64,000 nucleotides of DNA from Deltaproteobacteria bacterium (GTDB lineage Bacteria > Myxococcota_C > UBA6777): assembly GCA_002731275.1 (NCBI GenBank), contig PCBK01000078.1:1-64000 (forward strand), written 5' to 3'. The notes below the pieces were generated by a model. The model worked only from the letters and a program-made list of their open reading frames with translations, was not told the origin of the DNA and did not search any database. Positions 1-64,000 of this stretch are shown here, piece after piece (position 1 is the stretch's first letter; every line of letters starts with the position of its first letter). Both the position numbers and the translations under genes were made by a program.

Positions 1-1041
1 AAATACCTCGAAATGGCCCGAGAAGCCCTCGCCCTTGGTGAAATGGTCAAGTGGGAGAAAGCACTCAAAATGGCTGACAAAGCCTTTGAGTCCGAAAAAG
101 CTCGCATGAGCTTCTCCGAACGCAACAACCAAAAACTTTGGATCACCCTCTTTTGGTCCAAGTACCACCAATTCCGAGGCAACCTCCCTCCTGTCAAAAA
201 AGCCAGCGACTTCGAGAGTATCAAGGCGCTCAAAGCACACACTGACAAAGTTGAAAAGAGCATCGAGCATCTCAAAAAAGGTATGCGTTATCTCCGCTCT
301 TACAACCTCATGTACATGCAAGTCGCCCAGCGCTCGAACGTTCAAAACCAGATCTACCTGCAAGCCTCGCTCTCTCTAGAGCGCGACCTGCAAGGGACCA
401 TCCGACAAGGCAAAATTTACGCCGCTTTCCTTCGGTTTGTCCGCACAAACTGGAACGACAAAAAAGCCCTGAAGAAGAAGCTGGGCACCCAAGAGAAGAC
501 CCTCACGGTCCTGAAAAAGAAACAACAAAAGACACAAATGGACCAAGAGACGATCCGCAAAGAGCAGAAAAAGCTCGCAGTGGTCGTGAAAAAAGCCCAA
601 ACAGACTACGCAGCAGTGCAAGCCAACTTGCAGAGACAAGCGAGCACAGCGACCGCGTTGACCTGGGGTGGGGTCATCGGCATGGTCCTTGGTGGCGCAG
701 GCATCGGCGTGGGAGTCTATCTGATCGCGGACGCCGACGCACGCAAAGACACCATGACAGTCGTAGATAGACAACGACAAACAGACGCGGGACTGTACAC
801 GATCATCGGAAGCGCAGCGGTGTTTGTCCTCGCGGCCGCCGCGACGCTCACAGGGGTCGTCATCAACCCCGGCAAGATCGCCAAAGACAAGGCTGTCCTC
901 GGTGCGCAAAACAAATATCTCGACGTCGAACGCAACAAGCTCAAGCCCACCTCTTCTCTTTGGCCACGAAAAGGGCAACGCTTCGTTGAAAAAATGCTCC
1001 CCCCGACACACCAACAGACGATTACTTTGGGAACTTGGTAG
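1..1041 (+). CDS. Coiled-coil membrane protein, 5' end outside the window
   Basis: The reading frame is open to base 1 with no stop, so the true start lies upstream; the first in-window ATG is at 13. The visible part is helical and rich in Lys, Glu and Gln. Roughly residues 150-205 look like a coiled coil. Two hydrophobic segments follow, about 216-238 (TALTWGGVIGMVLGG...) and 260-282 (LYTIIGSAAVFVLAAAATL), separated by a short polar loop, so the long N-terminal part and the basic C-terminus should lie on the same side of the membrane. The helical N-terminal part could contain TPR-like repeats, but none is clear. The stop codon directly abuts the ATG of the Ser/Thr kinase gene, so the two are almost certainly co-transcribed and probably translationally coupled. 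I do not recognise the family; a role as a partner of the kinase is inference from the coupling only. Confidence 0.7.
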   Translation, partial: KYLEMAREALALGEMVKWEKALKMADKAFESEKARMSFSERNNQKLWITLFWSKYHQFRGNLPPVKKASDFESIKALKAHTDKVEKSIEHLKKGMRYLRSYNLMYMQVAQRSNVQNQIYLQASLSLERDLQGTIRQGKIYAAFLRFVRTNWNDKKALKKKLGTQEKTLTVLKKKQQKTQMDQETIRKEQKKLAVVVKKAQTDYAAVQANLQRQASTATALTWGGVIGMVLGGAGIGVGVYLIADADARKDTMTVVDRQRQTDAGLYTIIGSAAVFVLAAAATLTGVVINPGKIAKDKAVLGAQNKYLDVERNKLKPTSSLWPRKGQRFVEKMLPPTHQQTITLGTW

Positions 1042-2892
1042 ATGTTGACTTCAGATAAACTCTCTGGTGAAACAGTAGGCAAATACCTGATTGGAGAACT
1101 CTTCGGTGAAGGGGGTATGGCCTACGTGTACAAGGGAATCCACGCGGATTTAGGTCTTCCTATTGCCTTTAAAGTGCTCTTTCCAGAGCTCGCAAGGCAA
1201 CAAGAAGTACGCGATCGATTCAAGCGTGAGGCGCGACTCCAGTTCCGCCTCCAACACCCCAATGTCGTCCGTGTAATCGACCTCATCGATCAAGATGGTC
1301 TACTCGGCATGGTGATGGACTGGGTACAAGGACAGGATATGTCCGACTACCTGAAAGCTTACGGCCGCCCTCTCCCCCCCAATGACATCAAACGACTCTT
1401 CCTCCCTGTGCTGAGTGCCGTGGGACACGCACACGATCACCATATTATCCACCGAGATCTCAAACCCGCGAACATCTTGTTGGAAGGCTCGCCTGGAAAA
1501 GAAGTCCCCAAGGTGATGGACTTTGGTATCGCAAAATCCCTCAACGATGACAACTCCAAGACCAAAACAGGTCTCGTCATGGGGACGCCTTACTATCTGG
1601 CGCCAGAGCAGGCACGTGGAGCCAAGAACATCGATCACAGAGCGGATATATACAGTCTTGGTGTCACGTTATATCAGATGTTGACGGCGCAACTGCCTTT
1701 TGACGGCGACTCAGCGATCGCGATTATCACAGCACACTGTATGGAGCCAATCCCCGCGCTCGGAAATGTTCTCCCAGGCATCGATCCCCAGCTCGACATG
1801 CTCATCCAGAAAGCTTTGGCAAAAGACCCAAACAGGCGCTTCTCCAGCTGCCAGGAGTTTGCCGATGAGCTTAGCAGAGTCCTGCCCGACCAGATCGACG
1901 CGAATTGGTCCCACGCGATTCAGGCATCCACGCCCAATCTCGCCACAGGCGTCCCTATGGAAACTTCCATGGAGACCGCGATATCATCTGACGACACGAT
2001 GCAATTCTCTGGAGATGAGAAGGAGCTCAAAAAACTTCGCACCTCTCCAACAATTCGTCACAACGCAAGCTCATCCCCCAATATTGGACAGCATACACGT
2101 GCCGAAGCGCCAGCAGCAACACAAGTCTCACACCCCGACGCGACAGCTGCGCAAACGCACTTCCCCATCCTCGAAGAAGAGGAGAAGAAGCAACCGATGA
2201 TCCTCATCCTCTCGGTGATCATCGGCGTTTTGGTGCTTGGCATCGCCGCTCTTTTGTACATTCGCTCACAGGGAGATGATCCAAACAAAATCACGGTCGT
2301 CCGCAACGGTACGCCCAACAAAACACGTACCCCCCCCGAAAGAAGACCCCCAACACGCCCCGTCGAAAGAAGGCCGGCAAAAGTCCTCCAAAAGGTCGCG
2401 CTTCGCGTGCAACCAAAAGCTCGACCCAATGTGGAACGTCGCCCCGCTCCTGCTCCAGTTGTGAGAGTTCGGGCAAAGACGATCAAGAGGCAAACAGCCC
2501 GCAGAGCCTCCGCATCGAGATGGTCCCGCTCCCGATATAAAAGGTGCAACGCTTGTGTGAAACGCGCCTTTCGTAGGTTACGTATTAGCGCAATGCCTGG
2601 TATGAACCCCTCATCTGGACTCTGTAACTTCGGCGACTTTGTCAGCATCGGAAACAAATGCGCCCGCTCTTGTGGTCGACAATACCTGTACTACTGTGTG
2701 TCTTACCTCAACCAGAGCTTCCGAAGTTCGCGAGGACCACACCGCGCATCTGCCGGACTGATCCCTCGTTGTAAAAGCTACGTTTCGGAGAAGGCATTGA
2801 GGAGAAAATTACGGCGCAGGTATCGTTCAAGTGCGATGAGCAACTCAATCGTATCAAAATGCCGAAGCCGATGGCGAAAGCTAGGAAGATAA
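1042..2892 (+). CDS. Transmembrane Ser/Thr protein kinase (Hanks type)
   Basis: Residues about 14-285 form a complete eukaryotic-type kinase domain: glycine loop GEGGMAYVY, ATP-anchoring Lys44 in AFKVL, catalytic loop HRDLKPAN with Asp139, DFG at Asp160, and APEQ at the end of the activation segment. It should therefore be active and phosphorylate Ser/Thr in cytoplasmic partners. A linker of about 90 residues leads to one membrane segment (about 386-408). The outer part (about 410-616) is extremely Arg-rich and holds eight Cys (CNAC, CARSC and four single ones), suggesting a disulfide-stabilised, strongly basic extracytoplasmic domain; no PASTA or other known sensor repeat is visible. The ATG follows immediately after the stop of the upstream gene. 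The PP2C phosphatase at 18.2 kb is a possible antagonist by family, not by proximity. Confidence 0.93.
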   Translation: MLTSDKLSGETVGKYLIGELFGEGGMAYVYKGIHADLGLPIAFKVLFPELARQQEVRDRFKREARLQFRLQHPNVVRVIDLIDQDGLLGMVMDWVQGQDMSDYLKAYGRPLPPNDIKRLFLPVLSAVGHAHDHHIIHRDLKPANILLEGSPGKEVPKVMDFGIAKSLNDDNSKTKTGLVMGTPYYLAPEQARGAKNIDHRADIYSLGVTLYQMLTAQLPFDGDSAIAIITAHCMEPIPALGNVLPGIDPQLDMLIQKALAKDPNRRFSSCQEFADELSRVLPDQIDANWSHAIQASTPNLATGVPMETSMETAISSDDTMQFSGDEKELKKLRTSPTIRHNASSSPNIGQHTRAEAPAATQVSHPDATAAQTHFPILEEEEKKQPMILILSVIIGVLVLGIAALLYIRSQGDDPNKITVVRNGTPNKTRTPPERRPPTRPVERRPAKVLQKVALRVQPKARPNVERRPAPAPVVRVRAKTIKRQTARRASASRWSRSRYKRCNACVKRAFRRLRISAMPGMNPSSGLCNFGDFVSIGNKCARSCGRQYLYYCVSYLNQSFRSSRGPHRASAGLIPRCKSYVSEKALRRKLRRRYRSSAMSNSIVSKCRSRWRKLGR

Positions 2893-2896
2893 CCCC

Positions 2897-3748
2897 TTAT
2901 ATTTCACTCTCCCTCTTCGGCCTCCCCAACACACGCAACACATCTTCTTCCTCAGCAACCAACGCATCTGCAACATTGAGCACAAACTTCTCATCACTCA
3001 TAAAGTCCGGCTTCTCAAAACGGAGCCGTGTCTGCAGGTGCGCACTCAACGCTTGCATAATCGGAAAACGAACGTCCAGCGAAAGCTGCTCCGAGCGCAA
3101 AGCCAGATCGAGTAACAGCTCCTTCTCTGCCTTTTCAAGGACTTGCTGAAACCGCCGACGCATCCCGAGTTGCTCTCGGAAAGTGTTGTAAAAAGAGGCA
3201 TGCGCGGACTTGATCTGTGTTGGCGCGACGTAGCGCTCTTGCTTTACGACGACCGTCCCAGCAGCCAAATCACCTAGCCTTCTGTTGCGCGCATCAAACC
3301 ACATCACACACGCCCCCAGTGCGTAACCCATTGGAAAAAAAAGAGGGATAAACATCGGCATGGCGTCAATAAAACGCAGGAGGTTGCGGATCGCGGATTG
3401 GGAAAATGTAATGGGACTTCCATCGAGCTGCAAAACACGAAGCTGAAAGGCTCTCTTTCCTGGTGTTTGGCCATTCCAGAACATCTCGAAGAAGAGGTGA
3501 TATCCCCACATTACAACAAATCCAAACAGGATAAAGAAGGCGGAGAACAAGCTCTGTGCCCAACTGAGCCCAAGCAAGCCCATAGGGATACGTAACAAAT
3601 TCATGACAAAGCCCACAATCAGAAAGATCGCGAGCGTCGCAGCAAAGTCGATCATCATCGCTAAAAAGCGACTCATCCCCCCTGCGAGAGGCAAGTGAAA
3701 GGTGCTTTGCTCTGGAGAACGAATCACGAGTTTGCGTTCAAATCTCAT
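2897..3748 (-). CDS. RDD-family integral membrane protein
   Basis: Small multi-pass membrane protein of the RDD family. Near the N-terminus is the characteristic Arg...Asp helix (SRFLAMMIDFAATLAIFLIV), followed by further hydrophobic helices and a second Arg/Asp-bearing helix (RNLLRFIDAMPMF). A conserved-looking RRLGDLAAGTVVVK motif ends the membrane part, and a soluble, charged C-terminal region of about 100 residues follows. The frame is open 14 codons further upstream, but I chose the ATG at 3748 because it overlaps the stop of the upstream SpoIIM gene in an ATGA arrangement, typical of translational coupling. RDD/SpoIIM pairs recur in actinobacteria and deltaproteobacteria, often near MoxR/DUF58 genes, which are absent here. 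The exact function is unknown; a transport or envelope role is usually assumed. Confidence 0.85.
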   Translation of the reverse strand: MRFERKLVIRSPEQSTFHLPLAGGMSRFLAMMIDFAATLAIFLIVGFVMNLLRIPMGLLGLSWAQSLFSAFFILFGFVVMWGYHLFFEMFWNGQTPGKRAFQLRVLQLDGSPITFSQSAIRNLLRFIDAMPMFIPLFFPMGYALGACVMWFDARNRRLGDLAAGTVVVKQERYVAPTQIKSAHASFYNTFREQLGMRRRFQQVLEKAEKELLLDLALRSEQLSLDVRFPIMQALSAHLQTRLRFEKPDFMSDEKFVLNVADALVAEEEDVLRVLGRPKRESEI

Positions 3749-4728
3749 CCATGGACCTCTTCTTGTTTTGTCGCTCTCCAACCGAGCCAAAAGAGACCGA
3801 CAAGTGGAAACATTGTCGCAAGTGCAAATGCAATCTTCGCGATCGGCGCGACGCCTGGCAACGGTGTGACAAAACCTTCAATCAAGCCTGCCACAACGAG
3901 CATCGGCACGACACAAAACAAGATCCAGATCCCCTGCTGTGCCTCCTGACGGAGGGCACTCCAGACCCCTTCGACTCCAGGCAAAATGATCGCCCTTGCG
4001 AGCAAAAACCCCGCCCCTCCCGAAAAAAAGATCGCAGAAAGTTCAAGGATGCCATGAGGGAGAATCAGCGACCAAAACACGAGGTTCATCCCGTACTTAA
4101 AAGCCACACTCGCGTATGTCCCGAGCAACAGACCGTTGTAAAACAGCAACGCAAAGGTCCCCAAGCCAAAGGTCAACCCCAACGCGAAAGCCATAAAAGA
4201 GACGCGAATGTTGTTGGTCATGATCCGAGAGGAGAACTCCGCAGCTGCGAGCATCGTCACGCCACGACCGATCTTTCCACTCTTTGCAGCGCGCTCGAAA
4301 TGTTGCACCTGACCAGGTTGAAAAAAGAGAGAGGCTTGTGGATCAAAAACATACCCAACAAACCCAAACGCACCCCCCAACATAAAGATCAAAAAGGCGT
4401 ATATGTGCATTCGCCGCGTCTCATAGAGTACACGGGGCATCCCATGACTGAGAAAGCGCCACAATTCACGAAGGGGTGTCTTTGGTTGTTGGTACAACAA
4501 CGGAAAGGCTCGCGCCATCAACGCGTTGAGATACCTCTCAAGCTCTCTCGACGCGACACGCGCTTGCGCCATCGCCAAGTCGGAGGCCAAGCGTCTGTAC
4601 AGGTGGCCAAGTTGGCGAGCTTCATTTGCGGAAAGTTCCTGAATCCCGACCAACTCAATCTTATCCAACAAGCGCTCAAGCAAGACCCAATCACCACGCC
4701 TCTCAGCGATAAAACGGTTGGGATCCAT
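3745..4728 (-). CDS. Stage II sporulation protein M (SpoIIM/DUF95)-family membrane protein
   Basis: The protein is 327 residues, as usual for this family. A cytoplasmic helical N-terminal half (about 1-100; LGHLYRRLASDLAMAQAR is typical) precedes four to five membrane helices, among them HIYAFLIFMLGGAFGFVGYV, the FALGLTFGLGTFALLF stretch and an LPHGILELSAIFFSGGAG motif that is a strong family marker. A GGGGAGGG ribosome site ends 4 bases before the ATG. SpoIIM in Bacillus is part of the septal-wall hydrolase complex during engulfment; in non-sporulating Gram-negatives the role is unknown. It is the first gene of a two-gene unit with the RDD protein. A short open frame immediately upstream on the same strand (to 5022) overlaps the divergent MutS-like gene and was not accepted as a gene. 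Confidence 0.88.
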   Translation of the reverse strand: MDPNRFIAERRGDWVLLERLLDKIELVGIQELSANEARQLGHLYRRLASDLAMAQARVASRELERYLNALMARAFPLLYQQPKTPLRELWRFLSHGMPRVLYETRRMHIYAFLIFMLGGAFGFVGYVFDPQASLFFQPGQVQHFERAAKSGKIGRGVTMLAAAEFSSRIMTNNIRVSFMAFALGLTFGLGTFALLFYNGLLLGTYASVAFKYGMNLVFWSLILPHGILELSAIFFSGGAGFLLARAIILPGVEGVWSALRQEAQQGIWILFCVVPMLVVAGLIEGFVTPLPGVAPIAKIAFALATMFPLVGLFWLGWRATKQEEVHG

Positions 4729-4973
4729 TCAGCCCTCCCCTACGATATAGTCCATTACAACGAGAGATCTCACATCAATCATTTTCAAAGCCACCATCTT
4801 ATCAGAGCCTCTCTGTGGCGTAAAGACACGATCGTCGCCAAACAGCCCTGTGCGCAAAAACCTCAAAAACTGACGCCACAGGAACTTTTCCTGCTCGACA
4901 AAACCAAAAGAATCATCATATACAAGATGTCGTCTTTTCGAAACACCAACTGCCCAAAAGGAGTTGAAGATCT

Positions 4974-6833
4974 GTGAGTGCAGAAGAAACATACAGACAA
5001 ACATTGTCCTCATTACAAACACAATTGGCCGAAAAACAGGGACAAAATGCCTGGATTCCTTGGGTGCGTGCTACCACCCTGATCTCTGCCGTGGTCCTCT
5101 CCATCCTGGGCTTCTCAGGGGATTTGTTTGCAGGTTGGGGTTGGCTCGTTGGCGCTCTATTTGCCGGATTCACTGTGGCAGTAGGACTTCATCGGAACGT
5201 TCAACGCGCTATCGAAGACATCGAGCTGCTGATCAAAGTCAATGAACGCTCTTTGCAACGTCTCGACGGAAAGTGGCTTGACTTCCCAGAGCAAGGAAAG
5301 CGCTACGAAGATGACCTCCATCCATATGCGCAGGACATCGACATTCTTGGGCATAACTCACTCTTTCAACTGCTCAACACCACGACGACGCGCTTTGGTG
5401 AAGACACACTCGCGCAGTGGCTCCTCCATCCAGCGACACATGAAGAGATCACACAGCGACAACAATATGTGCAAGATCTCGTCACCCGCACATCACTCCG
5501 GCAGGATCTCGAACGAGAAGGTACACGTATTGGGAAAGATGCCATCGACCAAGATCCCGAAAAGTTTCTGAAGTGGGCTGAGAGCCAACCTCTCCTCGCT
5601 ACAAAGCCGCTCTTGTTGTGGGTGATGAGATTGATGCCTGTTTGGACGACCTTCTGGTTACTCGCTTACATCGTCAATACCAAACTCTCCATCCTCCTGT
5701 GGGCCATCCCTCTGATGATCCAATTTTTGATCTTCATGAAGACCTCCTCCACGGTGATCCCACTCCTGATGGACGCGACATCGAGACAACGCTCCTTCGC
5801 TCTTTACTCCGCGCTCTTCCACCGCATCGAGCTTGAAGAGGAGACCAAAAACACTCCTTTTGAGACACTTCAAGGCCACTTCCGCACAGACGACGGGTGG
5901 GAACCTTACAAGGTGATGAAGCGCTTCCAATTCCTGATCGACCTCGTCGACGTCCGCCATACCCCACTCATGCACTTGCCGCTCAATATGCTCTTGCTGT
6001 GGGACCTCCAATGCCTGCGGGGACTCGAACAAGTCAAAAGCTCTATCGGCCCTCACGTTCGCGGGTGGTTTGCGCAACTTGGCGAAATCGAAGCGCTGTG
6101 TAGCTTCGCAACCTTCTCCTATGAAAACCCCGGCTACTCCTTTCCCACCTTCGCCAAAGATGATGCACCACTTTGCTACACAGCCAAAGCACTCGGACAT
6201 CCACTTTTGCATAGAGCCTCAAGAGTTTGTAATGACTTCTCCCTCGACAAAAGTGGGCCGATGATGCTGATCACAGGTTCCAACATGTCCGGGAAAAGTA
6301 CCTTCTTGCGTTCCATCGGCGTCAACGCCGTCCTTGCCTACAGTGGAAGTGTCGTCTGTGCTGAAGACATCCACCTCTCCCGCATGCAAATTGGTTCCAG
6401 TATGCGGATCAAAGACTCCCTTGAACATGGCATCTCGTACTTTATGGCCGAGCTTCACCGTATCAGGAGAGTGGTCGAGTTGGGTCGCGAAGGGGAGCCG
6501 CTACTTTATCTACTCGATGAAATCCTCCACGGAACAAACACAGTCGAACGGCGTACGGCTGCGCTCGGCATTATGACGCTCCTCAACCAGGGCAGGACGA
6601 TCGGCATCGTCACAACACACGACCTTGAACTCGCCGAAGAATCAGAGGCTTTTGGAGAACAAGTTCAGTTCAGACACTTCACTGATCAGATCGAGGACGA
6701 TGAGATGACCTTTGACTACACATTGCGAGAAGGTATTTGTCCGTCGACCAACGCGCTGCGACTTATGAATATCGTGGGAATCCCCTTGCCTGAGTGGCCA
6801 CCTCGACAGGCTGGGGAAGAGACTTCGCCTTGA
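4974..6833 (+). CDS. Membrane-anchored MutS-family ATPase
   Basis: The C-terminal third is a MutS domain V ATPase: Walker A GSNMSGKST at about 435-443, Walker B LLYLLDE ending at Glu516, a GTNTVERR signature and TTHDLELA. It has no mismatch-recognition domain I. The N-terminal half instead carries two pairs of hydrophobic segments (about 29-72 and 210-255), so the protein is probably membrane bound. This matches the poorly characterised MutS-related proteins found in Bacteroidetes and deltaproteobacteria rather than MutS1 or MutS2; the substrate is unknown and a canonical repair role is unlikely. The start is a GTG at 4974 with an AAGGAG site about 10 bases upstream. It is divergent from the SpoIIM gene, with about 245 bases between them. 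ATPase membership is certain; the biological role is not. Confidence 0.9.
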   Translation: MSAEETYRQTLSSLQTQLAEKQGQNAWIPWVRATTLISAVVLSILGFSGDLFAGWGWLVGALFAGFTVAVGLHRNVQRAIEDIELLIKVNERSLQRLDGKWLDFPEQGKRYEDDLHPYAQDIDILGHNSLFQLLNTTTTRFGEDTLAQWLLHPATHEEITQRQQYVQDLVTRTSLRQDLEREGTRIGKDAIDQDPEKFLKWAESQPLLATKPLLLWVMRLMPVWTTFWLLAYIVNTKLSILLWAIPLMIQFLIFMKTSSTVIPLLMDATSRQRSFALYSALFHRIELEEETKNTPFETLQGHFRTDDGWEPYKVMKRFQFLIDLVDVRHTPLMHLPLNMLLLWDLQCLRGLEQVKSSIGPHVRGWFAQLGEIEALCSFATFSYENPGYSFPTFAKDDAPLCYTAKALGHPLLHRASRVCNDFSLDKSGPMMLITGSNMSGKSTFLRSIGVNAVLAYSGSVVCAEDIHLSRMQIGSSMRIKDSLEHGISYFMAELHRIRRVVELGREGEPLLYLLDEILHGTNTVERRTAALGIMTLLNQGRTIGIVTTHDLELAEESEAFGEQVQFRHFTDQIEDDEMTFDYTLREGICPSTNALRLMNIVGIPLPEWPPRQAGEETSP

Positions 6834-6925
6834 GAGTGTTGCACACACAAGGTCCTTGCGCTACCATGCAGCGATTTCGAAAACAACACCTATGAACAAC
6901 TTCAGACATGTCAGGAATAGAAGTG

Positions 6926-7786
6926 ATGACGGAACCGATCAAAACAGACAAAGCATTTGAAAAGCTCGAAAAAAAGCTCTTGCGTCAAACAGGAAAAGCG
7001 ATCGTCAACTACGGAATGATCGAAGAAGGTGACCGCGTGATGGTGTGTATGTCAGGCGGTAAGGATTCCTGGTGTATGCTTCACCTGCTTGAGCAGCTGC
7101 AAAAGCGCGCCCCGATTCGCTTTGAGCTTTTGGCCGTCCACCTCGATCAAGGCGAACCTTACGCACAGAGCAGCGAGATCGCGAAAGCCCTCGCAGAGCA
7201 GTCCGTGCCCTTTGAGGTCGTCAAACGACACCTTTACGACATTGTCGAAGAAAAACTTCAACCTGGACAGGTACGCTGCTCGCTTTGCTCACGCCTCCGT
7301 CGTGGCGCGCTTTACAACATCGCGACGGAGTTTGGCTGTACGAAAATCGCCCTCGGACACCACAGAGACGATCTCATCCAAACATTGTTGATGAATCAAT
7401 TCTTTACAGGGCGTATCTCCGCGATGCCGCCAAAGCTCACGAGTGATGATGGACGACATGTCGTGATCCGACCGCTGTGTAATGTTGCAGAAGACGACAT
7501 CATCGCGCTGACGCAGTACAAACAATTCACCATCTTTCCTTGCCTCAGCTGTGATCTGCAAGACAGCAAACGTGGTCGCGTCAAGCAACTCATCGAAGAC
7601 CTCGAAGCTGAGATACCAGACATTCGACAGAGTTTGTTGCGCTCCTTGAGCAATGTACGCCCAAGCCAATTGATGGACCGCGCATTGTGGTCCTTCGAGA
7701 CTCCTGAAAGAGCGACAGAACCTTCGTCCACGAAACCGTTGCCCCCTGAACACACAGCGAAGACACCAGCCCAACCAGAAGCCTGA
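6926..7786 (+). CDS. ttcA: tRNA 2-thiocytidine(32) synthetase TtcA
   Basis: TtcA adenylates C32 of certain tRNAs and replaces the oxygen with sulfur, using an iron-sulfur cluster. The PP-loop SGGKDS is at residues 43-48, the cluster-binding CSLC pair at Cys118/Cys121, and a further PCLSC motif (Cys206/Cys209) near the C-terminus completes the expected ligands. GHHRDD (about 145-150) is a second ATP-site motif of the family. A 30-residue Pro/Thr tail extends beyond the usual end. I prefer the ATG at 6926 because AGGA lies 9 bases upstream; an in-frame ATG at 6908 lacks a ribosome site. A more distant two-thiolation enzyme of the same superfamily is the only realistic alternative. Confidence 0.92.
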   Translation: MTEPIKTDKAFEKLEKKLLRQTGKAIVNYGMIEEGDRVMVCMSGGKDSWCMLHLLEQLQKRAPIRFELLAVHLDQGEPYAQSSEIAKALAEQSVPFEVVKRHLYDIVEEKLQPGQVRCSLCSRLRRGALYNIATEFGCTKIALGHHRDDLIQTLLMNQFFTGRISAMPPKLTSDDGRHVVIRPLCNVAEDDIIALTQYKQFTIFPCLSCDLQDSKRGRVKQLIEDLEAEIPDIRQSLLRSLSNVRPSQLMDRALWSFETPERATEPSSTKPLPPEHTAKTPAQPEA

Positions 7787-7796
7787 AGGATTTGGT

Positions 7797-9188
7797 ATGC
7801 TATTTATCGGTCGAAGAGGTCCCGTTTCTCAAGTAGGTCAATGGTTTAAAGAAGAACCGACCTCCAAAAGCCAATCGCTCAACATCGGCTCGATTTATGG
7901 GCCCGGTGGGATCGGAAAGACATTCCTCCTCGACTACTCCATCCAACAGATCGACCAGTTTGATGAGTTGGGGTATCTCACGCTCCGTATCGATGGACAA
8001 AAAACGGTACAAAGTCTCGAACAACTCGTAACCAAAGAGTGTGTAGAGCGTGTCGAGCTGCCCGACCAAGCGAACTTCTCCTTCCCCCGTTTGTCTGCGC
8101 TCTCGAAGCAATGGAGTGCCCTCAGCCAAAGAGCCGAATACCTGATCAGAAAAGAGTACAAAGAGGTCCCACAGCTCGAAGAGTTGATGCTCACCTTGCT
8201 CAACTACGGGATGGCCCCTCAACGAGCGCTGGAGATGAGACCTTACGATCTCGCGCTCGCCGACACATCGCAGAAAGAACTCGAACAGGCTGTTGAGTCA
8301 CTCCTCAAGCTCCGCCCTTACAAGATAGAACACCAATGGTTTCAACGCTTTTTGGGTAAGACACGAAACAAAACGCTGCGCAATGCCCTGCGCAGAGAAC
8401 AAGCCGCGACCCTCGCGGACGCATTTGTCGAGGACTTTCAAGACCTCTTTAAACAGCTCAAAAAAGCCAAGCCATCCTCCCCCTGGGAAAAAATGAGGCG
8501 TCCAAGGCAGCTACTCATTATCCTCGATGACTACGAAAGTATCAGCTCGATGATGAGTCCATTTCTCGCTGAACACCTCGTCCCCAAATTGCTGAAAGCC
8601 TCCTTTCGCACGTTGATGGTCGTCCTCGGACGCGACAGCCTCCTCGCGACACACACCTCTTGGGGACAACACCACCGCGCCTTGATCTCCGATCGTCTGA
8701 TCGAGTTGAAACCCTTCGAAGAGCAAGAGGCCTACGAACTCATGAGACGCCGAGGGATTCACGACAGTCATATCTGGCAACGTATCTGGGAGGATACACA
8801 GGGCTACCCCTTCCTGCTGGATCTGGAGTGTGAAGACGAACTAACAGGCGGGACATCGGCCTTGGGACTCAAACTCTTCTTTGATCGACTGACGCGTTGG
8901 ATGACTCCCATACAAAAAGCCTGGATTGTGCCGCTCTCCTTCTTGCACGAGATCAACCTTGAAACAGTCAAAAAGATGCTACCAAAGCACGACGCAAGCG
9001 CGATCCTCGACTGGTTTAAAATGGAGCCCTCAGTGCGCGATCCACACGCCCACCACTGGCAAGTGATCGGGTTTGTTCGCCGCCGCATCCAACAATACGT
9101 CCGCAACGACTCACCTGAACGATACGAGAAATTAAAAAAGCGCGCCGAAGAGATACAAGCCGCTTCAGACGAAACAAGGACCAACTGA
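7797..9188 (+). CDS. P-loop ATPase, STAND/AAA-like, function unknown
   Basis: Near the N-terminus is a clear Walker A (GPGGIGKT, residues 35-42), preceded by the FIGRRGPV sequence typical of STAND/ORC-like ATPases. Walker B is LLIILDD with Asp244/Asp245, and a later YPFLLDLECEDEL stretch resembles the GxP-type sensor region of AP-ATPases. The remaining C-terminal part (about 350-463) is helical, possibly a winged-helix region. No effector or repeat sensor domain is fused, which is unusual for STAND proteins. A ribosome site (AAGGA) precedes the ATG. The next gene starts on the last base of this one (TGATG), so they are coupled, and a third small gene follows after 19 bases. This three-gene group might be a signalling or conflict module, but nothing in the sequence proves it. 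Confidence 0.8.
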   Translation: MLFIGRRGPVSQVGQWFKEEPTSKSQSLNIGSIYGPGGIGKTFLLDYSIQQIDQFDELGYLTLRIDGQKTVQSLEQLVTKECVERVELPDQANFSFPRLSALSKQWSALSQRAEYLIRKEYKEVPQLEELMLTLLNYGMAPQRALEMRPYDLALADTSQKELEQAVESLLKLRPYKIEHQWFQRFLGKTRNKTLRNALRREQAATLADAFVEDFQDLFKQLKKAKPSSPWEKMRRPRQLLIILDDYESISSMMSPFLAEHLVPKLLKASFRTLMVVLGRDSLLATHTSWGQHHRALISDRLIELKPFEEQEAYELMRRRGIHDSHIWQRIWEDTQGYPFLLDLECEDELTGGTSALGLKLFFDRLTRWMTPIQKAWIVPLSFLHEINLETVKKMLPKHDASAILDWFKMEPSVRDPHAHHWQVIGFVRRRIQQYVRNDSPERYEKLKKRAEEIQAASDETRTN

Positions 9189-9421
9189 TGAGCACACCTG
9201 CCAAATGGACCGCTCTCTCACTGACACACACGATACAGCTCTCGGTGCCTGTCTTTCCCTCATGGGAGCGGTGGGAACCACTTATACAAGCAGACATCGA
9301 CACAACCTACAAAAGACCGGCATGGTCCGAGTACATGCCTTTTACAACAAACGTAACCCTTGCTCCCACTGAGTGGAGCAATTACGAAGTCGAATCTGAC
9401 GAAGATAGCGACGACACATAG
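9188..9421 (+). CDS. Small acidic protein, unknown, coupled to the ATPase
   Basis: A 77-residue protein whose ATG shares its first base with the stop of the ATPase gene, a strong sign of a genuine coupled gene. It is soluble, Trp/Thr/Ser-rich in the middle and ends in a very acidic tail (ESDEDSDD). It has no signal peptide, membrane segment or recognised motif. A protein of this size in such a position may be a binding partner or regulator of the ATPase, which is inference only. Confidence 0.6.
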   Translation: MSTPAKWTALSLTHTIQLSVPVFPSWERWEPLIQADIDTTYKRPAWSEYMPFTTNVTLAPTEWSNYEVESDEDSDDT

Positions 9422-9440
9422 CACACAGGAGCTTCGAAGT

Positions 9441-10037
9441 ATGACGGAGACACAATCGCTCAAGCAGACAATGGAAACAGTCAATCAAGCGTTCGACATC
9501 CTCACCCAATTCCACCAAAATGTCGCGGACCTTCTGCGATTGATCGCACATGGACTCGAAGACGGCGAGTACAGCTACACACCTCTCCTCCACGGTGGGA
9601 GCTGTTGGACCTCCTCCATTGAGCCTGTATTGCGCAAAGCCTCGTCCTGGCAATGGAAACACTTTGCGCTCCCCTTCCAATGTGCAGATGAGCCAGAAGC
9701 TCCCATCCTGCTTGTCAACATCTCCATCGATCAATCTTTTAATGCTCTTCCAGAGATTTGGCTCGGGAGTTTCTCCGACCTCGAAAGCGATGAAGACAGC
9801 TTCCCATTTACAGAATCCATCGAATACATCTTCAACGACTACTTTGGGCCAGAAGAGACATGGAATGAACCCCACCGCTGGTACGAAGAACGACTCGAAG
9901 AAGATGGTCTCGCTGCGACCTTTGGTTTTCAACGGCTCCCCATGCACTCCCTCACAGACAAACAAGCTGTCCAGACAACAGTCTGCGATGTCCTGCAAAC
10001 ACGTGTAAACACACTCATGACAACGCCCCAAGAATAA
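9441..10037 (+). CDS. Soluble protein of unknown function, third gene of the ATPase group
   Basis: The start is the ATG at 9441, with AGGAG 9 bases upstream; the frame is open further upstream but without a ribosome site. The product (198 residues) is acidic, without signal peptide or membrane segment. The N-terminal 45 residues are a predicted helix (QAFDILTQFHQNVADLLRLI), followed by an aromatic, probably beta-rich middle (residues about 50-110) and an acidic C-terminal half with PFTESIEYIFNDYF. I do not recognise the family. It is 19 bases from the preceding gene and points the same way, so it should be in the same transcript. The 295 bases after it hold no convincing gene. Confidence 0.65.
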   Translation: MTETQSLKQTMETVNQAFDILTQFHQNVADLLRLIAHGLEDGEYSYTPLLHGGSCWTSSIEPVLRKASSWQWKHFALPFQCADEPEAPILLVNISIDQSFNALPEIWLGSFSDLESDEDSFPFTESIEYIFNDYFGPEETWNEPHRWYEERLEEDGLAATFGFQRLPMHSLTDKQAVQTTVCDVLQTRVNTLMTTPQE

Positions 10038-10332
10038 GGTCGCGAGGTGGAAAAAAGGCTCCATCCACAGCTCTCTTATGTTCGCTTTTTTCCATCCAAC
10101 GGCTTTACCTCCTCCTTTTCACAACTTCAAGGGAACAGATTGTTTGTCACAACTCACTTTAGGATCTATTGTAAAAAAAAGCGTAAAGATCTTTGGTGAG
10201 CGGAGAATAGAGAGTGTGGAGCATCGCTGGAGGCTCGACATATTTGGGACGAGCTTGAAAGAAGCATGGTCCATTGTGTATCTTTGCAATGAGAACTTCG
10301 CGCGCAAATTGAAATCTCTATAAGGTGATGGC

Positions 10333-11016
10333 ATGACAAACAAAAAGAAACCACCAAATCACGAAGCAGAGCAACATCAACTATCCAAGCAGCTCCACCT
10401 ATTGAGCAACCACTTGGGCGCAGTATGGGGCAATGCAACGCTTCTAAAATTCCACCTCAAACACGACACAACGGGACAGGCAATGGTCGATGAGCTCGTC
10501 GGGCCGCTGAAAGATGCCCTCGACGTTCTCTTAAAGCTTCAGGAGGAGAACGCTCCTTACCCAAGCAAAACGTTACCTCCTCCCCCAACACCATCACAAA
10601 ACTCAATCGCGACCTTGAATGGTTGCGAACAACTCCTGTTGATCGAAGACGATCTGCAGTACGCAGATATGCTGACGAGATACTTCCGGTATCTAGGCTA
10701 CGAAGTAAGAATCGCAGGCAACCCGAGAGACGCGCTCTCGTTATTTGAACGAGAGGAGTTTGATCTCGTCCTCCTCGATCACCACCTCCCCCAAATGACA
10801 GGGTTGGAAGTGGCGCAAAAGTTGAGAGAGCAAAATCAAAGAATCCGGATGATCTTGTTGAGCGGCGAGCTACATGATGGACAACATGAGCTGTTCCGAG
10901 AGGTCGGATTTTATAGTGTCTTAACGAAGACAAGTTCCCTCAAAGAGGTCGGTCAAACAGTCCGCGAGAGCCTCGACGCTCCGCCTCCTTCCCCTCGCGT
11001 CACCTTGATGGCGTAA
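10333..11016 (+). CDS. DHp-like domain fused to a response-regulator receiver
   Basis: The C-terminal two thirds (about 100-220) is a complete CheY-like receiver: acidic pocket Glu105/Asp106/Asp107, phospho-acceptor Asp149 in LLDHHLP, switch Ser in ILLSGE, and Lys199. The N-terminal 80 residues align with the dimerisation/histidine-phosphotransfer helices of histidine kinases: HLLSNHLGAVWGNA matches the usual H-box pattern, with His22 at the position of the phosphorylated His. There is no ATPase (HATPase) domain and no DNA-binding domain. It may relay phosphate between partners or act as a scaffold. A Pro-rich linker joins the parts. The gene stands alone; it ends 20 bases before the convergent propeller lipoprotein gene. 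The receiver is certain; the DHp reading is probable. Confidence 0.85.
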   Translation: MTNKKKPPNHEAEQHQLSKQLHLLSNHLGAVWGNATLLKFHLKHDTTGQAMVDELVGPLKDALDVLLKLQEENAPYPSKTLPPPPTPSQNSIATLNGCEQLLLIEDDLQYADMLTRYFRYLGYEVRIAGNPRDALSLFEREEFDLVLLDHHLPQMTGLEVAQKLREQNQRIRMILLSGELHDGQHELFREVGFYSVLTKTSSLKEVGQTVRESLDAPPPSPRVTLMA

Positions 11017-11036
11017 CCCCCCCCTTTTTTCAAAGC

Positions 11037-12242
11037 TCATGGATTGATCGCGTACAATCTCCGTCCAGCAGCGATATAAATCACTTCACGTTTGCCGTAT
11101 TTTTTGGTCGCAGGTGCGTTTTTGTCGTGGCGTTTGATGATCGGCGCGTTGTCGATCCAACCACCAGCATCAAACTGCCAAAGAAGCGACCCCTTCGATG
11201 AAAGAGCATACAAATACTCATTCGCTGCGCCGAAGTAAATGCGTCCCTTTGTGTCGAGCGCTGCGCTTGACTGAATAAATCCAGCGGAGCCTTTTACGGG
11301 TTTCTTTTTGAAAACCTTGCCCTTCTTCAGGTAACGACCACTGCGAAAGACCCAGCGGGGATTCTGTGGATCTTTGGGATTGAGTGCATAAAAAGTCTTG
11401 TCATCAGAGCCGATGTAGATCGTACCATCACGTCCAAGAATCGGTTTTCCGAGGATGGGTGCCTTCGTCTTAAAGGTCCACTTGATCTTCTGTTCGGGGC
11501 TGATCGCCTGAAATCGACCGTCCCAACAGCCGATGTAGATCGTTCCATCAGTGTCGACGGTTGGTGAAGCGGTGATCTTTGGAGGGGAAGAGGTTTGGGA
11601 GTTACAGACTTGCATAAACCACTTGCGCTTCCCTTCTGCGCTGATCGCGTGCAAGAACCCATCTTGGCTACCGATGTACAACGTTCCGTCTGCGGCTTCA
11701 GCAGGTGTCGCGCGGCGGAACTTGTCTTGCGCTTGGTAAGTCCAAAGCTGTTTGCCCGAAGGACTCACCGCGTACAAGTTCGCATCATGAGATGCGATCA
11801 AGATCGTCCCATCAGACCGCACAAAAGGTGAAGAGTCGATCACCCCTTGGGTACCAAACTTCCACAAAAAGCGACCATTGGGTTTGATCGCGTACAAGTA
11901 ACTGTCTTTGCATCCAATGTAGACTGTCCCATCGATAGCTGTCGCAGGTGAGGACAGCACGAGATCATCGAGACCTTCATACTGCCAGCGCTTTTTTCCA
12001 AAGGGAGTGACCGCAAACAGCTTGCGATCGAGCGAGCTAATGTAGATGGTTCCGTCAGCTCCAAGCGCAGGTGTCGATACAATCGGCTGATTGGTGGGAA
12101 AAACCCAACGCGCATACCCACTTTTGTTTTTGTGGATCGCGATCTTTTTGGGAGGAAGTTTTTGAGGACGAACCAACTTGGGGACGGAGTAGCAAGCCAC
12201 CTGACTACACATCAGGACGAACAGCAACAGAAACAATCGCAT
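11037..12242 (-). CDS. PQQ-like beta-propeller lipoprotein (BamB-like fold)
   Basis: The N-terminus is a short hydrophobic signal ending in a Cys at residue 17 (CSQVAC), suggesting lipidation, although the lipobox has Gln where Leu/Val is usual. The mature protein is eight repeats of a DGTIYIGxxDxxLYAI pattern, one per propeller blade (for example GTIYISSLDRKLFAV, GTVYIGCKDSYLYAI and EVIYIAAGRRLYAI). This matches the eight-bladed PQQ/BamB fold. The repeats lack the residues of a quinoprotein dehydrogenase, so a scaffold or binding role in the envelope is more likely than an enzyme. It is the last gene of a minus-strand run beginning at 17427, 17 bases after the DUF4388 gene. Whether it is a true BamB cannot be decided, and no other BAM gene is nearby. 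Confidence 0.88.
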   Translation of the reverse strand: MRLFLLLFVLMCSQVACYSVPKLVRPQKLPPKKIAIHKNKSGYARWVFPTNQPIVSTPALGADGTIYISSLDRKLFAVTPFGKKRWQYEGLDDLVLSSPATAIDGTVYIGCKDSYLYAIKPNGRFLWKFGTQGVIDSSPFVRSDGTILIASHDANLYAVSPSGKQLWTYQAQDKFRRATPAEAADGTLYIGSQDGFLHAISAEGKRKWFMQVCNSQTSSPPKITASPTVDTDGTIYIGCWDGRFQAISPEQKIKWTFKTKAPILGKPILGRDGTIYIGSDDKTFYALNPKDPQNPRWVFRSGRYLKKGKVFKKKPVKGSAGFIQSSAALDTKGRIYFGAANEYLYALSSKGSLLWQFDAGGWIDNAPIIKRHDKNAPATKKYGKREVIYIAAGRRLYAINP

Positions 12243-12259
12243 CTTTTTCCTCTATCCTT

Positions 12260-13369
12260 TTAGGAAGATGAAGAGAGGGAATGTCCTTCTAGCAGTCGAA
12301 TTTCGTCCTGGATACGTGGTCCCAAGAACTTGCCATCAAAGAGCAAGAGCTCAACTCGACCGAGAAAAAACAAAAACTGATGAGCGGAAAGCTGGTCCGC
12401 AACGCCCATCCGGATCACCTTCTGAATCAACTCCCACAACGTCTCCGTCCGCCCTACAAAGTTGTAGATCCTTGCTTCTTGAGGGGAAAGAGACAATTGC
12501 TCGATGTTGACTTGTGGGTTTGGTGTCTTATTGACGGGGCGATTGTAATACGGTTCGAGGGCCCACTGCAAGCGTTGTAAATCACAGTTTTTGTAAATGC
12601 CCTGTTTTAGGGTATCAAGGCATTCGATGCGAAAAGGGATCTCGGTTTTCTTCGGACGCTCGTTCACGAAAAAGAAGTAGCGCCCTTCCAACCAAGAGAA
12701 GCAACTGAGCAGTTGCTCCCGAAACTGCTCCTGCAAGACTTCGTAGAGCAAGTAAGGATCGATGAAGCCAAGGGCGATGAGATGATTTCCCAGACTCCCA
12801 CCAAGGGACGCGAGCTTCTGAAGCCCTTGACTAAGTTGTTCGAGTGTACAAGCTCTACGCATCAGCAAGCGTTGTTCTAGATCATCGGTCTCCGTCAAAA
12901 GCTCGACGCCCTGAGGGAGTCCCTTCTCGAAAAAGATCTCACGTGTGTGTTGTGGTCCTTTTAACAACAACCTCCCTGTCTGCTTGCGTGAAAAGAAGAA
13001 GTAAAACAGACTCGAAAAAGGAACCTTCTCAAGCATCCCAGAGTACTGTGCAACTTGTGCGGTTTCGGGTTCTTCGGGGTCTGGAAAGAAGACACGGATG
13101 GGTTGCAAACCCGCAAACACATCTTCCTCATCGTCCAAACCCCAGGCTTGTGCGTGGTTGTGCTCAGGAGGATGAGCCTCGCTGCTTGCGGCGATAGCTG
13201 TAAGCTCTGGGTATTCATGGATAGGAAGGAATGTCTCACCAATCAACGCGATGCGATCATGTATGGTGACTTGGCCGCTGCGAAGTAGTTGTTTAACCTT
13301 GTGCAAGTCCACAGGACCAATGAGCGTTCCATCAGCCAATCTCACTGCATATCGATTGGATTTGTCCAT
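12260..13369 (-). CDS. GYF-like plus DUF4388 (PATAN-like) protein
   Basis: Residues 1-55 resemble the GYF_2/DUF4339 fold (GTLIGPVDLHKVKQLLRSG, then a FLPIHEYPEL ending). Residues about 100-160 fit DUF4388: SGMLEKVPFSSLFYFF..., KQTGRLLLKG and IFFEKGLPQGVE, the pattern of a small alpha/beta module common in myxobacterial regulators. Residues about 165-215 (LGNHLIALGFIDPYLLYEVLQEQ) look like a GspE N-terminal/MshEN helical unit, and the rest is helical. There is no enzymatic motif, signal peptide or membrane helix. It is likely a cytoplasmic adaptor, perhaps binding a nucleotide or phosphoprotein. A GTG 15 bases upstream is possible, but I chose the ATG at 13369. It is linked to the GspE-N/HEAT protein of the same run by shared domain type. 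Confidence 0.75.
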   Translation of the reverse strand: MDKSNRYAVRLADGTLIGPVDLHKVKQLLRSGQVTIHDRIALIGETFLPIHEYPELTAIAASSEAHPPEHNHAQAWGLDDEEDVFAGLQPIRVFFPDPEEPETAQVAQYSGMLEKVPFSSLFYFFFSRKQTGRLLLKGPQHTREIFFEKGLPQGVELLTETDDLEQRLLMRRACTLEQLSQGLQKLASLGGSLGNHLIALGFIDPYLLYEVLQEQFREQLLSCFSWLEGRYFFFVNERPKKTEIPFRIECLDTLKQGIYKNCDLQRLQWALEPYYNRPVNKTPNPQVNIEQLSLSPQEARIYNFVGRTETLWELIQKVIRMGVADQLSAHQFLFFLGRVELLLFDGKFLGPRIQDEIRLLEGHSLSSSS

Positions 13370-13422
13370 ATCTGTACATCCCACACAATCAAAAACGCAT
13401 CAACCATGCGCTTGAAGAGAAA

Positions 13423-14262
13423 TCATGACAACACACGAACAGAGCGACGAAAGGCGATAAGACACAACGCCAAAAACAGCCACAACATCATCCCTGATGT
13501 CTCAGCGACCTCACAACCAAGCCCTCGTTCAGGCGGGTTATTTGTCGTCGGTTGCTGCGAGGAAGACGGACAAGAAGCGAGCCCAAGCTCCGTCGAGACA
13601 GTGAGAAAACCAAACTGATCACGTTCGTCTTGGGGATAAATGGTACACAAACCATCTTTATCGTCCTTTTCCAGGGCACGCTTGGAGACTTCCTCAGCAG
13701 GTGCTTCGGCAAACATCGTCGCCTCAGTCACAGAAGTATGATCCAGACCCAAGAGGTGTCCAACTTCGTGTGTCACGACATTTTGGACATCGTGTGTATC
13801 TTTTTTGGCTTGCTCGTCAGTCGACCACTGAAAAGCATATCCATTCATGAGAATGTCAGCGTCCAGGATCGTCCCCGTTTGCTGGTTGTACTCGAGCTGT
13901 GTCACCGCCAAGACATCACTTGGATAAGGCCAGTCCGACTCGTTCTCGATCCACATCACGACATTCTTGTTGGGACCGCCCGGTACGTAAAATGCTCTAG
14001 GCTCCGCGAGGAGACCGCCAAATTGGAACGTCAGGCGACTACAATTCACAGACTGCCACGTCTCAAAAGAGCGTTTGACGGCCTCGATTTCGCTCCCATC
14101 CGCGATGTCCTTGCTGCCTTGTTTCGCGATGTAGTAGACGACTGGCAGCGTCTCCCAAGACGTCGGGACGTTTAGGTCTGTCCTTGAGCGTTCAAAAGAC
14201 CAGACATTCGTCCCAGACAATAAGATCACGACAAACATGAGCAGGTATGAGAACCACTTCAT
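13423..14262 (-). CDS. Secreted matrixin-like zinc protease with sorting tail
   Basis: A signal peptide (about 1-22, MKWFSYLLMFVVILLSGTNV) is followed by a metzincin-type domain. The zinc site is HEVGHLLGLDH (His165, Glu166, His169, His175) and ATMF around Met183 fits a Met-turn; YYIAKQGS...AVKRSFETWQ is typical of the matrixin N-terminal strand and helix. After a Ser/Gln/Asn/Pro-rich linker, the C-terminus has Cys250, a hydrophobic stretch of about 15 residues and an Arg-rich end (FRRS), resembling a MYXO-CTERM cell-surface sorting signal. The ATG overlaps the stop of the upstream lipoprotein gene by four bases (ATGA). It should act at or outside the cell surface; the substrate is unknown. 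Confidence 0.9.
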   Translation of the reverse strand: MKWFSYLLMFVVILLSGTNVWSFERSRTDLNVPTSWETLPVVYYIAKQGSKDIADGSEIEAVKRSFETWQSVNCSRLTFQFGGLLAEPRAFYVPGGPNKNVVMWIENESDWPYPSDVLAVTQLEYNQQTGTILDADILMNGYAFQWSTDEQAKKDTHDVQNVVTHEVGHLLGLDHTSVTEATMFAEAPAEEVSKRALEKDDKDGLCTIYPQDERDQFGFLTVSTELGLASCPSSSQQPTTNNPPERGLGCEVAETSGMMLWLFLALCLIAFRRSVRVLS

Positions 14263-14792
14263 CGGTGGGACTCCATCGTAACAAGGGGTCGATTTGAACG
14301 ATGTCCTTCTGCATCTTCCAACAATAGCTCAACGGTACTTTGTGTTTGGGCTTGAATGGTTTCTTCTTGAGGAAGTGAAAGAATGAGGGTCACTCCACCT
14401 CTTGTTTTCCCCGATAACTCGTCCTTTGGCAAAGGCTTCTTTGCGAGAGGTTTACCGTTCCAAAAAAATTGGAAGTGTCCGCCAGATAAATCCCCGTCAT
14501 CATCCGACCACAAGACCCGAAAACGCAACTGTCGGGGGGTCAACAGGACTTGCCCTTGGTAGGTAATTTCGCGGATACGAGGTTTGCCAGGAGCTGGCTG
14601 ATAGCAACGAATATCAGGTTCTCCGGCATCTGTTGAGGTTGGCTCTGTAGATGGGTGATTGGGTTGGCAGCTAGCAAACAGCAAGCACATCCCGACAAGA
14701 AACGCCCTACATATTGCTGAGCCACAAGGACGCCAACTTTTGTATGGCTTCTCTTTCAGCCTCGGAGGCTTCAGGGTCGTAACCAAAATCAT
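14259..14792 (-). CDS. Small lipoprotein of unknown function
   Basis: The frame is open from 14810, where the codon is TTG. I chose the ATG at 14792 because a GAGGA site lies 8 bases upstream. This leaves an 86-base overlap with the end of the GspE-N/HEAT gene. The predicted signal has a long basic n-region, a hydrophobic core (AFLVGMCLLFASC) and a lipobox Cys near residue 42 (FASC). The mature part has a Ser/Thr/Pro linker and then a compact domain of about 120 residues with strand-like segments (REITYQGQVLLTPRQLRFRV, FQFFWNGKPL and TVELLLEDAEGH). It overlaps the protease start by four bases, so the two are probably made together; an inhibitor or chaperone role would be speculation. Confidence 0.7.
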   Translation of the reverse strand: MILVTTLKPPRLKEKPYKSWRPCGSAICRAFLVGMCLLFASCQPNHPSTEPTSTDAGEPDIRCYQPAPGKPRIREITYQGQVLLTPRQLRFRVLWSDDDGDLSGGHFQFFWNGKPLAKKPLPKDELSGKTRGGVTLILSLPQEETIQAQTQSTVELLLEDAEGHRSNRPLVTMESHR

Positions 14793-17427
14793 CACCGAAT
14801 TCCTCAACAAGATCTTCCTTCACCATCGCGCGGATGTCTGATTGTACATGGTTCATCGACTCGACGATCCAGTGCTTGCGCTCAAACTGTTGGTTCTCTT
14901 CCCACCAGATCCTCCAAACCTCTTCGCTCTCGCCAAAGCTTTGGAAGCACAAGCGACGAAGTGCCATCAACGCAGCGCGGCGGAGGTTTGCAGACTCGTG
15001 CACGAGCAAATCAATGAGCTCTCCCACAGTGTCAACGATACGAAGCTCTTCGATCAACATGATGGCTTTCTGAAGACGTTCGGGATCTTTGGAGCGAAGG
15101 TTGCTGCGCAAAAATTGGAGCAGGGTCGAAAACTCAGATCGATCCTTGTATCCCATCAAGATCCTGCGCAGTCGCTGTCGGAGCTCCACTTCTTTTTCGG
15201 AAAGAAGCGTTTGCAACAAGATAGCCATTGCCTTTGTTGGAGACCAGTACCCCATCAGTGTAAAGGCTTTCTTCTGTGGGACACCTCGCTCTTGTTGGAG
15301 AACCTGTAATACCCTGTAAAGCATGGGTTCACCAATTTGCTCACACAAGTAACGTAGACGCAGCATCTTTTCTGCGACGTCGGGAGATTTTTCGATCTCA
15401 TCTTCAGTTAAGGGGACATACGCGAGCGCAGCCTGTGCGAGATTTCCTCCGTATTGGACGAGGATATCACCAAGCTCACGACGTTGTTGTAACACGTTGG
15501 TCTTGAGATACTCTTCGAGTGTCGACCTGAGAGGAGGCAAGCCATCGATTGCAGCGTCGTCATCGAGATTGATCTCGATCTCGATATCGTCGTCCTCAGT
15601 GTGAGCAGGCGCATCACTGCGAGCGAGATCATCCATCGTTGGCAAGGCAGGCAAGATCTCGTTGGTCATCAAAGGTGGGAAAGCAGGCAATCCAGGGATT
15701 GTCATCACTTCGGCCCCAGCGAGAGGCGGAAAGGAACCACCGACAACAGATTGAGGGAGCGTCGCGACTTGTAGCGGTGGCAACGCGGGTAACACCTGTG
15801 AGGAGCTCTGCGGTGGGGGAGTTTGAAGCGCTGGACCTTGTTGGTGAATAGACTCCATCGCCTCTGCAGGCGTGGGTGTTGGTGCAGGTGTGACCTGTGC
15901 TGAGAGATCTGTGTTCTTCTCCTCTCCAAGAGGAAGAGTCTCCTTTGGAGTCGTTGGTGGAGGCGTGTCCTTGCTGGCTTTTTGCTCTCGGAGTTCTTTT
16001 GTCTTCTTGAAAATCTCTCGCTTCTGTTCGAGAGAGAGCCCCTTCTTTGGCTTCGCAGGCTCCTTCGCTTCAGGCGTTTCGACCTCGGGCGACTTAGGCG
16101 TTGGGAGCGCTGTCTCATCGGCTTTGACTTCGGGCTCTTGGACTTTTTGCACAACCTCTTTTGGCTCGTTGGATGTCTTGGGTTCTTCTGCGTTGGGGGT
16201 AGGTTGGACTTTTTTGCGCGCTTTGGAGGGACGGAAAGCATTCCGCAAACGATCGACAGGAGGCAACGTCAGCGCGGTCTCTTCCTTGCTCACCTTCGTA
16301 AGCGCAGTCGATACTTTTTTGGGGGTAGATGTCTCTTTAGAAGAAGGCGTAGCTGGCTCTTCTTCAGCAGTTGTCTCGGGCTCTTTCGCCAGTCCCTTTG
16401 AAGCCAAAAGAGAAGAAGTCACGGCCTGGATCTCATCGACGCTGTACTCGGCAGTTCGCACAGCTTCAGAGAGCTTGCCTGGTGTATCGGAGAGTGCGAT
16501 CTCTTGAACAGGAGCGACAGGCTCTTCTTCGGGAAGTTCGCTTGGCAGCTCGGGCTGCGCTGGAAGCTCCACTGACGGTGCAGGCTCTTCTTCGGGAAGT
16601 TCACTTGGAGCTTCAGACTGTTCAGGAAGTTCACTCGACGATGTGGATTGTACAGAGACGTCTTCGACATCGGGTTCGTTGTGCGTTGTTTCCTCGGTGG
16701 GAACAGATGAAGCGTCAACAGCTTCGGTGAGCGGAGCTTCGGTGAGCGGAGTATCTGCGGGTGTTGGAACAGCCGCAAGCACTTCATCATCGACAACCGC
16801 CACTGACTTTTCCTCAGCCTCTTCGAGAGAATCAGCATTCTCTGTCACAGTCTGTCGTGGAATGGGTGTATCTTGGACAGGCGGCGTTTCGATGTGATGC
16901 TCAACTTCAGCCGCTGCAGGTATACTGAGAGTCTCAGGCAAGGTAAACAGCTCGGGAACATCTGCTCTCATAGAGAGTTGTTGAAAGCGAGGTGCCATCG
17001 GGATGTGGTACATCGCTTCGAGTCCCTGCTTGAGGAATATCTCGGGAGCGTACAGCGCAACGATATCGAGTTGCAGCCAGTACGAGAGAGGTAATTGTTC
17101 GGGAGGTGCGCCCTGATCATCGGTGAGCAAGTACAAGATGTTATCTTGTTGGTGCACAGGAACCACACCAAACTTCTCGGCGAGGGCCTGCGGAAGTGAT
17201 GCACGTGCCTCTGAGGATGGTTGTTGTATCCAACTGACAGCGTCTTGTGGCCAGTCGTAGAGCTTTGCAAAAGCACCCTGAAGGTCATCCATAGACAGGA
17301 GCCCCAGCTCGAGGAGGTGGGTATCTAATGCACCTCCCAACATCATCTGACGACGCATCGCGCGGTCGATTTGCTCAACTTGAAGTAGATCTTGCTTGAC
17401 GAGATAGTAACCCAATCGAAAGGACAT
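14707..17427 (-). CDS. GspE-N/MshEN-like protein with long acidic linker and C-terminal HEAT repeats
   Basis: The N-terminal 155 residues match the GspE/PilB N-terminal (MshEN-like) fold: LGYYLVKQDLLQVEQIDRAM..., LGGALDTHLLELGLLSMDDL and ...ALAEKFGVVPV. Family members with this fold can bind cyclic-di-GMP, but the key residues cannot be judged here, and there is no ATPase domain. Residues about 180-620 are a low-complexity Glu/Pro/Thr/Ser/Val linker with repeated SELPEEEP units. The C-terminal 250 residues are helical repeats of HEAT type (for example SANLRRAALMALRRLC and GYKDRSEFSTLLQFLRS). It is cytoplasmic by prediction and heads the minus-strand run 17427-11037. A scaffold linking a signal-binding module to partners is the best reading. 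Confidence 0.8.
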   Translation of the reverse strand: MSFRLGYYLVKQDLLQVEQIDRAMRRQMMLGGALDTHLLELGLLSMDDLQGAFAKLYDWPQDAVSWIQQPSSEARASLPQALAEKFGVVPVHQQDNILYLLTDDQGAPPEQLPLSYWLQLDIVALYAPEIFLKQGLEAMYHIPMAPRFQQLSMRADVPELFTLPETLSIPAAAEVEHHIETPPVQDTPIPRQTVTENADSLEEAEEKSVAVVDDEVLAAVPTPADTPLTEAPLTEAVDASSVPTEETTHNEPDVEDVSVQSTSSSELPEQSEAPSELPEEEPAPSVELPAQPELPSELPEEEPVAPVQEIALSDTPGKLSEAVRTAEYSVDEIQAVTSSLLASKGLAKEPETTAEEEPATPSSKETSTPKKVSTALTKVSKEETALTLPPVDRLRNAFRPSKARKKVQPTPNAEEPKTSNEPKEVVQKVQEPEVKADETALPTPKSPEVETPEAKEPAKPKKGLSLEQKREIFKKTKELREQKASKDTPPPTTPKETLPLGEEKNTDLSAQVTPAPTPTPAEAMESIHQQGPALQTPPPQSSSQVLPALPPLQVATLPQSVVGGSFPPLAGAEVMTIPGLPAFPPLMTNEILPALPTMDDLARSDAPAHTEDDDIEIEINLDDDAAIDGLPPLRSTLEEYLKTNVLQQRRELGDILVQYGGNLAQAALAYVPLTEDEIEKSPDVAEKMLRLRYLCEQIGEPMLYRVLQVLQQERGVPQKKAFTLMGYWSPTKAMAILLQTLLSEKEVELRQRLRRILMGYKDRSEFSTLLQFLRSNLRSKDPERLQKAIMLIEELRIVDTVGELIDLLVHESANLRRAALMALRRLCFQSFGESEEVWRIWWEENQQFERKHWIVESMNHVQSDIRAMVKEDLVEEFGDDFGYDPEASEAEREAIQKLASLWLSNM

Positions 17428-17534
17428 GATGTGTTCCTGTGATACTCAAATGACATCAAATGAAAGAGCGAGACGAGTATAGAAAGGTCATGGTTGACTC
17501 GTCAAGCACGAGCGAAAAAAAAAGCGCACACAGG

Positions 17535-17586
17535 TTGCGAATGAGACGTGTTCATGGCATATACTGAGAGTACACAGATGTACTCT
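17535..17586 (+). promoter_or_regulatory. Candidate promoter and operator of speD
   Basis: A -10-like TATACT is at 17560-17565 with TTGCGA at 17535-17540 (spacing 19, longer than ideal). Two bases after the -10 begins a perfect 8-base inverted repeat, AGAGTACA at 17567-17574 and TGTACTCT at 17579-17586, with a 4-base centre. It would sit at the transcription start, so it could be a repressor operator or a 5' hairpin in the mRNA. It lies before the speD ribosome site at about 17597. Confidence 0.4.
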
Positions 17587-17608
17587 GACAACAAAAAGAG
17601 GCAAAGCA

Positions 17609-18046
17609 TTGAAAGCATTGGGACATCACTACTTACTAGAGTGTTATGGTTGTGATGTGGACACACTCAACGATGTCCACAAAGTCGAAAAATTTATGCT
17701 ACAGGCCGCAGAAGCCGCCAAGGCAACCATCCTAAAGTCCGTGTTCCACGAGTTCTTTCCCCATGGTATCAGTGGCGTCATCGTGATCGCAGAGAGTCAC
17801 TTGACGATCCACACATGGCCAGAACACCGATACGCCGCGATTGATGTCTTTGTCTGTGGAGAGGATGCTGACCCACAAGTTGCTTGTGATGTCTCAGCAC
17901 AGGCACTCGGCGCGACCAAAACCCACTTACTCTCCTTTCAAAGAGGCATCTCCGAAGATCAGCCTCCACACGTCACAATCCACTCAAACATTCCGGCAAC
18001 AAAAGACATTCATCATTCGACAGTGAGCAGTGAACCCCAAACGTAA
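17609..18046 (+). CDS. speD: S-adenosylmethionine decarboxylase proenzyme
   Basis: Class 1B (prokaryotic short) AdoMet decarboxylase, which makes decarboxylated SAM, the aminopropyl donor for spermidine. All expected residues are present: the self-cleavage site Glu62/Ser63 that yields the pyruvoyl group, His68 in ESHLTIHTWPE, and Cys83 in FVCG, at the same positions as in the Thermotoga enzyme. The length of 145 includes a slightly longer tail than usual. The start appears to be TTG at 17609 with AGAGG 7 bases upstream, so initiation may be weak. No speE, speA or other polyamine gene is near. It is divergent from the minus-strand run starting at 17427. A Fe-S or other use of the fold is not known, so the call is secure. 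Confidence 0.95.
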   Translation: MKALGHHYLLECYGCDVDTLNDVHKVEKFMLQAAEAAKATILKSVFHEFFPHGISGVIVIAESHLTIHTWPEHRYAAIDVFVCGEDADPQVACDVSAQALGATKTHLLSFQRGISEDQPPHVTIHSNIPATKDIHHSTVSSEPQT

Positions 18047-18167
18047 ACGCCCGGATTTTCGAGTCGAGCAGAGTCGATTTGCGCGCTTGACTTGGATCTC
18101 CAAAAAAGATATCCTTGTTCGATATAGCACTCACTTCCAGAACCCACGAAAAGCCGAGCTGTGACTC

Positions 18168-19517
18168 ATGGACAAAAGAGACCAGAAACAAATCGCTCAA
18201 AGGCATCCGGCGACCACAACAGACGAATACCCCCAGCATTCATCTGACATTGTCGCCAAGGAAGAGGCTGTTGGGCCTTCCACCCTCAACCTCCAAGCCT
18301 GGGTCAAGAGCGATACAGGACGTGTCCGCAAAAACAACGAGGACAACTGCCTCTCAGATACTGTCAACGGCCTGTTTATCGTCGCTGACGGGATGGGTGG
18401 ACACGAACATGGTGAGCTCGCAAGCCAACACGCTGTTGAAGCTGCCCACCACTATCTCTACAACGCAATGCGTGGGATCAAAGCCTTCGCGATTGATCCA
18501 AGCGAAGAACGCAAAAAATGGGTAACGCAGGTCGTCGCAGGCGCCGTCCAAACAGCGAACGCAGAGGTCTACCAACTCGCCACACAAAAAGGCGCGCAAG
18601 AGAACATGGGCACGACCTTCTCTCTCTTGCTGATCCTGAGTCCAGATACAGCGATCATCGGTCACGTCGGAGACAGTCGTATTTACCGCGTCCGTAACAA
18701 AGAGGTCAAGCAACTCACGATCGACCAAACACTGCTGAACCATCAGCTACGAACTGGAGCGATCAGACCAGAAGACGCGAAAAATGTCCCCTTCGGCAAC
18801 ACCCTCATGCAAGCCGTTGGTTACCGTCCCAAAGTCAAACCTGACATCTTTTGGATTGATATCGAACCAGGAGACCAATTCCTCCTTTGCTCAGATGGTC
18901 TCTCCAACTATCTCATCGACGACGAGATCGTCTCTGTCTTCAGCCAAACACGCAAAGAACAAATCGTCCCACGCTTGATCGACGCTGCCAACTTGCGCGG
19001 CGGGAAAGACAACATCACAGCGATCACCGTCGTACTCGAAGATCCAGAGGCTTCTTCTCTCGCCGCGACACAGCTCGACCTGAGCACAGATATTTTGAGT
19101 CAATGCCCTATGCTGTCAGGACTCGAGATGCCCGAGATATTCCAACTGTTGCCGCTTGGTCAGTTGCGCATCTTCATCCGCGATGAGGTGATCCAAAGCG
19201 AAGGACAAGAAGGTCCCGGCATCTTGATCCTACTCGCAGGTCGTATTGGCCTGTACAGGCGCAAAACGTGGCTGCTGACAGTCGGACAAGGCGGACATGT
19301 TGGCGAGATTGAGTTCTTTGATCAAAGAGGTGCCGCTGAAACGGCGATCTGCGAAGAAGAAGTCCGCGTGATCATCTTTGAGCACGATAAATTACGCACG
19401 TTTATCCAAGAAAACCCCGAGATTGGACTGAAGCTGATGTTCAATCTCTCCGAAAGTCACGCACGCCGCACACGCAACCATGAAGGGCGGCTCTCACAGG
19501 TGCTCGGAAGAAGTTAA
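18168..19517 (+). CDS. PP2C-family Ser/Thr phosphatase with C-terminal cNMP-binding-like domain
   Basis: Residues about 43-290 are a PP2C catalytic domain: NNED (Glu58/Asp59), DGMGGH (74-79), [22 protein letters not shown] and [15 protein letters not shown], which give the usual metal-binding acidic residues. Residues about 310-435 resemble a cyclic-nucleotide-binding beta-barrel: [45 protein letters not shown] and [15 protein letters not shown]. The phosphate-binding cassette lacks the usual RAA motif in recognisable form (GAAETA instead), so ligand binding is uncertain. The 40-residue N-terminal extension is disordered. It would reverse Hanks-type phosphorylation in the cytoplasm. It stands alone and is followed by 830 bases without a gene. 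Confidence 0.93.
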
Positions 19518-20347
19518 TTGTCCAAGATCACAACCTGACACGCTCTCCCTCTGTCAACTCCACTCTCCTTGCTCCCCTATCATTATATATGACCTCAATG
19601 TCATCCCCTCCACAAGCCTTCACCATAGTGTTCATCGAACAATGTAACGCTCTAACGTTCATGTATCTCATCTGATTTTCATCACTCCTCGCTTGAAAAA
19701 ATCCTCAAAAAAAATGCAAGCCCTCTCAAGTCCTGAAGATTCGCACCATACGATAGCTCAAAGAATCAACAAGTACATCCCGTCAGCATTGATGCCTCTT
19801 GAGCAAAAAAAGAACTACCACAAAACACATCACATCTGATATAAAAATAAAAGATCATATGTAGAAAAAGAACATGTGTTATCAGAAAGGTTGGTGGTTG
19901 TGTTGACAGATCGGACAAGAAGATCAGCAAAATGGCATAGAAGAGAGAGTCTCTTTGGACGCTTGAGTGTGATGTTCTGCACGGAAGAGACAGGTCCAAA
20001 AGAGAACACAGGTAGGGGTCTGGGACACAACACCAACCACAGAGCAGGAGGGAGAAGAGCGCCTGAAAAAACTCAAAAAGTGCCGTCTACAGGAGACTTG
20101 ATAGACATCAAAAATCCCCCTGTAGACAAGAGAATGGAATTCCTATCGAAAATCCTTGACAATCCATCACCCCTTCGATACTGTAACCCAGATTGTGATA
20201 GAGCAATGACTCCTTTGTGTTTTTTTGTCAGATGCGATCGATTTCACCTCGATTCTGAGAGTCTGACTTCAGAATTTTCGTTGTATCTCCTTACAAGCTG
20301 GAACAATTTGTTTGTATTGAAGGTACAAACCACATGAGGGAACACCC
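19518..20347. other. 830-base intergenic stretch
   Basis: No open frame here has a ribosome site or a recognisable product; the longest, about 153 codons from 19876, has a composition unlike its neighbours. No tRNA cloverleaf, repeat or strong hairpin was seen. A perfect TTGACA at 20156-20161 with a poor -10 (TACTGT at 20179, spacing 17) could serve the downstream lipoprotein gene through a leader of about 160 bases. Confidence 0.5.
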
Positions 20348-21703
20348 ATGAAAGTATCCTTCTTTTCTTTTTCATCGCGTCATCCCCTGTTCACGTTATT
20401 CGTGACGTTCCTCGCGGTAGGAATGATGACCACTGCATGCGACTTCAACGTCGAATTGACAGATGAAAAACGTGTCCTCGAAAAAATCGAGGGGACGCCC
20501 GTTTGTGATAAAGATAACCGTCGACAGACCAGCAAGTCTGGCAGCCTCGACTTTCGTCTTTTTCTCGTAGATAACCGCAAAGAAGCCCTGAACATTATCG
20601 GCATCACTGAGCCTCCTTTTAACCTCCAAGCCAGCGCATTCAGCGTCAAAGACGGGACCATCAAGATCCTGGACGCTGAGACAGGTGAAGAGGTCAAAGG
20701 TGCGACCGCAACGGTCAAGATGGGCACAGAGATTGATGCACAAGCCAACCCCCGTTACGAGGAGTTGGAAGAGAGCATCCAAAACCTGAGAATCCCCAAA
20801 TCGGTCGCGTTGTTGATCGATATGAGTGAGACCGCAGGAAACGAAGATGCACCTCGTACCCGGACGTCAGCGACCGCAACATGGATTTTGGACAACTTCA
20901 ACGAAGACCAAAGCCGCGGTGGACTTGACATCTTCTACACACTCCTGATCCGCGCAGGACGTCTCAACGCAAAGGACAACCTGTTTAAGACTTGGGACGT
21001 AGAAAAACAGTATATCGCAGCTGACGGTCGCAAGCGTGGCTTCCTCCTCACCGAAGAAGACACCAAGACAGAGCTGAGCGAAGAGTTTACTCGACTCTCC
21101 CCCGCAAACATTGAAGGGGATCCTCCAATGTACGAGGGAATCGAAGCTTCTGCTCTTGACCTGCGTATCGTTTCACGCGATAAGGACACCGAAGAGCCAC
21201 AGTTTAACCCATCTGTTGTAGCCATCAGCCTCGAACGCGATGTCACCATCATCGAGTCAAAAGGTAACACCAAGCGAGATGCAGCCCAAAAAGCACTCAA
21301 AGGTTCACAAACATCCAACGGTTACTACGACTTTGTCCCCCTCCAATCGATCGTGTACCCCACACCTGACTTCAGCAAAGATGAAAGCAAACAACAGTGG
21401 GATACACACCTCGATAACCTTTGTACCCTCGCCAAAGCAGCCGGTATCAACAAGAGCAAATACTGGGGTAACCTCTTCCAGGTCCTCCCAAGTATCGGCC
21501 GTCGATACCAAGACAGCGTACGCTCAAAATTGGACATGTCCTACCACGCAATGAAAGGATACATCCAAACCAAGCTCAGCTACACCCTCGGTGGTTCTGT
21601 TGAAGCAGGCAAACGCTACATCATTGTCTTCTCTATGGACGGTGAGTTGTTGGGAGAGCAGGTCAAAGCTGAGTCCCAACTCCACTTCGAAGTCCAACTT
21701 TAA
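20348..21703 (+). CDS. Lipoprotein with possible von Willebrand A-like fold
   Basis: A lipoprotein signal ends at the Cys of VGMMTTAC (about residue 31). Residues about 150-340 have the look of a vWA domain: a hydrophobic strand leading to LLIDMSET, where DMSET resembles the DxSxS metal motif, a following helix with ATATWILDNF, then PPMYEGIEASALDL, similar to the helix that carries the third metal-binding loop, and a later SVVAISLERD strand. The match is imperfect and is an inference. Two outer-membrane barrel genes follow directly. A vWA lipoprotein with such barrels recalls the myxobacterial adhesin CglB and GltA/GltB, although CglB is far richer in Cys than this protein (three in the mature part). 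The perfect hairpin at 21721 lies just after the stop. Confidence 0.7.
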   Translation: MKVSFFSFSSRHPLFTLFVTFLAVGMMTTACDFNVELTDEKRVLEKIEGTPVCDKDNRRQTSKSGSLDFRLFLVDNRKEALNIIGITEPPFNLQASAFSVKDGTIKILDAETGEEVKGATATVKMGTEIDAQANPRYEELEESIQNLRIPKSVALLIDMSETAGNEDAPRTRTSATATWILDNFNEDQSRGGLDIFYTLLIRAGRLNAKDNLFKTWDVEKQYIAADGRKRGFLLTEEDTKTELSEEFTRLSPANIEGDPPMYEGIEASALDLRIVSRDKDTEEPQFNPSVVAISLERDVTIIESKGNTKRDAAQKALKGSQTSNGYYDFVPLQSIVYPTPDFSKDESKQQWDTHLDNLCTLAKAAGINKSKYWGNLFQVLPSIGRRYQDSVRSKLDMSYHAMKGYIQTKLSYTLGGSVEAGKRYIIVFSMDGELLGEQVKAESQLHFEVQL

Positions 21704-21720
21704 TATACATTATCTGTTTG

Positions 21721-21756
21721 TAGGGTCATTTCAGTATGTTTGCTGAAATGACCCTA
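21721..21756 (+). terminator. Perfect 14-bp stem-loop after the lipoprotein gene
   Basis: The arms are 21721-21734 and 21743-21756, fully complementary, around an 8-base loop. It begins 18 bases after the stop of the lipoprotein gene and ends 77 bases before the next ATG. Only scattered T residues follow (TGTTTG), so it may be an attenuator or an mRNA-stabilising 3' hairpin rather than a full terminator. Confidence 0.6.
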
Positions 21757-21833
21757 TGTTTGAATTTGCAATATTCGGTAGTGTGTACAAAATGCCCACT
21801 ACCAGGTTTCCCTTGGGAGGCGATCGAGTTCTG

Positions 21834-22538
21834 ATGAGAAAGCTGATTCGTCTGTTATTGTGTAGTGTGGGATTATTTTGTCTCTTCCCACTCACAGCTG
21901 AAGCGCAAACTGGTGGCGAAGGAATCGTAGTCATTCAAGAAAATGTCTTCCGCAAGTCCATGCGCGTTGAGTTTACAGCTCTTGGTGGAGTTGTACCAAG
22001 TAACCCATTTATCACCTACATCCCCTTTGAAGGACGTCTCGCCTTCCACTTCACAGAAGGTTTTGGTCTCGAGCTGGGTGGTGGATACTACCCCAACTTT
22101 GGCTCAACCAAAGACTACCAGGGTCCCATCAAAAGCCACATCATTGATGACCTCAAGAGTCACCCCCACTACCTGGGTGTCCACGTCTTTGAACAACAAA
22201 TCTTCTACGGTAACATCGACTTCAACTGGACTCCCATCTTCGGGAAACTCCAGTTGTTTGGTGCGAACACGATCACCTACTGGGAGATCGCCTTCCAACT
22301 CGGTGCAGGTATCACAGGCGTCTACGACGATGAATACTCCGGTCGCTTTGCCTCAGAAGAAACCAACCCCATCAAGATCCGCCCCACCATCAACTTTGGC
22401 GCGACTATGCGCTTTTGGTTGACAAATTGGCTTACACTGAAACTGGATGTTCGCGAATATCTGTTCCAGAAGCAAGTTGGTAAAGGTGGTCTTTCACAGC
22501 ACCTCTCGCTCATGCTTGGTCTGAGTGTGATTATTTAG
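21834..22538 (+). CDS. Outer-membrane beta-barrel protein (first of two)
   Basis: I chose the ATG at 21834 because the product then begins with a typical signal peptide (MRKLIRLLLCSVGLFCLFPL... ending AEA, cut before Gln); the frame is open upstream to 21756. The mature part of about 208 residues alternates hydrophobic and polar residues with glycine/aromatic turns (FGLELGGGYYP, WEIAFQLGAGITG and WLTLKLDVREYLF) and should form an 8-10-stranded barrel. It fits the myxobacterial outer-membrane beta-barrel family that includes GltA and GltB of the gliding machine. The gene is in tandem with the next barrel (gap about 23 bases), consistent with one transcript. Confidence 0.8.
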   Translation: MRKLIRLLLCSVGLFCLFPLTAEAQTGGEGIVVIQENVFRKSMRVEFTALGGVVPSNPFITYIPFEGRLAFHFTEGFGLELGGGYYPNFGSTKDYQGPIKSHIIDDLKSHPHYLGVHVFEQQIFYGNIDFNWTPIFGKLQLFGANTITYWEIAFQLGAGITGVYDDEYSGRFASEETNPIKIRPTINFGATMRFWLTNWLTLKLDVREYLFQKQVGKGGLSQHLSLMLGLSVII

Positions 22539-22561
22539 TCTAGCGGATGTGGAGCATGATC

Positions 22562-23311
22562 ATGTTGCGTAAATGTTTATTATTCACACTTGTCTTTGCG
22601 CTCTCAGCCACACCTGTCTGGGCCCAAAGCAAGGATAAAAAAGCCAAATCTATCAAGTTTAACCCACAAGCTGACCCCCTCAAAAAGGGTGATCAGGCGG
22701 ATGTCGAGATCTCACGTGGCTTCTTCATCGACAGCGAAGTCGGTCTCTTGACCTTCCTCGCCGGCGAAGGTGCCCTCGTCTACCGACCTGGGATGCTCGT
22801 CGCGCTTCGTTTTGGTCAAGACATCCGTAAAGACCTCACATTTTACGGAAAAATCGGCGGCACCGTAACAGGTAACACCGCTTGCTTTGGTGACCCTCGC
22901 GGCACAGCCTGCCAAGACGTCAAAGACAAATTTGGCTTCCCCCCCAAAATCAAAGGTCGTCCACTCCCACGTCAAGGTGTCTCCATGATCCTTGGCGCAG
23001 GTCTTCGTTGGGCCTTCCTCACGATTGATGAGCGTTTCTTCTTCCACCTGACTGTTGAGCTTCTCGGACAGATGATCCCACCGGACAACGTCCCCGAAGC
23101 GGACGCTGACAAGGTCACAGACACCACCCGCAAAAACCTCGCCTTTGGTGGTGGTGCTGGTGCTGGATTTGGTGTCGAATACTACTTCGTCCTCAAACAC
23201 TTCTCGGCCTCTGTGAACATTCGGGCGTACTACTTTGCGACTCCATTTATGGAGAACTCACTTCTTGGTCTCGCCACGATCGTCTCTGCCGGCCTGAAGT
23301 ACACGTTCTAA
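22562..23311 (+). CDS. Outer-membrane beta-barrel protein (second of two)
   Basis: The signal peptide MLRKCLLFTLVFALSATPVWA is followed by a Lys-rich linker and a barrel of about 200 residues that ends in KYTF, a C-terminal aromatic residue as in BAM substrates. I chose the ATG at 22562 because GGAG lies 7 bases upstream; an in-frame ATG at 22547 has no ribosome site. Two Cys (about residues 102 and 111, in ACFGDP and TACQD) could form a disulfide in an outer loop. The glycine-rich strands (GLATIVSAGLKYTF) and overall pattern are shared with the preceding protein, so the two are probably paralogues working as a pair. The family resembles GltA/GltB; the exact counterpart is not decided. Confidence 0.8.
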   Translation: MLRKCLLFTLVFALSATPVWAQSKDKKAKSIKFNPQADPLKKGDQADVEISRGFFIDSEVGLLTFLAGEGALVYRPGMLVALRFGQDIRKDLTFYGKIGGTVTGNTACFGDPRGTACQDVKDKFGFPPKIKGRPLPRQGVSMILGAGLRWAFLTIDERFFFHLTVELLGQMIPPDNVPEADADKVTDTTRKNLAFGGGAGAGFGVEYYFVLKHFSASVNIRAYYFATPFMENSLLGLATIVSAGLKYTF

Positions 23312-23377
23312 GCCCTCCCCCCTGCTCTTCTTTTTGACACCTCCAAGACACTCTATCCCCTCACAACGAAAAAGATC

Positions 23378-23407
23378 TTGCACTTTTGTGGAGGCTTGTG
23401 TTATAAG
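23378..23407 (+). promoter_or_regulatory. Candidate promoter of the 199-residue gene
   Basis: TTGCAC at 23378-23383 and TATAAG at 23402-23407, spacing 18, a fair sigma-70-type match. The leader of about 125 bases includes a 7-bp inverted repeat (TTTGTCC at 23481-23487 and GGACAAA at 23499-23505) just before the ribosome site. Confidence 0.4.
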
Positions 23408-23537
23408 CCTCATCCTCTTGGTGGAATACCACCGACTTGTATACAATTGTCACATATCGTGACCCAAACGGCATGGGCTCTTTGTCCACATCCCTATCGG
23501 ACAAACGGCTGGCACCAATTTGCCAAGGAGACATTCA

Positions 23538-24137
23538 ATGGGAAAAAAAATCTTTCGCAAAAAGAAGAGTATTGCGCCCCTCAAAAAAAGCCCACAACAG
23601 CAAATCGCTGAGATTGTAGGTGACTCCCTCGACGCCAAAAAAGCCAAAGTACTCGGCAAAGCACTCTCCAAATTCAACGTCGAAAAAGGCGAGTCCATCG
23701 ATGACGCGATCAACCGCCTCTGGGATGATACAGACTTCACAATGCTCGATGAAGACGGCTTCGACAAAAAGTATGCGGCACTCCGCAAACTCCGTCGTAT
23801 GGCTCACTCCATCAACAAAGAAGAGATCTTGAACCAGATCAAATCCAACCTCCAACCACAAGCAGATGAGTCCGCTGACGAAATGGTCACACGACTCCTC
23901 GGCCGCGACGGAAATGGTATCTCCAACAAAAAATTGTTGAAGCTCAAAAATATCTCCGATCGCATGGAAAATGAGTTCGGTGGTTCCAAAGACAAACTCG
24001 TCGATGCTTTGATGGATGCTCGTCGTGGCGAAGGTGGAAAAGTTGATGAAACTTACAGAGCACACCTCAACAAAAAAAGCCTCGGCACACTCCTCATGAC
24101 CTACGATCACAAACGCCAAGACGGCCTGATCGACTAA
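23538..24137 (+). CDS. Soluble helical protein of unknown function
   Basis: The start is the ATG at 23538 with AAGGAG 7 bases upstream. The 199-residue product begins with a strongly basic stretch (MGKKIFRKKKSIAPLKK) and is then helical and charged, with two similar units (ILNQIKSNLQPQADESADEM and ...KDKLVDALMDARRGEG). There is no signal peptide or membrane segment. The basic N-terminus might bind nucleic acid or membrane lipid, which is speculation. It stands alone with its own candidate promoter. I do not recognise the family. Confidence 0.7.
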   Translation: MGKKIFRKKKSIAPLKKSPQQQIAEIVGDSLDAKKAKVLGKALSKFNVEKGESIDDAINRLWDDTDFTMLDEDGFDKKYAALRKLRRMAHSINKEEILNQIKSNLQPQADESADEMVTRLLGRDGNGISNKKLLKLKNISDRMENEFGGSKDKLVDALMDARRGEGGKVDETYRAHLNKKSLGTLLMTYDHKRQDGLID

Positions 24138-24201
24138 GGTCTCCCCCCCACTCTACCTCATCTCCCCCCGACTCCCCCTACAATTCGACACGTCTCAGCA
24201 C

Positions 24202-25026
24202 TTAGCCAGCAAATGACTTGTAAAGAATCGCAGCGGCCAAGACCCAAAGATACGGCGCAAACCATGCGAGCTGTCCTTTTCGCACCAAACGCAACAAAAA
24301 GATCAGCGCCAAGTAGCCTGTGACAGCAGCAGCAACGCCTCCAATCAACAGAGAGACGTAAGGCATATGTGCCCACTGCACTTTGCGTAGCTCCAACAAC
24401 GCCGCACCGGAGATCGCAGGAATGGACAACAAAAAGGAGTACCGCGCAGCATCGTCACGACGCATACCGATCAACAAAGCCATCGCGATGGTCATCCCTG
24501 AACGGCTAATGCCAGGGGCTATTGCGACTCCTTGCGCCACACCAATCAGCAACGCACGCCACCAACCAAGCTCGGAGATAGGCCGCTCGCCACCGCTTCG
24601 CCAGTACGTCACGAGTAACAAGCAACCAGTAAAGGCGAATAATACACCCACAGCAGGCAACGAGCTAAAGATCTTCTTGAACTCTTTGCGAAAGAAGATA
24701 CCGATCAAACCTGTCGGGACAGTCGCGACCAAGATCCAAAAGATTTCGCGCATGAAGACATCTTCTGAGGCGCGCTCCCACATGGAACGTTCGGACTTTT
24801 TCAACATCTGTATCGAGCTGCGGATATAGTTGCCGAGAGAATGGCGATAAACCAACACAACCGCCACCAATGTCCCCAAATGCAAGATCACATCGAAGAG
24901 CAGGTGCTCGTCGGGCTGGTACTTGAGAAAATGCTGCGCGACCACAAGATGACCGCTCGAAGAGACTGGCAAAAACTCTGTGATCCCTTGCAAAATCCCA
25001 AGGATGATCGCATCAATGATATTCAT
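24202..25026 (-). CDS. uppP: Undecaprenyl-diphosphatase UppP (BacA)
   Basis: UppP removes a phosphate from undecaprenyl pyrophosphate to recycle the carrier for peptidoglycan and other surface polymers, in the inner membrane. Both signature motifs are present: GITEFLPVSSSGHL at residues 14-27 with the catalytic Glu, Ser and His, and APGISRSGMT in the second half. The length of 274 and multiple membrane helices are standard. The frame is open upstream to 25152, but I chose the ATG at 25026, where the conserved MNIIDAIILG begins. Bacitracin resistance is a known consequence of its amount. Confidence 0.96.
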   Translation of the reverse strand: MNIIDAIILGILQGITEFLPVSSSGHLVVAQHFLKYQPDEHLLFDVILHLGTLVAVVLVYRHSLGNYIRSSIQMLKKSERSMWERASEDVFMREIFWILVATVPTGLIGIFFRKEFKKIFSSLPAVGVLFAFTGCLLLVTYWRSGGERPISELGWWRALLIGVAQGVAIAPGISRSGMTIAMALLIGMRRDDAARYSFLLSIPAISGAALLELRKVQWAHMPYVSLLIGGVAAAVTGYLALIFLLRLVRKGQLAWFAPYLWVLAAAILYKSFAG

Positions 25027-25321
25027 AATGGGGTACCTTTCTAGTCTTACGAGATAGGAGCAAGTGAAACCCTGCTTGTGTGTCGACATCTTAACAAGAA
25101 CAATCGCTTCTTCAAAAGAAAACGCCCCATAATCTGCACGCTGTGCAGGCAAAGATCAAAATTTTGGGAGTGATACAACTTTCACGGCTTCGGCCTTGTC
25201 CTTTAACGATGGTTATAGTATGATGGTCCCCAAAAGACATGACTTGTCTCCAACCTGGTGGAAACCAATCCATACACTTCAATTTCCCAGAGTGAACCAT
25301 CCCAAACGATCGGAATATCTG

Positions 25322-26272
25322 ATGCAATATCGGTATGGACAACGTTTGCTTTTGCTCCTCATGTGCTTCCTCATCACAGGTTGCACCACTACACTGCAAA
25401 AGCGCCAAAAGACGGCTCTTACAACTTATCCATTCGGACAACAAGAGATAAGAAGAGCATTTTTGCATCCACCGGCATTGCCCTCGACGACCTCCCCTGC
25501 CCCTTCGGCACGTAAACAAGCTCAGGCCCAACGCCCGCTCCCTATCCCAGGCGCGATCGCCCCTGTCCCTCCTCCTCGCTACTTTCAGTTCAAGAGAGCC
25601 CACAAAACACAGCTCCCCCTTCCCTTATCGAGCATTGGACCTGATCCACGTGTGCTCAAGCTTCGCATGAGGCTTGTCTCCCTCACACAGAGCTATCTCA
25701 AACAAAAAGCTCCCCTCCTCTTTCAAGGCCGGACCTTCCGCTATGATTGCTCTGGTTTCGTCTCCTTTGTGTACGCCCATCTCGGCTACCAGATGATCAC
25801 ACCCAGCGCAGGAAGACTCAACGGGGTCGCACGGATCTATCGATATGCGAAGCATGTCAAGGCATTCCACAAGCGCAAAATCCCGCGAGTTGGCGATGTT
25901 ATCTTCTGGGACAAAACATACGACATCAACAGAGACAAAAAACTCAATGATCCCTGGACACATATCGCCATCGTCGAATCCATCGCCTCCGATGGTACAG
26001 TCACATACATCCACAACACCAAAAAGAACATCATCCGTGGACACCTCAACTTGTTCCACCCCGATAAAAAGAGAAACCGTTACGGCAAAGTGATCAACTC
26101 CCGCCTGAGACGATGCATTAATAAGAAAGACAAATGCCTCTCAGGACAACTATGGAGCGGGTTTGGGACCTTCATCAAGCGCCCTCTACCACTCCATCTC
26201 AATCAATCACTTTCCGATCCACTCCTCAGTTGGACCCCCACAAGACAAACAAGTAAACAGCCACCTTCGTGA
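25322..26272 (+). CDS. NlpC/P60-family lipoprotein, probable peptidoglycan hydrolase
   Basis: A lipoprotein signal (GQRLLLLLMCFLITGC) ends at Cys21. After a Pro-rich spacer of about 90 residues, the papain-like NlpC/P60 domain shows the catalytic Cys143 in YDCSGFV, His214 in WTHIAIVE and a third polar residue, His231, in YIHN. RVGDVIFW is also a family marker. It should cut peptide bonds in peptidoglycan in the periplasm, anchored to a membrane. The ATG at 25322 gives the signal peptide directly; the frame is open to 25196. It precedes the H1-tailed gene by 51 bases and may be co-transcribed with it. The 295-base region upstream is shared with the divergent uppP gene. Confidence 0.88.
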   Translation: MQYRYGQRLLLLLMCFLITGCTTTLQKRQKTALTTYPFGQQEIRRAFLHPPALPSTTSPAPSARKQAQAQRPLPIPGAIAPVPPPRYFQFKRAHKTQLPLPLSSIGPDPRVLKLRMRLVSLTQSYLKQKAPLLFQGRTFRYDCSGFVSFVYAHLGYQMITPSAGRLNGVARIYRYAKHVKAFHKRKIPRVGDVIFWDKTYDINRDKKLNDPWTHIAIVESIASDGTVTYIHNTKKNIIRGHLNLFHPDKKRNRYGKVINSRLRRCINKKDKCLSGQLWSGFGTFIKRPLPLHLNQSLSDPLLSWTPTRQTSKQPPS

Positions 26273-26323
26273 AGGTCGTCATACATTACACCCCATTCAA
26301 ATTGGAAAGCGAAAGCAAAACGC

Positions 26324-29300
26324 ATGACAACAAAAAAATCCACAGCATCTACTGCGAAAAAGACAACGACCAAAAAATCGACCACGAAAAAAGCAGCGAC
26401 GACCAAAAAGACAGCAAGCACTACGTCTAAAAAGTCGACCACCACGGCAAAAAAAGCCGAAACAAAGGCACCTGCCAAAAAAACAACCAAAGCAACAACT
26501 GCCAAAAAGGCCACCGCAAAAACCAAAACGACCCCAAAAAAGTCGACCAAAACCACAGTGACAAAAGAATCGACCGCCAAAAAATCGGCGACCAAAAAAG
26601 CGGAGCCTGCGAAAAAAACCAAAGCTACGACTTCGAAAACGAAGACCAAGGCGACACCAGCCAAGAAAACAGAAGCCAAGACTCCTGCTCAAAAAACAAC
26701 GAAGGCTACGACGACCAAGAAAACCACCGCTGCCAAAAAGCCAGCGACGACCAAAACATCCACTGAGACAAAAAAGGCTGACACGAAAACCACAGCCAAA
26801 AAAGCAACCACGACCAAAAAGCCGACAAGAACGAAAGCTGTCAAAGAGTCTACAGCCAAAAAAGCTGACACAAAAACGCCAGCCAAGAAAACCACAAAAG
26901 CAACAACTGCCAAAAAGTCGACCACTTCAACCAAAAAGGCGACCACAGCCAAAAAGGCAACAACAGCCAAGAAGGCGACAACAGCCAAAAAGGCAACAAC
27001 AGCCAAGAAGGCGACCACTACAAAAAAGGCGACCGCTTCGACCAAAAAAGCTGAGGCAAAGGCACCGACCCAAAAAACCACCAAGGCAACAACTGCCCAA
27101 ACGGAACCCAAGAAGGCAACGCCGGCCAAAAAAACAACGACAGCCAAAAAAGCGACCGCTACGACTAAAAAGTCGACCACTTCGACCAAAAAGGCCGAAA
27201 CGAAAGCACCGGCCAAAAAAGTAACCAAATCAACAGCAACCAAGAAGTCGACTGCTTCGGCCAAGAAAACCAAAGCCAAAGCACCGACAACTAAAACAAC
27301 GGCAGCCAAGAAAACAGCGACGACCAAAAAAACGACCGCTACGAAAACATCAACGGCAAAAAAGACCACGACCAAGTCTACGAAAACAACGGCGGCCAAG
27401 AAGTCGACTAATTCGACGAAAAAAGCAACCAAAGCCAGCACCAAAAAGACAACCAAGGCCAGCACCAAAAAGACAAAACAAGAGTCGCCTCCAGTGGAAC
27501 AAACCCCTCAGGCCAGTGTATTGCGTGCGGAAGGTGATATTGTCGAACACGTCTCAAGACTTTTGACTCGTCTCCCCGGTGGTATCGCCCCCTTACTCGG
27601 TGAACCAGAGACAACACAGCTCGAAACAGCGCCCTTCGATGTCGAGCCTCAACCTCCATCATTCAAAGAAGAAACATTCCAAGATGATGTGGAAGATGAG
27701 ACCTACCAAGACGACATTGAAGAACCTGTGACTCCACAGCCCAAACACAGCCATTCGGCCACGAATGAAACACGTCCAGTACGTGCCAAAGCACCGACCA
27801 CAGGGAAAGTCAAGATAAAGGTCTTCCACCCTGATGTCGATCAAGGCGGTGGTTTCGTCGTTCAAGAAGTCGACGCAAACAACGTCCCTCCTGGCGCGAT
27901 CATCGTTTCGGGTACGCCTGCCCCATCCAAGCAAGAACGTCCCCCTCGACAACCAAGAGGAAATGTTCTCGCAGGTGCACCACCAGCAGGTGGCATCCTT
28001 GCTGCAGGCAAAAGGTTGCGTGAGCAGGGCATCTCCGTCAAACCAAGCGAGACAACACCTAGCTCCTCCCCTACAGCAGACACAGAGAAGGTTTCGGTTA
28101 CAGCGACAGCACCAGCAGCAATCACCGAACAATCTGCAACTGCAGAAAAGAAACCTCCCGCAGGTCTCGGCGCTAGCTTTATGCAAGGTCTGCCTGGGGC
28201 TTCCAGTCGCCCAAATCAGGCAAGAAGTGCATTGGAGAGCGCATTCTCAGGGCTCACAAGCCGCAAACCCAAACCAAAGCCAGCCGCAACACCTGTCGCG
28301 AAACAACATGTCGTGATCGATGGGCGATTGATCGAAGCCCCAGGCCAACAAGCCGAAGAGAAGATGCAGTTAGGCGGATTCCGCGAGCTTCAATCCCCCT
28401 CTCTTGAGCTTGGGATCTTTGAATGTCAGATCACCAAAAACAAAAAGAACAAGCTCGACGTACACCTCCTCCTCTGGCCTGAAGGGGAATTTAAACTCCT
28501 CAATCGCGTCAATGACTCCGATCCACGCCCACGCATCTGGGCAGAAGAAGGAGTCCGTGGTCTGGGCATGAGCGAGAGAGAGAAGGAGCTTCAAAGGTGG
28601 AGCCTTCGCGAGTGGTGGGATGGTTTGAAAGAAAAAGGACACGCTCCTGTCGCCTCATTTGCTGCCAACCGCGCGATACGTGACTTTTTGCAGGTCGCCT
28701 TCATGTACGAGCCTGACTACGATGTTTACAGAATGTTCCAGGCCTCAGAGCTCACCCTCGAAGGTACGTACCCCATGCTGCTCTTGCGTGACGGTACGCT
28801 GACCTTCGCGGAGCTCACACTCGACGGTGTAGGCGAAAAAGAGCGCATTACCCCCCAACGTATGCAAGAACTGCTTGGTGATCACGCAAAAGATGGTCCT
28901 ATCGACGCCGCATTTACAGTGATCCCTGCGCTCCAAAACAGCAAACCTGTCGACCTGAGCGCTGAAGCGTCACTCAACCTCTTCCGCGATCAACTCGAAC
29001 ACATGTTCCGCTTCCCAGCCCTCAAACTTCCAGATCCACTGGGTGGGACAGGGATGATCACTGTACAGCTCGGTCTATGGGAGATGAGTCAACCAGGAGC
29101 CCACGCGCTCCGTGCGGACGCTATCGCACAAAAACCGATCACTCTTCAGGCGAGTGCGGGCAATATCTCCGATCTCGTCCGCCGAGAGCTGTGGCGTATG
29201 AAGAGCCAACCCGCTAAACAATGGGGAGGATACACTCCCAAGCAGATCATGGATGCGATCCGCGCGGCCCTCCTTGAAGACCACTACAACATGCAAGGAT

Positions 29301-29701
29301 TCCAGCCAAAAAAACCTGGAGACTACCGCTACGACGAACAAAAAGGTCTCTTTGAGATCGTACTGCGTCGGTATCCTATGACCCACTCCATGTTGCTTCG
29401 TGGTACACACCGAGGCGAAAACGTCCTCGGTGCCCTCGTGATGTACGGGAAGAAAGGCAAAGAAGGCTTCGATCCATTCGAAGATTATGCGTATCTGTTG
29501 AAGGAGCTGCCCTGGTCCAAAGAAATCCCAGGGCTTGAATGGACTGACGCATGGTTGACCGCGCCTGCCCATGAAGGACGCGCCACATGGGCGGATATTG
29601 ATGGACTCCCCTCAACCCCTGTCCTGCGCAGAATGCCTGACTGGCATCGTGGTATCGCGCAGGCCCTCTTTCTCGTCGAAGACACCTCAGAAGGAGAATG
29701 A
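26324..29701 (+). CDS. Large protein with histone-H1-like Lys/Ala/Thr tail and unknown C-terminal domain
   Basis: Residues 1 to about 390 are almost wholly Lys, Thr, Ala, Ser and Pro in repeating KKATTA, KKTTKA and AKKST units, like the C-terminal tail of linker histones and of bacterial H1-like proteins, so it should bind DNA. A Pro/Glu/Ala linker follows (about 395-680). Residues about 685-1125 form a globular region with Trp-rich motifs (LLLWPEGEFKLLNRV, LREWWDGLKEKG, IRDFLQVAFMYEP and GLEWTDAWLTAPAHEG); I do not recognise it. There is no signal peptide or membrane helix. No strong ribosome site precedes the ATG. The 3' end overlaps the convergent gene by 15 bases. The tail is N-terminal and fused to a large domain, unlike the small bacterial H1 homologues. 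Confidence 0.8.
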   Translation: MTTKKSTASTAKKTTTKKSTTKKAATTKKTASTTSKKSTTTAKKAETKAPAKKTTKATTAKKATAKTKTTPKKSTKTTVTKESTAKKSATKKAEPAKKTKATTSKTKTKATPAKKTEAKTPAQKTTKATTTKKTTAAKKPATTKTSTETKKADTKTTAKKATTTKKPTRTKAVKESTAKKADTKTPAKKTTKATTAKKSTTSTKKATTAKKATTAKKATTAKKATTAKKATTTKKATASTKKAEAKAPTQKTTKATTAQTEPKKATPAKKTTTAKKATATTKKSTTSTKKAETKAPAKKVTKSTATKKSTASAKKTKAKAPTTKTTAAKKTATTKKTTATKTSTAKKTTTKSTKTTAAKKSTNSTKKATKASTKKTTKASTKKTKQESPPVEQTPQASVLRAEGDIVEHVSRLLTRLPGGIAPLLGEPETTQLETAPFDVEPQPPSFKEETFQDDVEDETYQDDIEEPVTPQPKHSHSATNETRPVRAKAPTTGKVKIKVFHPDVDQGGGFVVQEVDANNVPPGAIIVSGTPAPSKQERPPRQPRGNVLAGAPPAGGILAAGKRLREQGISVKPSETTPSSSPTADTEKVSVTATAPAAITEQSATAEKKPPAGLGASFMQGLPGASSRPNQARSALESAFSGLTSRKPKPKPAATPVAKQHVVIDGRLIEAPGQQAEEKMQLGGFRELQSPSLELGIFECQITKNKKNKLDVHLLLWPEGEFKLLNRVNDSDPRPRIWAEEGVRGLGMSEREKELQRWSLREWWDGLKEKGHAPVASFAANRAIRDFLQVAFMYEPDYDVYRMFQASELTLEGTYPMLLLRDGTLTFAELTLDGVGEKERITPQRMQELLGDHAKDGPIDAAFTVIPALQNSKPVDLSAEASLNLFRDQLEHMFRFPALKLPDPLGGTGMITVQLGLWEMSQPGAHALRADAIAQKPITLQASAGNISDLVRRELWRMKSQPAKQWGGYTPKQIMDAIRAALLEDHYNMQGFQPKKPGDYRYDEQKGLFEIVLRRYPMTHSMLLRGTHRGENVLGALVMYGKKGKEGFDPFEDYAYLLKELPWSKEIPGLEWTDAWLTAPAHEGRATWADIDGLPSTPVLRRMPDWHRGIAQALFLVEDTSEGE
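26939..27028 (+). repeat. Five tandem 18-bp units (36-bp higher-order period)
   Basis: Units start at 26939, 26957, 26975, 26993 and 27011 and encode KKATTA-type hexapeptides in the H1-like tail. Units two and four are identical and units one and three nearly so, alternating AAAAAG with AAGAAG, so the array probably grew by duplicating a 36-bp pair. Confidence 0.85.
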
Positions 29702-30226
29702 GATACCAAACGACGCATACGGGTTACCAGCTCGTAACACAAGCGCAAACGACGGCGTAATGTGGAACTTGCCACCGACCGCGAACATCAACCAGTTCAC
29801 CGCGTCAAAGCGAAATGCCTGCCCTCCAAACACCCAATCTCCCAAAAAGATGTTGATACCAAGTTCAGCAAACGCCGACCATTTGTCATTGAAGTAAAAT
29901 TCCCAGTGGACTGTTATGGGAATACCAATCGCGATGTACTGTCCGAACGGATACAGATCTGCACCAAAGTTGATGTACACCGCGTTGTTAATGGTTGGCA
30001 CAAAACCATTTTCTACAATGGGAATCCCCACACGTAGACCAAACGCGCCACCAAAACCGTAGTAACCAAATCCAGCGATGGGAGCATCGAGCGTGACGGG
30101 TCTTCCTCCTTGGTGAGGGACTGCAATGTCCGCCTCTGCCGATGTGGAAAACATCATCAAACCACAAAACGTCAACGCCAATACATACACACGATAACGT
30201 CTCACAAAAGATGATTGAACAAACAT
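29687..30226 (-). CDS. Small secreted, probably outer-membrane, barrel-like protein
   Basis: Starting at the ATG at 30226 (AAAGGAG just upstream), the product opens with a signal peptide ending in STSAEA. The mature part of about 150 residues is Gly/Phe/Tyr-rich with alternating patterns (FGYYGFGGAFGLRVGIPI, IAIGIPITVHWEFYF, FAELGINIFLGDWVF and the terminal ASFGISFSF), as in an 8-stranded barrel ending in Phe. No known family is evident. It runs convergent to the H1-tailed gene with a 15-base tail overlap. Confidence 0.75.
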   Translation of the reverse strand: MFVQSSFVRRYRVYVLALTFCGLMMFSTSAEADIAVPHQGGRPVTLDAPIAGFGYYGFGGAFGLRVGIPIVENGFVPTINNAVYINFGADLYPFGQYIAIGIPITVHWEFYFNDKWSAFAELGINIFLGDWVFGGQAFRFDAVNWLMFAVGGKFHITPSFALVLRAGNPYASFGISFSF

Positions 30227-30415
30227 AATCGACTCCTTTCTCAGTTGCAGACAGACTTTTTCACGGGTACACATTCAGGTGCGAATGTAACCCACAGCCT
30301 TACCAAAGACGAAAAAAATGCCGCCTTGTCAATGGACACTCTCTATACTACAAACAAAACAATGACTCACACGTAGACAGTCCCCATGACGTCACATCCC
30401 TTCAGAAGGAAGCCT

Positions 30416-31552
30416 ATGCGCTATTTCTACAACCCTCGAATCTATCTTTTGTGTTTGCTATGTATTCTCGTCAGACCGACGACGTCACACGCTCACATGA
30501 CACTAGAAGGACTTGCCCGGATCACCGCCGAACCCAAAAAACAAACGGTAGAGTTCCTCATATCGCTCAGCATTCAGGATATCGGAACGTACCTAAAGCT
30601 CGACAAAGACAAAAACAAGCGCATCTCTCCCGATGAGATCATCGACGCGAAAGATGCTGTCATCGCCTACATCGCAAAACATTTGAAAGTCAGCAATGAT
30701 GGGATCTTTTGCGAAGCCGCACGTGGACACTTCACCAAACGACCGACCTCTGTCAGGCTGTTTTATCGACAAGAGCATACGTGTAAGGCCCCTTTCCGCA
30801 CACTGGTTATCGAAAATACCGTATTGTTTGGAGACAAAGGAGGCTACAAACACACCGCGAGTATCCTCATCGGGAAAGCCAAACGCACGACGGTCTTCTC
30901 ACGCGCCTTCCCCACGATCACTTTCCGCATCAAACCGACGACGCCCCCAACAACACGCCCCACCCCAAAGGCACCAAAAAATGTCTCATCAGGTCCCCTC
31001 ATCTCACTGCAGTTTCTCTGGGATGGAGGAAAACATATTCTCGAAGGATTCGATCACATCCTGTTTTTGCTCTTACTCCTGTTCTCCGTCGCCTCACTCA
31101 GACAACTCTTTTGGATCGTCACAGCCTTCACACTCGGCCACACGATCACATTGATCTTGAGCGCGATGCAGTGGATCTCGATCCCAACCCAACCAACAGA
31201 AGCTGCGATCGCCCTCTCCATCGCATTTGTCGCCGCCGAGAACATCATCAAGCGCGATGAAGACCTCACATACCGGCCTGTCGAGACCTTTCTATTTGGA
31301 CTCCTGCACGGCGTCGGCATCTCCTACCTGTTGCGCGAAAAACTTCAGCTACATGGCAGCGAGATCGTCTCCCCATTGCTCTCATTCAATATTGGCGTAG
31401 AGCTTGGTCAGCTCGTCATCGTCGCGGTCGCGTTTCCAATCTTGTGGCAACTCATGAAGTGGAAGCACTACAAACGACTCTGCCTCTCCGCGAGTGGTGT
31501 GATCTTTGTCTACGCAAGTTACCTGTTTATCGAGCGACTCTTTTTGACCTGA
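30416..31552 (+). CDS. HupE/UreJ_2-like membrane protein with EF-hand-type loop
   Basis: A signal peptide (MRYFYNPRIYLLCLLCILV..., ending SHAH) precedes a periplasmic domain of about 170 residues with an EF-hand-like calcium loop, LDKDKNKRISPDEI (Asp, Asp, Asn and Glu at the expected spacing). After a Thr/Pro linker come six to seven helices of the HupE/UreJ_2 family: FLWDGGKHILEGFDHILFLL and AFTLGHTITLIL carry the His/Asp residues, followed by LLHGVGISYLL and FNIGVELGQLVIV. Related proteins are linked to nickel or cobalt uptake, but no hydrogenase or urease gene is near. I chose the ATG at 30416 (AAGGA 7 bases upstream) over 30386. Confidence 0.85.
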   Translation: MRYFYNPRIYLLCLLCILVRPTTSHAHMTLEGLARITAEPKKQTVEFLISLSIQDIGTYLKLDKDKNKRISPDEIIDAKDAVIAYIAKHLKVSNDGIFCEAARGHFTKRPTSVRLFYRQEHTCKAPFRTLVIENTVLFGDKGGYKHTASILIGKAKRTTVFSRAFPTITFRIKPTTPPTTRPTPKAPKNVSSGPLISLQFLWDGGKHILEGFDHILFLLLLLFSVASLRQLFWIVTAFTLGHTITLILSAMQWISIPTQPTEAAIALSIAFVAAENIIKRDEDLTYRPVETFLFGLLHGVGISYLLREKLQLHGSEIVSPLLSFNIGVELGQLVIVAVAFPILWQLMKWKHYKRLCLSASGVIFVYASYLFIERLFLT

Positions 31553-31679
31553 CGCATCCAAACATCCAACTACATCTCACCACCTTGCAAGCCACACATA
31601 CCAAAGATTCGCTTGTCCGCTTTTGTTTGTGGTAAAGATGTTCACGATCAGACCCACCTCGATCAGCAGGAGCCACCCA

Positions 31680-32705
31680 ATGCCTAAAAAGGCTGATATA
31701 CGTATCCCCACCATCGAAGAGATCCAGGCAACACGCTCCCTCCTCGCGCCGCACTTACCGATGACGCCGTTGGCATACGCTCCCTACTTGAGCGAGCAGC
31801 TCGGTCGTCGCGTGTGGTTCAAACTTGAGACCCAACAACCGACACACTCCTTCAAGGTGAGACCAGCCTTTGCCAACTTGCTCACTCACAAAACAAAAGC
31901 GCAACAGCATGGGGTCATCACATCTTCGTCGGGGAACTTTGCGCAGGCCGTCGCGTACGCATCACAACAACTCGATATTGACGCACAGATCGTGATGATG
32001 TCTATCACAGCCCCTGTCAAAATCGAGCGCACCAAACAACGCGGTGCCCGCGTCGTGATCTGTGGTCCCACATACGAGGATCGCTGGAATACAACATATC
32101 GACTTCAAGAAGAGACAGGTCGCCTCCTCGTTCACCCCTACGACTCCATCGAGACGATCTCAGGAAGTGGTGTGATCGCCTTGGAACTTCTCGAACAACT
32201 CGAACGCCCCTTTAGCGTCCTCATCCCCACAAGTGGCGGAGGCATGCTCAGTGGTGTTGCCCGCACTCTCAAGGCGCTCCGCCCAGCGTGTCATATCTGC
32301 GGTATCCAGCCCAAAGCCAACGGCGCGATGAAGCGCTCTCTCGACGCAGGTGAACGCATCAATGTCGGCACCTTCCACACCATCGCAGACGCGCTCACAG
32401 CATCCTATCCAGGAGAGCGGACCTTCGAGATCGCAAAACAATACGTCGATCAAATGCAAGTCGTCGAAGAGAACGCGATCGCAGAAGCTGTCAGGACGTT
32501 GTACCATCAACATAAGTTGGTCGTGGAAACAGGTGGGAGTGTCGGCGTTGCCGCCCTTCAATCGTCTCCAGGTCTTCTCAAAGACCTCCCTCACCAGGAT
32601 ATCGTCTGTGTGCTCAGTGGCGGCAATATCGCCCACTCACAGCTTCAATCCATCCTCTCGGAGACGAATGAACAACAGAGTGAAGAAACACCTAGAAGCG
32701 AATAA
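31680..32705 (+). CDS. PLP-dependent serine/threonine dehydratase-family enzyme
   Basis: Fold type II PLP enzyme similar to threonine/serine dehydratase. The PLP-Schiff base Lys59 is in PTHSFKVRPA, the pyridoxal-cofactor loop appears as SSSGNFAQAVA, and the phosphate-binding glycine loop as PTSGGGMLSGVA. It lacks the C-terminal ACT regulatory domain of biosynthetic IlvA, so it is closer in size (341 residues) to catabolic TdcB, serine racemase or eutB-type proteins. The reaction cannot be decided between threonine dehydration and serine racemisation/dehydration. The ATG at 31680 has AGGAG 9 bases upstream; the frame is open to 31623. The end overlaps the convergent protease gene by 14 bases. 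Confidence 0.88.
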   Translation: MPKKADIRIPTIEEIQATRSLLAPHLPMTPLAYAPYLSEQLGRRVWFKLETQQPTHSFKVRPAFANLLTHKTKAQQHGVITSSSGNFAQAVAYASQQLDIDAQIVMMSITAPVKIERTKQRGARVVICGPTYEDRWNTTYRLQEETGRLLVHPYDSIETISGSGVIALELLEQLERPFSVLIPTSGGGMLSGVARTLKALRPACHICGIQPKANGAMKRSLDAGERINVGTFHTIADALTASYPGERTFEIAKQYVDQMQVVEENAIAEAVRTLYHQHKLVVETGGSVGVAALQSSPGLLKDLPHQDIVCVLSGGNIAHSQLQSILSETNEQQSEETPRSE

Positions 32706-35700
32706 ATGACACCTTCAAAATCTCTGCGATACGCGCTGCAGCGGTCTCGAGATGTGCTTTTGTCATGGTGTCTTTTGCGCGTTTGGTAGCGCCGTCGATC
32801 TGCGCCTTCAGCTTCTTGAGTTGATGTCTCGCGAGCGCCGAAGCGTCGTTGGTGATCGTCGATGTTGTCAGGCTATACGCCACGAGCAGCTCCAGGTGGA
32901 ATCGCTGCAGATTGCGTCTTTGTAGAGAGACCTTCACAGGCCCCTTCTCGGACAACTCCGCCCAAATCGCTTTTTGCACAGTCCCAAACAACTCCGCCAA
33001 CGTCAATGGATTGCTCCCACCCTTCACCCGCTTTGTGTTGTCCTGAATACGTTCAAGCACCGCAGGGTGGAACAAGCGGTACAGAGGCAACACCTGCACA
33101 AGCACGACCATTCGGTTGATCGGCACTTCAACGCGGGAGAAGAAGATCTTCATCCAGCTGAACCCACGTAGACGGTTGGGTCCGAGCTTGTTCAAAAGTG
33201 AAGGCGACCACTTCAATTCACGAGCAAAGTAATTATCAACCATAAACTTCAAAGCTTTACGTTGCTTCTTCACATCCAGTGGCGTAAAGGGGAGTTGCTT
33301 GCCAGGATCACCAACGTGCACTCGTTTGTGTACGAGACCACCGACAAACTTGCTCGCCTGCATCCCAGAGCGCAAGTAAGAGCCCAAACCGATCATGAAG
33401 ACATTGCGGAGCTTTTGGTAACTTGCGCCCTTCTTCTCGAATGTCTTTTCGGCTTTTTTCCAGAGCTCACGGCTCAACTTCAGACGATTGTCGAAGTAAC
33501 GGATAGGATCACGTCCCATGTCCCAACGCATCGCGTAGGGATCGATGGAATACGGGGAGGATGGCATGAAAGCATCTTCATCCGTTGCATACGCGAGCTT
33601 TGGATCGGCGACACGAGACGCGATCTTCTTGAGCACAGGGAGTTCATCTTTTGGTGTCTTCGCTTTCAGAGGCTTGTAGCCATACTCAATCGCCCAATAG
33701 TCATAGGGTCCGAGCGTTGTTTGCCAGTATTCACCTTGTTTGTCACCGGGCAACGCGAGGTTCACAGGCGCGTACTCCATCATCGAGTTGGTCAGACCTT
33801 CTTTGACGGTCTTTTTCGCGTCATGAAGTCCTTTGTAATCGTGCAAGGTGCTCGCCTTGAAGTTATGGCGAAGACCAAGTGTGTGCCCGACTTCGTGGGC
33901 CACAACGCTGATCAAAAATTGCTCCATAAACTTCTTCTCTTCCATACTCGAAGGTGCCATCTTTCCGCGCATATTGAGCAGGTGCCAGCCGAGTGTCGCC
34001 TGTTGCATCGCGCCCTTCGTATATTGACAGCTTCTCCAACCGTGCTCGTGATTGTGGGGCTTCTTCGTCAACACATCGATCTGTTGGAGGCGCTTTTGCA
34101 GTGCGTTCAAAGAACGTGTGCGGGCAGAAGGATCGAAGAAGATATCGAGACCTGCCGGACGAATCCAACGCACAGGAGAGACGTACTGCTCGAATTGTTG
34201 GTGGACAAACTTGACCATGTCTGCGGACATCCGAATGTCTGCATCGTAGATCTGACCTGTGAGTGGATGGATACGTGATGGACCTTGCGCAAATGCCGAG
34301 TTATTCGCCAAAAACCAGCGAATGGTGCTGTAGCGAACATCCGCAGGATCCCACTTCGCCTTGGCAGGTTGTTGGAAAACACGAACCGCACGTTTAAACC
34401 CGATACGTTCAAAGGCTTTGTTCCACACGAGGATACCTTTGGCGATCGCGCTGCGGTATTTGTAGGGGATACCATTCTCCAACCAGAAGGTGATGGGTTT
34501 TTTGGGCTCAGACATCTTGGAAGAAGGTTCTTTTTTCTCCAAATGCCAACGCGTGATGTAGCGTACAAAGCGACTGTCTACACGATCATTTGTAAAGTCT
34601 TTGGCGACCTTCATGAAGTAACCCACACGATCATCTGCGAGGCGTGGTTTGTATCCAGTATCAGGTGGAGTCGAGATGCTGTAACGCAAGAACAAACGTA
34701 CTCCCTGGCCAGAGGGGATATCGACACGTCCACGTGAGAGCGCGCGGAAGTAGGCTTTCACACCGACCTCAATGTTCTTGGGAAAACCTTTGAGGGAGTA
34801 ATACGTGCTGTATCGTTTGTCGATTCCATACACACTGCGGCGACGTACACGGAAGTTTCGATCTTTTTGCAGCTGCCGACGGACCCAATAGCGAAGCCCC
34901 GCGAGATCCTTCATCATGAAGTCGTTGAGATTGATCAAGAACGACTTTCTCTTGGGGTGAGGTGCGCTGATAATCTTCGCAACCGTTTTCAAAGAGTGGG
35001 TAAAGGAGCGATTGAAGATCCTTGAAACGGCCGCTTTTTTGCTCACGCGGAAATTCGTATTCTTGTGGATCATCAAGAGTTTGCTTGCCTGCCGCTTGAG
35101 GATAAACGGAAACTCTGGGAGCATCGCAAAGGTGATAATCGAGCCCCCCGTCCCGCCTTCGAGTGTGGGGGAGAGCAAAAACATCTTGCCGAGCTGTTTG
35201 GGATGAACTTCGAGATAGGTCCGCTTTGAGCCATCTGTCATCTTCTGGACATAGATAGGAAACAATCCCTTGATCCGGCGGGCGTTTTTGATGAACTTTT
35301 TGAAGGGTTTGTAGTAGCCCTTCTTCTTTTTCTTTTTGAGGAGTTTTTTGGCGAGGCGACGGAGGCGAGACGCGCGCTTGCCTTTGCTCGACTTGGCAGA
35401 ACGTTCGATCAAAAGTTTGACCGAGTATTTGAGTGTGGAGACGAGCCCCACCCAGCTCTGCACAGGTGGAAGGACCTCACTGCGCAAGATACGTCCCTTG
35501 ATGGTCACGAGGCGGTAGGTCGAGGTAAACGTCCCATAGTGACGGCTCACTGTCCCCGTCAAGATGTGGGAGACGCCCCGTTTTTTGAGGGCACGCAACA
35601 ACTCGTCAGTGAGTTGGTGTTTCTGTTTCCAATGGTACTTGTCCAATAAGTCGTTGACACGGACGGGGTCGATCAGCCGAAATTGACGCGCGTTGAGGGA

Positions 35701-35907
35701 TCCGTGCAAAATCATCGAAAGCGTTTTTCCCGTCCCTACAGAGATTTTCCCGCTCTCTTCGAAGCTGAGTATTGCGAAACCAATCGCGCGCTTTTTCTTG
35801 ACCTTTTTCTTGACCTTTTTTGCTTTTTTGGCCTTCTTGGCCGCATGAATGGGAGGCGCGAAAGCAAAGATCGCGCCCAACGAAAGGATGGACAGAAGTC
35901 TTTTCAT
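32692..35907 (-). CDS. Large secreted zinc metalloprotease (DUF5117/DUF4953-like) with N-terminal CsgG/TolB-like domain
   Basis: I chose the ATG at 35907 (AAAGG 9 bases upstream), which gives a signal peptide (MKRLLSILSLGAIFAFAPPIHA) followed by a Lys-rich stretch. Residues about 45-160 resemble the N-terminal fold of TolB/CsgG-type proteins (GFAILSFEES, RQFRLIDPVRVNDLL and GVSHILTGTVSRHY). The rest fits the DUF5117/DUF4953 protease family of Bacteroidetes and myxobacteria: FNRSFTHSLKTV, NDFMMKDLAG and YSTIRWFLAN, with the zinc motif HEVGHTLGLRHNF at residues 671-683 and SMMEYAP after it as Met-turn. It should work in the periplasm or outside. The call of zinc protease is secure; the N-terminal domain is inferred. 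Confidence 0.88.
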   Translation of the reverse strand: MKRLLSILSLGAIFAFAPPIHAAKKAKKAKKVKKKVKKKRAIGFAILSFEESGKISVGTGKTLSMILHGSLNARQFRLIDPVRVNDLLDKYHWKQKHQLTDELLRALKKRGVSHILTGTVSRHYGTFTSTYRLVTIKGRILRSEVLPPVQSWVGLVSTLKYSVKLLIERSAKSSKGKRASRLRRLAKKLLKKKKKKGYYKPFKKFIKNARRIKGLFPIYVQKMTDGSKRTYLEVHPKQLGKMFLLSPTLEGGTGGSIITFAMLPEFPFILKRQASKLLMIHKNTNFRVSKKAAVSRIFNRSFTHSLKTVAKIISAPHPKRKSFLINLNDFMMKDLAGLRYWVRRQLQKDRNFRVRRRSVYGIDKRYSTYYSLKGFPKNIEVGVKAYFRALSRGRVDIPSGQGVRLFLRYSISTPPDTGYKPRLADDRVGYFMKVAKDFTNDRVDSRFVRYITRWHLEKKEPSSKMSEPKKPITFWLENGIPYKYRSAIAKGILVWNKAFERIGFKRAVRVFQQPAKAKWDPADVRYSTIRWFLANNSAFAQGPSRIHPLTGQIYDADIRMSADMVKFVHQQFEQYVSPVRWIRPAGLDIFFDPSARTRSLNALQKRLQQIDVLTKKPHNHEHGWRSCQYTKGAMQQATLGWHLLNMRGKMAPSSMEEKKFMEQFLISVVAHEVGHTLGLRHNFKASTLHDYKGLHDAKKTVKEGLTNSMMEYAPVNLALPGDKQGEYWQTTLGPYDYWAIEYGYKPLKAKTPKDELPVLKKIASRVADPKLAYATDEDAFMPSSPYSIDPYAMRWDMGRDPIRYFDNRLKLSRELWKKAEKTFEKKGASYQKLRNVFMIGLGSYLRSGMQASKFVGGLVHKRVHVGDPGKQLPFTPLDVKKQRKALKFMVDNYFARELKWSPSLLNKLGPNRLRGFSWMKIFFSRVEVPINRMVVLVQVLPLYRLFHPAVLERIQDNTKRVKGGSNPLTLAELFGTVQKAIWAELSEKGPVKVSLQRRNLQRFHLELLVAYSLTTSTITNDASALARHQLKKLKAQIDGATKRAKDTMTKAHLETAAARIAEILKVSFIRF

Positions 35908-36151
35908 ATGCTGGACCTTTCTTGATAAAATGGGGCTCTCCCCGTCTTGGAATGGAATCTCAATCCATTGTAGAAAAGATGTGCCTGGATGGAAAGTCAC
36001 ACCTCACCTGGTCTTGATTTTTTTTGCAGACCAAATTATGCCATAGAGTTTAAAAATGGGGTATGGTGCACAAAGATCAAACCCTATACGTCGCACAAGC
36101 GTCGTAACAGAGATACTTTGACCAATCTTTACACACATACGGAGAAAGATG

Positions 36152-37292
36152 ATGGGTAGTAAAGACATCAAAAACCAATTACCATCCTTACAAGAACGCG
36201 CTGATCACCTCGGGAGGTGTCTTTGACCTCTCTAACAAGCGCACCTCACTAGAACTTCTCGACCGAGAAGCCGCAGCCCCATCCTTGTGGGACGACGCGG
36301 AGCGAGCTCAAAAAGTCCTGCAAGAACGCGCCACACTCGAAGCCTTCGTCAAACGCTTTGACACCATCTACGCTGCGCTCGAAGACGCAAACGCGCTCCT
36401 TGAGCTCGTCGAAGACGATGATGACTCTGATGAAAGTATGTTCGAAGAGATCCAAGAGCAACTCGACGAGGCAGATTCTTTACTCGAAAAGATCGAATTT
36501 GAGCGCATGTTGAGCGGCGAAGCTGATCCCAACAACGCGATCGTCTCGATCAACGCAGGTGCAGGTGGGACCGAGTCTTGCGACTGGGCCTCCATGCTGC
36601 GACGGATGCTCCTCGCGTACTGTGAAAAGCGTGGCTGGAAGGTCACCATCACGGACCATCAAGACGGCGAAGAAGCAGGCATCAAAAGCACGACCTTTAT
36701 CGTCGAAGGCGAATATGCATTTGGTTACTTGAAAGCCGAAGCAGGTGTTCACAGGCTCGTCAGGATCTCTCCCTTTGACTCGTCAGCACGTCGACACACA
36801 TCGTTTGCCTCAGTGTTTGTGTATCCCGAGATCGACGATGACATTGAGATCGAGGTCAACGAGGCAGATCTTCGCGTCGACACCTACCGCGCGTCAGGTG
36901 CAGGTGGACAGCACGTCAACAAGACAGACTCCGCTGTTCGCATCACCCACAACCCCACAGGTATCGTCGTACAGTGTCAGAATGAGCGCTCTCAGCACAA
37001 AAACCGCGCCTTCGCGATGAAGATGTTACGTGCGCAGCTCTATAACCTTGAGCTGCAAAAGAAGCAGGAAGAGATCGACGCCGTCAACGCACAGAAAAAA
37101 GACATCGCTTGGGGTTCACAGATCCGCTCGTACGTCCTGCACCCCTATCGCATGGTCAAAGATGTCCGTACTGGTCATGAAGTGGGTGATGTTGACGGTG
37201 TACTCGACGGAAAGCTCGATGACTTCATCGAAGCCTATCTGATCCAATTTGGCGCAAACGCCGGCCCCTCGACGGATGAAATCACAGTATAA
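36152..37292 (+). CDS. prfB: Peptide chain release factor 2 (programmed +1 frameshift)
   Basis: RF2 terminates translation at UGA and UAA. The start is the ATG at 36152 (GGAG 7 bases upstream). The first frame has 24 codons and ends at TGA 36224-36226; reading continues in the +1 frame from 36225 to the stop at 37290-37292, giving about 379 residues. In the main frame, the GGQ motif is in SGAGGQHVNKTD and the stop-recognising SPF tripeptide is in VRISPFDSS. The frame after the shift (DLSNKRTSLELLDREAAAPSLW) restores the conserved N-terminal helix. The gene stands alone, divergent from the large protease gene. Confidence 0.96.
36211..36227 (+). promoter_or_regulatory. prfB: prfB programmed +1 frameshift site
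   Basis: An internal ribosome-site-like GGGAGG at 36212-36217 lies 3 bases before the slippery CTT codon (36221-36223), which is followed by in-frame TGA and then C, the canonical CUU-UGA-C shift signal. Low RF2 favours the shift, so RF2 regulates its own synthesis. The TGA is codon 25, against 26 in E. coli. Confidence 0.95.
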
Positions 37293-37313
37293 TCCCCTCC
37301 CCCCTTCAGCACT

Positions 37314-37967
37314 CTACCCAACAGATCCCCTGACAAATTCAGCCAACTCGATCAACTTCCCATGGAAGAAGTGCTCTGCGTCTTCGAGGACTTCGGCCCG
37401 AACCTCTCCTTTAAAGTTGTGTTGATGTGCCCGAAAGGACGCAACATCACAAAACTCGTCGTTGGCTCCGAGGAACATGTGGAGTCCCCACTTTGCAGGG
37501 ACTTCAAATGTTGGCAAGGCGTACATACTCAGCGGCGGCGCGAGCAACACCACGCCATCACATTCGCCACCATCGGAGAGATAGCGACTGATCACACCTG
37601 TCCCAAATGAAAACCCAATCAACATGATCGCCTCGGGCTGTGTCCGCTCTTTCATGTACTGAATCGCGCCCCTCAGATCATCCACTTCGGCGATACCTTC
37701 GCCATGTGTGCCTTCGGATTTCCCCGCACCACGAAAGTTGAATCGCAATGTAGAGAAGCCCTCTGCCGCGATCCCACGTAACGCCGTGTCGATCACTTTA
37801 TTTTGCATCGTGCCACCGTGGAGTGGGTGTGGGTGGCAAAGAACACATGCCCAGGGTTTGGTGCCTTCGGAGAAGCGAGCCTCCAAAGAGACAGGTTGCT
37901 CACCTGCGGAGGTGATGAAAAGAGATTCTTCTTTGGGTCTGGTCGGAAATCTTGAAGCTTCGGACAC
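37314..37967 (-). CDS. Alpha/beta hydrolase (COG2945-like)
   Basis: A compact alpha/beta hydrolase of 217 residues. The family marker CHPHPLHGGTMQNKV is near residue 45, the nucleophile elbow is GFSFG (about residue 118), and an Asp (NDEF) and His (AEHFFHG) near the C-terminus complete a probable triad. Members of this group hydrolyse short esters or related substrates; the substrate is unknown. The start is a GTG at 37967 with AGGAG 7 bases upstream. It is cytoplasmic, with no signal. It is convergent with prfB. Confidence 0.88.
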   Translation of the reverse strand: MSEASRFPTRPKEESLFITSAGEQPVSLEARFSEGTKPWACVLCHPHPLHGGTMQNKVIDTALRGIAAEGFSTLRFNFRGAGKSEGTHGEGIAEVDDLRGAIQYMKERTQPEAIMLIGFSFGTGVISRYLSDGGECDGVVLLAPPLSMYALPTFEVPAKWGLHMFLGANDEFCDVASFRAHQHNFKGEVRAEVLEDAEHFFHGKLIELAEFVRGSVG

Positions 37968-38085
37968 AACTTGCTCCTATATCGAGAAGAGGAAAAGATA
38001 TCATGGGATTTGGATGTCGAAGGGAGAGAGAGGTTGCTCAAAAGATCACATGGAAGGTGAAGTCACGAGACTCAATGAGGAGGGA

Positions 38086-38577
38086 TTACGAGTCGCTCAC
38101 AGGACCCGTCTCAACAGAGCTTGAGAGACTATCAAGCGCAGAGAGTATGCGAATCTGTTCCATCATGCAGCTGTGTCGGGAGATCAACTCTTCGAGGGAG
38201 ATGGAGCCAAGTACCTCCTCGATAGCAGCAGTGACACGTGCCCATACCTCTTGTGTTGCGCAGCTACCACTCTTCTCACAAGAGCCACCATCATCGAGAC
38301 AGTCAGCGACAGAGAGAGAACCTTCGAGGGTGCTCACGATCTCGTCGAGTCGGATCTCTGCGGGAGGACGGGCCAAGCGGTAGCCCCCGCTAGGTCCACG
38401 TACACCTTCGACGACACCGGCCTTCCGAAGTGGGATAAAGAGTTGTTCGAGGTACTTTTTGGATATATTTTGTCGCTCCGCGATCACCTGCAGCATGAGC
38501 GGTCTTTGTTTATCGTAGTGCACAGCCAACTCGATAAGAGCTCGAATGCCATACTCAGCACGTGTTGATAATTTCAT
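38086..38577 (-). CDS. Rrf2-family regulator, IscR-like
   Basis: Starts with the conserved KLSTRAEYGIRALIELA, has a winged helix (ISKKYLEQLFIPLRKAG with GPSGGYRLAR as wing) and three Cys (Cys93, Cys100 and Cys106, in ADCLDDGGSCEKSGSC), as expected for [2Fe-2S] binding in IscR. It is therefore a cluster-sensing transcription regulator. IscR-type genes usually head an isc/suf operon; none is present here, so its targets are elsewhere or it regulates another process such as oxidative or cysteine stress. It lies between the hydrolase gene (119 bases away) and the nuclease gene (152 bases), all on the minus strand. Confidence 0.9.
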   Translation of the reverse strand: MKLSTRAEYGIRALIELAVHYDKQRPLMLQVIAERQNISKKYLEQLFIPLRKAGVVEGVRGPSGGYRLARPPAEIRLDEIVSTLEGSLSVADCLDDGGSCEKSGSCATQEVWARVTAAIEEVLGSISLEELISRHSCMMEQIRILSALDSLSSSVETGPVSDS

Positions 38578-38729
38578 CAGGTAGGCTCCCTATTCACAAG
38601 ATCACGACACCTCAAGTACAAAGGGCTGAGTTGTTTGCCACAAACACCACAGCGAGGAGTCACCATATCCTCACCAGCCCACTTGAGCCGGTTTGTGTCG
38701 CTATATTCTGTTTGAATATAAATCGAAAG

Positions 38730-41309
38730 TTATGAGATCTCAAGCCGAAACCCCGTACGGTCGTAGACCTTTTGGGCGATGGACTCGAGTTCATGGCTTG
38801 CTGGCATAGAGGGCAATGTGATCTTCACAATGAATTCTTTTTTGTAAATGCCAGGCTCTTTTTGCAATCCCCAACTGTCAGGGACGATCGTTCGGACTTC
38901 TTGTTTGATCCCATACTGATTGGGCTCAGGGTTCAGCTCGATCGGCCATCCTGTTTGCTCAATAAGGTCTTGCAAGACGTGAGTATAGCGCTTTCCCACG
39001 ATAGGTGAAAGGAAGCTCAGGACGATCTTATTCCCTTTCTTACTTTTTTTGTAGGGTTTATCGGGATGAGCGACAAACGCCTCATCAATTTTTTGGTAGG
39101 TAAGGTTGATCTCCATCTTTTCGGATGACGAGATACGGTTCTCCGTGTGGGGTGTTTTTCGCGGCTTGCGACTTTGATGAATTTCGAGTTTGTACCCGGT
39201 TTCATCGAGATACAACTGGCACAACGCCTGGAGATCTCGCTCAAAGTGTTTATCCTCGGTGACCTCTTCGGGGATACTGACCCGTAGACGGACAGCTTGC
39301 ATTTCGTGGAGGATGGAGGGGTTCTTCACGAGCTCCCAATTGTTGGGGATATGCCGCCTGGCACGCTCTTCCAAGGCTGCGTGGTGTGGCATATCGTTCA
39401 GCTCGATCGTCCAGCCTGTTTCTTCTCTCAACTGCTCCAGTATATCTGCGTATTTGACGGCAGCGACGGCAGGAAAGTGGAAAAACAAGATGATCTTTTG
39501 TTCATCTTGCCTGGAGCCACGTTTGTACAACCCGGCGTCTTCTGGCAGCAACTCAGCAGCCCGCAAGAGCGCTTGATTCATCTCCATCGAGCCTTTGTAT
39601 CCGCCTTTTTTCTGCTCACTCTCGCCATAGACATCCTTGGGAGGACGCAGACGGAACAGGTAAGAGCGTCGTCTGTCAGGAACAAAGTAGGGTTGATCTT
39701 GCAGGAGCAAAGTGAGATCGTCGAGTTGATCGGCCATAGGCTCTTCATCAGGACCGTACCACCGAGCAAACAGATCTCTGACACGATAGGAACCGCGCTT
39801 TCCAGTCTCCGCCCACAAGGCCTGGTGGAGGTGAGAGAGTGTGTCCTTATCGAGAGCCTGATTGGGCAAGCCAATGCGTGGCACAGCGCGTCGATTGCGT
39901 TCTCGTGGTGCAGTGTACACGACCTTTGTGGAAGCTTTAAACTGCAGGACTTCGCCGTTACTAGGGAGCAAAATGTTACCGGGGACCAGCCCGTCGATGG
40001 TCGTGGCCAGGGACTCACGAGCATCGCGATCACCGTGTACGAGGACGACGCCTTGTGAAGGAGCCATGTTCCCGATGAGACCTGCAATCTCTCCACTATC
40101 AGCGTGCGCAGAGAGTGAATACTTTTCGACACGACAAGCGACATGTGTGCGTTCGCCGTTGAGGATAAGATGGCGTTGTTGAACAGGTGCATCATGGAGC
40201 GCGAGCAGATGGCGTCCTGGTGCTTCTTCGTCTTGATAGCCTGTGATCGCGATCAAATTTTTGGGGTTTCCAGCGAGCGCTGCGGCGTAATATGCAGAAG
40301 GTCCTCCTGTCATCATGCCGGATGATGCGATGATACAGCAGGGGGGACCAGAGAGGACTTTGCGACGTTGACTCTCAGAACGCACACGGTGGACTTTTCC
40401 ACCGGCAGGAAAGAATGGATGCTCTCCCTTTTGGACGCTGACGCGCAGGTGTTGTTGCAGGTAGGTCGGAAATCGACTGTACGTATCACACACCGAACGA
40501 ACCATCCCATCGACAAAGATAGGAAATGGAGGGAGCTGCCCAAGCGCCATCGCGTGACGCAAGATCAAGATCACTTCCTGTGCACGCCCGACAGCAAACG
40601 CCGGAATGATCACCTTCCCACCGCTCTCGATCACATCTGCGACAGTATGTACGAGATTGGATTCTTGGCGTGAGCGGTTTGGATGGAGGCGGTTTCCGTA
40701 GGTGGACTCGACAATCACCACATCAGGACGCACTTTCGGCGCGTGCATTCCAGGCACTGTTCGTTGGTCCGTGACGGAGATGTCGCCACTTACGAGGATC
40801 GAGCCAGCGCTCCCTTGTAAGTTGATAGAGCTTGCTCCCAGGATGTGCCCGGCAGGATGGAATGTCGCCGAGATCTCCCCTTCTGCGATACGGAAAGGGT
40901 AATCAAAGGGGATGGGACGAATGCGTCCGAGGCAGGATTCAACAGCAGCAGGTGGGTACAGAGGAATCTCGCCCTCTCTGTAGTAGCGGCCTTCCATCAA
41001 GCGCAAACTGTCTTCAAACAAGATTTGTACGACGGCATACGTCGCGGGGGTCATGTAAATGGGTGCATCAGGGAAAGCCATGTGCACGAGCGGAAGAGCC
41101 CCAGAGTGGTCGATATGTGCGTGTGTTAAGAAGATCGAATCAACATGTCCCGCCTCTTCTTGGATGCGTGCGAGATCGGGAAGTTGATCCTGTCCGTCTT
41201 CACCGAGACGAATCCCTGCATCGATCAACAACCGCTTTGAACCAAATTCAACGATGGTGCTGGAAGCACCAACCTCATGAGCGCCTCCAAGAGGCAACAC
41301 ACGCATCAT
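38730..41309 (-). CDS. Beta-CASP metallo-beta-lactamase nuclease with duplicated C-terminal extension
   Basis: The N-terminal 450 residues are an MBL/beta-CASP RNase-like nuclease: the metal motif HAHIDH at 63-68, then GHILGASSI and VSGDIS, beta-CASP motif FAVGRAQEVILIL, CCIIASSGMMTGGPS and SAHADSGEI. Members process RNA 3' or 5' ends or DNA. The remaining 400 residues are unusual. About residues 655-755 and 760-859 are two related modules (each a KIxLxF strand followed by LEQLREETGWTIELN or LQDLIEQTGWPIELN), each with a second half ending in a DETGYKLEI or DRTGFRLEI segment. No such extension is known to me. I chose the ATG at 41309 (AGGAG 7 bases upstream). Confidence 0.88.
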   Translation of the reverse strand: MMRVLPLGGAHEVGASSTIVEFGSKRLLIDAGIRLGEDGQDQLPDLARIQEEAGHVDSIFLTHAHIDHSGALPLVHMAFPDAPIYMTPATYAVVQILFEDSLRLMEGRYYREGEIPLYPPAAVESCLGRIRPIPFDYPFRIAEGEISATFHPAGHILGASSINLQGSAGSILVSGDISVTDQRTVPGMHAPKVRPDVVIVESTYGNRLHPNRSRQESNLVHTVADVIESGGKVIIPAFAVGRAQEVILILRHAMALGQLPPFPIFVDGMVRSVCDTYSRFPTYLQQHLRVSVQKGEHPFFPAGGKVHRVRSESQRRKVLSGPPCCIIASSGMMTGGPSAYYAAALAGNPKNLIAITGYQDEEAPGRHLLALHDAPVQQRHLILNGERTHVACRVEKYSLSAHADSGEIAGLIGNMAPSQGVVLVHGDRDARESLATTIDGLVPGNILLPSNGEVLQFKASTKVVYTAPRERNRRAVPRIGLPNQALDKDTLSHLHQALWAETGKRGSYRVRDLFARWYGPDEEPMADQLDDLTLLLQDQPYFVPDRRRSYLFRLRPPKDVYGESEQKKGGYKGSMEMNQALLRAAELLPEDAGLYKRGSRQDEQKIILFFHFPAVAAVKYADILEQLREETGWTIELNDMPHHAALEERARRHIPNNWELVKNPSILHEMQAVRLRVSIPEEVTEDKHFERDLQALCQLYLDETGYKLEIHQSRKPRKTPHTENRISSSEKMEINLTYQKIDEAFVAHPDKPYKKSKKGNKIVLSFLSPIVGKRYTHVLQDLIEQTGWPIELNPEPNQYGIKQEVRTIVPDSWGLQKEPGIYKKEFIVKITLPSMPASHELESIAQKVYDRTGFRLEIS

Positions 41310-41490
41310 ACTCTCTCTCCTACTATGGAACCTTTCCCCTAGTCTCACATGGACCTTGCGACACAGCGGACATAGGACACCTTCATGAGTACCATACCGT
41401 CCTACGAAGGTCCAGACACGTCCTACACATGACACCGACAACGCCCGAACATCGTTTGTCTTCTACAGTCACGCAAACATCATCTCTCCA

Positions 41491-42906
41491 TCACGTGGTC
41501 TGACCAAAGACCTCCATCGCGAGTGAATCCCAATGCCCAGAGCCTTTCAAGCGAGTAATTAATGAAGACAATCCCATCCCCACACGTTGCATGAGTGGTA
41601 AGTCTGTCGGAATCACAGCAGGTGGAGGAAGTTTTGGGATCTTTCCACCCCGCAACAAGATCTGCTTTGCCTGCGATGCTGCTTGCTCAAAGTACTGCTC
41701 CATCCACTCCGTTGAAAACTGAAAAGGCTGTTTTTCTGGGTGGAATGGCTCCAAAAATGCATGAATCGCCGAGGCATACGCAGAGAATACGATTTCATCA
41801 TCATCAGGAACACCATACGTGCCAGCGAGTGTCGCACGAAACGTCTCATCATCTTGATGGATGTAAGCTGTTATGTTTGTTTGGAATTGCTGTGCAAATG
41901 AGGGCTGTACAGGGATCGCTGCGCCAAAATCGAGGCAGGAGATGCGACCATCCTTATGGAAGATATAGTTGCCAGGATGGGGATCACCGTTGACAAAACG
42001 GTGGATGAAAATCGAACGCCAATAAAACAGAAAGAGGTTCTGTGCGACACGGTTACGCAACGTCTCATCTTCTTCGCACACCTCGTGAAAAGACATCCCA
42101 TCGACAAACTCGGTCACGAGCAATTTACCAGTGCTCAGCTCAGGGAACACTTTGGGGATGTGAATGCTGGGGTGGTCCTGAAAGAATGACCGAAACTGTT
42201 GATGATTTTTGCGTTCTTTGACGTAGTCAAGCTCATCGAGCAGTTGTTGGCGTGTCAGCTCGATGATGTCTTTGCCTTTGTAGTAGGAGATCAAAGGACT
42301 AAACAACGTCTCGATGACTTTGAGGTTTTTGAGATCGCTGATAAAGGCTCGATCGACGTCGGGATACTGAACTTTGATCGCGACCTCTGTCCCGTCGTGT
42401 AGACGCCCGCGGTGGACTTGACCAATCGAGGCCGCGGCGAAGGGCTCCTCATCGAACTCATCAAAATGATCTTCGATCAGACAATCGAGTTCTTCTTCGA
42501 TGACACTTTGGCTGACCATTGGAGGGAGAGCGGGCGCAGAATCCTGGAGTCTCGCGAGGACACGTTGGTAAATGGGGGCAAGTTCGGGAGGTAGGACACC
42601 TTCCATATAAGAGACAACCTGGCCGATCTTTTGCGCAAGTCCTTTCATCGTTCCAAGGGTCCGAAAGAGCTCCTCCGCGTATGCTTCCTGCTCCGCAAGA
42701 ATCTTCTCGGCCGCTTCTTTGCGATCTCCTTTTTCTGCAGAGACCAACTCAACGGTCCGCTTCAACGCAAGTGGAACAGCCTTTCGAGCGGCCCACCCTG
42801 TACGAAACATGCGGCTCATACGCGACGTCGGGATGGACTCGATCTGATCGAGTCCTGCTCTTTGAGTGTCTTTGTTGGAAGCCTTGTCCTTGTCTTTTTT
42901 ATCCAT
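41491..42906 (-). CDS. ABC1/UbiB-family atypical kinase
   Basis: An atypical kinase-like protein of the ABC1/AarF/UbiB group. The KxGQ motif (KIGQVVSYM) comes before a kinase fold with ASIGQVHRG in the P-loop position, VAIKVQYP with the ATP Lys, GDPHPGNY in the catalytic loop and LDFGA. There is no clear membrane helix at the C-terminus. Relatives assist ubiquinone synthesis or act as lipid-linked ATPases; no quinone gene is near. The frame extends to a TTG at 42948, but the ATG at 42906 (MDKKDKDK) is the better start. Confidence 0.9.
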   Translation of the reverse strand: MDKKDKDKASNKDTQRAGLDQIESIPTSRMSRMFRTGWAARKAVPLALKRTVELVSAEKGDRKEAAEKILAEQEAYAEELFRTLGTMKGLAQKIGQVVSYMEGVLPPELAPIYQRVLARLQDSAPALPPMVSQSVIEEELDCLIEDHFDEFDEEPFAAASIGQVHRGRLHDGTEVAIKVQYPDVDRAFISDLKNLKVIETLFSPLISYYKGKDIIELTRQQLLDELDYVKERKNHQQFRSFFQDHPSIHIPKVFPELSTGKLLVTEFVDGMSFHEVCEEDETLRNRVAQNLFLFYWRSIFIHRFVNGDPHPGNYIFHKDGRISCLDFGAAIPVQPSFAQQFQTNITAYIHQDDETFRATLAGTYGVPDDDEIVFSAYASAIHAFLEPFHPEKQPFQFSTEWMEQYFEQAASQAKQILLRGGKIPKLPPPAVIPTDLPLMQRVGMGLSSLITRLKGSGHWDSLAMEVFGQTT

Positions 42907-43027
42907 CACCGGAGCCTGTGTCTGGGGTGAAAAGGAGGCAATCTTCAAGGTCTAGTTTGTCTCGAAGATCCCCGTCGATTCGAAAATCTACATCAAATAG
43001 TAATGTTTCGTAGGGAAGAGTGCAACG

Positions 43028-43050
43028 ACGTGTGACAAGTTATGACACGT
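43028..43050. promoter_or_regulatory. Inverted repeat upstream of the dynamin-like gene
   Basis: ACGTGT at 43028-43033 and ACACGT at 43045-43050, separated by 11 bases, ending 60 bases before the ATG at 43111. It could be an operator for a dimeric regulator; no -10/-35 pair could be assigned with confidence. Confidence 0.3.
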
Positions 43051-43110
43051 AAGAGGTGAAGAATGGTAGGCAGAAAGACGACCTAATCACCTGAAAAGGA
43101 GGTTCTGCAC

Positions 43111-45606
43111 ATGGCAGCACGTACCCAAAGTTCTCGTCGGAGTTCCAAAAAAAGCTCCAACAAATCGACCGAATCGAAAGAAGAAGTCAAAAAAACGTCG
43201 TCCACAACCAACAAGGCCAAAGAAAGCAGCAAAAAGAAAAAACCGGAAGAGATCGGTTTGCGTGTGATCGATGGTAAGGACGAGCAAGATGAACGCACCA
43301 TCGGTGAACAAGCGATGGAAGAATTGCGAGACAATCTGCGCGCTTTAACAGGCGAAGTAAACGAGTTAATCGATCTTCTTCCTGATGACTACAGCATGCC
43401 TGGGATCAACATCGACCAGATCGAATCAGGCATCCAACAAGCCGAGACATTTTTGGGCAAACCCAACTTTGTCGTCGGTTTTGCAGGTGGTTTTAACGCT
43501 GGAAAGAGTATGTTGATCAACGCTTTGCTTGGCCAACATGTCCTCAAAGATGGTGCTGTCCCCACGACCTCCACGGTCACAAGGATCACCGCCACTTCTG
43601 ATGAAGAGTGTATGTACGTGCACTTCTTCACAGAAGCCCAGTTTGAAGATCTCTTCGCGCGCTACATGGAAGATTTCTCCTACCTGTACCAACACACATT
43701 CAACAGTGACACCTTCCATGGACGTGACGAGCTGACAGGTCTGCTCGACGACATCAAAATGTTGCGAGAAAGGCTTGAAGCCGAAGATTGGAACGATCGC
43801 ATTCGTAGCCTCGACAGCTTTTACGATCTGATCGTCTCTTACATCAATCATCAAAACCTGCTCTCAACAGGTCCGATGAAAGAGAATCTCAGCCGAAAAA
43901 ATCTGATCTACTACACAACCAAGGCCGAAAATTCCGTTGCGCCTTTGGTGCGAGAAGTTCAGATCGCGATGAGTCACCCCATGCTCGCAGATGGTTCGGA
44001 GTTGATCGATCTCCCCGGACTCGGCTCCCCCGACCCACGAGATGAAGAGATCACTGTAGAAGCCCTCAGAGGCAACGAAGAGACTGGCAAAAGAGAATGT
44101 GACGCTGTTGTACACGTCATGGACTCACTCTCCCCCTTTCGCGCAGGGGAAGACCGCCTCTTCCAGATCTACAGAAAAGTGTGGGGAGAGAGCTTCTCCA
44201 AACGTGTTTTCCTCGTCGTCAGCCGCTGGGGAAAACTCGAACAACAATCCCCCGAAGAGATGCTCGCGGTCACCAAAACGGTCAAGCGTGTCGCAGAGCG
44301 ATACGCTGTTGACGGCCAAAAGGTCTTCATCACAGATGGTCGCATTGGTGCACAGTTCGAACAACTCGATGAAGAAGAACGCGCAGAGCGATTCAAAGAG
44401 GAAGCAGAAGAGCTCGAAGAGATCCGCAAGGAACTCGAAGCCTCGAACTTTCCAAACGGAAAAAACCTCTTCGAGATCACAGTCAACGCGATGATCGACG
44501 GAAACGTCCCGAAACTTCGAGACTCCCTACGTTACTATCTCGCGTTTTACAAAGAATATCTGCACCTCTCAGATGCACAGCGTATGCTTGAAAGTCAGGT
44601 CAACAAGATCCAACAAGCCACCTCTTTGCACCTGCCACCGCTCGATCAACTCGAAGATGACGAGGAGAGATTCATTGAAGAGTGTCGCTCTGATATTGAG
44701 CGGCAGCTCAAAGAGATGCGCAACAAAGCGCGCGATCAACTGCAAACCTTTGTGCAAGGCATCATACAAAATGAGATCCTGCCTCGTGACCTCTCCTCAC
44801 TTCAGGAAGGCCTCTACCAGGCATCTTCTCAACGAATCGAGCAACAAAGCCCCGACCACCTGAGACAACAGTTGTTTACCGCGCAGTTGTTTACACAAGG
44901 CCCCATGACAAATCCGGTGCCATGGGAAAACTTCCGCCACTTGCTCCAACAAGAGGTCGGACACATCGACACAGAGGTCGAGCAATTTTGTGGACTGATC
45001 GTCGAACAAATCCTCGATCAATACCGCACCTTTATCTTCGATGACCTTGGACTCCAAGAGATCCTGATGCGCTCATTTGGTGATGATCCCGAAGGACGCA
45101 GACTCTCACAAAAATTCCAACAACGCATCGAACAACTCGGCCATGACCTTCGTCTCGTCGCGAGAAACATCAACCGTCTTTTCTTCTACGAATACAGCGA
45201 CGTATACCACAGCCGAGATCACCTCGATACACTCGTCGATATCCGAGAAGAGCTCGAATCACAATTCGATCAGGACGTAAGCTCTGGAGACCCCCGGCGT
45301 GCGACACGCTGGCTGCTCCGACAAAAAATGGACTACCACTTCCGAAAACTCTCGACATTCTTGCCCTTGTGCTTCTTGCAACAACTCCAAGAAGTACACG
45401 AACAACTCGTCGAGCTACTCGAAGAAGCAGTCTATCCAATCAGAGAAGCATACGGAGAGCGTCTCGAAAGACGAGAGATTGGCCAAGAAGTCGACCGTAT
45501 CCGTCACAGATACAGACAAATCAGAGCTTGTTTGGAGCACTTGCAAAAGGTGAAACACCGTATGCAAGAGAACAGACAAATCCTCAACGAACACCGCCCC
45601 ACATAA
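43111..45606 (+). CDS. Dynamin-like large GTPase
   Basis: A bacterial dynamin-like GTPase of 831 residues. P-loop GGFNAGKS ends at Ser133, switch I is PTTSTVTR (151-158), G3 is DLPGLG (from Asp300) and SRWGKLE around residue 372 takes the G4 position. Long helical segments follow (about 430-831) and would form the stalk and neck. The first 50 residues are Lys/Ser-rich and probably disordered. There is no membrane helix or fused C-terminal domain. Bacterial dynamins remodel or protect membranes. AAAGGAGG lies 10 bases before the ATG. It is divergent from the ABC1 kinase gene and convergent with the HEAT protein gene. Confidence 0.9.
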   Translation: MAARTQSSRRSSKKSSNKSTESKEEVKKTSSTTNKAKESSKKKKPEEIGLRVIDGKDEQDERTIGEQAMEELRDNLRALTGEVNELIDLLPDDYSMPGINIDQIESGIQQAETFLGKPNFVVGFAGGFNAGKSMLINALLGQHVLKDGAVPTTSTVTRITATSDEECMYVHFFTEAQFEDLFARYMEDFSYLYQHTFNSDTFHGRDELTGLLDDIKMLRERLEAEDWNDRIRSLDSFYDLIVSYINHQNLLSTGPMKENLSRKNLIYYTTKAENSVAPLVREVQIAMSHPMLADGSELIDLPGLGSPDPRDEEITVEALRGNEETGKRECDAVVHVMDSLSPFRAGEDRLFQIYRKVWGESFSKRVFLVVSRWGKLEQQSPEEMLAVTKTVKRVAERYAVDGQKVFITDGRIGAQFEQLDEEERAERFKEEAEELEEIRKELEASNFPNGKNLFEITVNAMIDGNVPKLRDSLRYYLAFYKEYLHLSDAQRMLESQVNKIQQATSLHLPPLDQLEDDEERFIEECRSDIERQLKEMRNKARDQLQTFVQGIIQNEILPRDLSSLQEGLYQASSQRIEQQSPDHLRQQLFTAQLFTQGPMTNPVPWENFRHLLQQEVGHIDTEVEQFCGLIVEQILDQYRTFIFDDLGLQEILMRSFGDDPEGRRLSQKFQQRIEQLGHDLRLVARNINRLFFYEYSDVYHSRDHLDTLVDIREELESQFDQDVSSGDPRRATRWLLRQKMDYHFRKLSTFLPLCFLQQLQEVHEQLVELLEEAVYPIREAYGERLERREIGQEVDRIRHRYRQIRACLEHLQKVKHRMQENRQILNEHRPT

Positions 45607-45635
45607 CCCCTCCCCTCTTCTTCCCCTCTGCTCAC

Positions 45636-47225
45636 TTACCCTCCAGGAGTTTGTGTTTCCAGCGACAGCGATCCACTCCCCGCAAATGCAGGCGGTAGAG
45701 ACTCCGCGAACTGTGTCAGCACAGGCCTCAATGAGGACTGAGGATACGTTTCGTGAAATGTCTTCAAGACCGCGAGCAACTCGTCCCTTTGACCTGCCAT
45801 TCGTTCGAGATATGCCAAAAACTCCGAAGGATCGACTTCCCACTCAAGCTCAGGCTCTTCGGAGTGATGAAGCAGCGACAAGACATGCTCAAGTCCGCGT
45901 AGATCATTGCCTTGGATGATGATGTGTAGAGCGATGATCGCGAGTGGTGAGGTGGGCTCTTTGCAACGCTTCATCAGAGGAAGTGTCGCATGCTCCTGCA
46001 GAGAGATCAGTGCCTTCTCGATCACCTCGAATCGTGGTTCGTCAGGATGAAGCGCCTCAAGACACGTGAGAAAAATCTCAGCCGTTTTAGGACTTCGTAT
46101 AGAGAGCAACATCTCGATCGCTTGTTGGACCATTTTCCAATCAGGATCCCACAACAACTCTTCGAGCTGTTTTAACCTCGTGTCCACATGCACAGCACGT
46201 AGTAACTCGAAGGCCAATAACCTGATGGAGGGCTGGTGGGCGTCGAGCGCCTTCTCTATCAGTGACTCATCCGAAGGAACCCCCAAATCAGAGAGCGCAA
46301 CAGCACACAGGATGTGCTCCTGTAAATCAGCTGGTTCTGTTAGCCCTGCGAGATGATTGAGCAAAGGCTCAATGGCTTCAGGCTGTTGTAACAGCGCGAT
46401 CGCGGGGAGGGTTTTGCAGCGAACACGAAGATCGTCGTCTTGGAGAAGTGGCAACAGCTCCTGCAAGAGGGCTGGTGATCCAACCTTTCCCAACGCAAAA
46501 GCACACTCAGCACGTACAAGCGGATGCTCCGACTTCAGGCCTTGTTGATAGTATGGGAGCGCATCTTCATCGGCAATTTGGGCGAGTAAAAGGTAGGCTT
46601 GCTGCTGCGCCTCTCCATCCCAGGTGTCGACAGCTTCACAGAGAGGCGCTGTGGCCTGTTCACCAAAATGCACGATCAGTTGATGCCAAATCTTCTCATG
46701 GGGCTTGGCACGAAACGCATTGATCATCTCACGTAGAGCCGGTGATCCCCACTCGCGGAAGAGAGGCGCGAGGTGTGGTGCAAAAGCAGGTCGGAATTTG
46801 TCCATGATCAAGCCAAGGCTGGGGGTCCCGACCTGTCTCAAAAGCACAACAACCCCTTCGACGACATAAGGATCGTCGCCTTCTTCCCAGAGAAGATCGA
46901 GGAGCGGTGGCACAACGCGCAAACCAAAGTCGAGCAACAACTCTTGCAGACGGAGAATACGAATTTGATTTTGTGAGAGAAACAATTCCTGGGAATATAT
47001 GTTCATCAAACGAGGGATGATGTGTGGCCCCATCGCGAGGATGCGATTTCGATATCGTTCGCGGATCTCCGCGCGAGGGTCCATGACCCCTTGCAGAAGG
47101 GACTCCAAACGAACCTCGGTGCTGTCCCAAACCTCCTCCTCTTCTTCGAGCGGTGTAGGAAGCGTCGATGAGAAAAGGAAAAGGATGAGCAAAACGGCCG
47201 CGACCAAAAATAAGAAGAGTTCCAT
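45636..47225 (-). CDS. Membrane-anchored HEAT-repeat protein
   Basis: Starting at the ATG at 47225 (GGA 8 bases upstream), the first 25 residues form a hydrophobic anchor (MELFLFLVAAVLLILFLFSS), followed by an acidic stretch and then about 450 residues of alpha-helical HEAT repeats (HPLVRAECAFALGKVGSPALLQE... and DDLRVRCKTLPAIALL are typical). An upstream in-frame TTG (47267) would add 14 residues. It is likely a protein-binding scaffold exposed to cytoplasm or periplasm; orientation cannot be told. It is convergent with the dynamin-like gene and divergent from the motility-like run. Confidence 0.8.
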   Translation of the reverse strand: MELFLFLVAAVLLILFLFSSTLPTPLEEEEEVWDSTEVRLESLLQGVMDPRAEIRERYRNRILAMGPHIIPRLMNIYSQELFLSQNQIRILRLQELLLDFGLRVVPPLLDLLWEEGDDPYVVEGVVVLLRQVGTPSLGLIMDKFRPAFAPHLAPLFREWGSPALREMINAFRAKPHEKIWHQLIVHFGEQATAPLCEAVDTWDGEAQQQAYLLLAQIADEDALPYYQQGLKSEHPLVRAECAFALGKVGSPALLQELLPLLQDDDLRVRCKTLPAIALLQQPEAIEPLLNHLAGLTEPADLQEHILCAVALSDLGVPSDESLIEKALDAHQPSIRLLAFELLRAVHVDTRLKQLEELLWDPDWKMVQQAIEMLLSIRSPKTAEIFLTCLEALHPDEPRFEVIEKALISLQEHATLPLMKRCKEPTSPLAIIALHIIIQGNDLRGLEHVLSLLHHSEEPELEWEVDPSEFLAYLERMAGQRDELLAVLKTFHETYPQSSLRPVLTQFAESLPPAFAGSGSLSLETQTPGG

Positions 47226-47415
47226 GTACGTATTCCATCCTGGTCTGGAAGAAGTGTGTTCTTGCAAAACTAAAGGGGTCTGTTCATCATGTCAATAACG
47301 ACCGAATCATTGACAAAGACTTTCGCAGTTTGGTAAGACACGATAATCTCGTACAAAAAGTAAGTTTCTGCGAAGATAAAGCACAATGAAATGTGAACAA
47401 TTACGAATTAATCAG

Positions 47416-47434
47416 TATAATGATAATGATAAAC
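47416..47434 (+). promoter_or_regulatory. Fur-box-like sequence overlapping a -10 element
   Basis: This 19-base stretch matches the classical Fur box (three GATAAT-type hexamers) at 15 of 19 positions by my count. A perfect TATAAT (47416-47421) lies within it, with only a weak -35 (47393). It is 81 bases before the ATG of the first gene of the envelope-machine run, so iron might control it. AT-rich chance similarity is possible. Confidence 0.35.
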
Positions 47435-47514
47435 GAATAGAGCATGAAAGTTCGTGGCTTTCTCTTGTGAAAGTCTCTATCATGCTCGCTTCTCTTGCGT
47501 GCCAAGGAGTAGAT

Positions 47515-48303
47515 ATGCACTCGAAGCGTTTGAAACATCTTCTCTGCTGGATCGGATGTGGTTGTCTGTTGTTCTGTGGTTCTGTTACTTTTGCACAAGG
47601 CAAAAAGGACACGTCTTCAAAAAGCTCCGCAGACAAAAAGACCCCGACGACCACAAGCAAAAGTGCGACAAAGACAGAGAAAAAACCTTCTGCGCCTGTG
47701 AAACCAGCCACCCAAACTCCATCTGGAGCGACCCACAAAACTGCCATCACGGACAAACACCGCTTTAAACTGGTGCGCATTGAAGAAGAGACCAACTCCC
47801 TCAAAGAAAAAATCTTTCGCAGCAAAGCACAGCTGATGCTGTTGCAAGAATCCCTTCTCAACGGCGCGATCTCCACAGCTAAGTTGATCTTGAGCTTTGA
47901 TAACCGTATGGGGAGCGCCTTCTACCTCAAAGAGGTCACCTTCTCGCTCAACGGGACCCCTCTTTACACAAAGATCGATTACAACGGCAGCCTCAACAAC
48001 AAACGCAAGTTTGTCATTTACCAGGGCAGCGTCCAACCCAAACAACACACACTCTCCATCGTCCTCAACTACCAAGGTAATGGCTTTGGAGCCTTCTCCT
48101 ACCTCAACAAATACAAATTCAAGATCCAATCGTCTTACACGTTCAAAGCGGAAGAACGTAAGCAGGTCGAGATCAAAATTGTCGGATACGAAAAGAATTG
48201 GCTGACGACTCCTCTTAGAGAACGTCCAACAGTCCGCTACGATGTGAAGATTCGCAAACTTTCAAGTCGCCCCAAAAAGCTGAAAATTGGCGGCAAAAAG
48301 TAA
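47515..48303 (+). CDS. Secreted protein, first gene of the envelope-machine run
   Basis: The ATG at 47515 has AAGGAG 6 bases upstream and gives a signal peptide with a Cys-rich core (LLCWIGCGCLLFCGSVTFAQ). A Lys/Ser/Thr/Pro-rich linker of about 55 residues follows, then a region with a helical motif (RIEEETNSLKEKIFRSKAQL) and a beta-sandwich-like part (residues about 120-262) with strands such as AFYLKEVTFSLNGTPLYTKI and HTLSIVLNYQGNGFGAF. I do not recognise a named family. It comes just before the large TPR genes of a Glt/Nfs-like cluster, so a periplasmic accessory role is inferred. The frame is open to 47386. Confidence 0.7.
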   Translation: MHSKRLKHLLCWIGCGCLLFCGSVTFAQGKKDTSSKSSADKKTPTTTSKSATKTEKKPSAPVKPATQTPSGATHKTAITDKHRFKLVRIEEETNSLKEKIFRSKAQLMLLQESLLNGAISTAKLILSFDNRMGSAFYLKEVTFSLNGTPLYTKIDYNGSLNNKRKFVIYQGSVQPKQHTLSIVLNYQGNGFGAFSYLNKYKFKIQSSYTFKAEERKQVEIKIVGYEKNWLTTPLRERPTVRYDVKIRKLSSRPKKLKIGGKK

Positions 48304-48369
48304 CATCACAACGTATCATCTTTTCCCGCAATTCATAAAACGCGAAGCCCGAACCTAAAGGCGAACAGG

Positions 48370-50766
48370 ATGAATCTGAACAAGCAGACGACATTTCGCA
48401 AACAACCAAGCTTCCCCTGGGCCCGTGGCCTTTTGATGACCGGTGTGCTACTGCTCACGCTCGGTCATGTCTCCCCCCAGGCACAAGCCCAAGATCTTCA
48501 AAAGCTCCAGGAACAAGTCACACGCATGGAACGACAAATGCGTGTATTCTTGTCGAGCTACCGAAACATCAATCTGAAGCGCAGCAACGTAAGCCTCCGC
48601 AAGCGACTCGCAGACGGGCAGCTCAACTTTTTGCTCAAAGACTACGTCCGGGCGAGCATTATCCTGTTTGATGCGGTAGAAAATAACCCTGGCAACAGAG
48701 GCATCGCCTGGTATGAAGCCCTCTTCTACCTCGCAGAATCTCTTTACCACAACCGCAACTACATCTCGGCCTCAACGCACTACCAAACACTCGTCAAGCA
48801 CAAAAAACGGCACTACGACAAAGCCCTCGTGCGTTTGATGGAGATCGCCGAAAAAACCAATCGCTACCAATGGCTCAACAACTACTTTAACCAGGGCGCC
48901 AGCCTCCCTCCTGGACCGCTGCGCAACAAGATCATCTACCTGCGTGCGAAGGGTCTCCATAGACAAAAAAAGTTTGCACTGTCCCAAGCAGAGTTCCAAA
49001 AAATCCCCCAAGGCAGAGAATGGCCTCGTGCGCAGTACTTCCTCGCGGTTATCAAGCTCCAAACACTCAACAAAAAACAGAGCATCCCCATCGCGATTAA
49101 ATACCTTGAAGCCGCAGCAAACGCTCTCAACACGAGCAGCTTTAAACAACCCAAGCTGCAAGACATCGTCCACATCTCGCTAGGACGGCTCTATCTGGAG
49201 AGCAAAAAGCCAAAGAAAGCGCTCAACTTCTACCAAAAAATCGGTCGAAAATCACACGTCTTTGACCAAGCTCTTTACGAGATTTGTTGGACTTACATCC
49301 GACGCGCCAAAAAAAGAAAAAAACACTCCGAGATCCAAACGGAGTACAAACGTGCGCTTCGTTCTCTCGACCTGTTGCTCGCATTTTTGAAAGAGAGCAC
49401 CTTCTACCCCAAAGCCCAACTCCTGCGCAGTCACCTGTTGTTGCAATTGAGTAAGTACGACTCCGCGATGGGCAATTACCAAAAAATCGTCAAGCGATAC
49501 TCTGGCCTGAGTAAAGAACTCGATAACGTCAACAAGAGTTGGGCGAGTCCGATCAAATTCTTTGAGAAGCTGATCGAGGAAAAACTCGACAAGTTCAGTG
49601 TCGCGTCAGTCTTGCCCAAAGATGCGGTGAAATGGATGAGTTCAGAAGAGACGATGAAGCGCACACTCGTGATGCTCCGTGATCTTCGAGAGATGAGCAA
49701 GTATCTCGTCGACTCCCAAGTCATCATCCAGAAGCTCCAAAGTGCGCTACAAGTGCAGGACAGGATCGCGCTGACCCCGACGCTCAAAGAGGGTCGTGTG
49801 CGCGCACTCGGCATGAGAAGCCAGCTCATCTCCATTCAGGAGAAGCTCAACTCCAAAGAACGCTCCATCCTGTTTCCAAAGGCGACCGCGAGTCAACGAC
49901 AACAGTACAAAAACATCCAAGAGCGCTTGAAGACGCTTCAAACACTGTTCCAACAAACACCACAAAACAGACAAGAGATCCTCAGACGGGCCAAAAGCAC
50001 CGAGACACGTATCATCAATATGCAAGCAAGGCTCCACAAGCTGACATTGCAATTTGACTACAACACCCGCTTTGTCACAGCAGCCCGCAATTGGCTGGCG
50101 ACCAACCCCGAGGCCCAAAAGCTGACGCCCACACAGCGAAACAGTATCTCGTCTCAGATCTCCGAGGTCACACGTAAAAACAACGAACTGGAACGTAAAC
50201 AACAACAGCTCAAACGCACACTAGAGCTCGCACAAGTCCAGTTCGGTAATGTCCCAGTTGGTGCGCAAGACGAGCGCATTCAGACCAAATACAGACGCCT
50301 GCTCAACCGGGAACGCCAAGTCCTCAGCCAGATGAGCAGCAACCTGTCCGCGGATGAACAGCAGACTGTCACCTCGATCCGCAGTCAAACCAATCGTGTC
50401 CGCTCCCTTCAGAAACAGCTCCGTGGCTTTTTTACACTGCTTCGTCGACTGATCTCCCAATACAGCGTGCGTATGCAGAAAAAAGTCCGTGAAGAGAAAC
50501 TCAAAGTCAACCGCTACGAACAACAAGTCAGCGGCCTACGAAACCGTGCCAAACGCCTCGCCTCACGCATCGCATACAACGCCTTTTTGTCCGCACGCAG
50601 CAAGATCAAGAGCCTTGTTTTACGTGCAGATGTCGGTGTAATCGATGTTGTATGGCAGGAGAAACAGACCACGCAGTCCAAGATCAGAAAGCTCTCCAAA
50701 GAGCGAAACAGCGAGCTGCGTGTGCTTGACTCCGAATTCAAGGATATTTTGCAAGAAGTAAAATAA
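48370..50766 (+). CDS. Periplasmic TPR/coiled-coil protein, GltC-like by position
   Basis: A signal peptide (about 1-40, ending QAQAQ) leads to about 300 residues of TPR-type helical pairs (LLKDYVRASIILFDAVENN, ASTHYQTLVKHKKRHYDKAL and KPKKALNFYQKIGRKS) and then, from about residue 420, a very long coiled coil (RQQYKNIQERLKTLQTLFQQ, RNNELERKQ-type segments). It lacks membrane helices. A TPR-plus-coiled-coil protein beside TolQR-type genes fits the Glt/Nfs periplasmic subunits, such as GltC; identity is inferred from content and position. A ribosome site (AAAGGCG) precedes the ATG. Confidence 0.75.
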   Translation: MNLNKQTTFRKQPSFPWARGLLMTGVLLLTLGHVSPQAQAQDLQKLQEQVTRMERQMRVFLSSYRNINLKRSNVSLRKRLADGQLNFLLKDYVRASIILFDAVENNPGNRGIAWYEALFYLAESLYHNRNYISASTHYQTLVKHKKRHYDKALVRLMEIAEKTNRYQWLNNYFNQGASLPPGPLRNKIIYLRAKGLHRQKKFALSQAEFQKIPQGREWPRAQYFLAVIKLQTLNKKQSIPIAIKYLEAAANALNTSSFKQPKLQDIVHISLGRLYLESKKPKKALNFYQKIGRKSHVFDQALYEICWTYIRRAKKRKKHSEIQTEYKRALRSLDLLLAFLKESTFYPKAQLLRSHLLLQLSKYDSAMGNYQKIVKRYSGLSKELDNVNKSWASPIKFFEKLIEEKLDKFSVASVLPKDAVKWMSSEETMKRTLVMLRDLREMSKYLVDSQVIIQKLQSALQVQDRIALTPTLKEGRVRALGMRSQLISIQEKLNSKERSILFPKATASQRQQYKNIQERLKTLQTLFQQTPQNRQEILRRAKSTETRIINMQARLHKLTLQFDYNTRFVTAARNWLATNPEAQKLTPTQRNSISSQISEVTRKNNELERKQQQLKRTLELAQVQFGNVPVGAQDERIQTKYRRLLNRERQVLSQMSSNLSADEQQTVTSIRSQTNRVRSLQKQLRGFFTLLRRLISQYSVRMQKKVREEKLKVNRYEQQVSGLRNRAKRLASRIAYNAFLSARSKIKSLVLRADVGVIDVVWQEKQTTQSKIRKLSKERNSELRVLDSEFKDILQEVK

Positions 50767-50895
50767 ATCATGATCTCGAACAGAAACACGATGTGGAACC
50801 ATTTACCGCAAGACACGACTCATCAACAGGTAAATGCATGCAATCCCACCACCAGAGATACAAAAGCAACCTTCCACACCGTAGGGAGAATAAAG

Positions 50896-53800
50896 ATGAA
50901 TTGGCTCATTTCACGCAAGATACACTGGGCGTTGGCGACGCTCTTGCTGGCCTCCCCTTCGTGGGCAGAAAATCAAAAAAAGTCATCCAATGACGCTTCA
51001 CTCAACTCGACGACGACGGCTTCAGCGACAAAGCCCATCGATCGCGACTTGGAACCCCTCACGGAAAAACAACGGCTTGCCGAGCTCAAAAAGCTCAATA
51101 AAGACAATAAAATATTCAAAAAAGCGGCCCTTGAGTACCTCCGAGAAGTCCGCTCGTTGATTCGCAAGCAATATCGCGAACGACGTAAGTTGATCGTAGG
51201 TGGCTACGAAACAAAAATACAAAAGCTCGAACGAAAAGAAGAACTTGCGCGAAAGAAAGCGATTCAATACTTTATCGCGTTTATCAACAAGTACCCCTCT
51301 CACCCGCGCTTTACTCCCGATGCGATGTACCGACTCGCCGAGCTGTACTACGAAGAAGAATACAACCAGTACCTCGCGCGCTCTCGACAATATGAGAAAG
51401 ATCTCCAACGCTACGACAACAAAGAGATCCCAGACGCACCGATCACACCAAAGAAAACATTCCCTCGCACCATCTCGCGCCTGGGAATCCTCGTCAACCA
51501 ATTTCCAAACTACCGCTTCGCCGCGGGTGCACATTACTTGCTCGGTTACTGTAAAGGAGAAGAAGATCGCGAAAAAGAAGCGATCGCGCACTTCAAGATC
51601 ATCACCGAGCGATACCCCAAAAGCCCCATCATCGCAGAAGCATGGATTCGACTTGGTGAATTCTACTTCCGCTCCAATAAACGCGCGGAAGCCAAGCGCT
51701 CCTACATGCAGGTCCTCAAGTATCCAAAACACCCGATGTTTGACAAAGCACTGTACAAGCTCGCGTGGACCCACTATCTGCTCGACGAGTTTGACAGCGC
51801 AGTAAGCCGATTTGTCGAGCTGCTCGAATTCTACCGAAAAAAAGGCAAAAAAGGTGGTGGCGAGTTGCGCAAAGAGGCGATCCAGTACATCGCGATCAGC
51901 TTCGCCGATGAAAAGTGGGGGAGCCCCGAAAAAGCCTACAAATTTGTCCAAAAACTGGGACTTAAACGACCATACAGCCGCGACATCCTCCTGCAACTCG
52001 CGAAGAACTACAAGACCCAACAAAACTGGGACATGGTGATCGCGGTGAACAAGCGTTTATTGCAGCTTTACCCCTACCATCCCCAAAACCCCATCGTCCA
52101 AGCACAAATCATCCGCGCAAATGAGCAGAAGCGAGACCTCAAAAACGCGCTGCTCGAACGTGACGCGTTGCTCTCCAAGTTCGGCCCTGAATCAGATTGG
52201 CACAAAAAGAACGAGAAGAACCTGCGCGCGATCAAAGAGGTCGACAAGATCCTGAGCAAGAACATCTACCGCACAGCGATCTTCCGCCACGAGAGTTGCA
52301 ATATCTTCCGAAAAAATGCGGACAAGGCCAAAGACGAAGCGGAGCGCCAAACCCTGCTCAATGGAGCGTTAAAGAACTGCGCGCTCGCAGCCAAAAACTA
52401 CCGCGAATTTCTGAAGCGATTCCCCCACCACAAAGAGGCGTACAACCTCACATGGTACCTTGCAGACAGCCTCTACTTTGGAAAGCAATACAAAGACGCG
52501 ACCACGTACTTCAAAAAGGTACGCGACTGGCCAGGTGAGAAGAAGTACTTCGACGAAGCAGCCTTCTCTCTCGTCGACTCTTACGTCCAACAGGTCGGTC
52601 TCGAATGTAAGTCGGGACAAATCAAGAGAGCCTGTGAAGGTGTCGATGAGCCCAAGAAAAAAGACGAGGGGAAAAAGAAGGACGAAGGGAAGAAAAAGAA
52701 AGACGCGAAAAAATCTGAAGATGGCGGTTTTCGGAAGCGAAAGATCACACCTTTGCCCATCCCAGAACTGCAAAAAGAGCTGTTGGGAGCGCGCGAATTC
52801 TTCCTCGATAAAGCCGCAAAAAAGAACGACAAGCGGATCCCTGGACAGCTCTACTTGATCGCGCGGATCTACTATGCATACGACCACATCGAAAAAGCAC
52901 GCAACAGGCTTTGGGACTTCATCAAGAAGTACCCCAAACACACCTTGATGCAAGAAGCAGGTGATACGATCGTCGCGTCTTACAGACGAGAGGGTCGCCT
53001 TCGTCAGATGCTCAAGTCGATCACCAAATTGCGTCGCCTCTCAGGTGGCACGTTTAAAGCAGCCTACGAGAAAAAACTTCGTGTCGGTGTCGCATACATC
53101 GAAGCCAAACAGCTTCAGAAGCAAGGAAAGTGGGTCAAGGCCGCGAGAGCTTACGAAAAAGCGGTCGCGAAAAACCCAAAACACAAAGACGCCCCTGCCG
53201 CGCTGTGGAACGCAGCGTTGATGTTTGAAAAAGCGAACTTGTACGCCTCTGCTCTCCGCCTATACGAAAAGATTGTCCGTGATTACCCAAGATGGAACAT
53301 GGCCGATCAAGCGCTCTTCTTTGTCGCGTACAACGCTGAAAAGTACTTCAACTTTGAAAAAGCCATCCAGGAGTACACAAAGCTCGCGACGGATAGGAAC
53401 TTCCGCAAATCGAAAAAACGTCCAGACGCCCTGTACAATGCGGCATTGCTTCTGGAAAACATGCAGCGATATGGGCAAGCGGCGCGTGCCTATAGCCGAT
53501 ACGCAAAAGAATTCCCCAAACGACCAGACAGTCCAGAGATGCTCTACCGCGTTGCGCTGATGTACAAAAAAATGAAACGAGATGACGCGACGATTCGTGC
53601 ACTCGAAAAATACATCCGTCGCTACAAAAACGACAGCAAACAAGTGCGACGTGTCATGATGTCCTATGGTGAGATCATGGACATGTACGAAAAGCAGGGG
53701 AAAAACGAACGCTTTATGACACGCCAGTACGAGCGCGTGATCAAGGCGTTTGAGAACCTCCAACCCAGCATGAAACCTGTCGACATCGCGTTGACCCGAA

Positions 53801-54435
53801 AATATCCAGCGAAGGCCGCCTTCCGTATCGGCATGAAAACGCACAAGAAGTTTATCGAGTTTGAGATCAAAACGACCAAGCCAAAGCGTCAAAAGAAACA
53901 GCTTGAGAAGAAGATCAAAGGCTACAAAGACGTAGAGACTGCCCTTGGCGAGATCGCCAAGTACAAGTCCCCTCCTTGGTTGTTGTGTGCGATGTACCGC
54001 ATCGCGGAAGCCAAACAAAACATTGTCAAGGTCATCCAAAAAATGCCTTTGCCGAAGATCAGAGGCTTCAGATGGACAGACGAAGCCAAAGACATCTACA
54101 AAGAAAAGCTCGACCAGAGCTATGTCATCCCACTCGAAGACCAAGCCAAGAAGCTGTACCTCAAGACTGTCGCTCGCTCACAGAAGCTGCACTTTGAGAA
54201 CAACTGCACGAACAAAGCGTATGAAGCACTTCACCGCATGGATCCCAACATTCCATTGCCGAAAAAGACATACGAACAAAAGAACTTCGAGCCCTTGTCT
54301 CCGATGCCATTGGTCAAGAGTATTCGCAAGAAGAAGAAGAAAGTCAAAGGCACAGGGGACAAGCTCAAATCAGCTCCCAAACCTCGAAAAGCCCCAGCCA
54401 AAAGGCCAGCAGCGCCAGCAGCGCCGGCAAAATAA
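50896..54435 (+). CDS. Large periplasmic TPR protein, GltD/AgmU-like
   Basis: The ATG at 50896 has GGGAG 9 bases upstream and gives a signal peptide (MNWLISRKIHWALATLLLAS ending SWA). The mature protein of about 1155 residues is nearly all TPR repeats (FINKYPSHPRFTPDAMYRLA, HFKIITERYPKSPIIAEAW and KNPKHKDAPAALWNAALMF), interrupted by a charged Lys/Glu insert (DEGKKKDEGKKKKDAKK at about 595) and a Pro/Ala-rich end. GltD/AgmU of Myxococcus is a periplasmic TPR protein of about the same length that decorates gliding complexes. The frame is open to 50770. The gene is followed by the TPR lipoprotein gene after 63 bases. Confidence 0.82.
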   Translation: MNWLISRKIHWALATLLLASPSWAENQKKSSNDASLNSTTTASATKPIDRDLEPLTEKQRLAELKKLNKDNKIFKKAALEYLREVRSLIRKQYRERRKLIVGGYETKIQKLERKEELARKKAIQYFIAFINKYPSHPRFTPDAMYRLAELYYEEEYNQYLARSRQYEKDLQRYDNKEIPDAPITPKKTFPRTISRLGILVNQFPNYRFAAGAHYLLGYCKGEEDREKEAIAHFKIITERYPKSPIIAEAWIRLGEFYFRSNKRAEAKRSYMQVLKYPKHPMFDKALYKLAWTHYLLDEFDSAVSRFVELLEFYRKKGKKGGGELRKEAIQYIAISFADEKWGSPEKAYKFVQKLGLKRPYSRDILLQLAKNYKTQQNWDMVIAVNKRLLQLYPYHPQNPIVQAQIIRANEQKRDLKNALLERDALLSKFGPESDWHKKNEKNLRAIKEVDKILSKNIYRTAIFRHESCNIFRKNADKAKDEAERQTLLNGALKNCALAAKNYREFLKRFPHHKEAYNLTWYLADSLYFGKQYKDATTYFKKVRDWPGEKKYFDEAAFSLVDSYVQQVGLECKSGQIKRACEGVDEPKKKDEGKKKDEGKKKKDAKKSEDGGFRKRKITPLPIPELQKELLGAREFFLDKAAKKNDKRIPGQLYLIARIYYAYDHIEKARNRLWDFIKKYPKHTLMQEAGDTIVASYRREGRLRQMLKSITKLRRLSGGTFKAAYEKKLRVGVAYIEAKQLQKQGKWVKAARAYEKAVAKNPKHKDAPAALWNAALMFEKANLYASALRLYEKIVRDYPRWNMADQALFFVAYNAEKYFNFEKAIQEYTKLATDRNFRKSKKRPDALYNAALLLENMQRYGQAARAYSRYAKEFPKRPDSPEMLYRVALMYKKMKRDDATIRALEKYIRRYKNDSKQVRRVMMSYGEIMDMYEKQGKNERFMTRQYERVIKAFENLQPSMKPVDIALTRKYPAKAAFRIGMKTHKKFIEFEIKTTKPKRQKKQLEKKIKGYKDVETALGEIAKYKSPPWLLCAMYRIAEAKQNIVKVIQKMPLPKIRGFRWTDEAKDIYKEKLDQSYVIPLEDQAKKLYLKTVARSQKLHFENNCTNKAYEALHRMDPNIPLPKKTYEQKNFEPLSPMPLVKSIRKKKKKVKGTGDKLKSAPKPRKAPAKRPAAPAAPAK

Positions 54436-54442
54436 GAGGCGT

Positions 54443-54469
54443 CAGCGAGTTGATCTTCTCGACTCGCTG
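54443..54469 (+). other. Stem-loop between the two TPR genes
   Basis: An 11-bp stem (54443-54453 with 54459-54469, one G-U pair) with a 5-base loop, 8 bases after the GltD-like stop. No T-run follows, so it is better read as an mRNA-processing or stabilising hairpin than a terminator. Confidence 0.5.
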
Positions 54470-54498
54470 GTGACTTCTGAAGCGAAGAAGGAAACGCA

Positions 54499-55935
54499 AT
54501 GAAACACATCACTTCACCAATCAGCTTTGGGCTTCTCGTGCTGGGAACACTCTTTTGTTTCGCTGGCTGTCCAAACAATAGTGTGCTGAAGCAAAACTCC
54601 GGTAGTGACTCGACGGAGAAGGTGTCTTCCTCGGTGGCTGATGCGTCAGCAGGGACGAGTGCTGCAACACCACCAGAGAAGAAGGTCGTCGTGGAAGCTT
54701 CGGCACCTCCACCTCGCCCACGTCCCGTTGCCACAGGAGGCTCTGTAGAGGAGCAGTTTGAACAGGCAGTGAAGCTCGCGAGCACACAACCTGCTGACGC
54801 GATCAAGCTCTTGCAGGAAGTCTTGAGCAAACAACCTCGCTCACACCAAGCATGGTACAACATTGGCGTGCTTTACGATCGTATGGGGAACATGCCATCA
54901 GCTGAAAATGGCTACAACAAAGCGCTTGAGATCAAGCCCAACTACTTTCCTGCGGTGATCAACCTCACACGACTGTACCGTCGCCAAAAGCGAGATGGTC
55001 AGGCGACGTTGTTGTTACAGCGCAAAGCGAGTCAATTTCCAAAGGAGCTTCGGTACAGAAACGCTCTCATCCATACGTATATCCGAAAGGGTCAGCTTGC
55101 ACAGGCTGAGCAAATGGCGCGCGCCATCCAAAAGAAAGATGAGAAGAACGCCGAAGCGATCATCAACCTTGGGCTTGTTTGGTACAAGCAAGCCAAGTAC
55201 GAACTTGCGAGGACGGCTTTCAACATCGCGAGTGAGACCAACACAAAGCTCGCCACGCCACACTATTACCTTGGACAAACCTACACAAAACTGAAAGATC
55301 AGGTCGCAGCGATAGACAGTCTCAAAAAAGCGCTCACGATCCAGGACGCTTACCCAGAAGCCCACAACTTGCTCGGTGTTTTGCTGATGAAGCAAGGAAA
55401 GGTGAAAGAAGCTCGTGGCCACTTTGAGAAGGCCGTGAAGTTTATGCCTCGCTATTGGGAAGCACGTCTCAACCTAGGGAATGCGCTCGCAGCGCTTCAA
55501 AATTACAAAGAAGCTTCGGCGATTTACCAGAAGCTCATCCAGAGCTTTCCGTACAAAACGTTGGCACACTACCACTTGGGCATTTTGTACTTAGACAAGA
55601 AGGTGAAACCTCAAGGGACACGCGGGACCTCCGGCTATGTGATCCCTGCAGCGATCCAGGGGTCAAAGCGGATCTTGAAGAGGTTGGACTTGATCGCGCA
55701 ATACAACGCAGCAGCCACGTATATCGGAGCGTATGTCAACCGCGCGAGTCTTCCTGCTGATGCACCTGCGAGATCTTACCTCGAAGATGCCGTCAAAAAG
55801 CGGGACAAAGAGAAAAAGCGCCTTCAGCGCACGATCAAAAGGGAGCTCAAACGCTATCTCCGAAAAGCAAACAAGCGTACAGCCCCAAGACCAGCACCAC
55901 GCCCAGCTCCAGCAGCGAAACCAGCGACACGATGA
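54499..55935 (+). CDS. TPR lipoprotein, GltE/AglT-like
   Basis: A lipoprotein signal ends in FAGC (Cys24), followed by a Ser/Thr/Pro/Ala linker to about 75. Residues about 75-420 are TPR repeats (AWYNIGVLYDRMGNMPSAEN, NGYNKALEIKPNYFPAVINL, HYYLGQTYTKLKDQVAAIDS and ARGHFEKAVKFMPRYWEARL), and the C-terminus is basic, Ala/Pro-rich. A TPR lipoprotein of this size directly after a GltD-like gene matches GltE (AglT) in Myxococcus. It is probably anchored to the outer membrane. AAGGAAA precedes the ATG. A 410-base gap follows. Confidence 0.82.
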   Translation: MKHITSPISFGLLVLGTLFCFAGCPNNSVLKQNSGSDSTEKVSSSVADASAGTSAATPPEKKVVVEASAPPPRPRPVATGGSVEEQFEQAVKLASTQPADAIKLLQEVLSKQPRSHQAWYNIGVLYDRMGNMPSAENGYNKALEIKPNYFPAVINLTRLYRRQKRDGQATLLLQRKASQFPKELRYRNALIHTYIRKGQLAQAEQMARAIQKKDEKNAEAIINLGLVWYKQAKYELARTAFNIASETNTKLATPHYYLGQTYTKLKDQVAAIDSLKKALTIQDAYPEAHNLLGVLLMKQGKVKEARGHFEKAVKFMPRYWEARLNLGNALAALQNYKEASAIYQKLIQSFPYKTLAHYHLGILYLDKKVKPQGTRGTSGYVIPAAIQGSKRILKRLDLIAQYNAAATYIGAYVNRASLPADAPARSYLEDAVKKRDKEKKRLQRTIKRELKRYLRKANKRTAPRPAPRPAPAAKPATR

Positions 55936-56120
55936 CAAAGTTGATGATGAAGATGCAGGGCACCGGGATATACACCAAAAATCTTCTTCATAAGACAGGT
56001 ACGAAAAAGACGACCACCAGTGCAGCACAACAGCCCGATATAAACGGGTTTAGATGTCTTTTCGTGCCAAGCGTTGCGCCTTCCGGGAAAAAAGCACGAG
56101 ATAGCGCCTTGACTTCCTAC

Positions 56121-56177
56121 GAATCCGTATGGTACAAATCCTCCCCAGAACATAGGGGAGAAGACCATCCCGGATTC
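56121..56177 (+). other. Nested stem-loop in the 410-base gap after the TPR lipoprotein
   Basis: The gap 55936-56345 has no convincing gene. In it, three nested arm pairs can fold: 56121-56127 with 56171-56177, 56129-56133 with 56164-56168, and 56141-56146 with 56155-56160, closed by an 8-base loop. ATTTGATTTG follows. A TTGACT (56109) and TACAAA (56133) pair, spacing 18, overlaps it and could be a promoter for the small gene downstream. Either a terminator or a leader structure is possible. Confidence 0.4.
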
Positions 56178-56345
56178 ATTTGATTTGTGCTTGTAACTCT
56201 TTGGCGTCTATGCACAGACAAAGAGCCATTCTTTGCAAAAATGAAGGGCGAAAATGTGCTAGAAACCATACAGCTCAATGAATGCGCAGCCTTCCCAAAG
56301 CATTCACAACAAGGACGAAAGTCCACAGAAAGGAGTGACTGCATA

Positions 56346-56600
56346 ATGAACCGCACCTTTTGCTTGTTCAGCCTATTTTTTGGATGGTTGATGATCGCTG
56401 GCTTGATGTTTCCTCACGAAGCAAGTGCTCAAAAGCGCGGGACAGTGATTCGACTGAGCGACTTTAAGATCGTAGGTCGGATTCAAAAGCCCCAAGCTTT
56501 TTATGTGCTTCACCGTGCTCCATTGAATTACAAGAGTTTGAATTTCAAGGAGAGCTTTGTGAAGAAAGTTATCAACGAAGTGAAGAAATCCCCGTTCTAG
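56346..56600 (+). CDS. Small exported protein, possibly GltF-like
   Basis: 84 residues. The ATG at 56346 has AAAGGAG 10 bases upstream and gives a clean signal peptide (MNRTFCLFSLFFGWLMIAGL... ending ASA). The mature part of about 55 residues (GTVIRLSDFKIVGRIQKPQA, then LNFKESFVKKVINEV) has no cysteine or membrane segment. It lies between the GltE-like and TolQ-like genes, where Myxococcus has a small periplasmic gene; I infer a GltF-type position but not sequence homology. The frame is open to 56187. Confidence 0.75.
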   Translation: MNRTFCLFSLFFGWLMIAGLMFPHEASAQKRGTVIRLSDFKIVGRIQKPQAFYVLHRAPLNYKSLNFKESFVKKVINEVKKSPF

Positions 56601-56623
56601 ACGAGTCAATGCAGAGCAGCCGT

Positions 56624-56643
56624 AAGGCAAGGATGCCTTGTTT
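56624..56643 (+). terminator. Weak terminator-like hairpin before the TolQ-like gene
   Basis: A 6-bp stem (56624-56629 with 56634-56639, loop AGGA), extendable by G-U pairs, followed by GTTTT. It sits 23 bases after the small gene and may partly stop or attenuate transcription. Confidence 0.4.
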
Positions 56644-56788
56644 TCGTCGTTCCCTACGAGAGTAGGAAAACTTGTACACAACATTCGGAATATGAAGCAT
56701 CTTCCTTTTGTCAAAATAAGTCGAAAAGTCACAAAGGAAGAAAATCACCCCACTGCCACTTCAGCCCCACTGAGGAGGAAAGAACACA

Positions 56789-57439
56789 ATGTCAGGAATT
56801 TACGACTTTTATTTCCAGGGTGGAGCATTTATGCACCCCATTGCCATCTGCTTGATCTTTGGTATCGGTTTGATGGTCGAGCGCTTCATCTTCTTGTTTT
56901 TCCGATACAACATCAACGGCGCAGCGTTTATGGCTCAGATCCAGAAATTGGTGATGGCAAACAACATCGACCGCGCTATCAAGCTTTGTAACGCAGCACC
57001 CAGCGCAGCACTTCCCAAGGTCGTGAAGGCTGGCTTGACTCGCGCCAACAAAGGTGAGATGGAGATCGCAAACGCAATCGAAGAAGCGACCCTCGAAGTC
57101 ATTCCCAAAGTTCAGAAACGCACAAACTTGCTTCAAGCTGTAGCCAACGTCGCGACGATGCTTGGACTGCTCGGTACAATCTTTGGTCTGATCGAAGCGT
57201 TTAAGGCTCTCGACTCCGCGACCGCTGACCAAAAATCGAAACTTCTCGCGAAGTACATCTCGATCGCTTTGAACACAACAGCATTTGGTCTCGTCGCAGC
57301 GATTCCCTGCCTCGTCGCTCACGCCATCCTGAGTAGCATCACCAAAAAGATCATCGACGAGATCGATGAGTACACAGTGAAGTTGCAAAACCTCTTGTTC
57401 AGCCGTGCAAAAGGTTCCGCAAACCCACTCGACCGATAA
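56789..57439 (+). CDS. MotA/TolQ/ExbB proton-channel subunit, AglR-like
   Basis: 216 residues with three membrane helices: about 14-38 (HPIAICLIFGIGLMVERFIF), 112-137 (ANVATMLGLLGTIFGLIEAF, the canonical proton-channel signature) and 152-180 (ISIALNTTAFGLVAAIPCLV). The cytoplasmic loop between TM1 and TM2 holds NAIEEATLEVIPKVQKR. It should form the pentameric stator that powers work in the periplasm, as AglR does in Myxococcus gliding. The ribosome site is AGGAGGAAA. The two TolR/ExbD-type genes follow. Confidence 0.93.
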   Translation: MSGIYDFYFQGGAFMHPIAICLIFGIGLMVERFIFLFFRYNINGAAFMAQIQKLVMANNIDRAIKLCNAAPSAALPKVVKAGLTRANKGEMEIANAIEEATLEVIPKVQKRTNLLQAVANVATMLGLLGTIFGLIEAFKALDSATADQKSKLLAKYISIALNTTAFGLVAAIPCLVAHAILSSITKKIIDEIDEYTVKLQNLLFSRAKGSANPLDR

Positions 57440-57464
57440 TATTCGAGTTCTTCGTGTGGAGCAT

Positions 57465-57499
57465 CAATACGCAGGGTCCGTGAGGATTCTGCGTATTTT
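57465..57499 (+). terminator. Strong hairpin with U-run between TolQ-like and first TolR-like gene
   Basis: AATACGCAG at 57465-57473 pairs with 57488-57496; GGTCC pairs with GGATT inside (two G-U), leaving a GTGA (GNRA) loop, so the stem is 14 bp. T-rich sequence follows (TTTG, then TTTTTTT at about 57508). It lies 25 bases after the stop. It could lower expression of the downstream subunits relative to the channel. Confidence 0.6.
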
Positions 57500-57542
57500 T
57501 GTGGCATCTTTTTTTGCGACCCACACAGCGTGAGGATACAAA

Positions 57543-58097
57543 ATGCCAAAAATTCGTATACCAGAAGATCCCGAACCAATTAACATCATGCCTTTGATGA
57601 ACATCATCATGCTCTTGATCCCCTTCTTGATCATGAGTACTGAGTTTATCAAGCTGTCGGTCATCAACGTCACTGCCCCCAAAATTGGGTCGGCATCTTC
57701 TTCTCAGAGCAAGCCCAAAGAGAAGAAAGACAAACCCCCCCTGAACCTTACCGTCTCCGTGACAGACAAAGGAATGACTTTGATCACACGTGGAGACAAG
57801 ATTCCTGAGGGTTGTGCTCTTGCCCAGCTCAAGCAGCCAGGCGAGAAACGTCTCCCCACAATTCGAAAAGTTGGGAAAAACCACGACTTCCCCAAGTTGA
57901 CCAGCTGCCTCGACAAGATCAAAAAGTTGTTTTCGGATGAAAAACGTCTGATCATCATGGCAGAGCCCGAGATCAAATTTAAAGTGATCGTCGGTATCAT
58001 GGACTCTAGCCGGGAAAGTAAGAAGTATCCCAAGGATGACAAAGAAGGCAAAGAAGGCCTGTTCCCCGAGGTGATCTTGAGTGCGGGTGTACTCTAA
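57543..58097 (+). CDS. ExbD/TolR-family protein, first of two (channel Asp replaced)
   Basis: 184 residues with one membrane helix (about 15-33). In ExbD/TolR, a PLVDVMLVLLI-type stretch carries the proton-binding Asp; here the same position reads PLMNIIMLLIPFL, with Asn20 in place of Asp. The periplasmic part (about 40-184) is a TolR-like domain (DKGMTLITRGDKIP, FKVIVGIMDSS). It should form a heteromeric complex with the second ExbD-type protein, which keeps the Asp. In Myxococcus AglQ and AglS are the corresponding pair. Confidence 0.88.
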   Translation: MPKIRIPEDPEPINIMPLMNIIMLLIPFLIMSTEFIKLSVINVTAPKIGSASSSQSKPKEKKDKPPLNLTVSVTDKGMTLITRGDKIPEGCALAQLKQPGEKRLPTIRKVGKNHDFPKLTSCLDKIKKLFSDEKRLIIMAEPEIKFKVIVGIMDSSRESKKYPKDDKEGKEGLFPEVILSAGVL

Positions 58098-58134
58098 CCC
58101 ATCCGCCTCCACCCCGTAAGACAGACCTGTCTCC

Positions 58135-58204
58135 GTTCCCTCAACACAGAACACACTGATATTTCGATTGATTTTTTGTTCAAAAAAAAGAGGGAACCTT
58201 TTTT
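58135..58204 (+). terminator. Composite hairpin with U-run between the two TolR-like genes
   Basis: GTTCCCTC (58135-58142) pairs with GAGGGAAC (58190-58197); inside, a T6 and A6 pair (58172-58177 with 58182-58187) with a GTTC loop. CTTTTTT follows directly. It may be a terminator or attenuator; the large loop makes it weaker than the two neighbouring hairpins. Confidence 0.4.
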
Positions 58205-58282
58205 GTCCTCCTCTGACTAATCAAGTGGGAAGGCGTCGCAGGAGCAAAATCCAATGCGACTCATGAAGGAGCGTCTAGAGAA

Positions 58283-58846
58283 ATGGATCAAGATCAAGCG
58301 CTTGTAGACAAGAAAAAATTTAAAAAGGCCTATAAGAAAGCTGTGCGTTCGGCAGAGCTTGAAAAAAAGGCCGAATTGCAAATGAACTCGTTGATGGACA
58401 TCTTTGTCAACGTTCTCATTTATCTTCTGATGAACTATTCAACTTCACCAGTTGACGTATCGCAGACAGAAGAACGCCGACTTCCCGAGTCTTACTCGAA
58501 GCTTCAGCTCAAGCACACCACCACACTGGGTGTGACCACAAAAGCGATCCTCGTGAATCGTAAAAAAGTGTGTCCCCTCCAAGATGGTCGCGTTGATCCC
58601 GCTTTGAAGAAAGACAAACAAGCTCAATCCTATTTGATCGTGCCGCTGCTCGAAAAATTGAAAGAAGCAGCCACCAAGCGAAAGAAGATCGCCAAGTTTA
58701 ACAAAGCGATCCAATTCAAAGGAATTGTCACGATCGTTGCAGATGAGCGCATGCCCTTCCGACTCCTGTCCGAGATCATGTACACAGCTGGTCAGGCAGA
58801 GTTCGGGAAATTTAAATTTGCAGTCGTTCGAAAAGCTGCCAAATAA
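58283..58846 (+). CDS. ExbD/TolR-family protein, second of two (channel Asp present)
   Basis: 187 residues. After a charged cytoplasmic stretch of 33 residues, the single membrane helix (MNSLMDIFVNVLIYLLMNYS) carries Asp39, at the conserved proton-binding position. The periplasmic part has FKGIVTIVADERMPF and a TolR-like end (LLSEIMYTAGQAEFGKFKFAV). It is therefore the member likely to carry protons in this motor. AAGGAG lies about 12 bases before the ATG. It is comparable with AglQ/AglS in Myxococcus. Confidence 0.88.
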   Translation: MDQDQALVDKKKFKKAYKKAVRSAELEKKAELQMNSLMDIFVNVLIYLLMNYSTSPVDVSQTEERRLPESYSKLQLKHTTTLGVTTKAILVNRKKVCPLQDGRVDPALKKDKQAQSYLIVPLLEKLKEAATKRKKIAKFNKAIQFKGIVTIVADERMPFRLLSEIMYTAGQAEFGKFKFAVVRKAAK

Positions 58847-58871
58847 ATTTCGAAAAGGGTCGTATAAGAAG

Positions 58872-58900
58872 AAAAGCGACAAGAACGTCGCTTTTTCTTC
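58872..58900 (+). terminator. Strong hairpin with U-run between second TolR-like gene and GltG-like gene
   Basis: AAAAGCGAC (58872-58880) pairs with GTCGCTTTT (58887-58895), loop AAGAAC, extendable through the flanking GAAG and CTTC with one bulged T. A run of five T is part of the 3' arm. It lies 26 bases after the stop and fits an intrinsic terminator. Confidence 0.6.
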
Positions 58901-59032
58901 CCAAATCGAAAGTCCAACTGGAGCTGCAAAGCAGATGTTTGGTTGGCGAGGAAAAAGAGTCCGCACGTTACGTGCAATTTCTCCATTATTTGGAATGAGA
59001 CATCCAACTCACAGGTGGAAGAGGATCTCATC

Positions 59033-60475
59033 ATGACACAAAAAGAAACCAGAAAGATCCTCAGGATTGGGATCATTCAAGGTGGAAAAATTGTCGAAGA
59101 GCGCCTTCTGAGAAAGCGCGAACCCGTTACTGTTGGTGAATCGGCAAAAAACACATTTGTCATTCCTTCGACAGGTTTGCCTTCTCGTTTCCCTCTTTTC
59201 GAACTGAAGGGGGACAAGTACTATTTGACAATCGCTGACTGGATGCAAGGACGTCTGTCCTTGGGGACCGGTGTTGCTGACTTGAACGGACTCAAGAAGC
59301 AAGGTGTCGCCAAAAAAGTCGGCCAGGTGGATTATAAAGATCCCAAAGGCGGAAACGCAGCCAAAAAGAAAGTGCCTGTGTTTCAAGTTCCGTTGAGCGA
59401 AAAATCTCGCGGCAAAATGACTTTCGGTGACACCACATTGCTCTTCCAATTTGTCACCCCACCTCCCCTCCCAGCCAAACCACAGCTTCCTATCCTCGTG
59501 ACCGGAGGATGGCTCAAAGGTGTAGATTGGATATTCTCCACCATCCTACTCGTCTCCTTCTTGCTTCACGTTGGCGTCATCTTTATGTGCCAAAAGATAG
59601 GTCCTCTTCCCAAAGTCACATTGGATCAAATTCCAGAACGCTTTGCGAAGTACATCCAACCTATCCAGCCAGTCAAACGTCCTCCACCAGTTCGTCGAGA
59701 GACTGACAACGGCAAAAAAAGCGACAAAGGCAAAAAAAGCGCCAAACGCAAAGCCCCCAAGAAGAGAGCAACCAAGGCTCGCAAGGCTCCTCCCAAACGG
59801 CGCATCAGCGCCGAAGAGTCAGCCCGACGCGCACAAGCTCGAAAAAATCGCATCCGCAAACAACTCTCTCGAGTCGGTATTATCGCACTCATCGGTGCAA
59901 AAGGGACCGGCAGCGGCTCCTCTGTCCAAGACGTGATCTCTGGAAACAGCATCGACGGACGACTTGACCGCGCTCTCGAAGGCGTAAAAGGACTTGCAGT
60001 CGCAGGCTCCGGAGCCAACAGGGGAACCCGACGCGGTGGCGGTGGACGTGGCTCACTCAGCATCAAAGAATCCCTACAAGGCGGTCCTCGTGGTGGTGGC
60101 GGTGGCGGCGGAAAAACACGTGTTCGCCGAAAAAGAGCGCGCATCAAATCCGCTCTCAAAATCGAATCCATCGAGCCTGAAGGCGGTACCATTAACCAGG
60201 GTTCACTCGGACGACTCCTGCGCCGTAAACGTGGACTCTTCCAGTACTGCTACGAAAAAGAGTTGAAACGCAGCCCCAACCTCCGCGGAAAAATTGCACT
60301 GCGTGTGCAAATCGCTCTCAACGGGCGCGTCTCAAACATCGAAATCGAAGAAAACAACCTCGGCTCCAACGTCGCTCGTTGTATTTCCTCAAGAGTTCGA
60401 AGAATTCGCTTCCCAAGACCAAAAGGGGAAGCGGTCAGTATTGTCATCCCACTGCTCTTCTCCCCATCAAGCTAA
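59033..60475 (+). CDS. AgmX/PglI C-terminal-domain protein, GltG-like
   Basis: 480 residues, TonB-like in layout. The N-terminal 140 residues are beta-rich and FHA-like (LRIGIIQGGKIVEERLLRKR, VTVGESAKNTFVIPSTGLPS and YYLTIADWMQG), on the cytoplasmic side. One membrane helix (about 163-186) is followed by a basic, Pro/Lys/Arg- and Gly-rich spacer, and the C-terminal 95 residues form the AgmX/PglI domain with Cys406 and Cys450 likely bonded (LFQYCYEKELKRSPNLRGKI). This is the build of GltG (PglI) in the gliding complex, which could transmit motor force through the periplasm. The ATG at 59033 has GAGG 9 bases upstream. Confidence 0.9.
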   Translation: MTQKETRKILRIGIIQGGKIVEERLLRKREPVTVGESAKNTFVIPSTGLPSRFPLFELKGDKYYLTIADWMQGRLSLGTGVADLNGLKKQGVAKKVGQVDYKDPKGGNAAKKKVPVFQVPLSEKSRGKMTFGDTTLLFQFVTPPPLPAKPQLPILVTGGWLKGVDWIFSTILLVSFLLHVGVIFMCQKIGPLPKVTLDQIPERFAKYIQPIQPVKRPPPVRRETDNGKKSDKGKKSAKRKAPKKRATKARKAPPKRRISAEESARRAQARKNRIRKQLSRVGIIALIGAKGTGSGSSVQDVISGNSIDGRLDRALEGVKGLAVAGSGANRGTRRGGGGRGSLSIKESLQGGPRGGGGGGGKTRVRRKRARIKSALKIESIEPEGGTINQGSLGRLLRRKRGLFQYCYEKELKRSPNLRGKIALRVQIALNGRVSNIEIEENNLGSNVARCISSRVRRIRFPRPKGEAVSIVIPLLFSPSS

Positions 60476-60657
60476 CCCCAAGACCCTCCCCTTTCTCCTT
60501 TCTTTTTCCTCCATTTTGTGGTACATATACAACCTCACTCGCACAACAAGCACACCCACTTTTTTGGGACGAAACAATTTTTTTTTATTTCCAAATGTGA
60601 CTTGTGCTCTCTTGCGCCGTATAGTAAAAGAAGGTTCTTTGTTTCTTGTTGAAATCC

Positions 60658-60679
60658 ATGTGACATCATATGATCACAT
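60658..60679. promoter_or_regulatory. Candidate operator 1 upstream of the OM barrel gene
   Basis: A near-perfect 22-base inverted repeat (ATGTGA outer arms and TCACAT, inner ATCATATGAT) with one extra base on the left. It resembles a dimeric regulator site but does not fit the CRP spacing of six. Confidence 0.35.
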
Positions 60680-60777
60680 TCTCATAGAATCTTCGGTAAA
60701 CACGCGATCTGACATCACATTGAAAGGACGATCGCAAAGAAGTTTCCGATCTGTTGGAAGCTTCATAGATTTTTTAC

Positions 60778-60791
60778 GTCTCATATGAGAC
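60778..60791. promoter_or_regulatory. Candidate operator 2 upstream of the OM barrel gene
   Basis: A perfect 14-base palindrome, GTCTCATATGAGAC, whose CATATG centre is shared with the site 114 bases upstream. It ends 135 bases before the GTG start of the barrel gene. Confidence 0.35.
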
Positions 60792-60926
60792 AAATACCCA
60801 AGTCATTGGGTTAAAGTACACATGGAAGTTACTTCGTTAATTGCATATTCAAATCCACTTTCCAAACGCTGAGCCTGTGCCCGCCGGGATAGAAATTGTT
60901 GCAAAGTGGAAGCACTGGAGTCTGTT

Positions 60927-62297
60927 GTGAAAACAAAGAAGGCAATCAACCAGCGAATCCCCCTATGCTTTCTCCTCATAATGACGCTCATCCCGGGATG
61001 GGTTCATGCCCGTGGAGATGGTGTTAGAGTCGGACAGTCGGGTTCTTTTCACCCCCGTCTGTATCTAGATACTGGCTACGATAACAACGTGTTCAACCGC
61101 TCTTCGCAAAACCCAGCGACTCTCCTCCCCGTTGACACCGCGTACCTCAACGTGAGACCTGGTCTCCAACTCGAAATTCCATCACACCCGATTGGTTTCG
61201 AGCTGAGTGGATACGCCAACTACAGCCTCTTCTTCAACAGTACAGCTGCCAACCTCAACACCATCACTGCGAAAGCAGACCTTACGGTCACTCTCTTCCG
61301 TAACTCCCCCGTCTCTTTCAGCCTGACCAACAACTTCAGTCGTAGCTCTGGAGACGAAAACACCGCCAACGATGTCTTCGAACGCGTTGCCTTCTACCAC
61401 CAACTCGGTACGACATTCAGGCAGCCTTTCATCAGCCACGATAACAAGACCGCGGCACTCCTCACCATCCAACCAGGTGGTCGCGAAGGTCCTTTCAAAT
61501 TCGACATCGGATACACCTTCCGGTTTGCGATCAACCCCGACCCCGACACCGACAACAACAGACACAAACTCAGTCTCGGGACCAAGTGGGCATTCTTCCC
61601 CAAAACGGCGCTCCTCTTCGAAGCAAGTGGTGAGTTTGTCAACTTCAACCCACGCTTTGACTTCTCGCAAACAAGCACCGTCACAAGAAGCTCTGTTCCC
61701 GTCAAAGGTACTGTCGGTATTGTCGGTAACTTCACAGAGAACCTCTCTCTGACAGTCAGAGTAGGTGGTGGATACAACATCATCGACACCTCAGTCGCAT
61801 CAACACTCCCAGATGATACCTATGGTATGGCCATCGGATCTGCAATCCTCACATACTACTTTTCACCCACCATTTACTTTCGTATGGGTCTCTCCCACGA
61901 CTTCCACCCCTCTGCGTTCTCAAACTTCATGCACCAATCCGCCGGATTCTTGGAGTTTACAGCGCAAATCAACCGCTTCCTGATCGGACTTCGAGGGAGC
62001 GCGGCCTACATCGGATTCGGAAAAGTCAATCAAACAGTATCCCAACCAAACAATGGTGGCGTCACCACACGCTTTAACTCCAATAACATCAACGCTGACG
62101 GTACAATCAACAGAAACGACATTATCGTTCGCGGTAACGCAACTTTCGACTTCAACATCACGCAATGGTTCGTGATCGGTTTACGCGCCGGTGTTGATTG
62201 GCGCAACTCAGATCTCTTTGTGATCACAAGCGAAGGCCAAATCGGTCTGAGCTACCTGAACTTCAAAGCAGCTCTCAAACTAGAAGTTGCCTACTAA
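60927..62297 (+). CDS. Outer-membrane beta-barrel protein, probable polysaccharide-secretion porin
   Basis: I chose the GTG at 60927 (GGAG 7 bases upstream), giving a signal peptide (MKTKKAINQRIPLCFLLIMT... ending VHA); the frame extends to 60906. The mature protein of about 425 residues has a GYDNNVF motif near the start, typical of polysaccharide-cluster barrels, then many alternating strands (PISFSLTNNFS-like and SLTVRVGGGYNIIDTS), ending in AALKLEVAY with a terminal Tyr. It should be a large barrel of 16-18 strands. In Myxococcus such barrels (for example EpsX, WzpX) accompany short OPX proteins, as here. Confidence 0.8.
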   Translation: MKTKKAINQRIPLCFLLIMTLIPGWVHARGDGVRVGQSGSFHPRLYLDTGYDNNVFNRSSQNPATLLPVDTAYLNVRPGLQLEIPSHPIGFELSGYANYSLFFNSTAANLNTITAKADLTVTLFRNSPVSFSLTNNFSRSSGDENTANDVFERVAFYHQLGTTFRQPFISHDNKTAALLTIQPGGREGPFKFDIGYTFRFAINPDPDTDNNRHKLSLGTKWAFFPKTALLFEASGEFVNFNPRFDFSQTSTVTRSSVPVKGTVGIVGNFTENLSLTVRVGGGYNIIDTSVASTLPDDTYGMAIGSAILTYYFSPTIYFRMGLSHDFHPSAFSNFMHQSAGFLEFTAQINRFLIGLRGSAAYIGFGKVNQTVSQPNNGGVTTRFNSNNINADGTINRNDIIVRGNATFDFNITQWFVIGLRAGVDWRNSDLFVITSEGQIGLSYLNFKAALKLEVAY

Positions 62298-62517
62298 TCC
62301 CTCCTAACTCCTCCCCCACTCCCCACTTTTCCCTTTCCATTTTTAACAATCTGATTATTTTTGGTGTGATACTTTACACGACACACAGAATAAGCCTATA
62401 GAGAACCAAAAGTCTCGCTTTGATACAATCAAATGGCTTATCGAGACATCATCGTGTGTAAAAGGCCCAAAGCCCGAGAAGACACACCCAATAAGCCCAA
62501 ACGATCAGGTAGAAATT

Positions 62518-63153
62518 ATGAACCGTCTATTCATTGTGCTCTGTTGTTCGCTTCTTCTTTTGACAGGTTGTCTCACCACAACCACCCAAAACAAGCAAAG
62601 CGACTCACTGACGCTCTCACCGAAAAAGGAGCTCGTGGTCAGCAAAACACAAATGAACATGGCGTTCCAACTCGACGTTGGAGACGTGATCGCGGTCAAA
62701 GTCCACGGTGAGAACGAACTTGACAGCACCTACCAGATCTACCCCGAGTGCACCATCCAGTTCCCGATGATCCACACAGTCAAAGTGTGTGGACGTACGC
62801 CCGGTCAAATCCAACAGGAGATCGCGACAAGACTCCACAAAGACTACTTCAAGCAGCTACCTGCGGTGGTCGTGAAGGTCAAAGAGTTCAACTCCAAAAA
62901 GATCCACGTCTTTGGTCAAGTCGCAAAACCCGGTCGTTTTGATTATGTAAAAGGATTGACGCTGCTTCAGGCGATCGCAATGGCAGGTGGATTTACGCGA
63001 CGCGCAGCAAGGAATGATACGAGACTGATTCGAACAGTAGGCGGAAGCAAACGCATCTATCGGATCTCTTTGCGCTCGCTTGGGAAGCGTAGACTTCGCG
63101 ACCTTTATGTGAGACCCGGCGACATCATCTATATCCCCGAGAGCTGGATCTAA
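62518..63153 (+). CDS. OPX (Wza-type) polysaccharide export lipoprotein, short class
   Basis: The lipobox LLTGC ends at Cys18. Residues about 50-130 are the PES domain (FQLDVGDVIAVKVHGENELD and GRTPGQIQQEIATRL), followed by one SLBB-type unit (KIHVFGQVAKPGRFDYVKGL, TLLQAIAMAGGFTRRAARND). The protein stops at residue 211 with YVRPGDIIYIPESWI, so it lacks the amphipathic C-terminal helix by which Wza crosses the outer membrane. Such short OPX proteins rely on a separate barrel, and one is encoded just upstream. It should form the periplasmic export channel for an unknown polymer. Confidence 0.93.
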   Translation: MNRLFIVLCCSLLLLTGCLTTTTQNKQSDSLTLSPKKELVVSKTQMNMAFQLDVGDVIAVKVHGENELDSTYQIYPECTIQFPMIHTVKVCGRTPGQIQQEIATRLHKDYFKQLPAVVVKVKEFNSKKIHVFGQVAKPGRFDYVKGLTLLQAIAMAGGFTRRAARNDTRLIRTVGGSKRIYRISLRSLGKRRLRDLYVRPGDIIYIPESWI

Positions 63154-63175
63154 TCCCCCACAGTATCCATTCGGG

Positions 63176-64000
63176 TTATCGCGGCGTGAACGTCGACATG
63201 GACTGCAGCATGTAGTACATGATCATTGCGAACGCGAAACCAAATGCCAACAAAATCCACAACTGGCCATTTCCTTTTCCCCGACTCTCTTCCCTCTGCT
63301 GCATCATCAAAAATTGTTGCTGTACAAGACCGACAATCCGCTCAAGCTGTTCATCTGCGATGGGATCCGCTCCTCCTCTCGACATTTTCTCGTGCCTGTA
63401 ACAAGTCGCAGCAAGATCGAACAACTCGTGCTGCAAGCTCCACTGTACGAACGCCTCATGGCATTGTCGATTATCCCAATCCTTGAGAACCTTCTCCCAA
63501 AGCTCCATCGCCGTTTTCTCTTCAGCGCTCTCCGCTTCCTGCCCAAAGGCATCCCGAAACGTCACCCCTACATTGCTGTAAAGTAGCCCACACTTGGGAC
63601 AACTCTCTGTCTCTTCGTCATTTTGAAACCCACACTTGGGACAGGAACGTCCTGCGGGCTCATCGACTTCGGGAGTTGAATTTTGAACCACAGGCTCATC
63701 GACGTCAGGAGCTGACTTTCCAACGACAACAGAAGACGCTTTATCGACATGGTTACCCAGATGAAGCGCAGGTACGCTCTCTGACTCCTTCTGGACAGAA
63801 GTCGAGGGATGTATCAATGTTTGTGTCAGGGTATGCTCTGTCGCGTTCTTTGAAGCTTCTGTATCCGTTGGGTAGAACACCTCTTTATCACACTCGTCAC
63901 AATGTAATGTAAAGCCCTGTTGTGTGGAGTGTGCTCGTGTGAGGGTTGTCAGTTCTTTGCAGAGCGGACACTGGAAGAGGAGCGGACGCGAAGAGGTGGT
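63176..64000 (-). CDS. Zinc-ribbon protein with C-terminal membrane anchor, 5' end outside the window
   Basis: The frame is open to base 64000, so the start is upstream. At the visible N-terminus, CPLC and, 23 residues on, CDEC form one zinc-ribbon-like unit; a later CPKC...CPKCG pair (CPKCGFQNDEETESCPKCGL) forms a second. After an acidic linker and a helical region (ELWEKVLKDWDNRQCHEAFV...) a single membrane helix (about 245-263 of the visible part, LWILLAFGFAFAMIMYYML) closes the protein. It may be a tail-anchored adaptor; zinc-ribbon membrane proteins of this type are common in myxobacteria, with no known role. It is convergent with the OPX gene. Confidence 0.75.
   Translation of the reverse strand, partial: TTSSRPLLFQCPLCKELTTLTRAHSTQQGFTLHCDECDKEVFYPTDTEASKNATEHTLTQTLIHPSTSVQKESESVPALHLGNHVDKASSVVVGKSAPDVDEPVVQNSTPEVDEPAGRSCPKCGFQNDEETESCPKCGLLYSNVGVTFRDAFGQEAESAEEKTAMELWEKVLKDWDNRQCHEAFVQWSLQHELFDLAATCYRHEKMSRGGADPIADEQLERIVGLVQQQFLMMQQREESRGKGNGQLWILLAFGFAFAMIMYYMLQSMSTFTPR

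Follow-up and report, generated by a model that had tools for sequence, protein, structure and literature searches.

Among the closest described relatives of the locus analyzed here are the Agl-Glt and Agl-Nfs machines of Myxococcus xanthus and, more broadly, the Agl-Glt/Nfs core complex (Group B). Luciano et al. (2011, PMC3169522) described gltC, D, E and G of this complex as sharing one region with aglR, Q and S in Geobacter, Gammaproteobacteria and Fibrobacter. On Myxococcus spores, Agl-Nfs moves the Exo polymer, which is exported by a Wza homologue (PMC3858216). M. xanthus also carries a scaffold set named G4, whose gltD homologue is MXAN_1922 (PMC3169522), and a motor named M2, encoded by MXAN_3003-3005 (Luciano et al., 2011). 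Both are listed as having no known function and their mutants keep normal motility (PMC3169522). The M2 mutant deleted for MXAN_3004 sporulates normally, and MXAN_3003 showed no binding to GltG or NfsG (PMC3858216). Composite OPX/beta-barrel translocons are defined by a short OPX protein (280 aa or less) and an 18-stranded barrel (PMC9601211), an architecture shared by EpsX/EpsY and WzpB/WzaB (PMC9601211; PMC9603273).

We analyzed a window of 64,000 nucleotides (contig PCBK01000078.1, assembly GCA_002731275.1) from a Deltaproteobacteria bacterium of the GTDB lineage Myxococcota_C, whose assembly comprises 200 contigs and is 94.65% complete with 5.5% contamination. Eleven genes, all in the same direction on the + strand, span positions 47515-63153 in the order P0001-GltC-GltD-GltE-GltF-AglR-AglQ-AglS-GltG-barrel (P0010)-OPX (P0011). 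A sequence-only reading had delimited eight to nine consecutive genes at 47515-60475, starting with P0001. All nine frames are open on the + strand and that segment is real, but the block is longer, reaching 63153 with the barrel and OPX genes, beyond an intergenic gap of ~430 bases between GltG and P0010. Consensus promoters are no commoner at the window than in shuffled sequence; terminator-like sites number 34 versus 23.6, and their placement is uninformative for the block. Upstream of it lies a gene for a dynamin-type GTPase of 831 aa (43111-45606) with a weak LeoA-like match.

The block opens with a secreted protein, P0001 (47515-48303, +), composed of a signal peptide, a disordered linker, a helix of ~40 residues and an Ig/transthyretin-like beta sandwich. 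Its AlphaFold model (mean pLDDT 81.6) has a generic fold, and a structure search returned many unrelated beta sandwiches at Z ~8, with no informative match. P0001 is the first block gene in Myxococcota, and its family is present in 37 related loci as well as in two Myxococcus loci (L264/L272). It is followed by a GltC-like exported TPR/coiled-coil protein (48370-50766, +; NF033756, 2.1e-8, under the equivalog cut-off), an orthologue of which is present in all related blocks, and by a GltD-like exported TPR protein (50770-54435, +) with TPR/YbgF matches, whose signal peptide suggests a true start near 50896. Next come a GltE-like TPR lipoprotein (54499-55935, +), which carries an LFCFAGC lipobox and matches NF033758 at 4e-21 among many TPR matches, and a GltF-like small exported protein of 84 aa (56346-56600, +) that is kept in related blocks. 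Because their equivalog matches fall below curated cut-offs, the names GltC, GltE and GltG are used here for homologues, not orthologues, of the gliding proteins.

The motor genes follow on the same strand. They encode an AglR-type ring subunit (56789-57439, +; PF01618, MotA/ExbB, 7e-27) and two ExbD subunits, one AglQ-type (57543-58097, +; PF02472, 4e-11), in which Asn20 (codon 57600-57602) replaces the proton-carrying Asp, and one AglS-type (58283-58846, +; PF02472, 1e-9), in which Asp39 (codon 58397-58399) is retained. Together, AglR, AglQ and AglS make up a motor set of Agl type that belongs to the M2 lineage. The GltG-type protein (59033-60475, +) matches NF033760 at 1.8e-37 and has an AgmX/PglI tail (6e-23), features that identify it by sequence as a TonB-like transducer. 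Its start is placed at ~59033, at M31 of the longer frame P0009, which is invariant in five genomes, as are S205 and H209 (P0009 numbering) of the S-x3-H motif in its membrane helix. This TonB-type motif also occurs in Myxococcus G4; a simple scan recovered it from only 27/70 GltG-type proteins, with Q or a different residue present in many of the remainder. Across the whole host genome, the AgmX/PglI C-terminal domain was matched 27 times, at many sites with no MotA/ExbB gene found nearby. The parts anticipated for the nine-gene segment, namely three TPR proteins, one MotA/ExbB protein, two ExbD proteins and one protein with a GltG/AgmX tail, were thus all recovered by profile searches.

The last two genes encode an outer-membrane beta barrel and an export lipoprotein. 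P0010 (60906-62297, +) shows 18 long strands in its AlphaFold model (mean pLDDT 82) and matches the alginate exporter AlgE at Z 20.2, level with OprD/Occ porins. P0011 (62518-63153, +) is a short OPX (Wza-type) lipoprotein of 211 aa (PF02563, 7e-16; SLBB, 3e-11; EpsY-type model, 2e-21) that terminates after the SLBB domain. An OPX protein of no more than 280 aa thus adjoins the gene for a barrel with 18 strands in its predicted model, the composite translocon architecture, and P0010 is a WzpB/EpsX-like partner of the OPX protein. Like EpsX/EpsY, ExoB/ExoA and WzpB/WzaB, the pair joins an 18-stranded barrel gene to a short OPX without a membrane-spanning end; unlike them, it is linked to a block with a proton-driven motor of Agl type and has no Wzx/Wzy nearby. 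Neither Wzx/Wzy nor polymerisation genes were seen near the block in the host genome, which carries a further OPX gene accompanied by Wzx/Wzy genes on contig C97 and a Wzc-type gene on C21.

We then placed the motor and the scaffold in phylogenies. In the AglR tree, Agl proteins split from E. coli TolQ and ExbB and from the host genome's own TolQ (100/99), and within the Agl proteins the Myxococcus gliding-type M1 motors fall on one side, with the window motor and Myxococcus M2 on the other (97/93, 100/98). The window GltD joins the Myxococcus G4 copy (99/99), apart from the Glt and Nfs GltD proteins. With gltC, D, E and G and aglR, Q and S in one region and a motor of the Agl lineage, it is nearly certain that the block belongs to the Agl-Glt/Nfs core complex (Group B), to which it adds a GltF-like gene, P0001 (both with Myxococcus homologues) and the 3' barrel/OPX pair. 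Its GltD, of the G4 clade, and its AglR, of the M2 clade, group it with the Myxococcus G4 transducer and M2 motor.

Other identities were rejected. Scores against TolQ/ExbB and TolR/ExbD equivalogs are far below cut-offs and the AglR tree disagrees with a Tol-Pal or ExbBD-TonB system. An Agl-Glt gliding machine is contradicted by the GltD tree and by the lack of any block protein with a best match to GltA/B/H/I/J/K. The Nfs machine is represented by an NfsD-lineage copy on contig C3, apart from the window GltD. A defence role found only weak matches. Profile searches and trees agree with the sequence-only proposal that a single block beside a polysaccharide exporter encodes an envelope motor related to Agl-Glt/Nfs. 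The proposal also survives its own test, as the motor groups with Agl rather than Tol/Exb and homology to GltC/D/E is confirmed for the TPR proteins. Its description of a complete-looking Agl-Glt/Nfs machine did not hold: the block shares with Agl-Glt and Agl-Nfs the GltC/D/E/F/G scaffold and the AglRQS-type motor, but GltA/B/H/I/J/K are missing, the Glt and Nfs orthologues are found on different contigs, and G4 and M2, whose GltD and AglR lineages are separate from theirs, are closer. Nor is the one-block layout unusual as had been thought, being already described by Luciano et al. (2011; PMC3169522).

The arrangement is conserved. The five genomes examined from the phylum all have it in identical order, one locus beginning inside GltC at a contig end, and AglR identity within this family is 87-88%. 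A scan of named genomes with an AglR alignment yielded 68 loci, mostly from Myxococcota, Bradymonadia-type genomes and 'Deltaproteobacteria' MAGs, most of which share the order; because it recurs in the four other phylum genomes and in ~50 further Myxococcota-type loci, it is not due to chance. Among the 45 related loci with enough downstream sequence to evaluate, a barrel follows GltG in 39 and an OPX gene in 29, with median gaps of 788 and 2163 bases, and OPX genes number just 1-5 per genome in the genomes tested. GltC/D/E/F thus form a conserved scaffold set that is genetically linked to a composite-translocon-type barrel and OPX. Some relatives have Wzc, a glycosyltransferase or a Wzy-type ligase downstream of the OPX gene. 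In many (L264:5889-6497 and most related blocks), the genes for GltG and the barrel also flank one for a small exported protein, to which no match was found in the window. We did not find a tie between such a block and a composite OPX/barrel translocon in the literature searched.

On balance, we lean towards reading the block as a trans-envelope machine, driven by protons, whose substrate at the outer membrane is exported polysaccharide. The machine could instead handle other cargo, such as an adhesin or outer-membrane material, with the exporter as a long-lived neighbor lacking a mechanical link. Varied cargoes are expected by Wartel et al., a related Vibrio plasmid cluster adjoins chaperone-usher and Ig-like genes, and the OPX gene was not recognised in 16/45 loci. 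These loci, which also count against the polysaccharide reading, include one deep clade in which ftsK rather than sugar genes comes after the barrel. However, the exporter pair stays with the Myxococcus block even after the motor has departed, and two genomes with a block devoid of this pair have barrel and OPX genes next to a separate aglRQS (L311, G196; L312, G009). We therefore regard such other cargo as unlikely.

We further compared the polysaccharide-handling candidate with its Myxococcus counterpart. The loci L264/L272, from two Myxococcus genomes, read mglB-mglA-P0001-GltC-D-E-F-GltG-barrel-OPX, with no motor in the block. Their barrel of 421 aa and their OPX protein of 204 aa, counted from the second Met, have the published lengths of WzpB (MXAN_1916) and WzaB (MXAN_1915), and MglA is MXAN_1925; locus tags for these loci were inferred from the mglBA neighbors, protein lengths and map order. 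With tags so inferred, Myxococcus G4 appears to lie between mglBA and a pair matching the BPS translocon WzpB/WzaB, and wzaB mutants show a BPS phenotype (PMC7310880). The adjacency of G4 and WzpB/WzaB is not mentioned in the text of the papers searched. In Myxococcus, a barrel HMM recognized the WzpB-like barrel only (218 bits), the EpsX and ExoB neighbors not being matched; the OPX HMM scored 206 (WzaB-like), 138 and 116 bits, and the tree backbone gives no support for WzaB joining the window OPX.

The window block therefore shares with M. xanthus G4 and M2 the same GltD and AglR clades and the order P0001-GltC-D-E-F-GltG-barrel-OPX. It differs in that its motor lies inside the block and its AglQ carries Asn, whereas the M. 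xanthus motor is at a separate locus and both its ExbD proteins keep the Asp. In addition, mglBA adjoins Myxococcus G4 but not the window block. Several lineages (L264:16832-17907, L078, L079, L098, L109, L110, L138, L139, L270, L274) have mglB-mglA immediately before P0001.

The host genome contains further copies of the scaffold. One GltD copy, on contig C178, joins the gliding GltD, and another, on C3, is sister to Myxococcus NfsD (96/90). The corresponding clusters are a motor-less Glt-type cluster (L058; G000:C178:138001-158000), which also encodes a GltC scoring close to the cut-off (396 bits), a barrel of GltA/B type and a MIDAS/CglD-like adhesin, and a motor-less Nfs-type cluster (L059; G000:C3:117501-137500). 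Because the GltD copies of the window, C178 and C3 fall in different clades, three sister systems coexist in this genome, the window block being of the G4 type. Apart from the block motor, no complete Agl motor was found in the five phylum genomes. A second AglR, ~69-74% identical, occurs in all five (G000:C49:33943-34578, L313; L075, L076, L082, L084); the scanned loci of the four relatives showed no AglQ or AglS gene next to it, and it might swap with the block AglR. As the only additional close AglR is this lone paralogue, the block motor may have other duties or also serve the Glt and Nfs copies.

These observations bear on whether the block belongs to a gliding machine, with the cell's sole Agl motor driving a Glt-type transducer from another contig, just as M. 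xanthus AglRQS serves both Glt and Nfs. In line with this, each of the five genomes has one block-type AglR and one lone paralogue but no M1-type AglR, the Glt- and Nfs-type clusters on C178 and C3 are motor-less, an MglA 83% identical is encoded on contig C23 of the host genome, and mglBA precedes the block in several relatives. The block nevertheless has its own GltC/D/E/F/G without GltA/B/H/I/J/K, and its GltD and AglR are of the G4 and M2 types, for which mutants have no motility defect in M. xanthus (PMC3169522). A gliding role would also leave the exporter linkage without explanation, and we consider it improbable; motor sharing is compatible with the polysaccharide reading. An Nfs-type spore-coat machine, for its part, has a similar parts list and an exported polymer as its substrate. 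Given that the host's Nfs-type GltD is the copy on C3, apart from the window GltD, and that sporulation is unaffected by the MXAN_3004 deletion (PMC3858216), this explanation is very improbable.

We also examined the ExbD position aligned with D25, which is Asn20 in the window AglQ-type and Asp39 in the AglS-type protein. After removal of duplicate genomes, block-embedded motors have exactly one Asp per pair in 56/56 cases (50 N/D, 3 S/D, 2 A/D and 1 D/A), whereas stand-alone Agl motors are D/D in 13/14 and N/D in one. The single D/A case represents a role reversal and supports a rule of one Asp per pair. Because only about three changes on the tree are needed, too few for significance, the association is not strong statistically. 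A plasmid search yielded solely a distant gammaproteobacterial cluster, an Agl-type cluster with an S/D pair on the Vibrio alginolyticus plasmid pMBL96 (L315), with chaperone-usher and Ig-like genes adjoining. The one-Asp pattern of block-embedded motors was not found in the literature searched. A more tentative proposal, plausible yet short of probable, is that these are asymmetric motors with one Asp per AglQ/AglS pair, obligate heterodimers whose cycle would be unlike that of the two-Asp gliding motor, dedicated to polysaccharide passing through or along the OPX/barrel translocon.

For the polysaccharide machine favored here, we infer a mechanism modelled on the way Agl-Nfs moves the Exo polymer, the experimental precedent. 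Protons would pass through AglR and a heterodimeric AglQ/AglS axle, with a protonatable Asp in AglS only, and thereby move GltG. GltG would in turn pull on GltC/D/E/F and P0001, and through these the force would reach the barrel/OPX pair, where the polymer would be gated, pulled or laid out. The predicted counterpart in Myxococcus is G4 with M2, acting on BPS export.

In M. xanthus, the D28N substitution in AglQ alone disables the motor (PMC3858216), whereas Asn is the natural state of AglQ here. Whether AglQ and AglS pair as hetero- or homodimers is still an open question (PMC9389320), on which the one-Asp pattern bears. The link to a secreted-polysaccharide exporter also offers a testable function for the G4 and M2 genes of M. 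xanthus, whose function has been listed as unknown since 2011.
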